Of a DNA stretch of 45,254 bases, positions 1 to 45,254 are shown piece by piece; the stretch's first letter is position 1; each line of letters starts with the position of its first letter. Below the pieces are notes generated by a model that worked only from the letters and a program-made list of their open reading frames with translations, did not search any database and had not been told where the DNA came from. The stretch is from a virus, in IMG/VR virus record IMGVR_UViG_3300025687_000080, positions 1-45,254 of that record; one strand, 5' to 3'. The position numbers and the translations under genes were made by a program.

Positions 1-640
1 AGGTAGCATTAAGTCCTGATTCCTTAAGGGCGATAGCGTCAAAAGCACCTTCTGTGATGAAGAGTGGATCGGTACTCTCTGCGTCGTAGGGGAGGAGGAC
101 ATGGGAGGACTTGACACCTGCTTCGGAGGGGGGATTGAGATACTTTGGAGTTCTGTCTCCGAGGGCTCTGGCAGTGAAGTAGAAGAGTCCATGCTCATCT
201 TCAAAGGGGATAATGAGTCGGCCCGCGTATCGCCCAGAGTCAGCGTAATAGAACCGAGCAGGGTTAAGCATCCTACCACGGACATAAATATCTGCTGCGC
301 TGTTCTCTTCGATCTGCTTGAATTCTTCATTCTCTAAACTCTTGATTTCAGGGAGGACAATCTTGGCCTCCTCTTGTTCTGGTAGTTGACCGTTCTCGAT
401 GCAGTAACTGTAGAAGATCTCCTTGCCACGGTGATAAGGAACACCACGAACGATGGACACAAGTTGGTAAAAATTACCAGTCTCACCACTCTTGAAGCAT
501 TGCCACAGGCCAGTCTCAAGGTTGACGGACATGTGACGCTTGTAGTCAGAGGTGTCGATTACGGAGTTACAAACCCACTCACGACCACCGCTCTGTAAGC
601 GCCCTTCCTTGATGTTGCTCTGTACCCAGTCCCGTATCAT
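1..640 (-). CDS. DnaG-type DNA primase, C-terminus cut by window edge
   Basis: Reading the minus strand from the ATG at 640 gives 213 residues with no stop before the window edge, so the gene is partial. It looks like a DnaG-type primase, which makes RNA primers for phage replication. Residues 24-60 match the zinc-finger region (W-V-C, then W-Q-C-F-K-S-G-E-T-G, where cellular primases have C-F-x-C-G-x-G-G). Only Cys24 and Cys48 of the usual four ligands remain, with His36 nearby. Residues about 130-170 carry a core motif (RLIIPFED, FTARAL, PKYLNPP). Residues 194-205 (FITEGAFDAIAL) are the TOPRIM signature with Glu197 and Asp201. The ATG overlaps the TGA of the upstream nuclease gene (ATGA), which supports this start. 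It could be the primase half of a primase-helicase; the missing C-terminus would decide. Base composition is visibly richer in G+C than the tail genes. Confidence 0.85.
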   Translation of the reverse strand, partial: MIRDWVQSNIKEGRLQSGGREWVCNSVIDTSDYKRHMSVNLETGLWQCFKSGETGNFYQLVSIVRGVPYHRGKEIFYSYCIENGQLPEQEEAKIVLPEIKSLENEEFKQIEENSAADIYVRGRMLNPARFYYADSGRYAGRLIIPFEDEHGLFYFTARALGDRTPKYLNPPSEAGVKSSHVLLPYDAESTDPLFITEGAFDAIALKESGLNAT

Positions 641-1413
641 TTCTTGCGTCTTGGTCTTGTCTTACACTCATCGAGCCGTCCCTTGACGATCTCTGGATCA
701 TTATAGAGTGGGCAGATGGATTTGTAAGAACACCAGTTGCAAAAATCGTTCTTCTGGGGATAAAGGTCATCGGACTTACACTTGCGGATAGTCCAGACAT
801 CATCCACTACAGCTTTAATATGCTGTCGAATGGTAGCTTCAGTGTAGGTAGCCGCGACGACATTGTTACTAAGAGGGTAATAGTGTGCGAAGGTAATTTT
901 TGTAATAGGCACTCCCGTAAGTCGGTGAACTGCGTAGACATAAGATTTACCTTGCGGATCGTTGAATAGCTCGAACTTGGTTTTCTCTCGCCTTGATGTC
1001 TTATAATCCACAACCAGAATATCGCCTGTTGGGGCTTTGATAATCCGGTCAATATATCCTTCATGTTTGATTCCATCTGCCACCTCCTCTACGAAGTGAT
1101 GCTCAACAATAGACTCCTTTGGAAGCTGGGCGTTGAACCGAAGGAAGTTCTTGAAGCACTTCTCTATGTCCTTATTATACTTCTCTGGGAACTTATACTT
1201 ATCTTTTATTTCATTAGCCTTTGCCCAAAGCTGGTCAATAGTGGTTGCGTTGACACTATGTTCAAAGACTTCGTGTATAAAAGATCCAAAGTGTAAGGCA
1301 CCTGTGTTCCCAGGATCAGTGTCTTCGTAACGGTTCACATAGTTATATTTATACTTGAGCCTACACTGACGGAAAGTTTCTCGTTTCGAGTTGCTGATAG
1401 TATCACAAAACAT
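637..1413 (-). CDS. Cas4/RecB-like PD-(D/E)XK nuclease with 4Fe-4S cysteines
   Basis: A 258-residue nuclease of the RecB/Cas4/AddB-C superfamily, probably a DNA exonuclease acting in replication or recombination. Numbering from the ATG at 1413: His47 lies in F-G-S-F-I-H-E, Asp122 in E-G-Y-I-D-R, Asp136 and Lys138 in V-V-D-Y-K-T-S, and Gln154/Tyr158 form the QxxxY motif, so the catalytic set is complete. Cys17 plus the C-terminal trio Cys225, Cys228 and Cys234 (C-N-W-C-S-Y-K-S-I-C) match the four ligands of the iron-sulfur cluster known in Cas4 and AddB. The ATG overlaps the previous stop as TGATG; a GTG three bases upstream is an alternative. The 3' end overlaps the primase start, so the two are probably co-transcribed. 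No CRISPR array or cas1/cas2 is present, so a replication or recombination role fits better than spacer acquisition. Confidence 0.85.
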   Translation of the reverse strand: MFCDTISNSKRETFRQCRLKYKYNYVNRYEDTDPGNTGALHFGSFIHEVFEHSVNATTIDQLWAKANEIKDKYKFPEKYNKDIEKCFKNFLRFNAQLPKESIVEHHFVEEVADGIKHEGYIDRIIKAPTGDILVVDYKTSRREKTKFELFNDPQGKSYVYAVHRLTGVPITKITFAHYYPLSNNVVAATYTEATIRQHIKAVVDDVWTIRKCKSDDLYPQKNDFCNWCSYKSICPLYNDPEIVKGRLDECKTRPRRKK

Positions 1414-1685
1414 CACATCACCAGCGGATAGTAGATCTCAATCTCAATAGCCTCAAAGAAGTCCTGAACTTGTTCGTCAGCATACTTACACTTCTTGGTC
1501 ATATAGTGATACAGGCTTTTCTTTTTTAAAGGTTTCTTGTCAGAAACAGTCTTCAATAGCTTATACTGAAACTTCTTAATAAATGCAGTAGAGAACCTAT
1601 ATCTCCATTTATCAACAAACTTATCACTAAATGTATAATCTAGTAAATCTATAAACTCTAGAATTTCATAACTTTCTATACTCAT
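1413..1685 (-). CDS. Small unknown protein heading the replication-side operon
   Basis: A 90-residue protein I do not recognise. I start it at the ATG at 1685 (MSIESYEILEF). An ORF from farther upstream would run back across the promoter-like AT-rich gap and into the first bases of the divergent gene. The centre is basic and aromatic (W-R-Y-R-F, F-I-K-K-F-Q-Y-K, K-K-P-L-K-K-K-S-L-Y-H-Y) and the C-terminus is acidic then aromatic (F-F-E-A-I-E-I-E-I-Y-Y-P-L-V-M). No signal peptide, membrane segment or zinc motif is visible. Its stop overlaps the start of the nuclease gene, so translation is likely coupled and it probably belongs to the same replication/recombination unit. The basic stretch would suit nucleic-acid or partner binding, but that is only a guess. 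Confidence 0.6.
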   Translation of the reverse strand: MSIESYEILEFIDLLDYTFSDKFVDKWRYRFSTAFIKKFQYKLLKTVSDKKPLKKKSLYHYMTKKCKYADEQVQDFFEAIEIEIYYPLVM

Positions 1686-1720
1686 CAAGATTAGTAAATA
1701 TTTATATATTATACCCTGAC
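1686..1720. promoter_or_regulatory. Divergent AT-rich promoter region between replication and tail modules
   Basis: This 35-bp gap is the only separation between the leftward replication genes and the rightward tail genes. The minus strand carries a perfect TATAAATA at 1706-1699, the T4-type late-promoter octamer. The plus strand carries TATATTATA at 1705-1713. If the octamer works as in T4, transcription would start near 1693 and leave only about 8 bases before the ATG at 1685, which is short. No clear Shine-Dalgarno sequence is seen in either direction. A divergent promoter is the natural reading of the layout, but the exact elements are uncertain. Confidence 0.4.
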
Positions 1721-2185
1721 ATGCCCAAGTATTCAAAAAAATCTTCTAACTTTCTGGAGCAGGAACAGAGCAAGCTTAAACAGGCTAAGGAACTTACTGA
1801 TCTTGAGCTAGACCTTACCCAGAAAAAGGTGCCTTCAGTAAACAACCTATTACCGGGGGACATGTTAAGTTTTTCTTATAATGGATCACCATTTATGGTT
1901 TTAGCTGTATCTAATCAGAGAACAGGTGCATCTAGAACAATATTTACAAATACAAGAACTAAGAACAAACTTTTCTCTTGCTTTGTAGTTGATCACCTAT
2001 CTAGTGAATCTTTAAGGGTTCTGCTTTCTTCTCTAGATAAATATAAGGATTACACTAAGATAGCCTCGTACAAGTACATCACCAGCTTGTTTGGATTGAT
2101 CTTAGGTAAGGACAAATACAGGACATTTATATCGACAGGTAAGATGTCTAACCTTAACAGAATCATTCTACAGGAGAAAAAATAA
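1721..2185 (+). CDS. Unknown protein, first gene of the tail/baseplate series
   Basis: A 154-residue soluble protein without a recognised family. Residues 1-40 are charged and probably helical (QEQSKLKQAKELTDLELDL). From about residue 44 there is a compact beta-like domain (LPGDMLSFSYNGSPFMVLAV, then TNTRTKNKLFSCFVVDHL). The C-terminus contains Y-R-T-F-I-S-T-G-K-M-S-N-L-N-R-I-I-L. Its TAA overlaps the ATG of the tape-measure gene (TAATG), and an AGGAG at 2172-2176 near its 3' end serves that downstream gene. Position directly before the tape measure is where tailed phages often carry tail-assembly chaperones or, in T4, the gp26/gp28/gp51 group. I infer a tail-assembly role from position only. 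Confidence 0.6.
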   Translation: MPKYSKKSSNFLEQEQSKLKQAKELTDLELDLTQKKVPSVNNLLPGDMLSFSYNGSPFMVLAVSNQRTGASRTIFTNTRTKNKLFSCFVVDHLSSESLRVLLSSLDKYKDYTKIASYKYITSLFGLILGKDKYRTFISTGKMSNLNRIILQEKK

Positions 2186-3843
2186 TGGCACTTCCCGCTT
2201 TAGCAGCAGCAATGGGACCAGCCCTTGCAAGAATAGGAGGAGCAGCAGCAATAACTAGCTTAACAGGCGCATTAGCTAAGTTAAGTATAGCTATAGGAGC
2301 GTTCGAGGTAATATTTGAATCAGTAGGTGAAGACTTTAAGGAAGCCTTATCCAAAGTAACAGAAGTAGACCAGAGACTTGCTGTAATTAACTCAGACTTT
2401 TCTGAATTACTAGAAAAGAACACAGAAGGATTAAAGGATACTACAGGTGGGTTAGCGCAAGCTTCTAGAGCCTTAACAGAACTTAGGATTCGAGGCTTCG
2501 ATAAGAACAATAAAAATATAGTAGATCTTGCCACTAGACTAAAGATGTCAGGTCAGAATACCGAGGCTTTCTTTAGCCTAGCTGAGAGGCTAATTAGTAT
2601 AGGTGGTTTAACAGAAGGTGCGGTAGATAGGCTGGCTGGAAATATTAGAGATTACTCCGCTGCTTTCGGCACAAGTGCTGATTCACTTATTTCTGCTGTA
2701 GATAAGCTTTCATCAAACCTTGCTGATCTTACTATTACGGGAGGAGTCGAGGCTGTTTCTGAAGGTGTGGCAAAATTAACTGCTGTAGCAGGACCCGAAG
2801 CATCTGACATCATAGGAAGGGCTTTCCAAAAGCTAACCTCTCTAGATGTAGACTTAGGACAAATTTCTAGATTAGGTTTAGTAGATGCTTTAGATAGATT
2901 TACTAGAGGAGTCGGAGATCCTGCCGAAAATGCCGCAGAGATTTTAAACATAGCGTCTCAGAATGTTACTCAAATTTTAGGTGAGCAAGGAGAGCTAAAT
3001 AGAATTTCGGCTCAAGCACTGCGAGGAACTGTAGGAGATTTAGGTGTTGAACTTCGTTTAGCACAGGAAGCATATTTGAAAGGTCTTGAGAATGCTTCTA
3101 ACGGAGTCTCCTTAGAAGATAGAATATCTGAGCTTTTTGGTGTATTCAAGGAAAGATTATTAGCACCTTTTAATTCAATAATTGCTGAATTGCAACCTTC
3201 TTTTGAATTTATGATAAAAGGGATTGCGGTACTAGGTACATCCGTTCTTAATTTTGTATCAGCCTTTGGCCCTATAATTGCCGCAGTGTCGAGAATAATA
3301 GGTTTTGTTGCTGGTGCCATTGGATTTATAGCAAATCTAGTTTCAACAGTAGTAGACTTAATAGTAGGTTCTGTAGGATGGTTGTTTGGATTCGGGGATG
3401 GTCCTAAGGTAAAAGATTATGTCAAGGCCATGGACACTACATTAGGCATTTCTCAGAGCACACTTAATCAGCAAAGAGAAATTAGCCAATCTCAGTTACG
3501 GATGGTTTCTATCTCAGACCAAAACAATAAACTCCTAGAGTCGATGAATTACTACGGTGTCAGAGACTCTCATAATTTAGAGAGAATAGGAACGGCAAGC
3601 GAAAGTAGTGAAAGGCGAGCATTGATGGAGAGAATAACCAATGCAGCCCAAATAACAGAGTTCACAAGACAAAATCTAACCGTAGTTGATCGCTTATCGA
3701 GAAGTGTTGAATTACAAGGAATGTTAGATTTAATTAGTGTTACAGAAGATGTCGCTGAATTTACAAGAGCAACCGCAGGTTACGCTAGAAAGTCTGTACC
3801 TAAACCACCCGCCCCAGGAGCGGCTTACTCCCAAATGCGATGA
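2185..3843 (+). CDS. Tail tape-measure protein, gp29-like
   Basis: A 552-residue protein, close in length to T4 gp29 (590 residues), which sets tail length and sits inside the tube. Residues 1-45 are Ala/Gly-rich and hydrophobic. Residues about 45-330 are mostly amphipathic helix with Ala, Leu and Lys/Glu. A long hydrophobic block at about 341-402 (GIAVLGTSVLNFVSAFGPII, later IIGFVAGAIGF) resembles the membrane-active segments of tape-measure proteins. The C-terminal 150 residues are polar and Gln/Ser-rich. It lies just before a tube-initiator candidate and a gp53-like gene, matching the T4 order 29-48-54 in part. The length implies a tail of roughly T4 size if the usual proportionality holds. 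Start by TAATG overlap with a good AGGAG; it ends in an ATGA overlap with the next gene. Confidence 0.7.
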   Translation: MALPALAAAMGPALARIGGAAAITSLTGALAKLSIAIGAFEVIFESVGEDFKEALSKVTEVDQRLAVINSDFSELLEKNTEGLKDTTGGLAQASRALTELRIRGFDKNNKNIVDLATRLKMSGQNTEAFFSLAERLISIGGLTEGAVDRLAGNIRDYSAAFGTSADSLISAVDKLSSNLADLTITGGVEAVSEGVAKLTAVAGPEASDIIGRAFQKLTSLDVDLGQISRLGLVDALDRFTRGVGDPAENAAEILNIASQNVTQILGEQGELNRISAQALRGTVGDLGVELRLAQEAYLKGLENASNGVSLEDRISELFGVFKERLLAPFNSIIAELQPSFEFMIKGIAVLGTSVLNFVSAFGPIIAAVSRIIGFVAGAIGFIANLVSTVVDLIVGSVGWLFGFGDGPKVKDYVKAMDTTLGISQSTLNQQREISQSQLRMVSISDQNNKLLESMNYYGVRDSHNLERIGTASESSERRALMERITNAAQITEFTRQNLTVVDRLSRSVELQGMLDLISVTEDVAEFTRATAGYARKSVPKPPAPGAAYSQMR

Positions 3844-4763
3844 TAACTATCCCTTCAAGCCCAGTAACCCCTATCGTTGATCGACAGCTAGAGAATAGAT
3901 CTAAATTAATATTCTCATTTAAGAAGTCCACAGGGGGAGGAACTCATCCACCTAAAACACTTCATTTTGCAGAGAATATTGATGTAAAAGAATCCACAAG
4001 GGCCAACTATTCAGAGTATACTCCACTAGGGAATAATGGTTCTGTGTTTGCTTATTTAGGATCTCAGTCTAGAGAGATATCATTAAACTTTTCAATAACA
4101 CTACAGAACATTATGATGCATACTTTGATCAAGCCTCCTACGCAAAAAGCTGCATCAAAAATTACAAAGGAATCCTACAGCTTAGTAAAAAAAACATTAA
4201 AAGGAGATGTAGTAGTACCTCCTTCAAACGATAAAAAATTAGTTGAGAAGTTTATTAATAGTTTTATTACCAACATTAAATCAGATCCTAATGATGTAAG
4301 TCTATATGCCGCTATATCAGAGGCTGGTTCAACTAAGGCAATAGAATCTTTTTATAAGGATGATATTTTCTCAAATACCAGACTAACTGCAATCATGAAA
4401 GTTATGTTCTGGATAAACCTAATAAGATGCAGTGTAATGACAAACTCATTAAGACCTTCTTTAGGCCCTCCAATAATAACTTTAGTTCATGGCATATTGT
4501 ATGATCATGTTCCATGCATAGCAATAGATTACAGTATTAGTTATGATGAGCAGGCTGGTTTCGATGAAACCACCTTACTTCCTAGGAGACTAAAGGTGAG
4601 TCTTAAACTAAGAGAAGTTAGGCTTAGAGGTGATAGTTTTAATCCTAACAATCAAGAGACAAAGCATATGATGCCTGGATACGAATCTTTTATTGAAAAC
4701 GGTTTCGGTACTTTAGATCCTACTAATTCAGCATTCAATACAAAGGATATAGGTAGCAAATGA
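3840..4763 (+). CDS. Probable baseplate/tube-initiator protein (gp48-like position)
   Basis: A 307-residue protein. Its core has alternating beta pattern: GSVFAYLGSQSREISLNFSI near residues 66-85 and, near the C-terminus, ILYDHVPCIAIDYSISYDEQ followed by DETTLLPRRLKVSLKLREVR. A half of the type 'velocity of surface binding, then a strand ending in long beta hairpins' is typical of tail-tube-fold baseplate proteins that start tube polymerisation. In T4 the genes after the tape measure encode such proteins (gp48, gp54), and this one directly follows the tape measure and precedes a gp53-like gene. The middle (about 100-170) is lysine-rich and helical. Assignment rests on position and general pattern; it could instead be another hub component. 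Both ends are ATGA overlaps. Confidence 0.45.
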   Translation: MITIPSSPVTPIVDRQLENRSKLIFSFKKSTGGGTHPPKTLHFAENIDVKESTRANYSEYTPLGNNGSVFAYLGSQSREISLNFSITLQNIMMHTLIKPPTQKAASKITKESYSLVKKTLKGDVVVPPSNDKKLVEKFINSFITNIKSDPNDVSLYAAISEAGSTKAIESFYKDDIFSNTRLTAIMKVMFWINLIRCSVMTNSLRPSLGPPIITLVHGILYDHVPCIAIDYSISYDEQAGFDETTLLPRRLKVSLKLREVRLRGDSFNPNNQETKHMMPGYESFIENGFGTLDPTNSAFNTKDIGSK

Positions 4764-5053
4764 TATACAATAAATCAAGATATAAGTTTGGTGTTAATAC
4801 TGTCAAACATAAAGGTAAGGACATCACCACCTCTGTTGGTTCAGAGATGGACAATCTTATAGAGAATATAGAATCCTTGTATAATTTTGAATATGGAAGA
4901 ATACCTTCTGAACACGATTCAAGACCAGACCTAACATCTTATATTTTCTATCAGACTGTAGGATACTGGTGGATGTTAATGCAGTATAATAATATTACAG
5001 ACCCTTTTGAAGGTTTCGCCGCAGGAAATATCATTAAAATACCTAAACTATAA
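4760..5053 (+). CDS. gp53-like baseplate wedge protein, LysM-type
   Basis: A 97-residue protein. The second half has the pattern of T4 gp53 and other LysM-like baseplate proteins: a Trp-rich helix (F-Y-Q-T-V-G-Y-W-W-M-L-M), then N-N-I-T-D-P-F-E-G-F-A-A-G and a final I-I-K-I-P. In this family the segment reads approximately W-x-x-I-x-x-x-N-N-I-x-D-P followed by G-x-x-L-x-I-P. T4 gp53 is about twice as long, so this is a short form keeping the LysM-like core. gp53 links wedges to one another and to the hub. ATGA overlap upstream and TAATG overlap with the hub gene downstream. Confidence 0.65.
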   Translation: MIYNKSRYKFGVNTVKHKGKDITTSVGSEMDNLIENIESLYNFEYGRIPSEHDSRPDLTSYIFYQTVGYWWMLMQYNNITDPFEGFAAGNIIKIPKL

Positions 5054-7689
5054 TGAACAGTTCTAACTCACTTTCTGAAAATAGCAGAACCCTTCAAGCC
5101 GTAGGGGTAGAGTCTCCGTTTGTTATATTGTCTAATAATCCTGATAACTTAGAAGACGGTCTTATCTTATCTCAAAGACAAGGAACTCTTATATCTTATA
5201 CAGAGGATTTGAATCCTGAGAATGGAAACTATGAGATACTACTTGAGTTAATTGATCCAGACGGCCTATTTATATCAAAGGTTTTTAGTTTCCATCACCA
5301 GCATATAAGAGAGTTTTTCAGATCTATAAATGGGAGTACTCTTTTAAAAGATGAAGTTTTTATTAGAACCTTTCGTGAGGAATTAGAAAAACTGTTTAAA
5401 ACACAAAAGGTTTCATACAAGCCGGGGTTTTGGGGGTGGCTTCGAGGTATATCAGAAGACGACATAATAACACCTTCAGATAATCCATATGATGAGTATT
5501 CATTGGATCAGGTTCCTACTGAGCTTCTTTCAAGAGCAACTAGCGTAGCATCTGAAAAAGCGTATAGAAACCTGTCAAAAGAAGCAGCATCTACAGAGTC
5601 TTTCGTAGAACTACAAGACGCGCTATACCAGCTTGGACATCACCCAAAGCTTTTCATTAAAGTTGGAACTGAAAGTGAAGATAACCAATCAGGAGTGCGT
5701 CAAGTATTAATAACCGGATTACAAATTAGTCATGACTCAGGAAGAGATCAAGTAGTGACAGTAAAATTAGGGCCGTTCCAAGCGCCTTCGGAGAGCGCAG
5801 ATTTCTTACCACCATTGCCTACTCAAACAAATCAAGAAGAGGGGAACATAACTTTATTTCCAACAAGTAATACAAATCCTTATAGAATACTTGATGGCAT
5901 TTTTAAAAACAAAGGACAGTATCAAGGTCTTAGGCAAGCGCAACTTCCTTTAGATGAATTAATAGAAGACAATAGCAGAGGCTTAGTGTCGATCATTGAG
6001 TGTTTACTTCAGGAATACTTAGCAGATGAGCATACACTTCCTTTGATTTTTATAAATCCAGTCCTTGATGCGAAGATAAGAAAAACCATAGATCCAGAGA
6101 ACAAAGGTCTATTCAATCCAGGAGTTATAACTAACTTAGGAAGATTTTTGAGGGAGTGTGGTTTAGAAATTTTAGTTAAACAGGATGTTTTAACGAAGGC
6201 AGTAGTTGAGAGGGGTGATGTTTTTGAGACAACTGATGTTGTAGACGATCCTGAGTTTAAAATAGATCCTGAGGATAATGTCCTTCGAGCACAAAAGCTA
6301 AGGTTTTCTTGGGATTTAAAAATTAGAGTAGACGATAATTCTAGTAAGATAGAGACAGCTAAAAAAATACTCAAGAGGCTATACAAAAAATTCAGTGTAA
6401 CTCCTAATGATATATCACATGGATATGTTAATGATATAACACATAAAAAAATGATAATCAGGAAATTGTTTTTTTATGGAAATAGGGATACTCTATCTTT
6501 TTATAACATTAGAAATCCTCAAAAGATTAAAAGAACAAACTCCATAAACCAATTTTATTATGCAAATAAGTATGTCCGTAAGACTACTAAATTTGGAGTG
6601 ACAAATACATTCAGAGCAAACAACATCGGAATTTTAGAAGATACTGAAGTTACTAGAGGGGATTTCCCAGACCTTCTTATTATGGGTGATGATTTCTTTA
6701 TTAGATCTTTAATATTTCCAAACGATCCAGGTTTTGCAGACGGTGCATTTAAAAAATATACTGAAAAGTTAACAGAACTAGGGATATCGAATATAAGAGA
6801 GGTTTACTGTAACGCTAGTAACTTTACAGGATCTGTTGGAAAAGATAATTACACTTACCTTTCTTATCTAAAAGACTACAGTGAGAATATTTATAAAGTT
6901 GATAAGGTAGGTACTAGAGGGTACAGGGATATACCTGATGAGCTTGCATATTTCATAACTGATATAGAGGCGCAAGCTGCATCTAAATTACCTGTGTTTA
7001 CTGCAAACAAGAAAAACTCAAATGTCATATCTGTAACTTCTAAGGAACAGGGTATAGCATTCGCTGAGTTTACTAAGTTCTTTACATTAACAAAGAAGGA
7101 AGGTATGACTACCCTGTTTAAGGCACTAACTCCTAGAAGAAAAGGGGACACCTATAACTTTGATCTATCAGAGGATAAGATAGAATCCATTTCTAAAAAA
7201 GTTCTTCTTAATACTTATACTAATATCTCCATGATAAGACTTATAGAATCTTTAACTAACAAAGATGTGATGTCTGAAGACACTGAAGAGTCTAAAAACT
7301 TAAAAGATTATTACAAGAAGTTTATAACTGAACTTAGAGATTCATATTTAGTTAGAACTAAAAAACTGGATGAGGATTCCGTTATCAATTATCTTACATA
7401 TTTAGACAGTATGGCTCAACATGCAAGATCAATAGTAATAAAGGTTCCTTCACAATTTTGGATAACGGGTCTTGATAAGATGAGACTACCTGTTCTATTT
7501 TTTCATGAAAATCCATACATATCAAGTTCTGTGAGTCCCTTCTCTAAAAGAAGCCCCCTTTCAGGTATTTATGAAATATTAGGATACAAACATACAATAA
7601 CTGACTCAGAGTGTTATACGGAGTTAGTTCTTCAAAGAAATGTTGTTTCTGACACCTATAATCTAGGTGCGGTTATACCAGAGGAATAA
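5053..7689 (+). CDS. Baseplate hub protein, gp27/gpD-like
   Basis: An 878-residue protein read as the baseplate hub that joins the tail tube to the spike. The N-terminus is a beta-rich domain (GTLISYTEDLNPENGNYEIL, then LIDPDGLFISKVFSFHHQHI). A second one at about 200-240 has L-F-I-K-V-G-T and R-Q-V-L-I-T-G-L-Q-I-S-H-D-S-G. The C-terminus (FFHENPY, then LSGIYEILGYKHTITD, then TELVLQRNVVSDTY) has the closing pattern of hub proteins, where a strand pair carries the G-Y-x-H-x-I and E-L-x-L-x-R motifs. The gene directly precedes the OB-fold spike gene with no gap, as with gp27-gp5 and gpD-gpV pairs. It is about twice the length of T4 gp27 (391 residues), so it has additional domains, mainly lysine-rich and helical at about 400-480 and 640-760. 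Confidence 0.6.
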   Translation: MNSSNSLSENSRTLQAVGVESPFVILSNNPDNLEDGLILSQRQGTLISYTEDLNPENGNYEILLELIDPDGLFISKVFSFHHQHIREFFRSINGSTLLKDEVFIRTFREELEKLFKTQKVSYKPGFWGWLRGISEDDIITPSDNPYDEYSLDQVPTELLSRATSVASEKAYRNLSKEAASTESFVELQDALYQLGHHPKLFIKVGTESEDNQSGVRQVLITGLQISHDSGRDQVVTVKLGPFQAPSESADFLPPLPTQTNQEEGNITLFPTSNTNPYRILDGIFKNKGQYQGLRQAQLPLDELIEDNSRGLVSIIECLLQEYLADEHTLPLIFINPVLDAKIRKTIDPENKGLFNPGVITNLGRFLRECGLEILVKQDVLTKAVVERGDVFETTDVVDDPEFKIDPEDNVLRAQKLRFSWDLKIRVDDNSSKIETAKKILKRLYKKFSVTPNDISHGYVNDITHKKMIIRKLFFYGNRDTLSFYNIRNPQKIKRTNSINQFYYANKYVRKTTKFGVTNTFRANNIGILEDTEVTRGDFPDLLIMGDDFFIRSLIFPNDPGFADGAFKKYTEKLTELGISNIREVYCNASNFTGSVGKDNYTYLSYLKDYSENIYKVDKVGTRGYRDIPDELAYFITDIEAQAASKLPVFTANKKNSNVISVTSKEQGIAFAEFTKFFTLTKKEGMTTLFKALTPRRKGDTYNFDLSEDKIESISKKVLLNTYTNISMIRLIESLTNKDVMSEDTEESKNLKDYYKKFITELRDSYLVRTKKLDEDSVINYLTYLDSMAQHARSIVIKVPSQFWITGLDKMRLPVLFFHENPYISSSVSPFSKRSPLSGIYEILGYKHTITDSECYTELVLQRNVVSDTYNLGAVIPEE

Positions 7690-8817
7690 ATGAAACTTTT
7701 TACAGCGATAGTTACTAATGTTATGGACCCTTTCGATCCTACGATTATTTATTGTAGGATTATAGGGTCTGATATGGAAAGTGATGATGGCATACCCGTG
7801 CTTTATACTTCTCCATTTTCTAGAAATAACGCTCTCGGATCAGGAGGGGGATTAACTGCGTATCCTTCTAGGGGTGATCTTGTTTTAATAGCTCAAGCCT
7901 CTAATGATGCGTCTTACTTTTATATGTCAACAGTTACCGCCATAGGTAGACAAGACCTTGAAGAGGGTTTAGATAATTACCCTTCCGATGAGAAGCTATC
8001 GACAATGGATACTGCAAAAAGAACTATATCTCTAAAAGATAATATAGGTGGTGTAGTCGAACTAGTTGATAAGTCTACAGATAGTTTAAGAAGGTCTTAT
8101 GTTAAAATTTCAGACGGACCTGATGCAATCACATTAAACAGGCAGTATCAAAACGAGTCTATTCACCTAAGGACAAGGGGTGGGGACACTCAGATACGCA
8201 TGAACGGCCCTAGGAAGTTCTCTGGCGTTGATCACGGCCCAGGGTCACTATTAGTACAGGGTGAGAGAAACACCGTCCTAAAGACCAAGAAGGGCAATAT
8301 AAAACTAGAGGCTGCTGCTGAAGCTAGGTCTATAAAGATAACTAATTACGCACAGTTCATAGGCGCTAATGTTTCTAATGCTACTGACCCATTCTCGGGT
8401 CAGATTACTATGGAATCTCTTTACAATCAAATATGCTTGAGGACTTATGGTTATGGTCCATTTGCTAATCCCAATAACGGCATATTTTTACAAGCTGGTC
8501 TAGCACCCGCATCTCTAGTGCCAGCGTCCTTACCTTCAGGGGGCATAGTTCAAACACACGGAGCATGGACAAACAACATGCTTTGCGGAGAGGGCGTGGC
8601 ATTTGGTATTAGCATGAATAATGTTAATAAAACTATGACAATACAAGCTCCAGCAGGAATTGCCATAAATACTGGAGGCATAGTATCTATAAATGGACTG
8701 ACTGTTAATTTACAGGATCCTTTAAACATCTATCCTGCAACAAATCCAGGCGCAGGATTACCAGTCGCACCAAGACCTACAAACCTAGACGCACAACCAC
8801 CTGTACCAGGAGCATAA
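7690..8817 (+). CDS. Central spike protein, gp5/gpV-like, without lysozyme domain
   Basis: A 375-residue spike. Residues 1-90 have the OB-fold pattern of gp5/VgrG/gpV N-termini (FTAIVTNVMDPFDPTIIYCR, then G-G-L-T-A-Y-P-S-R-G-D-L-V-L-I-A and Y-F-Y-M-S-T-V-T-A-I-G). Residues about 110-350 are a beta-prism or beta-helix like series rich in Gly, Asn and alternating hydrophobics (GGVVELVDKS, NGIFLQAGL, GGIVSINGLTVNLQDP). Unlike T4 gp5 there is no lysozyme insertion, so local cell-wall digestion would need another protein. The C-terminus is Pro-rich and would need a separate tip. TAA and ATG are adjacent upstream; one base separates it from the next gene. Confidence 0.7.
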   Translation: MKLFTAIVTNVMDPFDPTIIYCRIIGSDMESDDGIPVLYTSPFSRNNALGSGGGLTAYPSRGDLVLIAQASNDASYFYMSTVTAIGRQDLEEGLDNYPSDEKLSTMDTAKRTISLKDNIGGVVELVDKSTDSLRRSYVKISDGPDAITLNRQYQNESIHLRTRGGDTQIRMNGPRKFSGVDHGPGSLLVQGERNTVLKTKKGNIKLEAAAEARSIKITNYAQFIGANVSNATDPFSGQITMESLYNQICLRTYGYGPFANPNNGIFLQAGLAPASLVPASLPSGGIVQTHGAWTNNMLCGEGVAFGISMNNVNKTMTIQAPAGIAINTGGIVSINGLTVNLQDPLNIYPATNPGAGLPVAPRPTNLDAQPPVPGA

Positions 8818-8818
8818 A

Positions 8819-11677
8819 ATGGCATCAAACCCTAACATATTCGGAGAGAGTTTTCCCATAGGCACAGGATCAATTCCTACTTTTGGAGTTCCTTCATGTA
8901 TGCTTGAGCTAGGACTTGACGCTTTGAGGTTATTACCTGGAGACGCCTTAGCCACCATAATGATGAGCATGAACGAAGGTGTTCTTGCTGCTAGATCGGT
9001 TATTGCTGACATAAAAGCTGAGATACTTGAGTTTCTAGGTCTTGCTCAAGATGAGAAAGATGGATTAACTTTCTTTAAAATTGATTCCGGCTGGGCTGCA
9101 TTAGGAGACGCCATAGCTGCGGTAGCAGGAGCTATATCCTTTATAAATGAACTAGCTGCTCAGGCTCAAGCTTTCGCAGATCAAATTCAAGACATAAAGG
9201 ATTGTCTTAGTGATTACGAAACACATTTAAAAAGACAGAGGGGTAGTGATGCTGCCTTAGCTCCAACTGAGGCTTTGATGGTTATCTATGAAGCTCAGAT
9301 CTATTCAGCAGAAAAGTTTGTAGAAGATGCCACCGCCTTAATGGCCGACATTGTTCAGGTTCTTAATGAAAGAGAGCAAGGTATAGGCAACCCAGAGGAC
9401 CTTTTAACGGGCGCTGATGCTGATGTTGAAGTAGGAGATGATGGTATATTTAGATTAACCTACGGTCCTCCAAGAACAACAAAGGGAACCTTCCTTCTTT
9501 CTGTAGACGGGTTGTATTATGATTCTCAAAATAGAACTTATGCTTCATCAGGATCCGTTCCAACAATAGAGGATCTTCAATTCGTACCTGATTCTAGTAG
9601 ATGGAAATTAGATCACTCTCCCAACCTAGGAGGTAAGGGAACTCAGATAACATTAGGAGATCTTAACAGGTATGTTGATACAATATTAGATCCAAATTTA
9701 ATAGATGACTCATCATATTTAAAAGAGTATTACAATGCGGATCACCTAATTCAGGTATTGGAAGGACATAAAAACTTAACAATTAGTCAGCTAGACTCTC
9801 AAAGGGAATCTATAGCAGAGATATATGACACAAGTTCTGCTGTGTATATTAACATGCAGCAACAGATATTCTCTGAAATAGAGTTATTTGATATAAAACT
9901 AAGAAAAAGAAAAAAGCAAATAGAACTAGCTGTTAAGGCACCTGATTTATTTGGTGTAAGCTCCATGTTCTCCCCAGGAAATGTACCAGTAAACGACTTC
10001 TCGTATTTAAGTGATATAAATTTAAGCATAGAAGTAGAAAAACAGAAGAAGCTAGTTATTGATCAAGGAGATATTAGCGGAGTCGTACTTCCATTTAAGC
10101 CTACTTTTGTAACCAGTAAGGCATCTCAAAACGGGGTGGCTGTAGCTCCTATTAAAGTTAATAAAAATATAACAGGATCCTTTGTCGATATAAGCCCTTA
10201 TTCAGAATCAGACTCTAGCATAGTTCCTGTATTGACATTAAATGATCCTATAGTTACTGACGGTTTAGTTTCAGTTTATAACTTCTTAGAAACAGAGGTG
10301 GAGGATACCGGATCTATTAAATACAATGTTACAAATTGCACAGGGGACTCTAGACAGAACTTACAATTAGTTTCAAAGTCTAGGTCTTCTGCATTCCCTA
10401 AAGGTTTAGGGATACCTAGGTTCAGTGGTATAGTTAAGTTTGATTCTGATGAAGACTCTTTTATAAGAAGAAGTGAACACGGAACTTATGGAAGACTTCC
10501 TCAAACATCAGAAATACAAAACCTCCTTTATAATCCAAAGGGATGCTCTTTTGATTTTTGGCTACATATGCCTAATCTAGCGTCTGGATTAAATTCTTTT
10601 GAAGTAAAGGTTTTTGATCAAGGACTCCCTGCCTCTTCACAGATAAGCTCCTTAACTTTAAACAGTGAAACAGCAGCGTGGACTGATTTCAATTTCTTTA
10701 AAGCTATACTTTGTAATGAGAATACAGGAGGTCGAGATTTAGGGCAGGACTCTGGGTCAGTTCTTAATAATTTTTCAACGGATGCTGTTAGAGGTATGTT
10801 CATAGGATTCACTAGATCTCCTATATTCACCATAGGTGGATTAGATACAGATGCTGATAATGTAAACGACACTTTCCCAAACCCTGCGGGATCAATGAAT
10901 CCTTTTGAAAACTATGAAGGAATTATTACAGCAGAGGATAGTACTAAAGCTGATAATACATATTTCCTCATAGCCCCTATGCAATCTTTCTCTAAAGAGG
11001 GTTGCTCATTTATAAGAAATGAGGATTGCTCACCTAATGAATCGGAATACAGGGGTCTTAAAATCCCTATTACAAAATCAGTAAATGGAGTTTCCTTGAC
11101 GGACTGTTCATCAGGATTTATGCACATGAGCATTACCTTTAATTTTGAAGACGACACTATTACAGTTTACTTAAACGGTAATGAGCTAGAGTCTTCTTCA
11201 GTTTCAAATGTGTTTGGAACTGATAAGGGTAAACCTATAAGTATACCTACCTTTGCAAAGGTGGGAGGAGAAACTTCCAGCTTCAGCTACCCAGGATCCA
11301 TACCTATTCAAGAAAGTGAGGATTTCTTAAATGGACCTAGGCTTGATCAATTTTTTACTCCTTGGATTGTAGGTGGAGGATGGACTGACGGGTTCCCTCT
11401 TAAAGCGGAAGCCTCTAAGGGATCTACAAAAATAATACGGAACCTGAATGAATTAGGAGCTAACTCAATAACCTATGGCCCAGGAGGTTATGAAATAAAC
11501 CTTTCTTCTATATATGGAGGCTTCTCGGGACCTTCAAACGGTATGTCTAGCGGGTTAGGAGGTCATCTAGGAAGTTTAAAAATATATTCAAAACCTCTAT
11601 CTAATAATGAGGTAAGCGTTAATTATGACGCTCACAAGACTTTCTTCAGCAACATAAAAACTATAAATGGCTTCTAA
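8819..11677 (+). CDS. Large baseplate-associated protein with LamG/concanavalin-like region
   Basis: A 952-residue structural protein. Residues 1-200 are helical and Ala-rich (DAIAAVAGAISFINELAAQA) with an acidic segment, probably a coiled-coil oligomerisation part. Residues 200-460 are mixed and include a Lys/Glu helix (KLRKRKKQIELAVKA). Residues about 470-945 look like a lectin-type jelly roll: it opens with GLVSVYNFLETEVED, has C-S-F-D-F-W-L-H-M-P, then M-H-M-S-I-T-F-N-F-E-D-D-T-I-T-V-Y-L-N-G, and closes with H-L-G-S-L-K-I-Y-S-K-P-L-S, the usual end of LamG-like domains. Such domains bind glycans, so a host-surface contact is likely. It lies between spike and gp25 genes and overlaps gp25 by 11 bases. 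It has no clear T4 counterpart; the lectin call is by pattern only. Confidence 0.6.
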   Translation: MASNPNIFGESFPIGTGSIPTFGVPSCMLELGLDALRLLPGDALATIMMSMNEGVLAARSVIADIKAEILEFLGLAQDEKDGLTFFKIDSGWAALGDAIAAVAGAISFINELAAQAQAFADQIQDIKDCLSDYETHLKRQRGSDAALAPTEALMVIYEAQIYSAEKFVEDATALMADIVQVLNEREQGIGNPEDLLTGADADVEVGDDGIFRLTYGPPRTTKGTFLLSVDGLYYDSQNRTYASSGSVPTIEDLQFVPDSSRWKLDHSPNLGGKGTQITLGDLNRYVDTILDPNLIDDSSYLKEYYNADHLIQVLEGHKNLTISQLDSQRESIAEIYDTSSAVYINMQQQIFSEIELFDIKLRKRKKQIELAVKAPDLFGVSSMFSPGNVPVNDFSYLSDINLSIEVEKQKKLVIDQGDISGVVLPFKPTFVTSKASQNGVAVAPIKVNKNITGSFVDISPYSESDSSIVPVLTLNDPIVTDGLVSVYNFLETEVEDTGSIKYNVTNCTGDSRQNLQLVSKSRSSAFPKGLGIPRFSGIVKFDSDEDSFIRRSEHGTYGRLPQTSEIQNLLYNPKGCSFDFWLHMPNLASGLNSFEVKVFDQGLPASSQISSLTLNSETAAWTDFNFFKAILCNENTGGRDLGQDSGSVLNNFSTDAVRGMFIGFTRSPIFTIGGLDTDADNVNDTFPNPAGSMNPFENYEGIITAEDSTKADNTYFLIAPMQSFSKEGCSFIRNEDCSPNESEYRGLKIPITKSVNGVSLTDCSSGFMHMSITFNFEDDTITVYLNGNELESSSVSNVFGTDKGKPISIPTFAKVGGETSSFSYPGSIPIQESEDFLNGPRLDQFFTPWIVGGGWTDGFPLKAEASKGSTKIIRNLNELGANSITYGPGGYEINLSSIYGGFSGPSNGMSSGLGGHLGSLKIYSKPLSNNEVSVNYDAHKTFFSNIKTINGF

Positions 11678-12107
11678 ACTATATGGATTATTACCGCAGG
11701 GACAGGTTCTAAAATCAGTCACATCTCCCATAAGCAAAGAGGTTTATGGGTTTAGGTATCCTGTTGGTAAGGGGGACATTTTATTTAAAAAATCCTCTAA
11801 CAAAGAACTTCTAAGAGGACAGATTTATCAGTTAATGTTTACTAGCCCAGGGGAGAGAATCTTCCTTCCTAATTTCGGTATTGATCTAAGATCCTATGTT
11901 TTTGAGCAGCTTGACGATTCCTTGATAGCGAATTTACAGGATCAAATATCTAGTCAGATAAGGCTTTACATTCCTAATGCAGAGCTTACTTCTATAGATG
12001 TTAAATACGACGAAGGCGAGTACTCAGGAATTCCAACATTGATAGTATACATGACCATAAAAGAAAAAGAAACACAGGAAGTTATACCACTGGAGTTTAC
12101 GACATGA
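11667..12107 (+). CDS. Baseplate wedge protein gp25-like (GPW/gp25 family)
   Basis: A 146-residue protein, close to T4 gp25 (132 residues) and P2 gpW. It has the family core: G-D-I-L-F near residue 36, a helix (ELLRGQIYQLMFTS), then P-G-E-R-I-F-L-P-N-F-G-I-D-L at 61-74, where the E-R within this turn is the conserved family motif, followed by a helix (DDSLIANLQDQISSQI) and a strand pair at the C-terminus (IPTLIVYMTIKEK). gp25 is the wedge protein that contacts the first sheath ring and starts sheath assembly. It overlaps the lectin-like gene by 11 bases and joins the gp6-like gene by ATGA, matching the usual gp25-gp6 gene order. Confidence 0.85.
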   Translation: MASKLYGLLPQGQVLKSVTSPISKEVYGFRYPVGKGDILFKKSSNKELLRGQIYQLMFTSPGERIFLPNFGIDLRSYVFEQLDDSLIANLQDQISSQIRLYIPNAELTSIDVKYDEGEYSGIPTLIVYMTIKEKETQEVIPLEFTT

Positions 12108-13684
12108 CAAACATCCCCTATACATATGCAGCTTCGGATTTCATGAAGTATACATCTTTTAAAGATGATCAAAAAGAATCTTTAATTGATTATACCTCTA
12201 CAGATTTTTTAAGTCTTAGAGATAGCCTGATAGATTACATAAAAGCTGTTTATCCTTTAGACTATGGGTTATTTGCTGAATCAGATTTGGGTATGATGCT
12301 TGTCGAAGTAGTGGCTTACATGGGTTCAGTAATGTCTATGAAGACAGACATGATTGCTCATGAGATGTTTTTAAAGACTGTGAAATCTCCAGCTAACCTA
12401 AGAAAGATATTTGAAATCATTGGGGTTAGACTAAGAGGTCCTGGATCAGCAGCAGCCAAAGCTTCTGTAACATCAGAAACCGCTGTAGCAAGTGAAATAA
12501 CCATACCTGAAGCATCCAGGGTTTTTGAAGCTACTTCTAATCTTGACGGATCTCCAGTTAACTATACTTTATATAAAACCACTAATGGTATAATAGAGGA
12601 CCCTTCAACTTCTAACGATATAGTTCTATATACATCAGAGTCTGAAGGAGATACAGGATTAGTTTGGGAAAATTTAGTATTAGCTGAAGGTTCTTTATCA
12701 ATAGATACAGGAGTCTTTTCAGATGTAGATGTTTTAAAACAAATAACTCTTGAAAACGGACCAGTAGTTGATGGAAGTATTCAAGTGTATATTAGCGATG
12801 CAGGAGATTATGGAGGGACCTACAGAGAAGTAACCTCTCTTTTGTCTACTTCATCCTCGGACCTTAAAGTATTTCAAGTAGCTTATACCGATGATTTTAT
12901 AGCTACATTACAGTTCGGAGACGGCATAACTGCTGTAATGCCTCCTACTAATTCCACATATACTATAACTTACAGAGTTGGTGGAGGCCAAAGAGGAAAT
13001 GCTCCATCTAATTTTATAAATGCATCTATAAACACCCTAGAAGGATCCTCTGTTAATGTAGTTAATACAAACCCTTTAACAGGGGGTCTTGAAGCTGAGA
13101 CTATTGATCAGGCCAAGAAATATGCCAAGTTTGTTTATAGACAGCAGGATAGGCTGGTATCCTTAGACGATTATCTTACATTCGTTAATAACTATAGAAA
13201 CTCTTTAGGTCAAGCTTGCAAAGCATCTGTTACTACAAGAAAGGCGTTTAGTTCTTCAAATATCATAGATATCTATCTTCTACAAAAAGCCTCCACAAAC
13301 CAATTTGAAAAAGCATCCTTGTCTTTTAAGAGAGACTTGCTAGAGGCTATGGAACCAAAGAAGATGCTTACTGATGAGGTTGTTTTAGTAGACGGTCTTA
13401 TAAGAACTTTAGATTTAGATATAAGACTTACTGTGGATAGGGAATTTGAATCAAGAGAGACCGACATACTTCTAAGAACTTCAAAAACCATTTCAGAGTA
13501 CTTCAGCGTTGATTCTAGGGAGTTCGCAGAAGTGTTCTCCCCCAGCGACATAACAAGGGAGATATTTACTAATGTTGATGAGGTTAGATTAGCTGAGGTT
13601 ATGAATTTTAGTGAACCTATAACATTAGAAATAAATGAGATCCTACAGTTAAACAACTTTAATCTAACGGTGAATTATGTCTAA
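12104..13684 (+). CDS. Baseplate wedge protein gp6/gpJ-like (Baseplate_J)
   Basis: A 526-residue protein of the gp6/gpJ family, which forms the ring-like iris of wedges that triggers sheath contraction. Near the N-terminus it reads Y-T-S-T-D-F-L-S-L-R-D-S-L-I-D-Y and later F-A-E-S-D-L-G-M-M-L-V-E-V-V-A-Y, the typical opening of the J family. A helix of H-E-M-F-L-K-T-V-K-S-P-A-N-L-R-K-I leads to a beta domain, with F-G-D-G-I near residue 270 and Y-R-V-G-G-G-Q-R-G-N-A-P just after. The C-terminal part contains V-S-L-D-D-Y-L-T-F-V-N. T4 gp6 is 660 residues. Joined by ATGA upstream and an 8-base overlap downstream. Confidence 0.8.
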   Translation: MTNIPYTYAASDFMKYTSFKDDQKESLIDYTSTDFLSLRDSLIDYIKAVYPLDYGLFAESDLGMMLVEVVAYMGSVMSMKTDMIAHEMFLKTVKSPANLRKIFEIIGVRLRGPGSAAAKASVTSETAVASEITIPEASRVFEATSNLDGSPVNYTLYKTTNGIIEDPSTSNDIVLYTSESEGDTGLVWENLVLAEGSLSIDTGVFSDVDVLKQITLENGPVVDGSIQVYISDAGDYGGTYREVTSLLSTSSSDLKVFQVAYTDDFIATLQFGDGITAVMPPTNSTYTITYRVGGGQRGNAPSNFINASINTLEGSSVNVVNTNPLTGGLEAETIDQAKKYAKFVYRQQDRLVSLDDYLTFVNNYRNSLGQACKASVTTRKAFSSSNIIDIYLLQKASTNQFEKASLSFKRDLLEAMEPKKMLTDEVVLVDGLIRTLDLDIRLTVDREFESRETDILLRTSKTISEYFSVDSREFAEVFSPSDITREIFTNVDEVRLAEVMNFSEPITLEINEILQLNNFNLTVNYV

Positions 13685-16600
13685 GTATACAAGAAGAAAT
13701 TATTACGAGGCACTAGATAAGATCATTCCTGAGATTTACAGGGAGGAGGATCTAAAACTATCTACTGAATCTGAGGACCTAGCATCTAAGATTTTATATT
13801 ACGATGCTGATATGGTCATAAGATTCTTGCCTATTAATAAGCTTCTTTATAAATTCTGTACAGATCCTGTCTATGAGGATGTTCTAGAATTAGGTCCTTG
13901 GAACACTACAGACTATTTAGATAGAACCATATACGGCCCTGGGTTAGGTGTTTATCACGGATGGTCTGAAGGTTTAGTAAAGTACTTTATACCACAAAAC
14001 AAACTAACTTATATAGAACCTCATGAATTTAGCTTAGAGATTCTACAACCTTTAGGATATGAGATTTCAGATTATAGCACCTCATCTGAATTTTATAACT
14101 TCGTTAGCGGAACCTTATACCCACAACTGCAACTAGGAGACGGGCACCTAGGATCAGAAACGGAAAGGGAGTTGGTAAGTAATACAGATGGAGCCTTCGG
14201 TTCATCATATGTCGATTGCTTAAAGTATCTTTTAAATTCTCTAGGTCTTTTTGCTTTATTAAACTATAACGGAAATACTCCTCCTGCTGACGAGTCTGAT
14301 TACATAAAAATAATAAGAGGTCTGGTAGCAGAAGTTTTTACAAAAAGGTTTTACATTGAGGAGAGCCCAGTAACATTAGAAGACGCACTGTATGTTATAA
14401 AATCTATAAATCAAAGCGTTGGGGGGATTCTACCGTATGCATACAGTAATGAATTCAGAAAGGATGATACGGACCCTTATCTAAGCGGAACACAGTCACT
14501 AGATAAATATCTAACCTGGAACTCCATACTTTATGGATTATCTGAAAACGAGCTTTCTGATACTTTTGTAAAAGACTTCTACATTAGTTACTTTGTAGAT
14601 AAAGATTATGAACTTCCAACAACTCAAGAAGGGCCATTTAAAAGATTTTTAAAGGCTGTTGGATTTTTCATAGGAGATCTTGATAATGAAAGTTTTTCTA
14701 TAAGCACTTTAAACTCTATAGAGAAGTGTCCTAAAAAATACCTACCATATCTAGCAGATTTCATAGGGTGGAAGTTTTACACTAGCAATGTAGATTCATG
14801 GAGAAGACAACTTCGAGACGCAAGGGTCCTCTTACAGAAAAAAGGAACTAAGCAGGGTCTTATTGATTTACTAAAATCAATACTACCAGCCACTGAGATA
14901 GATTTCGATAAGTCTTTTTCTGAGTATTACGAGTCTTATATACCTAATCTAATATACTACTTACTAAAAACCGAATCTGATTCTCTACAGTCTTTAGAAA
15001 CATGGACTATAGATAAGTATTCTGAATACACAGAAGGGGAGTATGATCCAATAAGCTTAGACACCAACATAAAGTTTGTTGTTGATCATATTTTATTAGA
15101 TGCTGTACACGAATTCCCTGAACTTTTTAATATAAAGGGTTACGCCTTCCAACCTGACAATCCAGCCTTCGTGTTCAACTATAGAGGAAGGGACTTTAAT
15201 ATACCTCCATTTGAAGACGAAAGATTCTATAAAGATTGCGATGTAACCTATGACCTTGTAAGGTTTATAAAAGAAAAATTACTATGCCTAGGTGTTGAAG
15301 ATACCTACTGTGATGCTTTTGAAGCGTATGTTCTATCTAATACGATAGAGAGGGATTTAGATCCTAAACTATATAACAACGGATTTTTATTTTTAACTAA
15401 GACCCTTCATCAAGCACCTAATTACGACAGAATTATTAAAGATTTTCAAAGTAATTTTTACGATTACCTACCAATGTGGAATGGTAAGTCTTCACGATTC
15501 TCCTTGGAAGTCTCGTCTGGAAACTTTGATGATAGCTTCTTTACAGCGACGGCTTATTCAAAAGAAGACTTTTTTGATTCTTTAAAGGCAATACAGGACT
15601 TTACTCCTGCTAAATCAATACCTAGAATAGATATAAGTTTAAAAGCCCCTGATGTAATTGATCCTTATACAAACACATACCCCAGGATATCATACTCCTT
15701 TTTAGATTCTCCAAATCCAAGCGGTGCCTTAGCATCCTTTGAACTTTCCACTCTTAACATGAGGCACCCCTCTTTAGGATTGGTCGGAAGCAGTATTGAT
15801 CCTGGTTACGAATACGATTCCCGTGGAACTAATAACTACTCATCTTTGCCTGTCTTCAAAAGGGATAGGTTAGGTTTTGGTAGAGAGAGTACGAATGCCG
15901 CATGGGTAGATACTAGCACAGTATACAATGTCAGTGGTCCTTATGAAGAGGTGATACCTAGAACTGCTACTAGAAGAAGAGACTTTCAAAAAGTACTTTC
16001 CAAAGGACAGTTTTTTAGAAGAGATGGATTTAACTCTCCAACATTTTTAAACACAACTACAGTAGGTAAAGCCTCTACATTAAATTCCTTAGGAGAGTTT
16101 AGTTCCTTAGCTGAATTCATACCATTAGGACTTATACCGAGTTCCCAGGAGTACACCGCCGTACCAGACCATAGGAATATTCCTGATGTTTATGATGAAT
16201 GCCAGGACACAGATTCAAACGATGTTTTTAATGACATAAGAAGTAAATATACTTTTAAGATTAGAGGCGATAGGGACGCTTACAACCCACCTAAGGACTC
16301 TTCTTTAATGAATAATCTTGTATTTAAATATAGAGATAATTTAGAAGATGTATACAGCCTCATTTATAAACTTAAAGATAGAGAGATTTCCGAAAAGGCT
16401 AGACTTACCGTAGAAAACAATATTCATCTAGCCACCAATATAGACTGGATGAAGGAAATAGAATCTTTAAAAAACAAGCTATGGAATGAAACAAACTACT
16501 TGTTAGAAGAAGGCTTTTACAACTTCAAGATGGATGTTTATGAAAGAGTTCCGGCAGAAATAAATAAGACATTTAACTATCTGTATCTTAATGATTATGT

Positions 16601-19469
16601 TAAGTATGGTAAGGGCCTTGTATCTAATGCTGCGTTAGATGATTACTTGTATGGAGGATCTACTTTAGTTTCTCACATATACGGACCTATATTTTTCAAT
16701 GGTCTAAATAAGTTAGACGGTTCTTCAGTAGGTAAAGTATCGGCATCTACGGATGATAGGAATAACACCGTATTTGATAGAAACTCCATAACGATAAACA
16801 ATAAAATAAAATCCATAGATCAGGACTTTGAATTCCTAGCCAGATTCTGTGACACAGACCTTTTAGATAATTACATGCAGGTTGGAGTTGCTCCTGAATC
16901 CTACACTCCTTACTTCATAAGCGGTGTAGATATTATAACTTGGAGAAACTCAAATAGCAACAAGATCATGTTATATGATCTTTCTTCTGATGAAGGTTTC
17001 TTAGATAAAGACTCTTTGCTTCTAGATGGTAATTTAATTTGTTTAAAGGCCAAAGAGTACCTACCCAGGTTTAGATACACCTTTAACTACAAAGAGGCTG
17101 GAGACGAAGATAACTTCCTCAGACCAGAACATAATTATTCTGTTGAGGTTAGCTCATTGTTTCTCGAAGAGGATAGTTTCAAAACGAGTTCAAGGTCTGT
17201 GTCTGTATGGATTCATACAGAAGAAGAAACTGATTACTATGGAAGAAAAGTCTTCTGGAACTATATGCCCAATGGACAATGGGAGATGCTTTTTACCAGT
17301 TCTCTTCAGGGTCAAGACGGGATATCCTATGTAAGAAACTCCCTCTCTCATATATTTTCTCATCAATCAAAGGACATAGAGTCGTTAGACAATATACGAT
17401 CTTGCTATGTAGATGATGTAAACAGAGAGGTGTTATACTCTTTAGGTAAGGAAGATCTTATTTCAAATAAGGTGTCGTTTAATACTCTCAATAGAAAAAT
17501 AAAGATACCTATCGAGTACTATCAGTATAAAAACCAACTTCACAGGAAGGATCAAAAATATGTAATAGAAGTTTTCCCATCTCTGTCACAAGATGATTCT
17601 GAATTCTGGGCTTTTAAAGGTATTAGGTGTACCGATGACACGATGAAGAAGAGAGCTTCTATAAGATTTAATCACTCAATACCAGACTACTCATTATCAA
17701 AAACAGATACGGACAAAGAGATAGAACTATTCTATCCTGATGGTAATCCTGTTAGTTTAGGTTCTCTTATCTATATTGATAGAGAAGGTTCTTTTTACAA
17801 GGATAATATTCCTCTGACAGTATCGGTTTCTAAATCTGGAAAAAGAATTCTGTACAGTAAGCTGTTTGTAGGCTCAGAGGAGTTTCCAACTTCACAGTCT
17901 ATACAACCAAACGCCACTTCTTTCTTTAGACCTTATGAAGGATACGCAGTCTTTGCAGGGTATACAAAGGACTCCTTTATACAGGATAATCTTGGGGATT
18001 TTACATACATAATATCAAAGAATACAATACAGGACTATACTCTACAAAATTATGGAAGTTCTCAAAGTGACATGTTACCAGCACTAAAGGTACAGCTTCC
18101 ATTCAAGGTGGATTATGGTACTTTTGGCTGTCGGTACGAGGGTCTTAGTGGTACTGCTTTTGATTTTGATAATACGGATGTTTATAACTGGTCAAATCCT
18201 GATATAGTAACTCTATCATCAAATATAATTGGACCGTTAAACCTTCCATTAGTAACTTTATCTTCTAATAATATACAAACGGAGTTCTCCCCGGTAACTA
18301 CTAGAAACAACTATATAAGAAATACCTTATGGTCAGACGAACTTTACAATAACCAACAGTTATCGGTTAATCCAGAGGACCTTGCAAATTATATCTCTGA
18401 ACCAGATCCAGAAACTTGTACATTCGGATCTACAGATACTTCAGGTTATTTGGATACTACACATCCTTTAGCAGCGATTGATCACTGGAATACCTGGACA
18501 TTTAACGAAATTCCATACAACTCTAAATATCCTCATTATTTAACTAAAAATATAGTTTATTATGAAGGGCCTAAAGACATAATCTTTACGCTCATTTATA
18601 AACCTTCGGAGGAATTACCACAGTTTTCAAAGGTATTTCTTGAATTTGGATTAGGAGGGTTGTCTCCTCAACACTCTCATAATAGGGTATTTGGATTAGA
18701 AGTTAATGAAGGAACTTTAAATCAACAGGCGTATTGGTCATTTAAACCACCATTAGGAAGTACAGGAGAACTTAATCATAGGGCGACCTTCCCTTTTAGA
18801 AAAAAACCTTATGACCCGACTATACACTTTTTTAATCAGATTAGACCATTTTATTTAAAAGGATACACTGATATTCAAGGATACCCTGATATTCCTGCGG
18901 GGTATGGAGGTGTCTATGAATTAAACTCTGAGTACAGGTTGGCTTTTATATCATTAAAACCTAGCGTGTTACAACAGTATTCCCAACTGGAAGATCCGTC
19001 CATAGCTAAAGAGGTTGCTTATATAAAATCATCTTTGGGAGCCCCGGCTAAAATAGCAGTAGGTATTGAAAACAACATATTTCAACCAGGAGAAGTCCCA
19101 GCATCAATAGATGTGGCGTACATAGGTATACATAAAGACGATACACCTGAGGACTACACATACCCGTTAACATACTTCACTCAACCAGCCTATAGAAATT
19201 CAGTAATAGGCGGTAGTGAGCTAGGATCTTTAATTAAAAAAGAAATATCGACTGAAGAGTTAATGGATCCTGATATTCTATTATCATTTTTTAGATTTTA
19301 TAATGATATTTCTGACGAAACTCAATCAAGAAACCCATTAAATGTTCAAACAATTCATGGAGATATGGGTGGGGGTAGATCAAATTACAGAATTCATCCA
19401 GCAGAGTTTTCTGATCAAACTGCTTTCCTCAACGAAGGTAGAATAGATAATCTTAATATAATTAACTAA
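13677..19469 (+). CDS. Giant baseplate wedge protein, gp7-like with tail protein I domain
   Basis: A 1930-residue protein, nearly twice T4 gp7 (1032 residues). Residues about 343-415 hold the tail-protein-I pattern: K-Y-L-P-Y-L-A-D-F-I-G-W, S-W-R-R-Q-L-R-D-A-R, then Q-K-K-G-T-K-Q-G-L-I-D-L-L-K-S. That pattern is found in P2 gpI and in the gp7-type wedge proteins that clamp gp6. After it lie several domains with Tyr/Asp-rich beta sequence. One near 1165-1215 (RSVSVWIHTEEE, W-N-Y-M-P-N-G-Q-W) resembles a LamG-like strand, and another sits near 1640-1690. The gene order gp25-gp6-gp7 is as in many myoviruses. The expansion beyond residue 700 is unknown and could form a peripheral platform for fibres. 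It overlaps gp6 by 8 bases and the next gene by one (TAATG). Confidence 0.65.
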   Translation: MSKYTRRNYYEALDKIIPEIYREEDLKLSTESEDLASKILYYDADMVIRFLPINKLLYKFCTDPVYEDVLELGPWNTTDYLDRTIYGPGLGVYHGWSEGLVKYFIPQNKLTYIEPHEFSLEILQPLGYEISDYSTSSEFYNFVSGTLYPQLQLGDGHLGSETERELVSNTDGAFGSSYVDCLKYLLNSLGLFALLNYNGNTPPADESDYIKIIRGLVAEVFTKRFYIEESPVTLEDALYVIKSINQSVGGILPYAYSNEFRKDDTDPYLSGTQSLDKYLTWNSILYGLSENELSDTFVKDFYISYFVDKDYELPTTQEGPFKRFLKAVGFFIGDLDNESFSISTLNSIEKCPKKYLPYLADFIGWKFYTSNVDSWRRQLRDARVLLQKKGTKQGLIDLLKSILPATEIDFDKSFSEYYESYIPNLIYYLLKTESDSLQSLETWTIDKYSEYTEGEYDPISLDTNIKFVVDHILLDAVHEFPELFNIKGYAFQPDNPAFVFNYRGRDFNIPPFEDERFYKDCDVTYDLVRFIKEKLLCLGVEDTYCDAFEAYVLSNTIERDLDPKLYNNGFLFLTKTLHQAPNYDRIIKDFQSNFYDYLPMWNGKSSRFSLEVSSGNFDDSFFTATAYSKEDFFDSLKAIQDFTPAKSIPRIDISLKAPDVIDPYTNTYPRISYSFLDSPNPSGALASFELSTLNMRHPSLGLVGSSIDPGYEYDSRGTNNYSSLPVFKRDRLGFGRESTNAAWVDTSTVYNVSGPYEEVIPRTATRRRDFQKVLSKGQFFRRDGFNSPTFLNTTTVGKASTLNSLGEFSSLAEFIPLGLIPSSQEYTAVPDHRNIPDVYDECQDTDSNDVFNDIRSKYTFKIRGDRDAYNPPKDSSLMNNLVFKYRDNLEDVYSLIYKLKDREISEKARLTVENNIHLATNIDWMKEIESLKNKLWNETNYLLEEGFYNFKMDVYERVPAEINKTFNYLYLNDYVKYGKGLVSNAALDDYLYGGSTLVSHIYGPIFFNGLNKLDGSSVGKVSASTDDRNNTVFDRNSITINNKIKSIDQDFEFLARFCDTDLLDNYMQVGVAPESYTPYFISGVDIITWRNSNSNKIMLYDLSSDEGFLDKDSLLLDGNLICLKAKEYLPRFRYTFNYKEAGDEDNFLRPEHNYSVEVSSLFLEEDSFKTSSRSVSVWIHTEEETDYYGRKVFWNYMPNGQWEMLFTSSLQGQDGISYVRNSLSHIFSHQSKDIESLDNIRSCYVDDVNREVLYSLGKEDLISNKVSFNTLNRKIKIPIEYYQYKNQLHRKDQKYVIEVFPSLSQDDSEFWAFKGIRCTDDTMKKRASIRFNHSIPDYSLSKTDTDKEIELFYPDGNPVSLGSLIYIDREGSFYKDNIPLTVSVSKSGKRILYSKLFVGSEEFPTSQSIQPNATSFFRPYEGYAVFAGYTKDSFIQDNLGDFTYIISKNTIQDYTLQNYGSSQSDMLPALKVQLPFKVDYGTFGCRYEGLSGTAFDFDNTDVYNWSNPDIVTLSSNIIGPLNLPLVTLSSNNIQTEFSPVTTRNNYIRNTLWSDELYNNQQLSVNPEDLANYISEPDPETCTFGSTDTSGYLDTTHPLAAIDHWNTWTFNEIPYNSKYPHYLTKNIVYYEGPKDIIFTLIYKPSEELPQFSKVFLEFGLGGLSPQHSHNRVFGLEVNEGTLNQQAYWSFKPPLGSTGELNHRATFPFRKKPYDPTIHFFNQIRPFYLKGYTDIQGYPDIPAGYGGVYELNSEYRLAFISLKPSVLQQYSQLEDPSIAKEVAYIKSSLGAPAKIAVGIENNIFQPGEVPASIDVAYIGIHKDDTPEDYTYPLTYFTQPAYRNSVIGGSELGSLIKKEISTEELMDPDILLSFFRFYNDISDETQSRNPLNVQTIHGDMGGGRSNYRIHPAEFSDQTAFLNEGRIDNLNIIN

Positions 19470-21286
19470 TGAAAGGGCATGTAGAAATATTCAAAGAGGT
19501 TGATGGTAAAAAAACCGTTATACATAAAGACTGCAATCTAATCGTTGACGGTGCTGGAGAAGCTATAGTTGATATGCTAACCTTTACACCAGCCATAGCT
19601 TTATCTGGAAGTGAGTCAGATTTTAATGATAATACTTATTATCAAAATGCCCTCGATGCTTCTAACTTTATAATACAAGGGATGTCTTTTGCTAAAGGCA
19701 GGGTTGGGTATAAGTCTAACTTACATAAGTATAAGGCTCATAATCTCATAGCGAGTGCAAACCTTTTAAAAGATATATCTATAGGATACACTTCTTCATG
19801 CACTGTACTAGAACGACCTAATAAGTATATTATCGACGGTATCAGCACGGTATTTGATATTAATTCTTTAGATACAGATCAAGGTGGTTCGGTTACATTA
19901 GGTAATAATGTTTTTGATCAGGACTATATTCATTCTACCTCTGGGCTTCCGAAGGTATTTTCTATTGATGTTAAGATGGATTTAAATAATCCTCCTGTAG
20001 CTAATGTTGATGTTAATAATGCACCTCAACCTCATCATATGACAATTGAGGTTAGCAGTGGAGGAGATCTTTTATTATTTACAAGTATTTGGGTTAGTCC
20101 TGGAAGGCATAACGGAGGTCAGTTTATAGGAGGCAACTTGTTTGCTTTCGTAAATGATAGCCCTAGGGGCACCACCTTGCGTCCATGTAAAGCCTTGTAT
20201 AAGGAATTAGGTTTTGGTTGGTATAGAATACTTTGCTCAATACCATCAGTAACTTCGTATTCCTCGGAGGATTTCCATATAAAAATATATCCAGCAGGAT
20301 CTTCTAAATATGAATCTACACTAAATAGGACTAACTTATCAGGAAAGATGATGTTCGCAAGACCTAGCTTAAATGTAGGGTCCCTTCCAGTTAATTACTT
20401 CCTTCCTAATGAAGGAGTAACAACTTCATCAACAGAATTTAATTCAGGTTTTCAAATTACAACTAGTTCAATAATATCTAAAGAGTCTAGTTACGCACTT
20501 CCTAATTATTTAGGTACTATAACAAATTCTGCTAACGGTTATAATGTTAGCGCATCTCTCCCTAATACTCCTCACCCTAATGACACATTACTAGAGTCAG
20601 ATACCTCAACAGATTATCAGGATCATGTTGATGTTAATTTACCTAATGGTCATAATTTAAATACCTTTCCACTTGTTGCTAAATTAGAAAAAAATATCAT
20701 GGATTTCCTACCATCGTATTGGGTGAAGAAAGGAGGTGATATTCAAAAACAACCTATTCAAAAAGATTTTAGGTGGTTTGGGTGTTACGCAGATGATAGA
20801 AATAACACTGCGATACTGGTGGACGAGATATCAGTGGACTCCTTTAATTCCCCAATAAGCACTAGAATATCCAGCGGCGATAGATTCAATACCGTATCTA
20901 GTATGGATTATAAAGGATATCTCCATGCTTATTACGCATCTAATGGAGAAACATCAAACTCTTCACAGTTACTAGTATCTGCACTTCCAGACTTCTCTTC
21001 AACAGGAAAAGTTATATACAGTGTTAAGATTAATAGGGCTGATGTTGAAATGGCTAACTACTTTGGCGGTATTTTTGATTTAGGTCTGCATTCTTTAGAC
21101 CAAAAATCTACTAGAAAGAATAACCAAATAGGTTTTTCGAGAAGCATAGATCTTGATCCTTGGAGTGGGGATGATGTAGAGTTCAAGTTATTCGCTCAAA
21201 AATCTATGAACTATGATATTACTCACAGCGATGATTTCACCGCTGCAAACTCAGTGACAATAAATTGGACGATTGATTTCCTATGA
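19469..21286 (+). CDS. Tail-fibre adaptor-like protein with internal lectin-like insertion
   Basis: A 605-residue protein, first of three neighbouring paralogues. The start (MKGHVEIFKEVDGKKTVIHK, then N-L-I-V-D-G-A-G-E) matches the opening of the two genes that follow, and the end (S-V-T-I-N-W-T-I-D-F-L) matches their module end (W-x-I-x-F). Between them is extra sequence. Residues about 120-310 look like a jelly-roll ligand-binding domain: F-S-I-D-V-K-M, G-F-G-W-Y-R-I-L-C-S-I-P at about 249, and K-M-M-F-A-R-P-S-L-N-V-G-S-L-P-V-N-Y-F, the ending common in phage adhesin carbohydrate-binding domains. I infer a baseplate-attached host-recognition protein. Start by TAATG; end in ATGA overlap with the next paralogue. 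Confidence 0.55.
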   Translation: MKGHVEIFKEVDGKKTVIHKDCNLIVDGAGEAIVDMLTFTPAIALSGSESDFNDNTYYQNALDASNFIIQGMSFAKGRVGYKSNLHKYKAHNLIASANLLKDISIGYTSSCTVLERPNKYIIDGISTVFDINSLDTDQGGSVTLGNNVFDQDYIHSTSGLPKVFSIDVKMDLNNPPVANVDVNNAPQPHHMTIEVSSGGDLLLFTSIWVSPGRHNGGQFIGGNLFAFVNDSPRGTTLRPCKALYKELGFGWYRILCSIPSVTSYSSEDFHIKIYPAGSSKYESTLNRTNLSGKMMFARPSLNVGSLPVNYFLPNEGVTTSSTEFNSGFQITTSSIISKESSYALPNYLGTITNSANGYNVSASLPNTPHPNDTLLESDTSTDYQDHVDVNLPNGHNLNTFPLVAKLEKNIMDFLPSYWVKKGGDIQKQPIQKDFRWFGCYADDRNNTAILVDEISVDSFNSPISTRISSGDRFNTVSSMDYKGYLHAYYASNGETSNSSQLLVSALPDFSSTGKVIYSVKINRADVEMANYFGGIFDLGLHSLDQKSTRKNNQIGFSRSIDLDPWSGDDVEFKLFAQKSMNYDITHSDDFTAANSVTINWTIDFL

Positions 21287-24200
21287 AAGGCTTAGTTACA
21301 ATAACAAAAGTTTATAAGAACGGAGATAGAGAGATAGTATGCTCAAAGTCTCCTAATATATTAACACAAGGTTTCGCCTTTGACATGGTTAATCTAATGA
21401 CTGCTGGGGCTAAAGCTGATACTAGTAAATATAAATTTGGATACTTCCAGCTAGGAACTAGCTCATACTATGACGACTCTTCTTGGACGGATTCCCTTCC
21501 CTTTACATCAGTAAGAAACTTCTCAAGACTTCACTCACCAATTGCTACTGCATCTGATTACGGTCTGAACACCTCATTAGAACTAACCACTAGGGATTGT
21601 TTGGTTTATGATGAGGATTTCGTATCTCTTGAAGATATAACTTACTCGACTGAGCCTGCTGTACTAGGTATTTTAAATGAAAACAACTGCTTCCCGTTAC
21701 AGCTTCCAGGAGATGATGAGAATGGTGTTGTTATAAAAATAACTTTAGACTACGGTGCTTTAGTCGGTAAATCAATAAAAGAGTTTGGTCTTTATACTAG
21801 GGACCCTGATATATCTACTTCGGAAGATACTCCTATATTATCCTGCTATAAATCGTTAACCGATCCAATTGAAAAGACAGACGAGTTTATGGTAGAAATA
21901 GACTGGCTCATTCAGTTCGTAGGAACAAGCAAGAGAATGCAAGACAGAGCCAGCTTAATATCCTTTTACCCAGCAGGTATAAAACCTAAAATTGCAGACA
22001 GGTATGCAGTTCAGAATGTAGGATATATGGAGGCTGGGGAAACCAGGGAAGTTATCATAGAGACTCAAATACCTACAGCAGAAGATGCGTACTTATATTA
22101 CAATGTTTATGAGAACGGTCATCTTGGAATAAATAACTATGCCGTCTCTGGAGAGCATTGGTGTATTGTAGATGATGAGGGATTGGTTACATCAGCATTC
22201 GACTCCCCTATTTTCTGGCCTAAAAATACTACTCAGATAAAATTTACAGTTAGCGCCTTACCGTCAAACAACTTCTTCGGACAGAAGACTTTAGCCTTTG
22301 AGTTATCATCCTATACTGGTCGTGATAAGTTTATTGATTTTAATGAGTACCTAGATGGAAATGTAAATGTTTGGCATATAAGGTCCGATAAGACTGCCCC
22401 TTCTTTAGGGTTTTCTTCAACAACTTACTCCACTACGGCAGGATTTGCTCTTAGTTCAGCGGTTAGCTCTAACGGACCTATTTACGAAACATCAGCGTTT
22501 GTAGATGTCTCTACAAACGCTGCTTCATATATGTTTGGAACTAGGGGTCCTTTAGGCGGTTCTATTACTTACACAGGACCTTATGATGCTTCTGACGGAT
22601 ACCATGTCATCCCTCTTTATGGATCCATACAACCTTTCGCAGTATCAACTGACGCGGCCAGCCAGTTTAATATTTCATTATTAAATACTCCGTCAGGAGA
22701 ACCAATATATAACTTAAATACTTATTCATTAGATTTAAGGTCAAGTTTCCAAAGACCTACTTATACAAGCGGCACTGGAGTCCCTCCTGACATAAATTAT
22801 CTTGATATTAGTGCAAATAGAAACGACATATCTATAGGTTATGAAGGCCCTTGGACTGTTGAAAATGGTATGTTTACAACAGCCAACTTAGAAGGGTTCC
22901 CTACTGCAAATGTTCAGTCATGCTATGACCTTTATGAGACACAGCCTCCTGACGGGGTAATTATGAGGCACTTCTTACACGGAAGCCAGCCTGACGGAAT
23001 CTTACCTGCAAGCTTTTTTTATAGCCCTCAAGAGCTATATGTGTGGCCCGACGATGCTGAAAAAAATCAGTTATTCGTAGGTGCTGCTGGAAAGCGAAGA
23101 CCTGGACAGTACGACTACCTTCAGGATGGAACGGGTAGAAGATCTGGGGGAGACTGGGAGACGCAAATAGCTAAGTTCAATTCAGATCTTTCTACAGTAG
23201 TGTTTTCTACATATATTAAAAAGTTAGATGATGTAGTAGAAGATCCTAACCGAACCACTCTTCCTGCGCCAAGCTCCACAAGCAACGAGTGCTTTGCTAT
23301 GAACATTATTGTTAGGGGATACCCTGGAGTAGGCTTTTATGCATCACAGCAGCCTAAAACTGCAATGTTCAAGTGGAACTCTGACGGAGGTATAGATCCT
23401 ATAAAATGTTATGTTTCTAGGCTAGGAGCATTCACTTACTCCTCTAAAAATAGCGCAGAGATTCAGTATGTTTCTTCCGTAGGGTACGACAAGTTTTATG
23501 ATGAGAGCATAGACTTTGGAAAACAACTATCTTCTTCACAGTATGGGGTCATAGGAATTTTAGAAGGAGACGATATAGGAGTCTTCCAACCTCCCATAGT
23601 CGCTCCTGTAGCCTCAGGTTATCTGAACATAACAAGTTCAGTAGATTACTCGTTCCCTTTCTCACCTACTACAGGACACACTCTAAGCGCAGTAGGAGGG
23701 CAATTAAGCTTGAGTAGTATATGGGAGCCTCAAGATAATAAAGGTCCTTTCGGGTTTACTTCCTCAGGCCCTGGATTGAAATATGATATGGGAGTTTTTT
23801 CAGGAACTAACGGAGGTGATACAAATGCTTCCAGAGACATTGCTGCATACGGATACACTGACCCTTTCTGTAGAGACGGTTGGTACAGAGTATGGGTCGC
23901 AGCCGAGGTTCCTGAAGACTTCTATGAAACATCCCTTTATGGTGCGGCTAGTCCTGAAGAAGGAGGAGCCATACATGAAAGAAATATAATACCTTCAATA
24001 TCTGAGAATAGTAGGGGAGGGGGTCTAGTCGGAATCACTCAACCAGATTACCGAGCAGGCATTCAAGGAAACACAGGAACTTATTACGAGGTTCCTTCGG
24101 TAACTTCTGGGGTCCTTTTAGCTTGGAATCAGTATGAGCAATATACTAAAACTGGGTCTTTTACTAAAGGTCACTCAAACGGATACATGCCAAGACCGTA

Positions 24201-24291
24201 TCAGCCAAGAGAATATTCATGGTTCACTCCAAGAGGTAATGCTTTTACCAACGATTTAGCTACTTCGTCTATAACAATGACATTTACCTGA
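21283..24291 (+). CDS. Large adhesin-like protein with N-terminal fibre-adaptor module
   Basis: A 1002-residue protein. Residues 1-215 are the intact adaptor module shared with the 207-residue gene downstream: G-L-V-T-I-T-K-V-Y-K-N-G, then F-G-Y-F-Q-L-G-T-S near 50, F-G-L-Y-T-R-D-P and, at the end, K-T-D-E-F-M-V-E-I-D-W-L-I-Q-F. Residues 215-480 look like stacked beta-sandwich domains (REVIIETQIP, QIKFTVSALPSNNF). Residues 500-1000 hold Tyr/Gly/Ser-rich sequence with D-G-W-Y-R-V-W-V-A-A-E-V-P near 865, like the ligand-binding part of the preceding paralogue. No enzyme motif is visible. It is probably a baseplate-attached receptor-binding protein. It is the last gene before a 51-bp gap. Confidence 0.55.
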   Translation: MKGLVTITKVYKNGDREIVCSKSPNILTQGFAFDMVNLMTAGAKADTSKYKFGYFQLGTSSYYDDSSWTDSLPFTSVRNFSRLHSPIATASDYGLNTSLELTTRDCLVYDEDFVSLEDITYSTEPAVLGILNENNCFPLQLPGDDENGVVIKITLDYGALVGKSIKEFGLYTRDPDISTSEDTPILSCYKSLTDPIEKTDEFMVEIDWLIQFVGTSKRMQDRASLISFYPAGIKPKIADRYAVQNVGYMEAGETREVIIETQIPTAEDAYLYYNVYENGHLGINNYAVSGEHWCIVDDEGLVTSAFDSPIFWPKNTTQIKFTVSALPSNNFFGQKTLAFELSSYTGRDKFIDFNEYLDGNVNVWHIRSDKTAPSLGFSSTTYSTTAGFALSSAVSSNGPIYETSAFVDVSTNAASYMFGTRGPLGGSITYTGPYDASDGYHVIPLYGSIQPFAVSTDAASQFNISLLNTPSGEPIYNLNTYSLDLRSSFQRPTYTSGTGVPPDINYLDISANRNDISIGYEGPWTVENGMFTTANLEGFPTANVQSCYDLYETQPPDGVIMRHFLHGSQPDGILPASFFYSPQELYVWPDDAEKNQLFVGAAGKRRPGQYDYLQDGTGRRSGGDWETQIAKFNSDLSTVVFSTYIKKLDDVVEDPNRTTLPAPSSTSNECFAMNIIVRGYPGVGFYASQQPKTAMFKWNSDGGIDPIKCYVSRLGAFTYSSKNSAEIQYVSSVGYDKFYDESIDFGKQLSSSQYGVIGILEGDDIGVFQPPIVAPVASGYLNITSSVDYSFPFSPTTGHTLSAVGGQLSLSSIWEPQDNKGPFGFTSSGPGLKYDMGVFSGTNGGDTNASRDIAAYGYTDPFCRDGWYRVWVAAEVPEDFYETSLYGAASPEEGGAIHERNIIPSISENSRGGGLVGITQPDYRAGIQGNTGTYYEVPSVTSGVLLAWNQYEQYTKTGSFTKGHSNGYMPRPYQPREYSWFTPRGNAFTNDLATSSITMTFT

Positions 24292-24342
24292 TGCAAATAA
24301 CGGCTTGTCCTTGAATATATAATAAATAAATGAGAGGTTATT
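24292..24342 (+). promoter_or_regulatory. Intergenic gap with late-promoter-like octamer and RBS
   Basis: This 51-bp gap is the first break in the plus-strand series since 1721. It contains AATAAATA at 24321-24328, one base off the T4 late octamer TATAAATA, and GAGAGG at 24332-24337 ahead of the ATG at 24343. No hairpin terminator is seen for the preceding genes. If the octamer is a promoter, transcription would begin near 24334 and the leader would be very short, so the ribosome site would be clipped. That weakens the promoter reading. Confidence 0.35.
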
Positions 24343-24966
24343 ATGAGTTCTAGCAAATTTCAGCCTAAAGGATTCCTTGAAATCTGGAAGGTTTATGATG
24401 ATGGTTCCCAGGAATTGCACTGGTCAGACCAGAATGTCATTACATCCGGTATGGGTGTAGGGCTTTCCATGCTATTTGCAGCCTCAGGATCTTCTAATGT
24501 AAAAGATTATCAAATAGGTTATTTTCAAGTAGGGACTAGTGGAAACTTGGATAACTACGACAGTTCTTTTTATGAATTGTCAGGACCTATACCCTCTTCA
24601 GTAGATTACGGAGTTCTTTTATCCCCAGGAACCACTCCTAGCAAACAGAATGATGGTATATTTTTTACAGATGTAGTTGATTTGTATCCATTAAAGAATG
24701 GTTCAATAAGCGTAGACACAGAGCCTTTTGTAAAAATAAGATATAGTAACATTCATAGAGTATCAAAAAATTCTGTAAGATATACTCTCGTACTAGCCCC
24801 CAGATCTGTTACCAGATCAGATCCGTTAAGCGAGGTTGGACTATTTATGAGAAATCCTACTGGGCAAATGGAGGACTCACCTATCTTAGTAGCTTACAGA
24901 CCTTTCACACCTATAAAAAAGACTGATGCATTCACTTTAGTCTTCCTCTGGACAATACAATTCTAA
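24343..24966 (+). CDS. Stand-alone fibre-adaptor paralogue
   Basis: A 207-residue protein that is essentially the adaptor module on its own. It has G-F-L-E-I-W-K-V-Y-D-D-G near the start, N-V-I-T-S-G, then D-Y-Q-I-G-Y-F-Q-V-G-T-S-G near 65, S-V-D-Y-G-V, E-V-G-L-F-M-R-N-P near 167, D-S-P-I-L-V-A-Y and the closing K-K-T-D-A-F-T-L-V-F-L-W-T-I-Q-F. The same series, in the same order, occurs in residues 1-215 of the 1002-residue neighbour and split across the 605-residue protein. The short form probably serves as a connector between baseplate and fibre. It is the first gene after a small gap and one base before the beta-helix gene. Confidence 0.6.
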   Translation: MSSSKFQPKGFLEIWKVYDDGSQELHWSDQNVITSGMGVGLSMLFAASGSSNVKDYQIGYFQVGTSGNLDNYDSSFYELSGPIPSSVDYGVLLSPGTTPSKQNDGIFFTDVVDLYPLKNGSISVDTEPFVKIRYSNIHRVSKNSVRYTLVLAPRSVTRSDPLSEVGLFMRNPTGQMEDSPILVAYRPFTPIKKTDAFTLVFLWTIQF

Positions 24967-24967
24967 A

Positions 24968-27900
24968 ATGGCATTCGTACCCGCAGACCTTTACACAGTA
25001 AGTGCAGGAGTTGAACTTTACAACTACTGGAACCCTTTTGTAACTAAGCACGACTCTAGCTCTTTCTATAGTTGGGAACAGGATAACCTTCCTCTATACG
25101 ATGTAGAGGAGCGCACTGATTTCCTATGGGAGAAAATGGGATGGCCCACCTCTTCAATCCCAGGACTAGCTTTATGTGTTTCTAGCTCTTTACAAGAAGG
25201 TAACAACAATGTATTTACTTCTATAGAAGATGCAATTGCGGCACTGCCTAATGTCATTACAATGCCAACCCTTATAGAGGTTGCTGTAAGTGGTGATTTA
25301 GGAAATTTAAATTTAAAGGATATTAAATGTGTAGGTGATGGTAAGCTTGAGATTATAAATAGAGTCTTTGCTCCAATGTCTCAAGGGGACGGTACGGCAA
25401 CTTTAGTAGCAACAACCGCCAATAGGAAAGCTATTGAAAATGTATTAGATGGTGAGTTTTTCGATACTATTGCTGCCACCTCTGCCTTATCAGTATCTTT
25501 AAATGTAGGATCTTTATTCGGTGATGGGGCAGTAGAGTACAACGGAATGTCTTTTGTCACACAGGCAAATAGACAAGGAGGAACAAATCATCGACCTGAT
25601 AAGTTATCAGTTCTATATCATGTTGGAACTACTTCTTACGAGTTTCTTGATTCTACTACAAGCACCTTGATTGTAAACGATACAGCCCCTCCTGGACTAT
25701 TTTTTGGAGATGCTAGAGACCCTGATATAACGCAAGATTATGTTCCTCAAGGTGGAGGTCAGACTTTAATTAGAACCGAACATGGAGGTTTTGATGCAGG
25801 CGGTTCTTCCTTAGGAATGTTCACTAATAACTATCTAAGAAGTGTTAAGATATTTAACTGTGATGGTCCTATTTATGTTAGAGGCTTTGGTGTTCTAGGT
25901 GCTACCGGAAATAACAACCCTGATATTACATACCACGATGATTACGGTATTTCAATCAAGAACTCTAACGGTATTGTGATTGAAAACTGTGGTGTTGCTA
26001 GATGCAAAGTTGGTGGAATGTATGTTTCTAACTCTGAAGTTGTTTTAAACAGAAGATTCTTTTCAGGAAGAAACTACGATGTAAATGATAGAGCAGGTAA
26101 CACAAATTACGGACTTAATGCAATTAACTCCACTATAACCTTATCCTCTGATACTTATTCATATGGTTACGATTCTGTATACATGTTCTATCAGCATGAT
26201 TACGGTATGCACCTAAAGAACTCTCAACTTCTAGGTGGAGTAAACCCTGTTAATACCGAGCGTTGTTCTCTTAGGTCGTGCTATAACTCGCAGGCTGGTA
26301 TTAAGCTAGTAAATTCAGTTGTAGATTTAGAAGGTTATGTTGATGTCTATTCCAACAAAATAGGTATTGAAACTGTAGGATCTGAACTTATCCTAGACGG
26401 TCTTATTTGCCAGTTCAATGACAAGTATGGTATAGAATCGGATAACAGTAAGATTAAGTACAACAGAAAAGCAGTCGATGCTTCTCTTAACTTGACCCAA
26501 CCCTTCGGAAATGATGCAATAAACTATAATTATTTAACAGCCTTCTATGGAAATGGAATTCATCTTAATTTAAATAATAGTAACTATAGTCCATTCCTGA
26601 CCCAGGATCTAGATGTTAGTTGTGCTTACAGTTTGTTTGCCCATAGTGTCGGCTACGATGGGTTATCTGTTAAGCCTGGAATAAACCTAAATAATTCCAA
26701 AGCCAAACTAGTACACTCTAGAATATCTACAGCGAATGAAACAGCCTCTTCTTATAAAGTTTCTATAAGTTTATCACCCACGCTACCTGCATATGGTGCT
26801 GCAATATGTGCTAAGAACAATTCACAAGTAGAGCTAATCGGTAGTAAGAACTTAGCCACAATCATCACAGGTCCTTACTCTACTTCTAGACGAGACGCAG
26901 GTGTATTCGTAGACAAAGGATCTTCTTGCAGAGTCTCTGGTCCATTCTTCATCGGTCAGTTTGGCACTGCAATGTATGCTAATGCAGGTTCTGAAATATC
27001 ATTCACTCCTCATTATGACGAATCAACCTATGGTTTTGATACCGAGGGCTTTGATTTAAATGATACTCAGAATCATACTTCCGTAGAGGTTCATGCTTAC
27101 GGTCCTTGTATAGTTGCCGATGCTAACTCAGTTGTTTCTATGAAAGATCTTGGAAATGCTGTTTCTAAATACCCTCCTATTCTTCAACAATCTGATTATT
27201 TATCAAACCATACTTTACAGACTTCAGCATTAACTCATGCAGGGGGTTTCTGTTTCTTACCAAACACACCAACTAATACAGTATCACCACCTAGTTTAGA
27301 CACAGCGTTTAACTCAAGAATACAATACTTTGAGGAACCTCATAATCAATTTAGATTTGATCAAGGCGCATTCGATACTGATAAACTTTATAATTACTAC
27401 ATAACAGACCCTAATACATTAACTCATGATGAATTTAGAACAAAAGTTTCTACGGGAGGTCCTTGTATAAAAGCTTTTGGTAATAGTGTAGTTAATGTTA
27501 CCAATGTGTGTTTCCATACTTCTGACAAAAATACAGATGGAATATTTTATGATTATTTAAATAGCCCAGACGGGTGTAATGATCTTAAGTACTGGTCTTT
27601 TGCTGGGGGCTCTACACTAAACGCTTCTCATGTTGCTGTAAGCGGTACTTACCCGTCTTATGCAGGCTACCACGGTCCTGCTGCGGTATACTATAATCTA
27701 CAGGATCCTCTTGGGTTAGTTCCATCAGCCGTTGATTTCTCTGCATTTGCTCACTTTCCTTACGGATATGAAGCTGCTGCTTCCTCACTTAGCGGAACTA
27801 ACTTTAAACTTGTTGCAGGTGCAAACACGGACACTGGTACTCTAAGGACATCATCACCTTCAATTTACTTAGGTAAAGGCACTAACCCTTTTGTAAGTGG

Positions 27901-28591
27901 CCTTTCTGTCTTAGATTACTTTGGATCCGGTACTAACATTTGGAAAAACTTTGCAATAAATGCTGGCGGAGGTACTGGGCAGTACCTCCCAGGAGCGGGC
28001 TTATTAAACTACTCTAGATCAGGTGCTAACAAACTAGACCTTGACGGTCCTTATTTAAGTCCAACAGTTCAACTTTCAGCGATTGCTAGTGCTGCTTGGT
28101 GGGGATCTTTTTCTGGATATGAGAACACTGGACCTTTTAGACTTTACTTAGAACCTGAACCTTACGCTCATAACTTCAGGTATTGGGGAGCAAGTAGCTT
28201 AAATGATAATCGAGTTTATCAAACAGTGTCTCAAGGGTATCATTTATCAGGACCTGTATCGTCTCTTTCTGGCGATGCGGCCAATTGGAATCCTGCACAG
28301 TTCGGACAGACTAATTCACTTGTAAGTGGAGTCGTAACTTCTGGAATGTACATCGGTGTAGATGAACTTGTAAGACCAGAGAACTATAATATAAAACTAG
28401 ATGAGTCATCGGCTCATATGTTTGCAAACGCTAAACATTGCTCCATTCAATTCTTGGGTAGACCTAAAATGGTTGATATTTATAAGTCTACCGGAAACCA
28501 GTCTGGTGGAGCTTTGAACAGACTAGCAGATGAAAATGAAGGAGCAGGGTTTAAATCACCTCATACATTTGATCTTAGAAGGAATTACTAA
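24968..28591 (+). CDS. Tail fibre/tailspike-like protein with right-handed beta-helix
   Basis: A 1207-residue protein. The N-terminus (S-W-E-Q-D-N-L-P-L-Y-D-V-E-E-R at 35-49) is a motif shared with the next gene and is probably the docking end. Residues about 280-700 have the repeating rungs of a pectate-lyase-type parallel beta-helix: NSNGIVIENCGVARCKVGGM, then GLNAINSTITL, GMHLKNSQLLGG, AGIKLVNSVVDLEGYVDVYS, IGIETVGSELILDGL, YGIESDNSKI, each with G-I/hydrophobic and an Asn-Ser turn about every 20-25 residues. Such folds are typical of tailspikes that bind or cut surface polysaccharide. No catalytic residues can be assigned. The C-terminal 400 residues are Gly/Ser/Tyr-rich and lack clear rungs. 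Confidence 0.65.
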   Translation: MAFVPADLYTVSAGVELYNYWNPFVTKHDSSSFYSWEQDNLPLYDVEERTDFLWEKMGWPTSSIPGLALCVSSSLQEGNNNVFTSIEDAIAALPNVITMPTLIEVAVSGDLGNLNLKDIKCVGDGKLEIINRVFAPMSQGDGTATLVATTANRKAIENVLDGEFFDTIAATSALSVSLNVGSLFGDGAVEYNGMSFVTQANRQGGTNHRPDKLSVLYHVGTTSYEFLDSTTSTLIVNDTAPPGLFFGDARDPDITQDYVPQGGGQTLIRTEHGGFDAGGSSLGMFTNNYLRSVKIFNCDGPIYVRGFGVLGATGNNNPDITYHDDYGISIKNSNGIVIENCGVARCKVGGMYVSNSEVVLNRRFFSGRNYDVNDRAGNTNYGLNAINSTITLSSDTYSYGYDSVYMFYQHDYGMHLKNSQLLGGVNPVNTERCSLRSCYNSQAGIKLVNSVVDLEGYVDVYSNKIGIETVGSELILDGLICQFNDKYGIESDNSKIKYNRKAVDASLNLTQPFGNDAINYNYLTAFYGNGIHLNLNNSNYSPFLTQDLDVSCAYSLFAHSVGYDGLSVKPGINLNNSKAKLVHSRISTANETASSYKVSISLSPTLPAYGAAICAKNNSQVELIGSKNLATIITGPYSTSRRDAGVFVDKGSSCRVSGPFFIGQFGTAMYANAGSEISFTPHYDESTYGFDTEGFDLNDTQNHTSVEVHAYGPCIVADANSVVSMKDLGNAVSKYPPILQQSDYLSNHTLQTSALTHAGGFCFLPNTPTNTVSPPSLDTAFNSRIQYFEEPHNQFRFDQGAFDTDKLYNYYITDPNTLTHDEFRTKVSTGGPCIKAFGNSVVNVTNVCFHTSDKNTDGIFYDYLNSPDGCNDLKYWSFAGGSTLNASHVAVSGTYPSYAGYHGPAAVYYNLQDPLGLVPSAVDFSAFAHFPYGYEAAASSLSGTNFKLVAGANTDTGTLRTSSPSIYLGKGTNPFVSGLSVLDYFGSGTNIWKNFAINAGGGTGQYLPGAGLLNYSRSGANKLDLDGPYLSPTVQLSAIASAAWWGSFSGYENTGPFRLYLEPEPYAHNFRYWGASSLNDNRVYQTVSQGYHLSGPVSSLSGDAANWNPAQFGQTNSLVSGVVTSGMYIGVDELVRPENYNIKLDESSAHMFANAKHCSIQFLGRPKMVDIYKSTGNQSGGALNRLADENEGAGFKSPHTFDLRRNY

Positions 28592-31116
28592 TGGCTGATC
28601 AGTTCGCATCAAATCAAGAAAATACTAGTATTGAACAGTGGGTTCAAAGTTCTTATAAATTTACCCAACCTGTTAGATACTTTAAAAACAATGATCCTTA
28701 TCATTGGGAAATAGATAATATTCCTATCAAGCAGTTAGAAGAAAATATTCTATGGCTTAAAGATCAAGTTGCAGGGGAAACCAATCCTGAAAGAGGTATA
28801 GGTAGAAGGCAAATGTCAGAGCTAAGACCTCTGCTAACTTCTCCTAATGGAAGATCCGTAACGGTTCAGAGTGGAAAATTTACAGCTAGAGTTAATGATG
28901 GGTACAATAAAGGTATTCAGACTTTAATTAAAACATTAAACTCAAATGTTAGTGTAAATAACCCTTCAGACAGGGCGTATAGGTTTAACCTGCCAACTTC
29001 AGTTTTAAAAAGCATTGCTGGAGATGTAGTTAATTATCCCATTTATTCAAACGGACTGTATGAACACTTACAACACCATGACACTAGACCAAATACTTTA
29101 AACTCAGAATGGAATGCCACATTAGCGGATCTTATTACTAAAATTCCAAAGAACAAATTAGCTCTTTGGAGACAGGGACAGACTTCTACTAGTGAGGTAG
29201 ACAACCTTCAAGAGTTAGCAGTAGGCTTTACTAGAAGATGGGGAGGTGCTGTTAGAACAGCCGTAGTTAATGTTGAGGAAGATTTAGAAATAACTATACC
29301 CCCTTTCTCTAATGATGACTATTCTAATAAAACTGGTTACACTCCTTCCGTAAGGGTTGATCTTTTATTTGTGTATACTCACCCTGTAGATGCAGCGTCT
29401 ACTACACTGGCACTTCCTGATTCTGGATCTTCCCCAAAGGTTATAACCAAACCTATTCTAGGAATTTTAAAGGGTGCAGGTGTAGTATCCTTAAAAGGAT
29501 TTGGACTTTACGGATTGTACGATAGTACCTCAGATACTTCTGAAAACTTCTTTGATAGTGAGCAGTTCCAAGGTTCCTTTACAGATAATACATCTTTCTT
29601 CAAACCAGACGGTGCTGTATCTGATGAAGGTCATTTCCAAACCATCTCTCCTATTTCTGATCTATTCTCTTCAGAAGATCAGTTCGATGGTGTTAAGGCA
29701 GGATTCCCATCTCCAGACGATGTTATGAACCTCACTCCTTTGTTCCAGGAAGGGTTAGAAAATAGCTTCGCATTGATAGGACAATCAGTGTTACCGATAG
29801 CATATATTGTTACAAGAAGAGGAAAGCCTTATCTTGAAGAGTCTGATATAATAGATATAAGACCTTTCTTGAGAACTGCTGAACTTTCATACAATGAAAG
29901 ATCTGGTGTTGCTGCTGCTAATCCTCCATTATCTTTTGCTAACCCTGCGGTAGGTAAAACTGAGTTAAACACGGTTCTAACTAAAACTATAACAAACCTT
30001 AAAACTTATGTGGATACTGCTGTCGCAGGTGTCGGTGTAGGTGTAGGTGGTGATACAGGTGGTGACACAGGTGGAGGTACTATAGGCACTGGTTCCACTT
30101 TCATAACTAAAGGGGCTGTTTTAGGTGGAACTAAGTTTGGAGTTGAAGGTTCTCTACTTAACTTTGCACAAGATAAGGGGATAGCTATAAATAGCAATCA
30201 GGCGGCAATTAATTACTTAAGAGAACATCATATGCATGGGTTAAATGCATTGCCCTTATACCCAGGATGGGACTTAGCTGCTTGGTGTGATAATTTAAAT
30301 AATCCAATTGAGAAAGGTTACTTAAGGAATGATCGTATAAATTGTGCTATACGAGCTACTGACGACTACCAGTTTCAGAGCATAGAGGGTGGCACTGATT
30401 CGCAAGCTTATATCAATACGATTGTGGATAGAATAGCAAATAACCGATATAAAGACTCTGACCAACCAGTCTTCGGTCTTGATTACCTTGTTAATGATTA
30501 TGATATAGATACGGTTTACTATGTTAGAAAAAGGATGAGAGTTCAACTACCAGCAAATATTGTAGACTATGATGTCAGTGTTAACTTTAGAAACTGTCTC
30601 CCTTCCGTTTGTAACGGAAAAACACTTGCAAACTCTTTAAATAACTACGCTGGTATAGCTGTTGAAAAAGGTGAAATAAATAATCATGTTGCTGATTTCA
30701 CGATATATGTAGGATTTGTCCCAGTTGCAGGAACACACTTCCCATTCCATAGAGAGAGTCCATCTTCTGCACTCCTGCATGAAGATCAAACTGGTGGAAA
30801 TACCTATGACCAAGAAAGTTTCTTTGCACCTCCTAATAAAAAATGGACTGCTGCACAAAGATCTAGGGACATCTTTTCGGCTTTTACAGTTATGAGTCAG
30901 TTCTATAGTGATGATAAAATGGGAGCGTTCCTTCCTGGTAGGACAAATAATGCATATGCTATACAAAGCTCAACCCAGGACCCAATCTTTGCTATAAGAC
31001 CCTCTCTAGTTACTTATCCTTCAGTAGAGTTTACTGTAATTGGTCACACCGCTATATTGGCAGATAATTATATTTTTGACACTACGACTACAAACGGACA
31101 ACCTACTTTAAGCTAA
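28591..31116 (+). CDS. Virion structural protein sharing the docking motif with the beta-helix protein
   Basis: An 841-residue protein. Residues 27-60 (V-R-Y-F-K-N-N-D-P-Y-H-W-E-I-D-N-I-P-I-K then Q-L-E-E-N-I-L-W-L-K-D-Q-V) carry the same W-E-x-D-N-x-P docking motif as the preceding gene. Residues 60-470 form a beta-rich body with VRVDLLFVYTHP and PIAYIVTRRGKPYLEESDII. A Gly/Asp/Thr-rich hinge follows at about 473-500 (GVGVGVGGDTGGDTGGG), then a C-terminal domain from about 500 with Tyr/Asp-rich sequence and three Cys. The layout of docking end, body, flexible hinge and head suits a fibre. I have no family name for it. TAATG overlap with the beta-helix gene and a 4-base gap to the next gene. 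Confidence 0.55.
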   Translation: MADQFASNQENTSIEQWVQSSYKFTQPVRYFKNNDPYHWEIDNIPIKQLEENILWLKDQVAGETNPERGIGRRQMSELRPLLTSPNGRSVTVQSGKFTARVNDGYNKGIQTLIKTLNSNVSVNNPSDRAYRFNLPTSVLKSIAGDVVNYPIYSNGLYEHLQHHDTRPNTLNSEWNATLADLITKIPKNKLALWRQGQTSTSEVDNLQELAVGFTRRWGGAVRTAVVNVEEDLEITIPPFSNDDYSNKTGYTPSVRVDLLFVYTHPVDAASTTLALPDSGSSPKVITKPILGILKGAGVVSLKGFGLYGLYDSTSDTSENFFDSEQFQGSFTDNTSFFKPDGAVSDEGHFQTISPISDLFSSEDQFDGVKAGFPSPDDVMNLTPLFQEGLENSFALIGQSVLPIAYIVTRRGKPYLEESDIIDIRPFLRTAELSYNERSGVAAANPPLSFANPAVGKTELNTVLTKTITNLKTYVDTAVAGVGVGVGGDTGGDTGGGTIGTGSTFITKGAVLGGTKFGVEGSLLNFAQDKGIAINSNQAAINYLREHHMHGLNALPLYPGWDLAAWCDNLNNPIEKGYLRNDRINCAIRATDDYQFQSIEGGTDSQAYINTIVDRIANNRYKDSDQPVFGLDYLVNDYDIDTVYYVRKRMRVQLPANIVDYDVSVNFRNCLPSVCNGKTLANSLNNYAGIAVEKGEINNHVADFTIYVGFVPVAGTHFPFHRESPSSALLHEDQTGGNTYDQESFFAPPNKKWTAAQRSRDIFSAFTVMSQFYSDDKMGAFLPGRTNNAYAIQSSTQDPIFAIRPSLVTYPSVEFTVIGHTAILADNYIFDTTTTNGQPTLS

Positions 31117-31120
31117 TGTT

Positions 31121-34100
31121 ATGGTATCAGTATTTCAGGACTGTTTCAGAAGAATCTTCTCTTATGGAGGTCAGGGGCCTGATGGACCTGACCCTGGAGG
31201 TCCTACAGATCCTGATGGATGTATTGATGCTAACGATACCGAGTGTTGTGAAGCCAATCCTTTAGATCCTAACTGTGATGACGGTGGTGGTGGAACAGAT
31301 TCTTGCACAGATCCTGTAACTTTAGTGTCTTGTGGAGAGGATTGTGATTCTACAAATTGTTGTGGAGGAAATAAAACAACCTTAAATGTAGATCGTTCTT
31401 TTGTTAGGCAATACTGTACTGATTCAGGTGGAAATCCACTTCCTTGTACAGGAGAATTACCTCCTTGCGTAAAATGTGGAACTAACAATGTAGTATTTAA
31501 TACTGGAGGGTTTTGTACGACTGTCTGTTGCCCTTCTGATATCTGCGCCTACTGGAAATGCACAGCATCTCAGGATGGATGTTTGGAGGTGGATGATGAC
31601 GGTTGTTGTGTATTCCCCTCTCCTGACCCTGCTGATACTGTTTATCTTCCTCAAGGAGAACCATGCCCTCCAGCGGTTCAAGTAAACCCTGTTAATTTAT
31701 ATGATACTGTTGAACAGTGTAAGGCGGATGGGTGTATAAACGAAGGCCAATGTCTTTACTATATTTGTGATTCTACGACTGCTAATTCAAATGGCAATGA
31801 CTGCGTTTCTCAGAATAAAAGTTTAATAGATTTAGGAGTAGAGACTTGTGAAGATGCTCCAGACACAATAGAGATAAACGGGAAGACTGCTTACAAGGAT
31901 GCTGATGCCTGTAAATCTTCTGAAGCTTTTTGTTGTCCTGCTCCTACTTACTATGAGTGCACTACAGACAGCAACAGTTCCTGTGGTACTTGTGTAGGCA
32001 CTACCGTAGTTGATGGAACTTGTGATATAGGACCAATTGTTGATTCTGATCCTGACAAGTTTGCCACAGAGTCTGAGTGTGATGATGCGTGCCCTGAAAA
32101 AGAAGATGTATGGGTATGTCCTAACGCTCAATCAGAGGCGTGTATAAGTGTTCCTGATTATTGCACCGCTGACGATCTAGCTGGAGAAGGCGTTACTTGG
32201 TTTAGAGATGTATTTGAATGTGAAGCAAATGCTAATAATGGAATAGGGTGTTGTGTTCCACCTACTTATTGGTACTGCCCAGTTGGACATTCAGACAGTA
32301 ATACCAGATGTGTAAGCTATACTGCGAACACTTGTGATGTACTCAGCCAAGGTCCAGGGGGACAGCAGTTATTTAACTCACAGCAAGCGTGTGAGAAAAG
32401 TTCTAGGACATATTGTTGCGATCCCAACTCTGTGAGCTTTAGCAATCAAAATTGTGAATACAACGACGGGGACTGTGTAGTCACCGGAGAATGCCCTAAC
32501 CCAGACAATCTAGGTGTAATATTTGCAAATTCTTTTGAGTGTAACTCTAGTGTAGCTACCTGTCAAGATTGCTATGACAATGAAGTGTGGTCTGGTTTTC
32601 AATCCATTATGGAGGGCAGGCTTACTGCTAATTATGATACTCCTAATAATTACCAAGCTGTATACTTTTGTGATGGAGACCCTTCTCCTAGAACTTTAGA
32701 AGTTCTAACTAGAGATGCTCTGGGTCCAACAGCTACAGATTACGACTCAAATGGGAATCCTGTATACGATACTCTTTCCGATTTCGGTATCCTATTAGAC
32801 GGAAGTATTTTGAATACAAATACAGTGGTTGTAGGAGGACAGGATTATGTACAATGGACTGTTGATATAGATTTAACACAACCCACTACAATTAAAACCT
32901 ATACCTTTATTGATCAGTGTGGACAGACCATAGCTAGTATACCAGTAACTTACAGAACCTTTAACTGTTTTGATAGCTTAGATAACTTTATAGAATGTCA
33001 GAATTTAAATAACGCTCCCTTACATCCGTTTGATTATACATGTGTGTTAGATCCTTGCCTAGGCCCCTTTGCTAATAGTTTTCCTGAGTGTGTGGACCCA
33101 GGAAACCCTGTGGACGCCACAGCGATAAATGGAAATTTCTCAAACCAAGGAGGCTTTGGTGAAATTCAGCAAAGACAAGGTATAAACTACCTTAAGGAAT
33201 TGAACTCAATATATGAAGAGGATAAGATTATTGATATTGTAGGGAGCAATAAGAAAACAACCTTCTCTCGTAGTGAGTTTACTCCTATGAGAAACTATCA
33301 ATATTTAAATATATTCTCTAACACTATCCATGCATCAATTTGGGCCGTATTAAATCTTGGACAGGAATCCTTCGCTACAGAAAAAGCGTTTGATGATATA
33401 AAATTAGATTATATATACAGAAGTTTAAATACAGAACTTAGAGATAAAATTGATAAGTTAGTAGATTTTGATGGACTCCCTTTGAAGAGAAAGATACTTA
33501 CTAGAATATCTAGAAAGCTCATTGCTGGAGAACTTGATGATTTTGATACTCAATTTGATGACCTTCAATCGGAACACGACCTGTTCAGAAGATCCAGATC
33601 AGTCACTACAGAAAATAGTTTAGTTGAGCTAATAAATACAAAGGCTAAACCATTGAATCATAAAGTATACGGAGGTTACACTAAGGAAAGGATGCGTCTC
33701 TGGAAAACCTTAGCTACAGACCTTCAAAAAGCTATACCTTTCGTGGACAAGGATTCTAATCTTAATTTTATAGATATAAAACTTGATGATAGTTACACTC
33801 TTCTAGACTACAATGGAGATCCTACAATAAAATATATTAATGAAGGAGACTTCATTACTTATATCAATAAACAAGGTAACAGAGACTATCTAGATCTAGA
33901 CACTTTGATTGAAAAAGCTGTTGCTTTGGATTTTGAAGATCTCAGACGAGCCTTTGCCTTGCTTAACGAGGATTATGGAACAGTTTTAAAGGCTGTGAGC
34001 GAAGAAGAATCTTTAATAGAAGAAACTTATTCCTTAGAGGAGCCTAGACAAGATTTCTACTTCATGAAACTTAATGTAAGTACTATTGAGGATCTTCCTA

Positions 34101-34990
34101 CAACCAATCCTTTGATAAGAAAAACATCAGCAGTCTTTGAATATCTATATGATGAGGATGAGATTAATGAATGGATTGAATTTAAACCATGGCCTTACCT
34201 ACACTTCCACATAGAATCTTCAGACCCTCTTCTAGATCATATGATGGACTCTGGTAAGGTGATAGCCGAGTTCAAAGATATAAGCTTTAATAAACTACAA
34301 GGTTACGCTGACGGGGTTCCTGTAATTCCTAGAAGGATGCCGTGGTATATCGTGATAATTCCTACAGACAAAACTCGATATCTTGTGGGATCAGGTAGAT
34401 CTAAACTAACAGCATATAACGAAAGAAAAGCTACCTTTAGGTTATCCCCTTCAAAGAAAGACATACAACAGAAGTGGAATTCCGAAATCTATAATGAAGA
34501 ACAAACAGATTTCTTTGAAGGTATTGATCCTAGAGTAGAACAGCAAAGTTTAAAGGTTACATTTGATAGATATAAATTAAAAAATACTAAAAATCAATAT
34601 CAAAAAGGATCTGAAAAATTGCCTAGAAAACCTAGCGCCTCTAGAAGATTATTTGAAGCTATTAGAGAAGCTAAAGAAGAAGGTAAAAACTTTATAGATG
34701 TAGCGAACAGTGTTATAGAATGGGGATCCGTATTTAAAAATCTTACTGCAAATGAGAGAAAAGAAATATATAATGATATGGAATCTTTTAACGATAAGAA
34801 GGATCTGATAGCAACAAATACTTTTGCAAAGACGGAAGCTGTTAGAGAAAGGTTCGTTAAGATTTCTGAAGTTATTGATAATAAGTTAACTAACATTAAT
34901 GATTACGAACCTCCTCCAGTAACAACTAGAGTTCGGGCTGTAAAAATTGATGAGGAATTTAAAACAGAAACGCCGGAGATATTAGAGTAA
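31121..34990 (+). CDS. Large virion-type protein with cysteine-rich tandem modules
   Basis: A 1289-residue protein. The start has a Pro/Gly/Asp linker (GPDGPDPGGPTDPDG). Residues 1-484 contain about 56 Cys, with five or six repeats at about 143-484. Residues about 500-630 look like an Ig-like beta domain (YVQWTVDIDLTQPTTIKTYT). From about 650 on Cys is essentially absent and the sequence becomes charged and helical, with mixed parts such as EFKPWPYLHFHIE, RRMPWYIVIIPTDKTRYLV and a Lys/Glu-rich end. No signal peptide is present. Cytosolic phage proteins are made in reducing conditions, so the Cys would form disulfides only after lysis, or bind metal. The family is not recognised. Context (fibre genes before, possible PAAR-like tip after) suggests a surface-exposed virion component. 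Confidence 0.5.
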   Translation: MVSVFQDCFRRIFSYGGQGPDGPDPGGPTDPDGCIDANDTECCEANPLDPNCDDGGGGTDSCTDPVTLVSCGEDCDSTNCCGGNKTTLNVDRSFVRQYCTDSGGNPLPCTGELPPCVKCGTNNVVFNTGGFCTTVCCPSDICAYWKCTASQDGCLEVDDDGCCVFPSPDPADTVYLPQGEPCPPAVQVNPVNLYDTVEQCKADGCINEGQCLYYICDSTTANSNGNDCVSQNKSLIDLGVETCEDAPDTIEINGKTAYKDADACKSSEAFCCPAPTYYECTTDSNSSCGTCVGTTVVDGTCDIGPIVDSDPDKFATESECDDACPEKEDVWVCPNAQSEACISVPDYCTADDLAGEGVTWFRDVFECEANANNGIGCCVPPTYWYCPVGHSDSNTRCVSYTANTCDVLSQGPGGQQLFNSQQACEKSSRTYCCDPNSVSFSNQNCEYNDGDCVVTGECPNPDNLGVIFANSFECNSSVATCQDCYDNEVWSGFQSIMEGRLTANYDTPNNYQAVYFCDGDPSPRTLEVLTRDALGPTATDYDSNGNPVYDTLSDFGILLDGSILNTNTVVVGGQDYVQWTVDIDLTQPTTIKTYTFIDQCGQTIASIPVTYRTFNCFDSLDNFIECQNLNNAPLHPFDYTCVLDPCLGPFANSFPECVDPGNPVDATAINGNFSNQGGFGEIQQRQGINYLKELNSIYEEDKIIDIVGSNKKTTFSRSEFTPMRNYQYLNIFSNTIHASIWAVLNLGQESFATEKAFDDIKLDYIYRSLNTELRDKIDKLVDFDGLPLKRKILTRISRKLIAGELDDFDTQFDDLQSEHDLFRRSRSVTTENSLVELINTKAKPLNHKVYGGYTKERMRLWKTLATDLQKAIPFVDKDSNLNFIDIKLDDSYTLLDYNGDPTIKYINEGDFITYINKQGNRDYLDLDTLIEKAVALDFEDLRRAFALLNEDYGTVLKAVSEEESLIEETYSLEEPRQDFYFMKLNVSTIEDLPTTNPLIRKTSAVFEYLYDEDEINEWIEFKPWPYLHFHIESSDPLLDHMMDSGKVIAEFKDISFNKLQGYADGVPVIPRRMPWYIVIIPTDKTRYLVGSGRSKLTAYNERKATFRLSPSKKDIQQKWNSEIYNEEQTDFFEGIDPRVEQQSLKVTFDRYKLKNTKNQYQKGSEKLPRKPSASRRLFEAIREAKEEGKNFIDVANSVIEWGSVFKNLTANERKEIYNDMESFNDKKDLIATNTFAKTEAVRERFVKISEVIDNKLTNINDYEPPPVTTRVRAVKIDEEFKTETPEILE
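31547..32572 (+). repeat. Tandem Cys-rich protein modules (5-6 copies, about 50-60 residues each)
   Basis: Translated residues 143-484 of the 31121 gene fall into successive units that start with an aromatic-x-Cys pair and end in Cys-Cys or Cys-x-Cys. Unit starts are Y-W-K-C (145-147), Y-Y-I-C (213-216), Y-Y-E-C (277-280), V-W-V-C (330-333) and Y-W-Y-C (383-386), with a degenerate sixth near Q-N-C (443-445). Four units contain a near-end aromatic-x(2-6)-Cys step (E-Q-C 200, S-E-C 320, F-E-C 367, Q-A-C 424; F-E-C 474 in the sixth). Spacing varies, so this is a protein-level repeat with little DNA identity. Confidence 0.65.
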
Positions 34991-35319
34991 TGTTACCTTT
35001 TTTATTAGCCGGGGACGGTTACAGCACTTGTATAGCACTTCCAAACCCTGCTGGAGTTACTATTTCAGGAGTTGCCCCTGGGATTTTGCCTTTACCTACT
35101 ACGGTACATCCAGGACACCCTAAGTCTGATGATGTTGAGTCTTGTTTTAATGAGGCAACACCTGTAGTTCCAGGTATTACTATAGGAGGTCTTCCCGCGT
35201 ACACGCTTGCGACTCCTATAGGATGTACCGATGGATTGCATATTTATAGTAGAAGTGCTGTGAACGCGCCTCTTCTAGGAGCCTCTACAGTTTTAGGTCC
35301 TATACCTACAGGTCTATAA
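34990..35319 (+). CDS. Small protein, possible PAAR-like spike tip
   Basis: A 109-residue, Gly/Pro-rich protein. It alternates short strands with Pro-Gly turns (G-V-T-I-S-G-V-A-P-G, then P-V-V-P-G-I-T-I-G-G-L-P-A-Y, then L-L-G-A-S-T-V-L-G). Cys14, His40, His43, Cys52, Cys79 and His84 could supply the three His and one Cys that hold the zinc in PAAR tips. PAAR tips are about 90-110 residues, and T4 gp5.4 (97 residues) has this role on the gp5 spike. The spike in this genome ends without an own tip, so a separate tip is needed. The repeat pattern is only loosely like PAAR and the gene is far from the spike gene, so confidence is low. TAATG overlap with the Cys-rich gene. Confidence 0.35.
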   Translation: MLPFLLAGDGYSTCIALPNPAGVTISGVAPGILPLPTTVHPGHPKSDDVESCFNEATPVVPGITIGGLPAYTLATPIGCTDGLHIYSRSAVNAPLLGASTVLGPIPTGL

Positions 35320-35400
35320 CCTTAAAAAACAATAAAAATCAACAATTAAATTTAACTGAGTATACATATCTACAGACGCCTAAAGCGTCAGGAGTTTATT
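35320..35400 (+). promoter_or_regulatory. Head-cassette promoter region with leader hairpin
   Basis: An 81-bp gap that separates tail and head genes. TATACATA at 35362-35369 is one base off the T4 late octamer; transcription would start near 35375. Directly at that point is an inverted repeat, GACGC-CTAAA-GCGTC (35376-35390), followed at once by AGGAG (35391-35395) and the ATG at 35401. The message would thus begin with a 5-bp hairpin next to the ribosome site. A hairpin at the 5' end can stabilise a message, or hide the ribosome site. The upstream part is a plain AT-rich stretch without a terminator-like hairpin. Confidence 0.5.
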
Positions 35401-35823
35401 ATGAACAGAGATCAATTAAGAGAAGCCGTACTCGGCACCGCAGCCTGGAAGAAGGCTGGTATCATGACAGAATCTGTTGCCCCTGTTCAGGAGCAAGAGG
35501 TTATTGAAGAAGCTAAGGCCGAGGAGACTGCTCCTAAGGCTCACACCTGTCCTCTTTGCGAGTCCACCCTTGAAGGTGAGCTTTCTGAGGAAGCCATACT
35601 TGAGCACGCACAGCAAATGATGGCTGTCTTCCAAGAGGCTGAGGACATCCTTGCTGAGGCTGAAGAAGCTGAAGAGGGTGAGGTTATCGAAGAGGAAGAA
35701 GTAGACCTCCTCGAAGGTCTTGACGAAGACGAGATCGAAACTCTTGCTGAAATGGCCTACAAGATGAAAGAGAAGAAGGCTAAGAAAGGCAAGAAGATGG
35801 AGAAGGGCGAAGAGTCCTGCTGA
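35401..35823 (+). CDS. Acidic head-cassette protein, prohead core candidate
   Basis: A 140-residue protein that is extremely acidic at 80-115 (EDILAEAEEAEEGEVIEEEE) and lysine-rich at 121-135. A small putative metal site lies at His48, Cys50, Cys53 and His69 (H-T-C-P-L-C, then E-H-A). It is the first gene of the head cassette, two genes of similar size before the protease. T4 has highly charged core proteins gp67 and gp68 just before gp21, so a core role is a fair inference. Candidate protease sites of the type L/I-x-E occur (ILAE, TLAE). The gene follows a strong AGGAG and a hairpin leader and may be well expressed. Confidence 0.5.
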   Translation: MNRDQLREAVLGTAAWKKAGIMTESVAPVQEQEVIEEAKAEETAPKAHTCPLCESTLEGELSEEAILEHAQQMMAVFQEAEDILAEAEEAEEGEVIEEEEVDLLEGLDEDEIETLAEMAYKMKEKKAKKGKKMEKGEESC

Positions 35824-35828
35824 TAAAA

Positions 35829-36245
35829 ATGGCTTCTCTTAACGAAACGGGTATGGGGATTGGTGATTTTGCTCTTAATTTATTAGAGCAAGAGAAGACC
35901 AATCCTCAGCCCGTTTCTCACAAAACCCCTATTAAGGGTAATGTGCCTGATATAGAGAATGTCGAGGTCCTTCAAGAAGATGTAGATGCTGTCCTTTCAA
36001 ACTCCTTCGGAGTTAAGAAACCAGAGCAGCCTAAAGTTAATCTACAAGAAGAGAGAAGGAAGCAACTTAAGGAGGAGATTAAGGTCAAGATTAATGAGCT
36101 TAAAAGTCTTCTTAATGAGCTTGGTGTAGGTGTTGGAACAACTACTGTAGGGAGCTTAGGTTCCCCAAACTTTGCTGGAGCAAAATCATATGAGCCTAAT
36201 AAATCTGATAAGAAACGCAGAGCAACCGTTAGAAGAAAAGTCTAG
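35829..36245 (+). CDS. Head-cassette protein sharing a 15-residue peptide with the capsid protein
   Basis: A 138-residue protein with an unremarkable acidic N-terminal half and a lysine-rich helix (QEERRKQLKEEIKVKINELK) at 73-92. Residues 97-111 read E-L-G-V-G-V-G-T-T-T-V-G-S-L-G, which matches residues 50-64 of the major capsid protein at 11 of 15 positions. The preceding L-x-E (L95-N96-E97) fits the T4 prohead protease cleavage rule. The C-terminus is very basic (S-D-K-K-R-R-A-T-V-R-R-K-V). I infer a head-assembly role, perhaps a core component that meets the capsid protein or protease. It starts 5 bases after the previous gene and overlaps the next gene by about 56 bases. Confidence 0.55.
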   Translation: MASLNETGMGIGDFALNLLEQEKTNPQPVSHKTPIKGNVPDIENVEVLQEDVDAVLSNSFGVKKPEQPKVNLQEERRKQLKEEIKVKINELKSLLNELGVGVGTTTVGSLGSPNFAGAKSYEPNKSDKKRRATVRRKV

Positions 36246-36627
36246 GTATCCTAACGGGAGAGGTGATTATAAGAGAAAGGAGAAGACCACTGCTCGTAAG
36301 AGTCGTGCTCCTGTTTATGCCACAATTAAGGACGCTCTTAAGAAAACCTCCCCTGGAACTATCTTTTCTACTAAGGGGTCTTACAGGATGTATGTAACCA
36401 CTGCTGGTGGTTGGGGCAAGAGCAAGCAGCAAAGAGTATCTGGTAGAACTGCTAAAGGGTTTACTCCTGGTAGTGCTACTCCTAGCGCAGACTGGAAGAG
36501 TGTAAAAAGCCATGCCGCTAGGACAAGAGTTAAGCATGGTGGGGCTACCGCTGATAGGTTAAAGGCAGCAGCCCGTAGAGAAAAAGATAAACCTAAGTAC
36601 AAAGCCAAAACAAAAAGGAGTAAGTGA
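36190..36627 (+). CDS. Very basic small protein of the head cassette
   Basis: A 145-residue, strongly basic protein (Lys/Arg-rich throughout: R-K-E-K-T-T-A-R-K-S-R, then A-A-R-R-E-K-D-K-P-K-Y-K-A-K-T-K-R-S-K at the end). I choose the ATG at 36190; GGAG at 36177-36180 lies 9 bases upstream. A TTG start 18 bases earlier is possible but less likely. The gene overlaps the previous one by 56 bases in another frame, and its TGA overlaps the protease ATG as TGATG. A domain of Ser/Gly/Thr-rich sequence sits at about 55-90. The charge suggests a nucleic-acid-binding or scaffold-core protein packed inside the head, but no family is recognised. Confidence 0.55.
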   Translation: MSLINLIRNAEQPLEEKSRYPNGRGDYKRKEKTTARKSRAPVYATIKDALKKTSPGTIFSTKGSYRMYVTTAGGWGKSKQQRVSGRTAKGFTPGSATPSADWKSVKSHAARTRVKHGGATADRLKAAARREKDKPKYKAKTKRSK

Positions 36628-37646
36628 TGCTAATCGAAGATGTATTTATCATTGAGAATTTACAGGTCCTCAACGAGGGCAAGAATGGTCCCATGAGAGT
36701 TCGTGGTGTTTTCCAGCGTGCAGACGAGGAGAACAACAACAAGCGTATCTATCCTAAGGCATTACTTGAGCGTGAGATCACTAAGCTTGAAGAGTCTATG
36801 AAGAACCGTCGTCTTATGGGTGAGCTTGATCACCCTCAACACGATAGCGTCAAGCTCTCCAATGTCTCTCACCTTATCACCAAGCTAGAGGCTAAGGGTA
36901 ACGAGATTATCGGTGAAGCTGAGATCCTAGACACTCCCATGGGTAAAGTTGCCAAGGCACTTATTGAAGGTGGTGTACAGATCGGAATCTCATCAAGAGG
37001 TATGGGTACTTTATCTGAGGGCGATGATGGCAGGCGTTATGTCAACGAGGACTTCCGCCTTATCACTTGGGACCTTGTAGCAGATCCTTCAACCCGTGGT
37101 GCTTTCCCTGGTTTAGCTGAGTCTCGTCAAAGTGTTCTTGTAGAAGAGATTATGAATGAGGTTCTTCCTAAGGTTACTAAGCAAAAGGTATTTAGAACTT
37201 TATTAGAGGAGCGTCTTGATGAGAAGCTTAAAGGTAAGCAGCACAAAATCGACAAGAACAAGAATGGTAAGATCGACTCTGAGGATTTCAAAATGCTTAG
37301 AAAAGAATCTACTAATTTACAAAGAGTTAAGGCTATGCTTAGTGAGAAAGCAAAAGGCAATAAGAACAACGCCTGGGCTATCTGCACTGCTAAAGTAGGT
37401 CGTGATAACCCTGAAAAGTATGAGAGTTGCGTAAAGCAGGTGAAGAGTAAGAATGAAAATACTTCTAGCTTCTCTCGCGTAAGCAAGGTTCTAAATGAGA
37501 TGCAACCCTTAACTCAAAATGGTAAAGTAAATGCACCTGAGAAAGCTAAGAGAACTTTTAAACTTTCTCCAAAGAGCCAAGCCGAACTTCACAAAAGAAA
37601 AATGGGAAGGGAAGGAAAAGACATTTACGGAAAACCAAAAAACTAG
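36627..37646 (+). CDS. Prohead maturation protease, gp21-like, with EF-hand and Cys-containing extension
   Basis: A 339-residue protein read from the ATG at 36627 (SD AAGGAG just upstream). Residues 1-165 match T4 gp21-type prohead proteases: N-N-K-R-I-Y-P-K-A-L-L near 40, G-E-L-D-H-P with His69, V-S-H-L-I, I-L-D-T-P-M-G, G-I-S-S-R-G with Ser122 or Ser123, and W-D-L-V-A-D-P-S-T. His and Ser are the expected catalytic pair. T4 gp21 is 212 residues; here a C-terminal extension of about 170 residues follows. It contains an EF-hand loop at 209-220 (D-K-N-K-N-G-K-I-D-S-E-D), a segment with Cys253 and Cys268 (A-W-A-I-C, then Y-E-S-C-V), and a basic tail. The protease cuts scaffold and capsid proteins in the immature head. 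Confidence 0.85.
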   Translation: MLIEDVFIIENLQVLNEGKNGPMRVRGVFQRADEENNNKRIYPKALLEREITKLEESMKNRRLMGELDHPQHDSVKLSNVSHLITKLEAKGNEIIGEAEILDTPMGKVAKALIEGGVQIGISSRGMGTLSEGDDGRRYVNEDFRLITWDLVADPSTRGAFPGLAESRQSVLVEEIMNEVLPKVTKQKVFRTLLEERLDEKLKGKQHKIDKNKNGKIDSEDFKMLRKESTNLQRVKAMLSEKAKGNKNNAWAICTAKVGRDNPEKYESCVKQVKSKNENTSSFSRVSKVLNEMQPLTQNGKVNAPEKAKRTFKLSPKSQAELHKRKMGREGKDIYGKPKN

Positions 37647-37703
37647 TAAAAAACAACGACATCTATAATAGAACTATAGATAACAATAGATTGGAGTACA
37701 GTC
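37647..37703 (+). promoter_or_regulatory. Promoter-like gap ahead of the scaffold gene
   Basis: In this 57-bp gap TATAGATA at 37675-37682 is one base off the T4 late octamer. It would start transcription near 37688, leaving a 16-base leader that includes GGAG at 37693-37696 before the ATG at 37704. This is the best-spaced of the candidates in the window. The octamer overlaps an inverted repeat, TCTATA-N7-TATAGA (37662-37680). It would drive the scaffold and capsid genes separately from the protease. Confidence 0.5.
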
Positions 37704-38327
37704 ATGGATAAAAAGAAAATAGAGGATATTGCTGAATTACTTCCTGATAGCATCACTGAGGAAACCCTCCTTGAAATTGCTGAGGTTATGCAGGATCTAA
37801 TTGAGCAAAGAGTACAGGAAGAGGTGGGTGGCCTTACTGATAAGGTTTTCGCTTACCTATCCATGAAGCGTCAGCAGATTCAAGAGGCAGCCATTGAGGA
37901 GCTTCATGAGTCCAACGATGTTTATCGTGATGCACAAAGATTCCGTGAGCTTATGGGATTCATGTCAGTGGAGTTCCGCCCTGAGTACATTGATTCTGAG
38001 AGCGAGAGGAGACTTTCACAAGCTAGTGAGTTACAAGAGGACAATGAGGTCCTTGCCCGTGAACTTTCTGAGTCACTAAGAGAGCAAGATCGTCTTGCTA
38101 AAACAATTCAACTGCTAGAATCTAAGGTCTCAAAGCGTGAAAGAGAAATCGAATCACTTAATGAGAGCGTACAGACATTAGCGGAAGAAAAGGAGGCTAT
38201 GCTGTTCGAGTCTACCGAGCAGGCTGTAGTCGTTACTAACAATGTAGACGAAGAGGTTGAGGATGAACAACTGGAAAGTATTGGAAATCAGTTCTTAACC
38301 GAAGAAATGCTCAAGCTAATGAAATGA
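37704..38327 (+). CDS. Prohead core scaffold protein, gp22-like
   Basis: A 207-residue, acidic, strongly helical protein. Residues about 95-170 form an extended coiled coil rich in Leu, Glu and Arg (SELQEDNEVLARELSESLRE, then QLLESKVSKREREIESLNES). It sits between the gp21-like protease and the gp23-like capsid gene, the T4 position of gp22 (269 residues), which is the main core scaffold and is destroyed by the protease during maturation. Several L/I-x-E sites occur in it, as expected for a protease substrate (T-L-A-E, I-E-S-L-N-E, L-L-E). It has no fold beyond the helix. A 25-base gap with AAGGAG leads to the capsid gene. Confidence 0.75.
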   Translation: MDKKKIEDIAELLPDSITEETLLEIAEVMQDLIEQRVQEEVGGLTDKVFAYLSMKRQQIQEAAIEELHESNDVYRDAQRFRELMGFMSVEFRPEYIDSESERRLSQASELQEDNEVLARELSESLREQDRLAKTIQLLESKVSKREREIESLNESVQTLAEEKEAMLFESTEQAVVVTNNVDEEVEDEQLESIGNQFLTEEMLKLMK

Positions 38328-38352
38328 GCATGAACTTTAAGGAGTTGTAAAC

Positions 38353-39885
38353 ATGGATATTATGGAAATGGGTGCATCTGACGAGCTAGTCTCCAAGTGG
38401 GGTCCAGCCGTTGACGGCATCGAAAACGACTATACCAAAAGAGTTACTGCACAGCTTCTGGAGAACCAGCTAAAGTCTAGCCAACAGGATCGTGTTGACG
38501 AGGCTGCTGTTGGTATCGGTACTACCACTGTTGGTAGCATTGGCACTTTCCAGAAGTTTGCATTCCCTCTCGTTCGTCGGGTATTCCCCGAACTAATCGC
38601 TAACAGCATTGTTAGCGTTCAACCTATGAGCGCACCCGTCTCACAGGTCTTCTATCTTGGCGCAGCTAGAGTTTCCGGTGCTAACCGTCAAACTCTCTAC
38701 AGCAAGTACAACATCACCTACCGTGGTCTTACCACTGGCGAGGTTCGTCCAACTGCCGCAGAGGTTGGTACTCTTGACGATGCTCTCGATGCTACTCATG
38801 ATAGCTCTAGAGAGCTAGGTCTATGTGCTCTTGGTGTTGCTCCTGTGGGCGGTGCTAACATGGCATCCGCTATTGCTTCATGGCCCACCTCAGCTACCGC
38901 CCAGGGTTGGTCAGTATCTGCTGGTGAAGCTCTTGCTGGCACTGCTATCCCTGAAGTTACCCTTCAGATCGAGCAACAGCCTGTCATCGCACGCACCAAG
39001 AAGATGCGTGCTCTCTGGACTCTCGAAGCTTCTCAGGACCTCAAGGCTTATCACAACCTTGACCTTGAGCGCGAACTTACCGACATCCTCGGTAAGGAGA
39101 TCCGTCTAGAGGTTGACCGTGAGCTTATCGAGAACATCCGTGGCCTTGCTTACGACCTAACTGGTGCTGCTGGTGATCTTTTCGATTACAGAATGCTTGA
39201 TCAGGGCAACAACCAGGGTGGCCTAGGTAACTTTGCTGGTGTAAACAATGACTCTCAGTTTAGTGGGTTCCTCTTCACCAACGACGGTAACGGTACTGCT
39301 ACTGATCTTGCTTCTCAACTTCCCGGCACCTCTGTAAGAGACAATGTTTGGCTAATTGATTTCACTTCAAGTGCTTTAAACTTTGCTCCTCGCCATGTTG
39401 GTGATATCTACAGCAACCTTCTTGCTGTCATCAACTTTGCATCTCAGGATATCTACACCACCACTCAGCGCGGTGCAGGTAACTGGATGATTTGTGCTCC
39501 TATTGTAGCTACTCTTCTTGAGACTGCTGCCAAGCTTAACGGAGGCATTGAGTCCTCTGATGGTCCTACTAACTTCGGTCCTGGCACTATCCAGTACCGT
39601 GGCAAGTTCATGGGCCGTTACGATCTCTATGTCGATCCTCTCTACCCAGAGGGTGAAATCCTCATGGGTTACAAAGGTGGTTCTCCAATGGACGGTGGCT
39701 TCATCTACGCCCCCTACATCCCATTCCAGGCTCTACCCACCATCACCGACCCTGAGAGCTTCCAGCCCAGAAAGGGCATCCTTACCCGTTACGGTAAGGT
39801 CGCGGTCGCTCCCACTTCACGCTTCTATCGCGTGATTCGTATCGTCGGTCCTGATGGGCTTACTCCTCCCTTTGTAAATGTCTGA
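38353..39885 (+). CDS. Major capsid protein, gp23-like
   Basis: A 510-residue protein, close to T4 gp23 (521 residues), which forms the hexamers of the head lattice. The N-terminus is a helical propeptide (WGPAVDGIENDYTKRVTAQL), then a candidate cleavage site at Glu50 in V-D-E-A-A (T4 cuts after I/L-x-E at residue 65). After it come T-F-Q-K-F-A-F-P-L-V-R-R-V-F-P-E-L-I-A, Q-P-M-S-A-P-V-S-Q-V-F-Y-L, and later I-E-Q-Q-P-V-I-A-R-T-K-K-M-R-A-L-W-T-L-E-A-S-Q-D-L-K and E-L-T-D-I-L-G-K-E-I-R-L-E-V-D-R-E, the family signature. Codon choice is visibly richer in C-ending codons (GGC, ACC, CTC, GAC) than its neighbours, which suits high expression. A strong terminator follows. Confidence 0.92.
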   Translation: MDIMEMGASDELVSKWGPAVDGIENDYTKRVTAQLLENQLKSSQQDRVDEAAVGIGTTTVGSIGTFQKFAFPLVRRVFPELIANSIVSVQPMSAPVSQVFYLGAARVSGANRQTLYSKYNITYRGLTTGEVRPTAAEVGTLDDALDATHDSSRELGLCALGVAPVGGANMASAIASWPTSATAQGWSVSAGEALAGTAIPEVTLQIEQQPVIARTKKMRALWTLEASQDLKAYHNLDLERELTDILGKEIRLEVDRELIENIRGLAYDLTGAAGDLFDYRMLDQGNNQGGLGNFAGVNNDSQFSGFLFTNDGNGTATDLASQLPGTSVRDNVWLIDFTSSALNFAPRHVGDIYSNLLAVINFASQDIYTTTQRGAGNWMICAPIVATLLETAAKLNGGIESSDGPTNFGPGTIQYRGKFMGRYDLYVDPLYPEGEILMGYKGGSPMDGGFIYAPYIPFQALPTITDPESFQPRKGILTRYGKVAVAPTSRFYRVIRIVGPDGLTPPFVNV

Positions 39886-39900
39886 TATAAGGCATTAATT

Positions 39901-39944
39901 AGCGCCCACTCCTCAAAATAAGGGGAGTGGGCGCTTTTTTATTT
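39901..39944 (+). terminator. Strong intrinsic terminator after the capsid gene
   Basis: A perfect 12-bp stem, AGCGCCCACTCC (39901-39912) with GGAGTGGGCGCT (39924-39935), is followed by a T run (39935-39940, then ATTTT). The 11-base loop is AT-rich. It begins 15 bases after the capsid stop. The T run on the plus strand shows it acts on the rightward genes; it separates head and neck/tail units. Confidence 0.92.
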
Positions 39945-39963
39945 TAATGCTCTATATATAAGT
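39945..39963 (+). promoter_or_regulatory. AT-rich element, possible late promoter octamer
   Basis: TATATATA at 39953-39960 is one base off the T4 late octamer and lies directly after the capsid terminator, where a new unit must start. The expected start site, near 39966, falls inside the 69-residue ORF, so if this promoter is real that ORF would need another message. Weak evidence. Confidence 0.25.
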
Positions 39964-40173
39964 ATGAAGTACAGGTATAGAAGTACTTGCAGGTTTACTG
40001 TTCTGCTAGAAATTGATAACGAGCTTATTCAGATAAGACCTAATCAAATTATAGAGACGGATCAGGAGTTAAACTACGACATACTTAAGAAAATCGTGGA
40101 CAAACCTACTCCTGTAAGAAAACCTATAAAAACAAAAAAGGAGTATAATAATGGTAAAGATAGCATATCCTAA
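39964..40173 (+). CDS. Small protein ahead of the neck genes
   Basis: A 69-residue protein. The first half alternates polar and hydrophobic residues like a small beta fold (CRFTVLLEIDNELIQIRPNQ, then I-I-E-T-D-Q-E-L), followed by a Pro/Lys-rich tail. It loosely resembles the 58-residue protein at 42338, with F-x-V/I-x-L near the start and I-x-P-x-Q-x-I a little later. The ATG has no obvious Shine-Dalgarno sequence, and the gene overlaps the gp13-like gene by 23 bases. Its position next to neck genes suggests a small virion or assembly protein; no function is known to me. Confidence 0.5.
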   Translation: MKYRYRSTCRFTVLLEIDNELIQIRPNQIIETDQELNYDILKKIVDKPTPVRKPIKTKKEYNNGKDSIS

Positions 40174-41023
40174 TGTTACAGGCTATGGAAATAGTTTTAG
40201 TAATGTAGCAAGCCAAAAACTAGGCGAACACCAACCTCCTTTTGAAGAAGACATAGACCTTGAAAACCTTAACAAAACTAGACAGTCTGATGTCATAGAG
40301 TTCTCTGAGTTTGAACAACAGATTAGAGATTATGTCCTAGCCGCCCTCGGTCATCCAGTAGTTCGAGTTGAGCTAAGTGATCATCAGTTAAAGCTTTGTA
40401 TAGACGAGGCTATAACTGAGCTAGACTATCACGCTCCTCACTTTACCAGACAGTTTGCAGCATTTGAAACAACCGCTGGTTACAATGTCTACAGTATACC
40501 TAGTTATATTCTAAAGAATCTAACTTATGTAACATTTAAGAAGACTCTTCTTAGCATACAATCACAGGCAGGAACCTTAGAGTTTGATTTCTTTATCAAG
40601 TATTTCCAAGACAACTATCTTTTCGATAGCTTTACTATAGGGGATTACTATCTTTTGCAGTCTACTCTTGAGACTACACGCAGAGTTTTGAGTCAGGAAG
40701 GTGGATGGGATATTATTGATGGACAATTCCTTCAGCTTTATCCTGAGCCTGCTGTTAGTGATGTAGCTATTCTAGAGTTTAGAGGACTAAACTCTAGAAC
40801 CATGACTCCCAAGATGAAGAACTGGTTACAGAAGTACGCTACATCCTGCGCTAAGGGTCTTCTTGGTCAGGTTAGAGGTAAGTTCGCAGTAGTTCCTGGC
40901 CCTGGTGGAGGAACACAACTTAACGGAGCACAGCTTGTACAAGAGGCTATGCAAGAGAAACAAGTTCTGAAAGATGAACTCATCAATGAGGTTGAAGAAC
41001 CTCCCATGTTTACTACAGGCTGA
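40151..41023 (+). CDS. Neck protein gp13-like
   Basis: A 290-residue protein similar in length to T4 gp13 (309 residues), which closes the neck after packaging and joins head to tail. Features: a helical N-terminus with F-E-Q-Q-I-R-D-Y-V-L-A-A-L-G-H-P, E-L-S-D-H-Q-L-K-L-C-I-D-E-A-I, a central Tyr-rich region, then L-E-F-R-G-L-N-S-R-T-M-T-P-K-M-K, W-L-Q-K-Y-A-T-S-C-A-K-G-L-L-G-Q-V-R-G-K-F, P-G-P-G-G-G-T-Q-L-N-G-A and E-A-M-Q-E-K. The last motifs are the recognisable part. AGGAG at 40139-40143 supports the ATG at 40151. The TGATG overlap with the next gene fits the usual 13-14-15 order. Confidence 0.75.
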   Translation: MVKIAYPNVTGYGNSFSNVASQKLGEHQPPFEEDIDLENLNKTRQSDVIEFSEFEQQIRDYVLAALGHPVVRVELSDHQLKLCIDEAITELDYHAPHFTRQFAAFETTAGYNVYSIPSYILKNLTYVTFKKTLLSIQSQAGTLEFDFFIKYFQDNYLFDSFTIGDYYLLQSTLETTRRVLSQEGGWDIIDGQFLQLYPEPAVSDVAILEFRGLNSRTMTPKMKNWLQKYATSCAKGLLGQVRGKFAVVPGPGGGTQLNGAQLVQEAMQEKQVLKDELINEVEEPPMFTTG

Positions 41024-41586
41024 TGGCAAAGAGATTTAAAGTTAACAGGGACATGCCTAACCTTCCTAGAGTGGATGGTGCTACTCCCCTATCTTTCTAC
41101 GATCCATCTAACCCTGATGTAAACCTATTTAATCTAGTTGATGACGAGATCATTAGAATCTCAGGTTCACCACTTCATTACTTCAAGTCCTTCGTCAGTG
41201 AAGATTATGACGATGTATATTTAGAGGCAAGGAATAAGACGATAGCTTCTGAGCCAATTACAGTTCATGGATATTACGAACCTTCTGTTGTAGAGGAGGT
41301 TCTATCTAACTTTGGTATAGAGTTGACCAATGACCAGATGTTTGTGTTTAACAAGACCTACATCGAGCAAGCTCTACAAAGAAGCCCTGAAATCGGAGAC
41401 CATATCAAACCTCATTTCCAGAACCAGAAGTATGAGATTAGTGAGGTGCAAGAGGATAGCTTTGAGATGTATGGTGTGTACCATGTAGTATGTACTGCTA
41501 AACTCCTCCGAGAAGATGAAGGGACACTTAACCAGCCTACAACTGATGTAGCAGATGATGTTGGGGGGTACTTAGATCTTGAGTGA
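41023..41586 (+). CDS. Neck protein gp14-like
   Basis: A 187-residue protein. It has D-Y-D-D-V-Y-L-E-A-R-N-K, I-T-V-H-G-Y-Y-E-P near 80, F-G-I-E-L-T-N-D-Q-M-F-V-F-N-K-T-Y-I-E-Q, then Y-E-I-S-E-V-Q-E-D-S-F-E-M-Y-G-V-Y-H and C-T-A-K-L-L-R. The arrangement matches T4-like gp14 neck proteins, though shorter than T4 gp14 (256 residues). It forms the neck ring with gp13. Direct TGATG overlap with the gp13-like gene upstream; 8 bases of overlap with the gp15-like gene downstream. Confidence 0.7.
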   Translation: MAKRFKVNRDMPNLPRVDGATPLSFYDPSNPDVNLFNLVDDEIIRISGSPLHYFKSFVSEDYDDVYLEARNKTIASEPITVHGYYEPSVVEEVLSNFGIELTNDQMFVFNKTYIEQALQRSPEIGDHIKPHFQNQKYEISEVQEDSFEMYGVYHVVCTAKLLREDEGTLNQPTTDVADDVGGYLDLE

Positions 41587-42289
41587 TTACTTTGAATACA
41601 CTTTAGCCGATTCTGATTCGGCTAAACCTACTCCTGATACAGGATTCACTTACCTTAGAGATAAGATAGTGAGTCTTTCTAAGAATCTTAATGTAACATC
41701 TAAGGTATACAAAGAGATGTTACGAGCCCTTCTATCTGAGATACAACTTGGATACATTAACGACGACTCTGAGTATGTAAAAGTAAAGTTACATCACGGT
41801 CGGCAAGAAAGATCAGTAGCTAAGAAATTCCAAGAGAATAATATAATTCTACCCTACTCCACTATATTTCAATCAGGTGTTTCGTCTGACGATAATAAGA
41901 GGAGGCAGAGACATGTTCTCATATACTCCTCTGAATGGAACGACGAGATTCAAAGGGCTGAAAGAGTTGTATCTTTGTGTGATGTACCAATTATATCACA
42001 ATATACATTGAGTGTATGGTCTAAATATATATCTGATTTAGACCAGATTTCAGCCACACTAAGGTCCAAGTTCAACCCAGATCTTGTCCTAGAAACCTCA
42101 TATGCTAACAATGTAAAAGCCTTCCTAGCAGAAGAATCTGACATCTCTGCTGTGGAAGTGGGGGATAAGGAGGATCGTTTAATACGCAAAACATTCACTA
42201 TAAATGTAGAGTCTTACATTCAAAGTCCTAAGTTTAAAGTTACCTCTACAGGAAAGATCATCAAGATGAATACTGAAATATGGGTATAA
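41579..42289 (+). CDS. Tail terminator/sheath stabiliser gp15-like, TTG start
   Basis: A 236-residue protein, near T4 gp15 (272 residues), which caps the tail tube and sheath. Family-like parts: E-R-V-V-S-L-C-D-V-P-I-I-S-Q-Y-T-L-S-V-W, K-Y-I-S-D-L-D-Q-I, L-R-S-K-F-N-P-D-L, and R-K-T-F-T-I-N-V-E-S-Y-I near the end. The only start near the N-terminus is TTG at 41579; the frame is closed by TAG at 41573, and no ATG or GTG occurs before the conserved part. A G run just upstream may act as the ribosome site. It overlaps gp14 by 8 bases, so it may be translated by coupling. Confidence 0.7.
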   Translation: MSDYFEYTLADSDSAKPTPDTGFTYLRDKIVSLSKNLNVTSKVYKEMLRALLSEIQLGYINDDSEYVKVKLHHGRQERSVAKKFQENNIILPYSTIFQSGVSSDDNKRRQRHVLIYSSEWNDEIQRAERVVSLCDVPIISQYTLSVWSKYISDLDQISATLRSKFNPDLVLETSYANNVKAFLAEESDISAVEVGDKEDRLIRKTFTINVESYIQSPKFKVTSTGKIIKMNTEIWV

Positions 42290-42337
42290 ATTAAATAAAA
42301 ATACTTTTCAGATGTCTAAATACAATAGGAGATCAAA
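42290..42337 (+). promoter_or_regulatory. Leader before the small gene and the sheath gene
   Basis: A 48-bp gap with TCTAAATA at 42315-42322, one base off the T4 late octamer, and AGGAG at 42327-42331 ahead of the ATG at 42338. The expected start near 42328 would fall within the ribosome site, so the promoter reading is doubtful. The sheath gene needs strong expression, which would fit a promoter here. Confidence 0.35.
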
Positions 42338-42514
42338 ATGAAATCCATTACAAACGACAGTCTTCAATCATTTCAGATTTATCTGAACTACACCACAGGA
42401 ACTAAGGCGGTATCTATTGCTCCCAAGCAAACTATCGTGGTCCCTGAGGCAGCTATTACGAAACAGTGCAGAAACTTAAGTAATAGAAAAATTCTTAGAA
42501 TAAAAACAGTGTGA
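42338..42514 (+). CDS. Small protein between terminator and sheath genes
   Basis: A 58-residue protein. AGGAG lies 6 bases before the ATG, which is a strong start. Sequence: a short Ser/Thr N-terminus, F-Q-I-Y-L-N-Y near 12-18, V-S-I-A-P-K-Q-T-I-V-V near 25-35, and C-R-N-L-S-N-R-K-I-L-R-I-K at the end. The pattern is a small beta fold of the kind often found beside tail genes, with a closing helix and strand. It resembles the 69-residue protein at 39964. Function unknown. Its stop is 10 bases before the sheath start. Confidence 0.65.
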   Translation: MKSITNDSLQSFQIYLNYTTGTKAVSIAPKQTIVVPEAAITKQCRNLSNRKILRIKTV

Positions 42515-42524
42515 GGAATAAGCT

Positions 42525-44543
42525 ATGGCCCAATATGTAAGCCCCGGAGTCTATGTTGTCGAGAACGATAACAGTGATTATGTACCTTCTATAAACCCTA
42601 GCGTTGTCGGCATCGTAGGTTTTGCCAGCAAAGGCCCTACCGACAAAGCTACTCTTATTACTACCCAAGATTCCTTAATATCAACCTTTGGAAAGCCTCT
42701 CGCTGAGGCTAAGAATGGTGGTCAAGGTATCGAGGGAGCAGTAGAGGTTCTTGAAACCACTAACTCTTTATACTATGTAAGAGCCGAGTCAGGAGGTGTT
42801 GATGCCTCCGTGGATGTTCCCTACGGTGTTTGCCCTGCTATGGGTTTATCTTCCACAATAGGTGATACTGTTCCTGTATACCTTGAAATTCAAGTAAAAG
42901 ATGGGGCTGGTGTTTCACTATATAGCACCCCTTTAAAGGTTCAGGTATCTGCTTTAGGTGATTCATCTACTGCACTCACAACTGCTTTTGGAACAGATAT
43001 AGAATCGGCAAGAGTTCAAGGTGTGGTAGCTGACAGTTCTGCATTCTTAGCAGGTTCTTTCCCAGGGTCTTTGGCTACACTTGAAGTAAATGCTTACACA
43101 GATTCCACAAAAGCTAGTGGTCTTGAGGTTTTACTTCCATTAAATGCAACTCTAGACACGCCTACAGTAGCAGGTGCTGCATCTTCTTTAACTGTCACGG
43201 GTCTTTCATTAACAGCACTAAACTACAAAATAGAAAGTCTTTACCCTGGAACTGGTTACAACTACACAGTAAACGAAGATGGTAGTATCGACGGTGTTTC
43301 TGTTACTGTTGATAGCTTTGGTGGTAAATTAAATCAGATCTATGTCGCAGATGGCGGTGTTACTCAAGAGGACTTCACTGGGTCTTTAATTGATAACTAC
43401 TACTTCATAGAAGAAAAAATTAACACTGGGGTAACTGATGCCGTTTCTCAGCTAATCAAAGGAAACATAACTCTTACAGGTACTGATGTTGATGTTACTG
43501 CTCTACCTGCCTTTGGTTCTAAAATCTCTGCTGCGGTAGGTGGTACTGTTGAATCTAAAGATCCTAGATTCGTAAAGCTTATGAATGGTACTTACCAACT
43601 TACTGGAGGCACTGACGGTATCCCTGCTACTGACGATGCCAGAGCAACTGCCCTCATAGGTGTAGACGGTGATGATGGTAAGACAGGTCTTCAAGTTCTC
43701 AACGATGATCTTATTGCAGTAACAGTAGCTGCTGTCCCTGGATTTACTGATGCTAGAGTTCAAAATGCTCTTGTAACTCTTGCTGAGAGCACTAACCTTT
43801 TCCTTGCTGTAATATCACCACCTTTCGGTATTAGTAGGGTTCAGGATGTTTTTGATTGGTCAAACGGTCTTGGTACTGGTATCGTAAGTGACCGAGACTC
43901 TGCAATCAATTCTTCTTGGGCTGCTATCTACTGGCCTTGGGTTAAGGTGTTCGATGCCTTCTCTGGCAAGGACAAGTGGTACGACCCAGCAATCTTTGCT
44001 ATGAGACAGATGTGCTTCACTGATAGCGTATCTGAGTCCTGGTTTGCTCCTGCGGGCCTTAACCGTGGTAGACTCACCAAACCTACTGATGTCGAGGTAA
44101 GACTTACTCAGGGTGATCGTGATGCTATGTACAGCGGTGGTAATGTTATCAACCCAATTGTTAATTTCCCACAACAAGGTATTGCTATCTACGGTCAAAG
44201 AACTGCACAAAGAAGGGCGAGTGCCCTTGACCGTGTAAATGTTCGCAGACTTATGATCATCATAAGAAAGCTTGTACTACAGTCTACAGCACAGTTCGCT
44301 TTCGAGCCTAACGATCCTCTTACTTGGGAGCAGGTTAAGAACCTTGCTACTCAGCTTCTAGACCCAATTCAAAGAGGGCGCGGCATTACTAGCTATCAGG
44401 TTGTCTGTGATGGAAGTACCAACACACCTGATAGAATAGAAAAAGGTCAGCTATGGTGTAAGATATACATCAGACCTACCAAGACTGCTGAGATAGTTGT
44501 CTTTGAGCTAAATCTAACTGGTCAATCAGTAACCACTACATAA
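42525..44543 (+). CDS. Tail sheath protein, gp18-like
   Basis: A 672-residue protein, close to T4 gp18 (659 residues), the contractile sheath subunit. The N-terminus (Y-V-S-P-G-V-Y-V-V-E-N-D, then G-I-V-G-F-A-S-K-G-P) is the family opening. Residues about 512-668 are the conserved C-terminal domain: R-G-R-L-T-K-P, L-T-Q-G-D-R-D-A-M-Y, N-P-I-V-N-F-P, G-I-A-I-Y-G-Q-R-T-A-Q, R-V-N-V-R-R-L-M-I-I-I-R, and E-N/Q-type strands at the end (I-Y-I-R-P-T-K-T-A-E). The middle (about 110-350) is a variable, Gly/Thr/Ser-rich insertion domain on the outer surface. It follows AGGAA just before the ATG and precedes the tube gene by 17 bases containing AAGGAGG. Confidence 0.92.
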   Translation: MAQYVSPGVYVVENDNSDYVPSINPSVVGIVGFASKGPTDKATLITTQDSLISTFGKPLAEAKNGGQGIEGAVEVLETTNSLYYVRAESGGVDASVDVPYGVCPAMGLSSTIGDTVPVYLEIQVKDGAGVSLYSTPLKVQVSALGDSSTALTTAFGTDIESARVQGVVADSSAFLAGSFPGSLATLEVNAYTDSTKASGLEVLLPLNATLDTPTVAGAASSLTVTGLSLTALNYKIESLYPGTGYNYTVNEDGSIDGVSVTVDSFGGKLNQIYVADGGVTQEDFTGSLIDNYYFIEEKINTGVTDAVSQLIKGNITLTGTDVDVTALPAFGSKISAAVGGTVESKDPRFVKLMNGTYQLTGGTDGIPATDDARATALIGVDGDDGKTGLQVLNDDLIAVTVAAVPGFTDARVQNALVTLAESTNLFLAVISPPFGISRVQDVFDWSNGLGTGIVSDRDSAINSSWAAIYWPWVKVFDAFSGKDKWYDPAIFAMRQMCFTDSVSESWFAPAGLNRGRLTKPTDVEVRLTQGDRDAMYSGGNVINPIVNFPQQGIAIYGQRTAQRRASALDRVNVRRLMIIIRKLVLQSTAQFAFEPNDPLTWEQVKNLATQLLDPIQRGRGITSYQVVCDGSTNTPDRIEKGQLWCKIYIRPTKTAEIVVFELNLTGQSVTTT

Positions 44544-44560
44544 TAAGGAGGCATTTTTAA

Positions 44561-45190
44561 ATGGCAAGCCAATTTTTAGATCGTGAAAAAAGGAATCTGT
44601 CCAACCCTGGACTTCCTACCATATCAACCGACCTTGATGCAGTAAGGTCATATCAGTGGGAGTTCGGACTATTTATCCCAGCCGGATTCCCAGGAAACTC
44701 TTCCGATACCGCCCGTGCTATAACCTTAGGTGCCAAGCAGATTAGTGGTTTTGGTTTCGAGTATGAGGACATTGAAGTAAATCGTATGAACGATAAAGTT
44801 TACTACCCTGGTAAGATTTCTCAACAAGAGCTTACTGTTACCTTTGATAACTTACTCAACTTCAAAGAGGGTAGACTTCTCCTAGATTATGTCGGTACTG
44901 TTTACAGTCAGCGTACTGGTAAGTCTTTCACCCCTGATAGCTACAAAACCAAGGCTAGAATCCGTGAGTTCAACGGTGCAGGTGAGATCGTTTCTGTTAT
45001 TGATCTTATCGGTGCTTACCCTAAGTCCTACACTAGAGGTGAGAAGAATTACTCAACTTCAGAGTTTGATACCATTGAGGTAAAATTCCGTTACGACTTC
45101 ATCGAAGTTTACAATGGTGAGTACGAGACTCCTGAAGGATCTTCACTCTTGAATGCATTATCTCTTGGTGGCTTGAACCTCGCTCGCTGA
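44561..45190 (+). CDS. Tail tube protein, gp19-like
   Basis: A 209-residue protein, longer than T4 gp19 (163 residues), which forms the hexameric rings of the inner tube. It has Y-Q-W-E-F-G-L-F-I-P, A-K-Q-I-S-G-F-G-F-E-Y-E-D-I-E-V-N-R, K-V-Y-Y-P-G-K-I, E-L-T-V-T-F-D-N-L, and at the C-terminus G-A-Y-P-K-S-Y, F-D-T-I-E-V-K-F-R-Y-D-F-I-E-V, the usual tube pattern. A strong AAGGAGG lies just before the ATG. The gene is the last of the sheath-tube pair and is followed by a terminator. Confidence 0.9.
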   Translation: MASQFLDREKRNLSNPGLPTISTDLDAVRSYQWEFGLFIPAGFPGNSSDTARAITLGAKQISGFGFEYEDIEVNRMNDKVYYPGKISQQELTVTFDNLLNFKEGRLLLDYVGTVYSQRTGKSFTPDSYKTKARIREFNGAGEIVSVIDLIGAYPKSYTRGEKNYSTSEFDTIEVKFRYDFIEVYNGEYETPEGSSLLNALSLGGLNLAR

Positions 45191-45210
45191 TATACTTTAA
45201 CTGTAATAAA

Positions 45211-45245
45211 AGCCCAACCCAGCTTTCGTTGGGTTGGGCTTTTTT
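45211..45245 (+). terminator. Strong intrinsic terminator after the tube gene
   Basis: An 11-bp perfect stem, AGCCCAACCCA (45211-45221) with TGGGTTGGGCT (45230-45240), is closed by an 8-base loop and followed by a T run at 45240-45245. It begins 20 bases after the tube stop and ends the neck-tail unit. Confidence 0.92.
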
Positions 45246-45254
45246 AATATAATA

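Follow-up and report, generated by a model that had tools for sequence, protein, structure and literature searches.

A cysteine-rich protein in a T4-like structural block

Disulfides are an uncommon feature of the structural proteins of tailed phages, whose assembly takes place in a reducing cytosol. The locus studied here raises the question of what a long tandem array of cysteine-rich modules is doing in a phage protein of the virion type. The window, i.e. the whole stretch of DNA analysed, is a 45-kb fragment (45,254 nucleotides) of an uncultured virus record and carries the structural block of a T4-like myovirus. The target gene (31121..34990; this and all other window features listed by coordinates with '..' are on the + strand) encodes a protein of 1289 aa, which opens with the motif MVSVFQDCFRRIFS holding a near-invariant Cys8; an N-terminal Cys motif is present in nearly all relatives. 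The protein contains 63 cysteines, 56 in residues 1–484 (11.6%) and 7 in residues 485–657. The first-pass annotation had estimated about 56 cysteines in the first 484 residues, which is the exact count, and had them nearly vanish after residue 650; the last one is Cys657. In the remaining large structural ORFs of the window Cys makes up only 0–1.4%, so the cysteine richness of the target is far from chance.

The region originally singled out, 31547–32572, corresponds exactly to codons 143–484 of ORF 31121–34990. The cysteine-rich part starts further upstream, because a leading segment (residues 34–137; 31220..31531) already holds 16 cysteines, which are aligned in the relatives L082 (C99 and C119 apart) and L004. 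It is followed by six modules with approximate boundaries. U1 (residues 142–205; 31544..31735) has 8 cysteines. U2 (residues 211–271; 31751..31933) has the canonical six and is backed by the cross-validated profile match and the unit model described below. U3 (residues 272–324; 31934..32092), with 7 cysteines, gives a weak profile match, and U4 (residues 325–377; 32093..32251), with 5, is recognised by Cys spacing and by cysteines kept in L082 and L004; together the two contain 12. U5 (residues 378–432; 32252..32416) again has the canonical six and a profile match, while U6 (residues 433–484; 32417..32572), with 7, rests on Cys count and alignment. The recurrent unit can be written as C-x(3-7, aromatic two before next Cys)-C-x(4-11)-C-x(8-30)-C-x(~20, with a Y/F)-C-x(3-8)-C. 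CC pairs 271/272, 377/378 and 432/433 represent C6 of one unit adjoining C1 of the next. The earlier description of a modular array whose units open with aromatic-x-Cys and end in a Cys cluster thus stands, but its register was coarse, as the CC pairs straddle the unit borders. Downstream of the array, a connector covered by the alignment (residues 485–683; 32573..33169), beta-rich in appearance when inspected by eye, carries the last 7 cysteines. It leads to a Cys-free C-terminal core domain (residues 684–1289; 33170..34987), which is common to all relatives. The protein is indeed a fusion of two very different parts, a Cys array and a Cys-free core. No secretion signal was seen by eye.

Genomic setting

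The structural block runs from gp25-like and gp6-like baseplate wedge genes (the gp6-like subunit at 12104..13684) through large unassigned genes to the head protease and major capsid protein (36624..39885, with a 207-aa gene between them), followed by head-tail adaptor, sheath and tube genes. Directly upstream of the target lies a gene of 841 aa (28591..31116) and, two genes upstream, one of 1207 aa (24968..28591); both are syntenic across loci. Given that the window capsid protein is only ~30% identical to those of the nearest cultured cyanophages, the lineage represents a deep T4-like branch. The cyanophage marker psbA is absent from the phage records. A search of these records for a phage-encoded thioredoxin or glutaredoxin also came back empty, which counts against the disulfide reading discussed below, although the records are fragments. 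Two adjacent window genes (21283–24291 and 24343–24966) each have a weak phrog_5417 match, suggesting duplication of a domain within the baseplate/fibre slot. A 140-aa protein encoded at 35401–35823 contains a CPLC motif and matches the Rad50 zinc hook at E 7.5e-4, under the Pfam cut-off.

The position of the target in the T4-like structural block is conserved: the order 1207 aa–841 aa–target, then head genes, is kept in every locus that extends far enough for it to be seen. This bears on whether the protein belongs to the particle at all. With no homologue of known location and no PHROG annotation, it could be an assembly or host-takeover factor whose gene is merely located in the structural block, yet its synteny within the late structural block of more than 20 phage loci, its length and its domain design make this improbable.

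Relatives and the conserved core

No homologue of the target was found in cultured phages by tblastn with the full protein or its C-terminus, and tblastn with the L019 array, two diverged relatives or the upstream 841-aa gene gave nothing useful in the same phages. No T4 or cyanophage structural homologue was detected through PHROGs and NCBIfam or in a profile search of five phages (T4, P-SSM2, S-PM2, S-MbCM6 and HTVC008M) run without a positive control genome. The target's own peptides retrieved no relatives from viral contigs, and genome contigs scanned with the core gave no match. Relatives were collected via the capsid protein, which yielded 80 loci. By tblastn with the target, about 600 C-terminal residues are common to 25 of these, at 61% down to ~22% identity, whereas the N-terminal part aligns in just one, L004. 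A scan with the core brought in the close relatives L082 and L083, among others. In the record of L083, the closest relative, a cluster of genes at 15733–19911 (L119) resembles by eye those for sugar/sialic-acid-type synthesis and transferases.

The AlphaFold2 model of the core, based on 19 sequences, has a pLDDT of 80.5 and pTM of 0.81. Its fold has no match in the PDB or in BFVD, a viral fold library, and comparison with PHROGs and NCBIfam gave no convincing match. In more distant relatives the same core carries other Cys-rich units (L034, L042, L061 and L099) or Pro/Gly-rich stretches with 5–17 cysteines in L052, L064, L073, L107 and L108. The arm of L061 (1183–2880) is built from another Cys-containing repeat, whose copies are near-identical (YYVCNETEEIVPCIQT...); the core has thus received Cys modules of more than one kind. 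In L042, ~76 in-frame Cys-rich codons (2406–2650) precede the usual N-terminal anchor motif (WLNCTLKFPG...); this stretch is an additional module ahead of the anchor, unless the true start lies further downstream. In L125 the orthologue at the same locus (4351–6270) is array-less: it has 639 aa and 2 cysteines and is nearly all core, indicating that the core does not need the array. A second candidate lacking the N-terminus, L109, was set aside, since the preceding ~1 kb is without a long ORF and a frameshift is possible. Judging from these sequences, the Cys array is an add-on to a conserved C-terminal domain of 600 aa, on which relatives carry more, fewer or no modules. L125 is a 130-kb phage-like contig (QCKN01000003.1) with the same gene order, from the single-cell genome of Prochlorococcus sp. 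AG-409-P03, in which psbA is only on a different contig. For the wider lineage it provides a possible link to a host; this relative has 52% identity in the capsid protein, and a particle co-sorted with the cell may be the source of the contig.

Homology and fold of the modules

A unit profile search shows that the array modules are homologous across phages. A profile trained on L019, L091 and L017 only, without the window sequence, matches window residues 211–271 with 24.5 bits (E 1.3e-6), compared with at best 15.3 bits in 600 shuffles of the window N-terminus, some of which kept all cysteines in place. With the module profile, the window units that score are 211–271, 272–324 and 378–432 only. 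Within the phage records searched, the module matches lie inside this gene. The AlphaFold2 model of the unit, from an alignment of 32 units, has a pLDDT of 83.9 and pTM of 0.67 and consists of two beta-hairpins and a short helix.

The unit model has no match among PDB folds at E<=0.001, in a fold search that is weak on 65-residue folds, and the module has none among PDB sequences. At E<=1, neither the window protein nor seven of the eight other arrays matched a Pfam family; the sole signal is a sub-threshold CXC match (E 0.33) in L061. Searches of Pfam, PHROGs, NCBIfam and the fold libraries thus matched neither the modules nor the 600-aa core, and both look like new families. Membership of the Kunitz, TIL, CBM14, EGF, VWC or similar families was discarded for want of a Pfam or PDB sequence match. 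The same results bear on the idea that the array is not a stalk and that it targets the host envelope as an effector, either binding a ligand or inhibiting in the manner of, for instance, protease inhibitors. Small six-Cys modules ending in a C-x3-C helix do resemble inhibitor folds such as Kunitz and TIL, but besides the missing family, sequence and fold matches, the fast-changing loops display no conserved reactive site in the alignment, and we consider such an effector very improbable.

Cysteine conservation and module gain and loss

Lack of Cys conservation in homologues would have spoken against the earlier interpretation, and the opposite was found. In a three-way alignment of the window, L082 and L004, which are ~45% alike in the N-terminal half, 59 of the 63 cysteines are identical (94%), versus 42% of Tyr, 37% of Gly, 33% of Trp and one of two Met. 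In each of the nine pairs tested, the N-terminal parts are less alike than the cores. The smaller Cys set of a pair is nonetheless kept completely or nearly so in seven closer pairs (61/61, 61/63, 58/61, 89/89, 70/70, 70/70 and 35/35); two more distant pairs retain fewer, 28/33 and 41/63 in a plain alignment, which weighs against the disulfide reading. Differences affect pairs of cysteines or entire modules: C99 and C119 are absent together in L082, and L004 has one additional complete six-Cys unit. Copy number varies in the same manner. The L019 array is clean, with 13 copies of a ~55-aa six-Cys unit, and its sister phages L091 and L017 have 11 and 9, the N-terminal end of L017 being cut by the contig. 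Most L091 and L017 copies can each be clearly paired with a single copy in L019, so modules are gained and lost whole. Cysteines kept far above other residues and whole-module copy variation are both hallmarks of tandem disulfide modules.

The Cys counts point in the same direction. The number of N-terminal cysteines in 26 non-redundant full-length relatives lies between 5 and 101, and in 22 of them it is odd (binomial 2.7e-4). In nearly all relatives a recurring motif close to the N-terminus (F-x-x-C, F-x-C or F-G-C-G) contributes one Cys, and with this fixed Cys subtracted from an odd total the remaining cysteines are even in number. The parity was read after seeing the data, the sequences are related and there are four exceptions, so it counts as support and not as proof.

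Disulfides, metal or cross-links

The first-pass annotation had left the choice between disulfides and metal. The disulfide half of this proposal is supported by the Cys conservation, and the metal half is disfavoured by the scarcity of His and CxxC. Six-Cys clusters can bind metal, and modules holding Zn, Fe or Cu could fold in the cytosol with no disulfides needed; some CxxC motifs are present, 3 in the window arm and up to 10 in L034. Against this, the window arm has 2 His in 683 aa, none conserved in the three-way alignment, and arrays contain 0–10 His and 0–10 CxxC each. The inter-Cys loops are long and variable with conserved aromatics, the window protein has no Pfam zinc family match, and the almost uniformly odd totals, given the one fixed Cys, agree with pairing. 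A metal-binding array is accordingly an improbable explanation. The zinc-binding Cys protein class was rejected on both ligand pattern (CxxC/His) and zinc family profile. Few CxxC, almost no His and odd totals in 22/26 favour intrachain disulfides over metal, and from sequence these are the likeliest role of the array cysteines.

Disulfides could also form between chains, cross-linking the protein to itself or to baseplate neighbours and so hardening the particle. Phage Milano (see below) is a precedent, and the lone conserved Cys8, which has no obvious in-chain partner, could form an interchain bond. The other large structural proteins are Cys-poor in the window as well as in the relative L083, leaving 62 cysteines without partners, and the even per-chain counts suggest that modules close on themselves. 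We therefore regard an inter-subunit staple as unlikely. Disulfides within each module would explain the Cys conservation, the pairing and the whole-module change alike.

Proposed structure and role

The modules, their Cys conservation, whole-module indels, the conserved core, synteny and the array-less orthologue are computed features. On the reading that we prefer, at a probability of roughly one half, the target is a baseplate/fibre-region protein with a disulfide-stapled, exchangeable external arm that is oxidised after lysis or in the particle. Encoded between the baseplate genes and the head genes, it would be one of the structural proteins of this deep-branching T4-like myovirus. The C-terminal 600 aa would form the conserved core, presumably docking into the particle, most likely in the baseplate/fibre region, and the N-terminal 480–680 aa would be the exchangeable arm of tandem six-Cys modules. 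For each module, predicted to fold into two beta-hairpins and a short helix, we infer three disulfides within the chain. Synthesis in the cytosol would yield the reduced chain, and oxidation after lysis or in the assembled particle would produce a protease-resistant, extended arm touching the cell surface or surroundings. Its length and surface would shift by gain and loss of whole modules, with the cysteines kept. T4 fibre and baseplate-periphery genes sit after the baseplate wedge genes, and the like position of the target together with the faster change of its N-terminal part suggests an external host-contact role. With 2 to 102 cysteines per protein on one conserved core, in many uncultured metagenome phages, the family allows direct tests of the timing and place of disulfide formation in phages and of a relation between module number and host range.

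Comparison with known systems

T4 baseplate and tail-fibre proteins of the gp10/gp12/gp34 kind combine a conserved anchor with a variable tip. The target resembles them in its gene position after the baseplate wedge genes and in joining a conserved part to a fast-changing one. Unlike them, it has a core with no detectable relation to a known family, and its variable part is N-terminal and Cys-modular.

A literature search on cysteine-rich phage structural proteins surfaced only Milano, rusticalin and unrelated work. Agrobacterium phage Milano has a disulfide-rich particle made in bacteria, in which a network joins subunits across sheath, tube, baseplate, neck and capsid at ~2% Cys (PMC10811340, PMC10491603). 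The emphasis that the first-pass annotation placed on the rarity of disulfides in phage proteins thus needs correcting; the unusual point here is that the cysteines lie in one tandem modular array and not in an inter-subunit network. Both phages are myoviruses with unusually many cysteines, with disulfides established in Milano and deduced from sequence here. In the window, cysteines are concentrated in one protein and its neighbours are Cys-poor, so a Milano-type networked particle was rejected. Rusticalin-type six-Cys repeats, with the spacing Cx6Cx6-7Cx8Cx7CC, are joined to a phage-related domain in eukaryotic secreted proteins, and identity with them is ruled out by the different published spacing (PMC6339383, PMC7379824). 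The likeness lies in the fusion of six-Cys repeats to a phage-related domain; the target module reads Cx4Cx4-11Cx8-30Cx~20Cx3C and sits on a phage structural-block protein.

EGF, LDLR-A, Kunitz and chitin-binding type 2 modules form head-to-tail tandem arrays of six-Cys modules in animal extracellular proteins. The target shares with these arrays small six-Cys modules in head-to-tail order, whole-module copy variation and cysteines that are kept while the rest drifts. It differs in its phage origin, Cys spacing, absence of a Pfam match and lack of a secretion signal visible by eye. It is possible, although we put this forward tentatively, that the phage lineage evolved its own extracellular-type disulfide module, as a whole-module-variable host-contact arm on a conserved particle protein, with oxidative folding only after release. 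Such an arm would give a bacterial virus its own equivalent of the modular adhesion proteins of animals.
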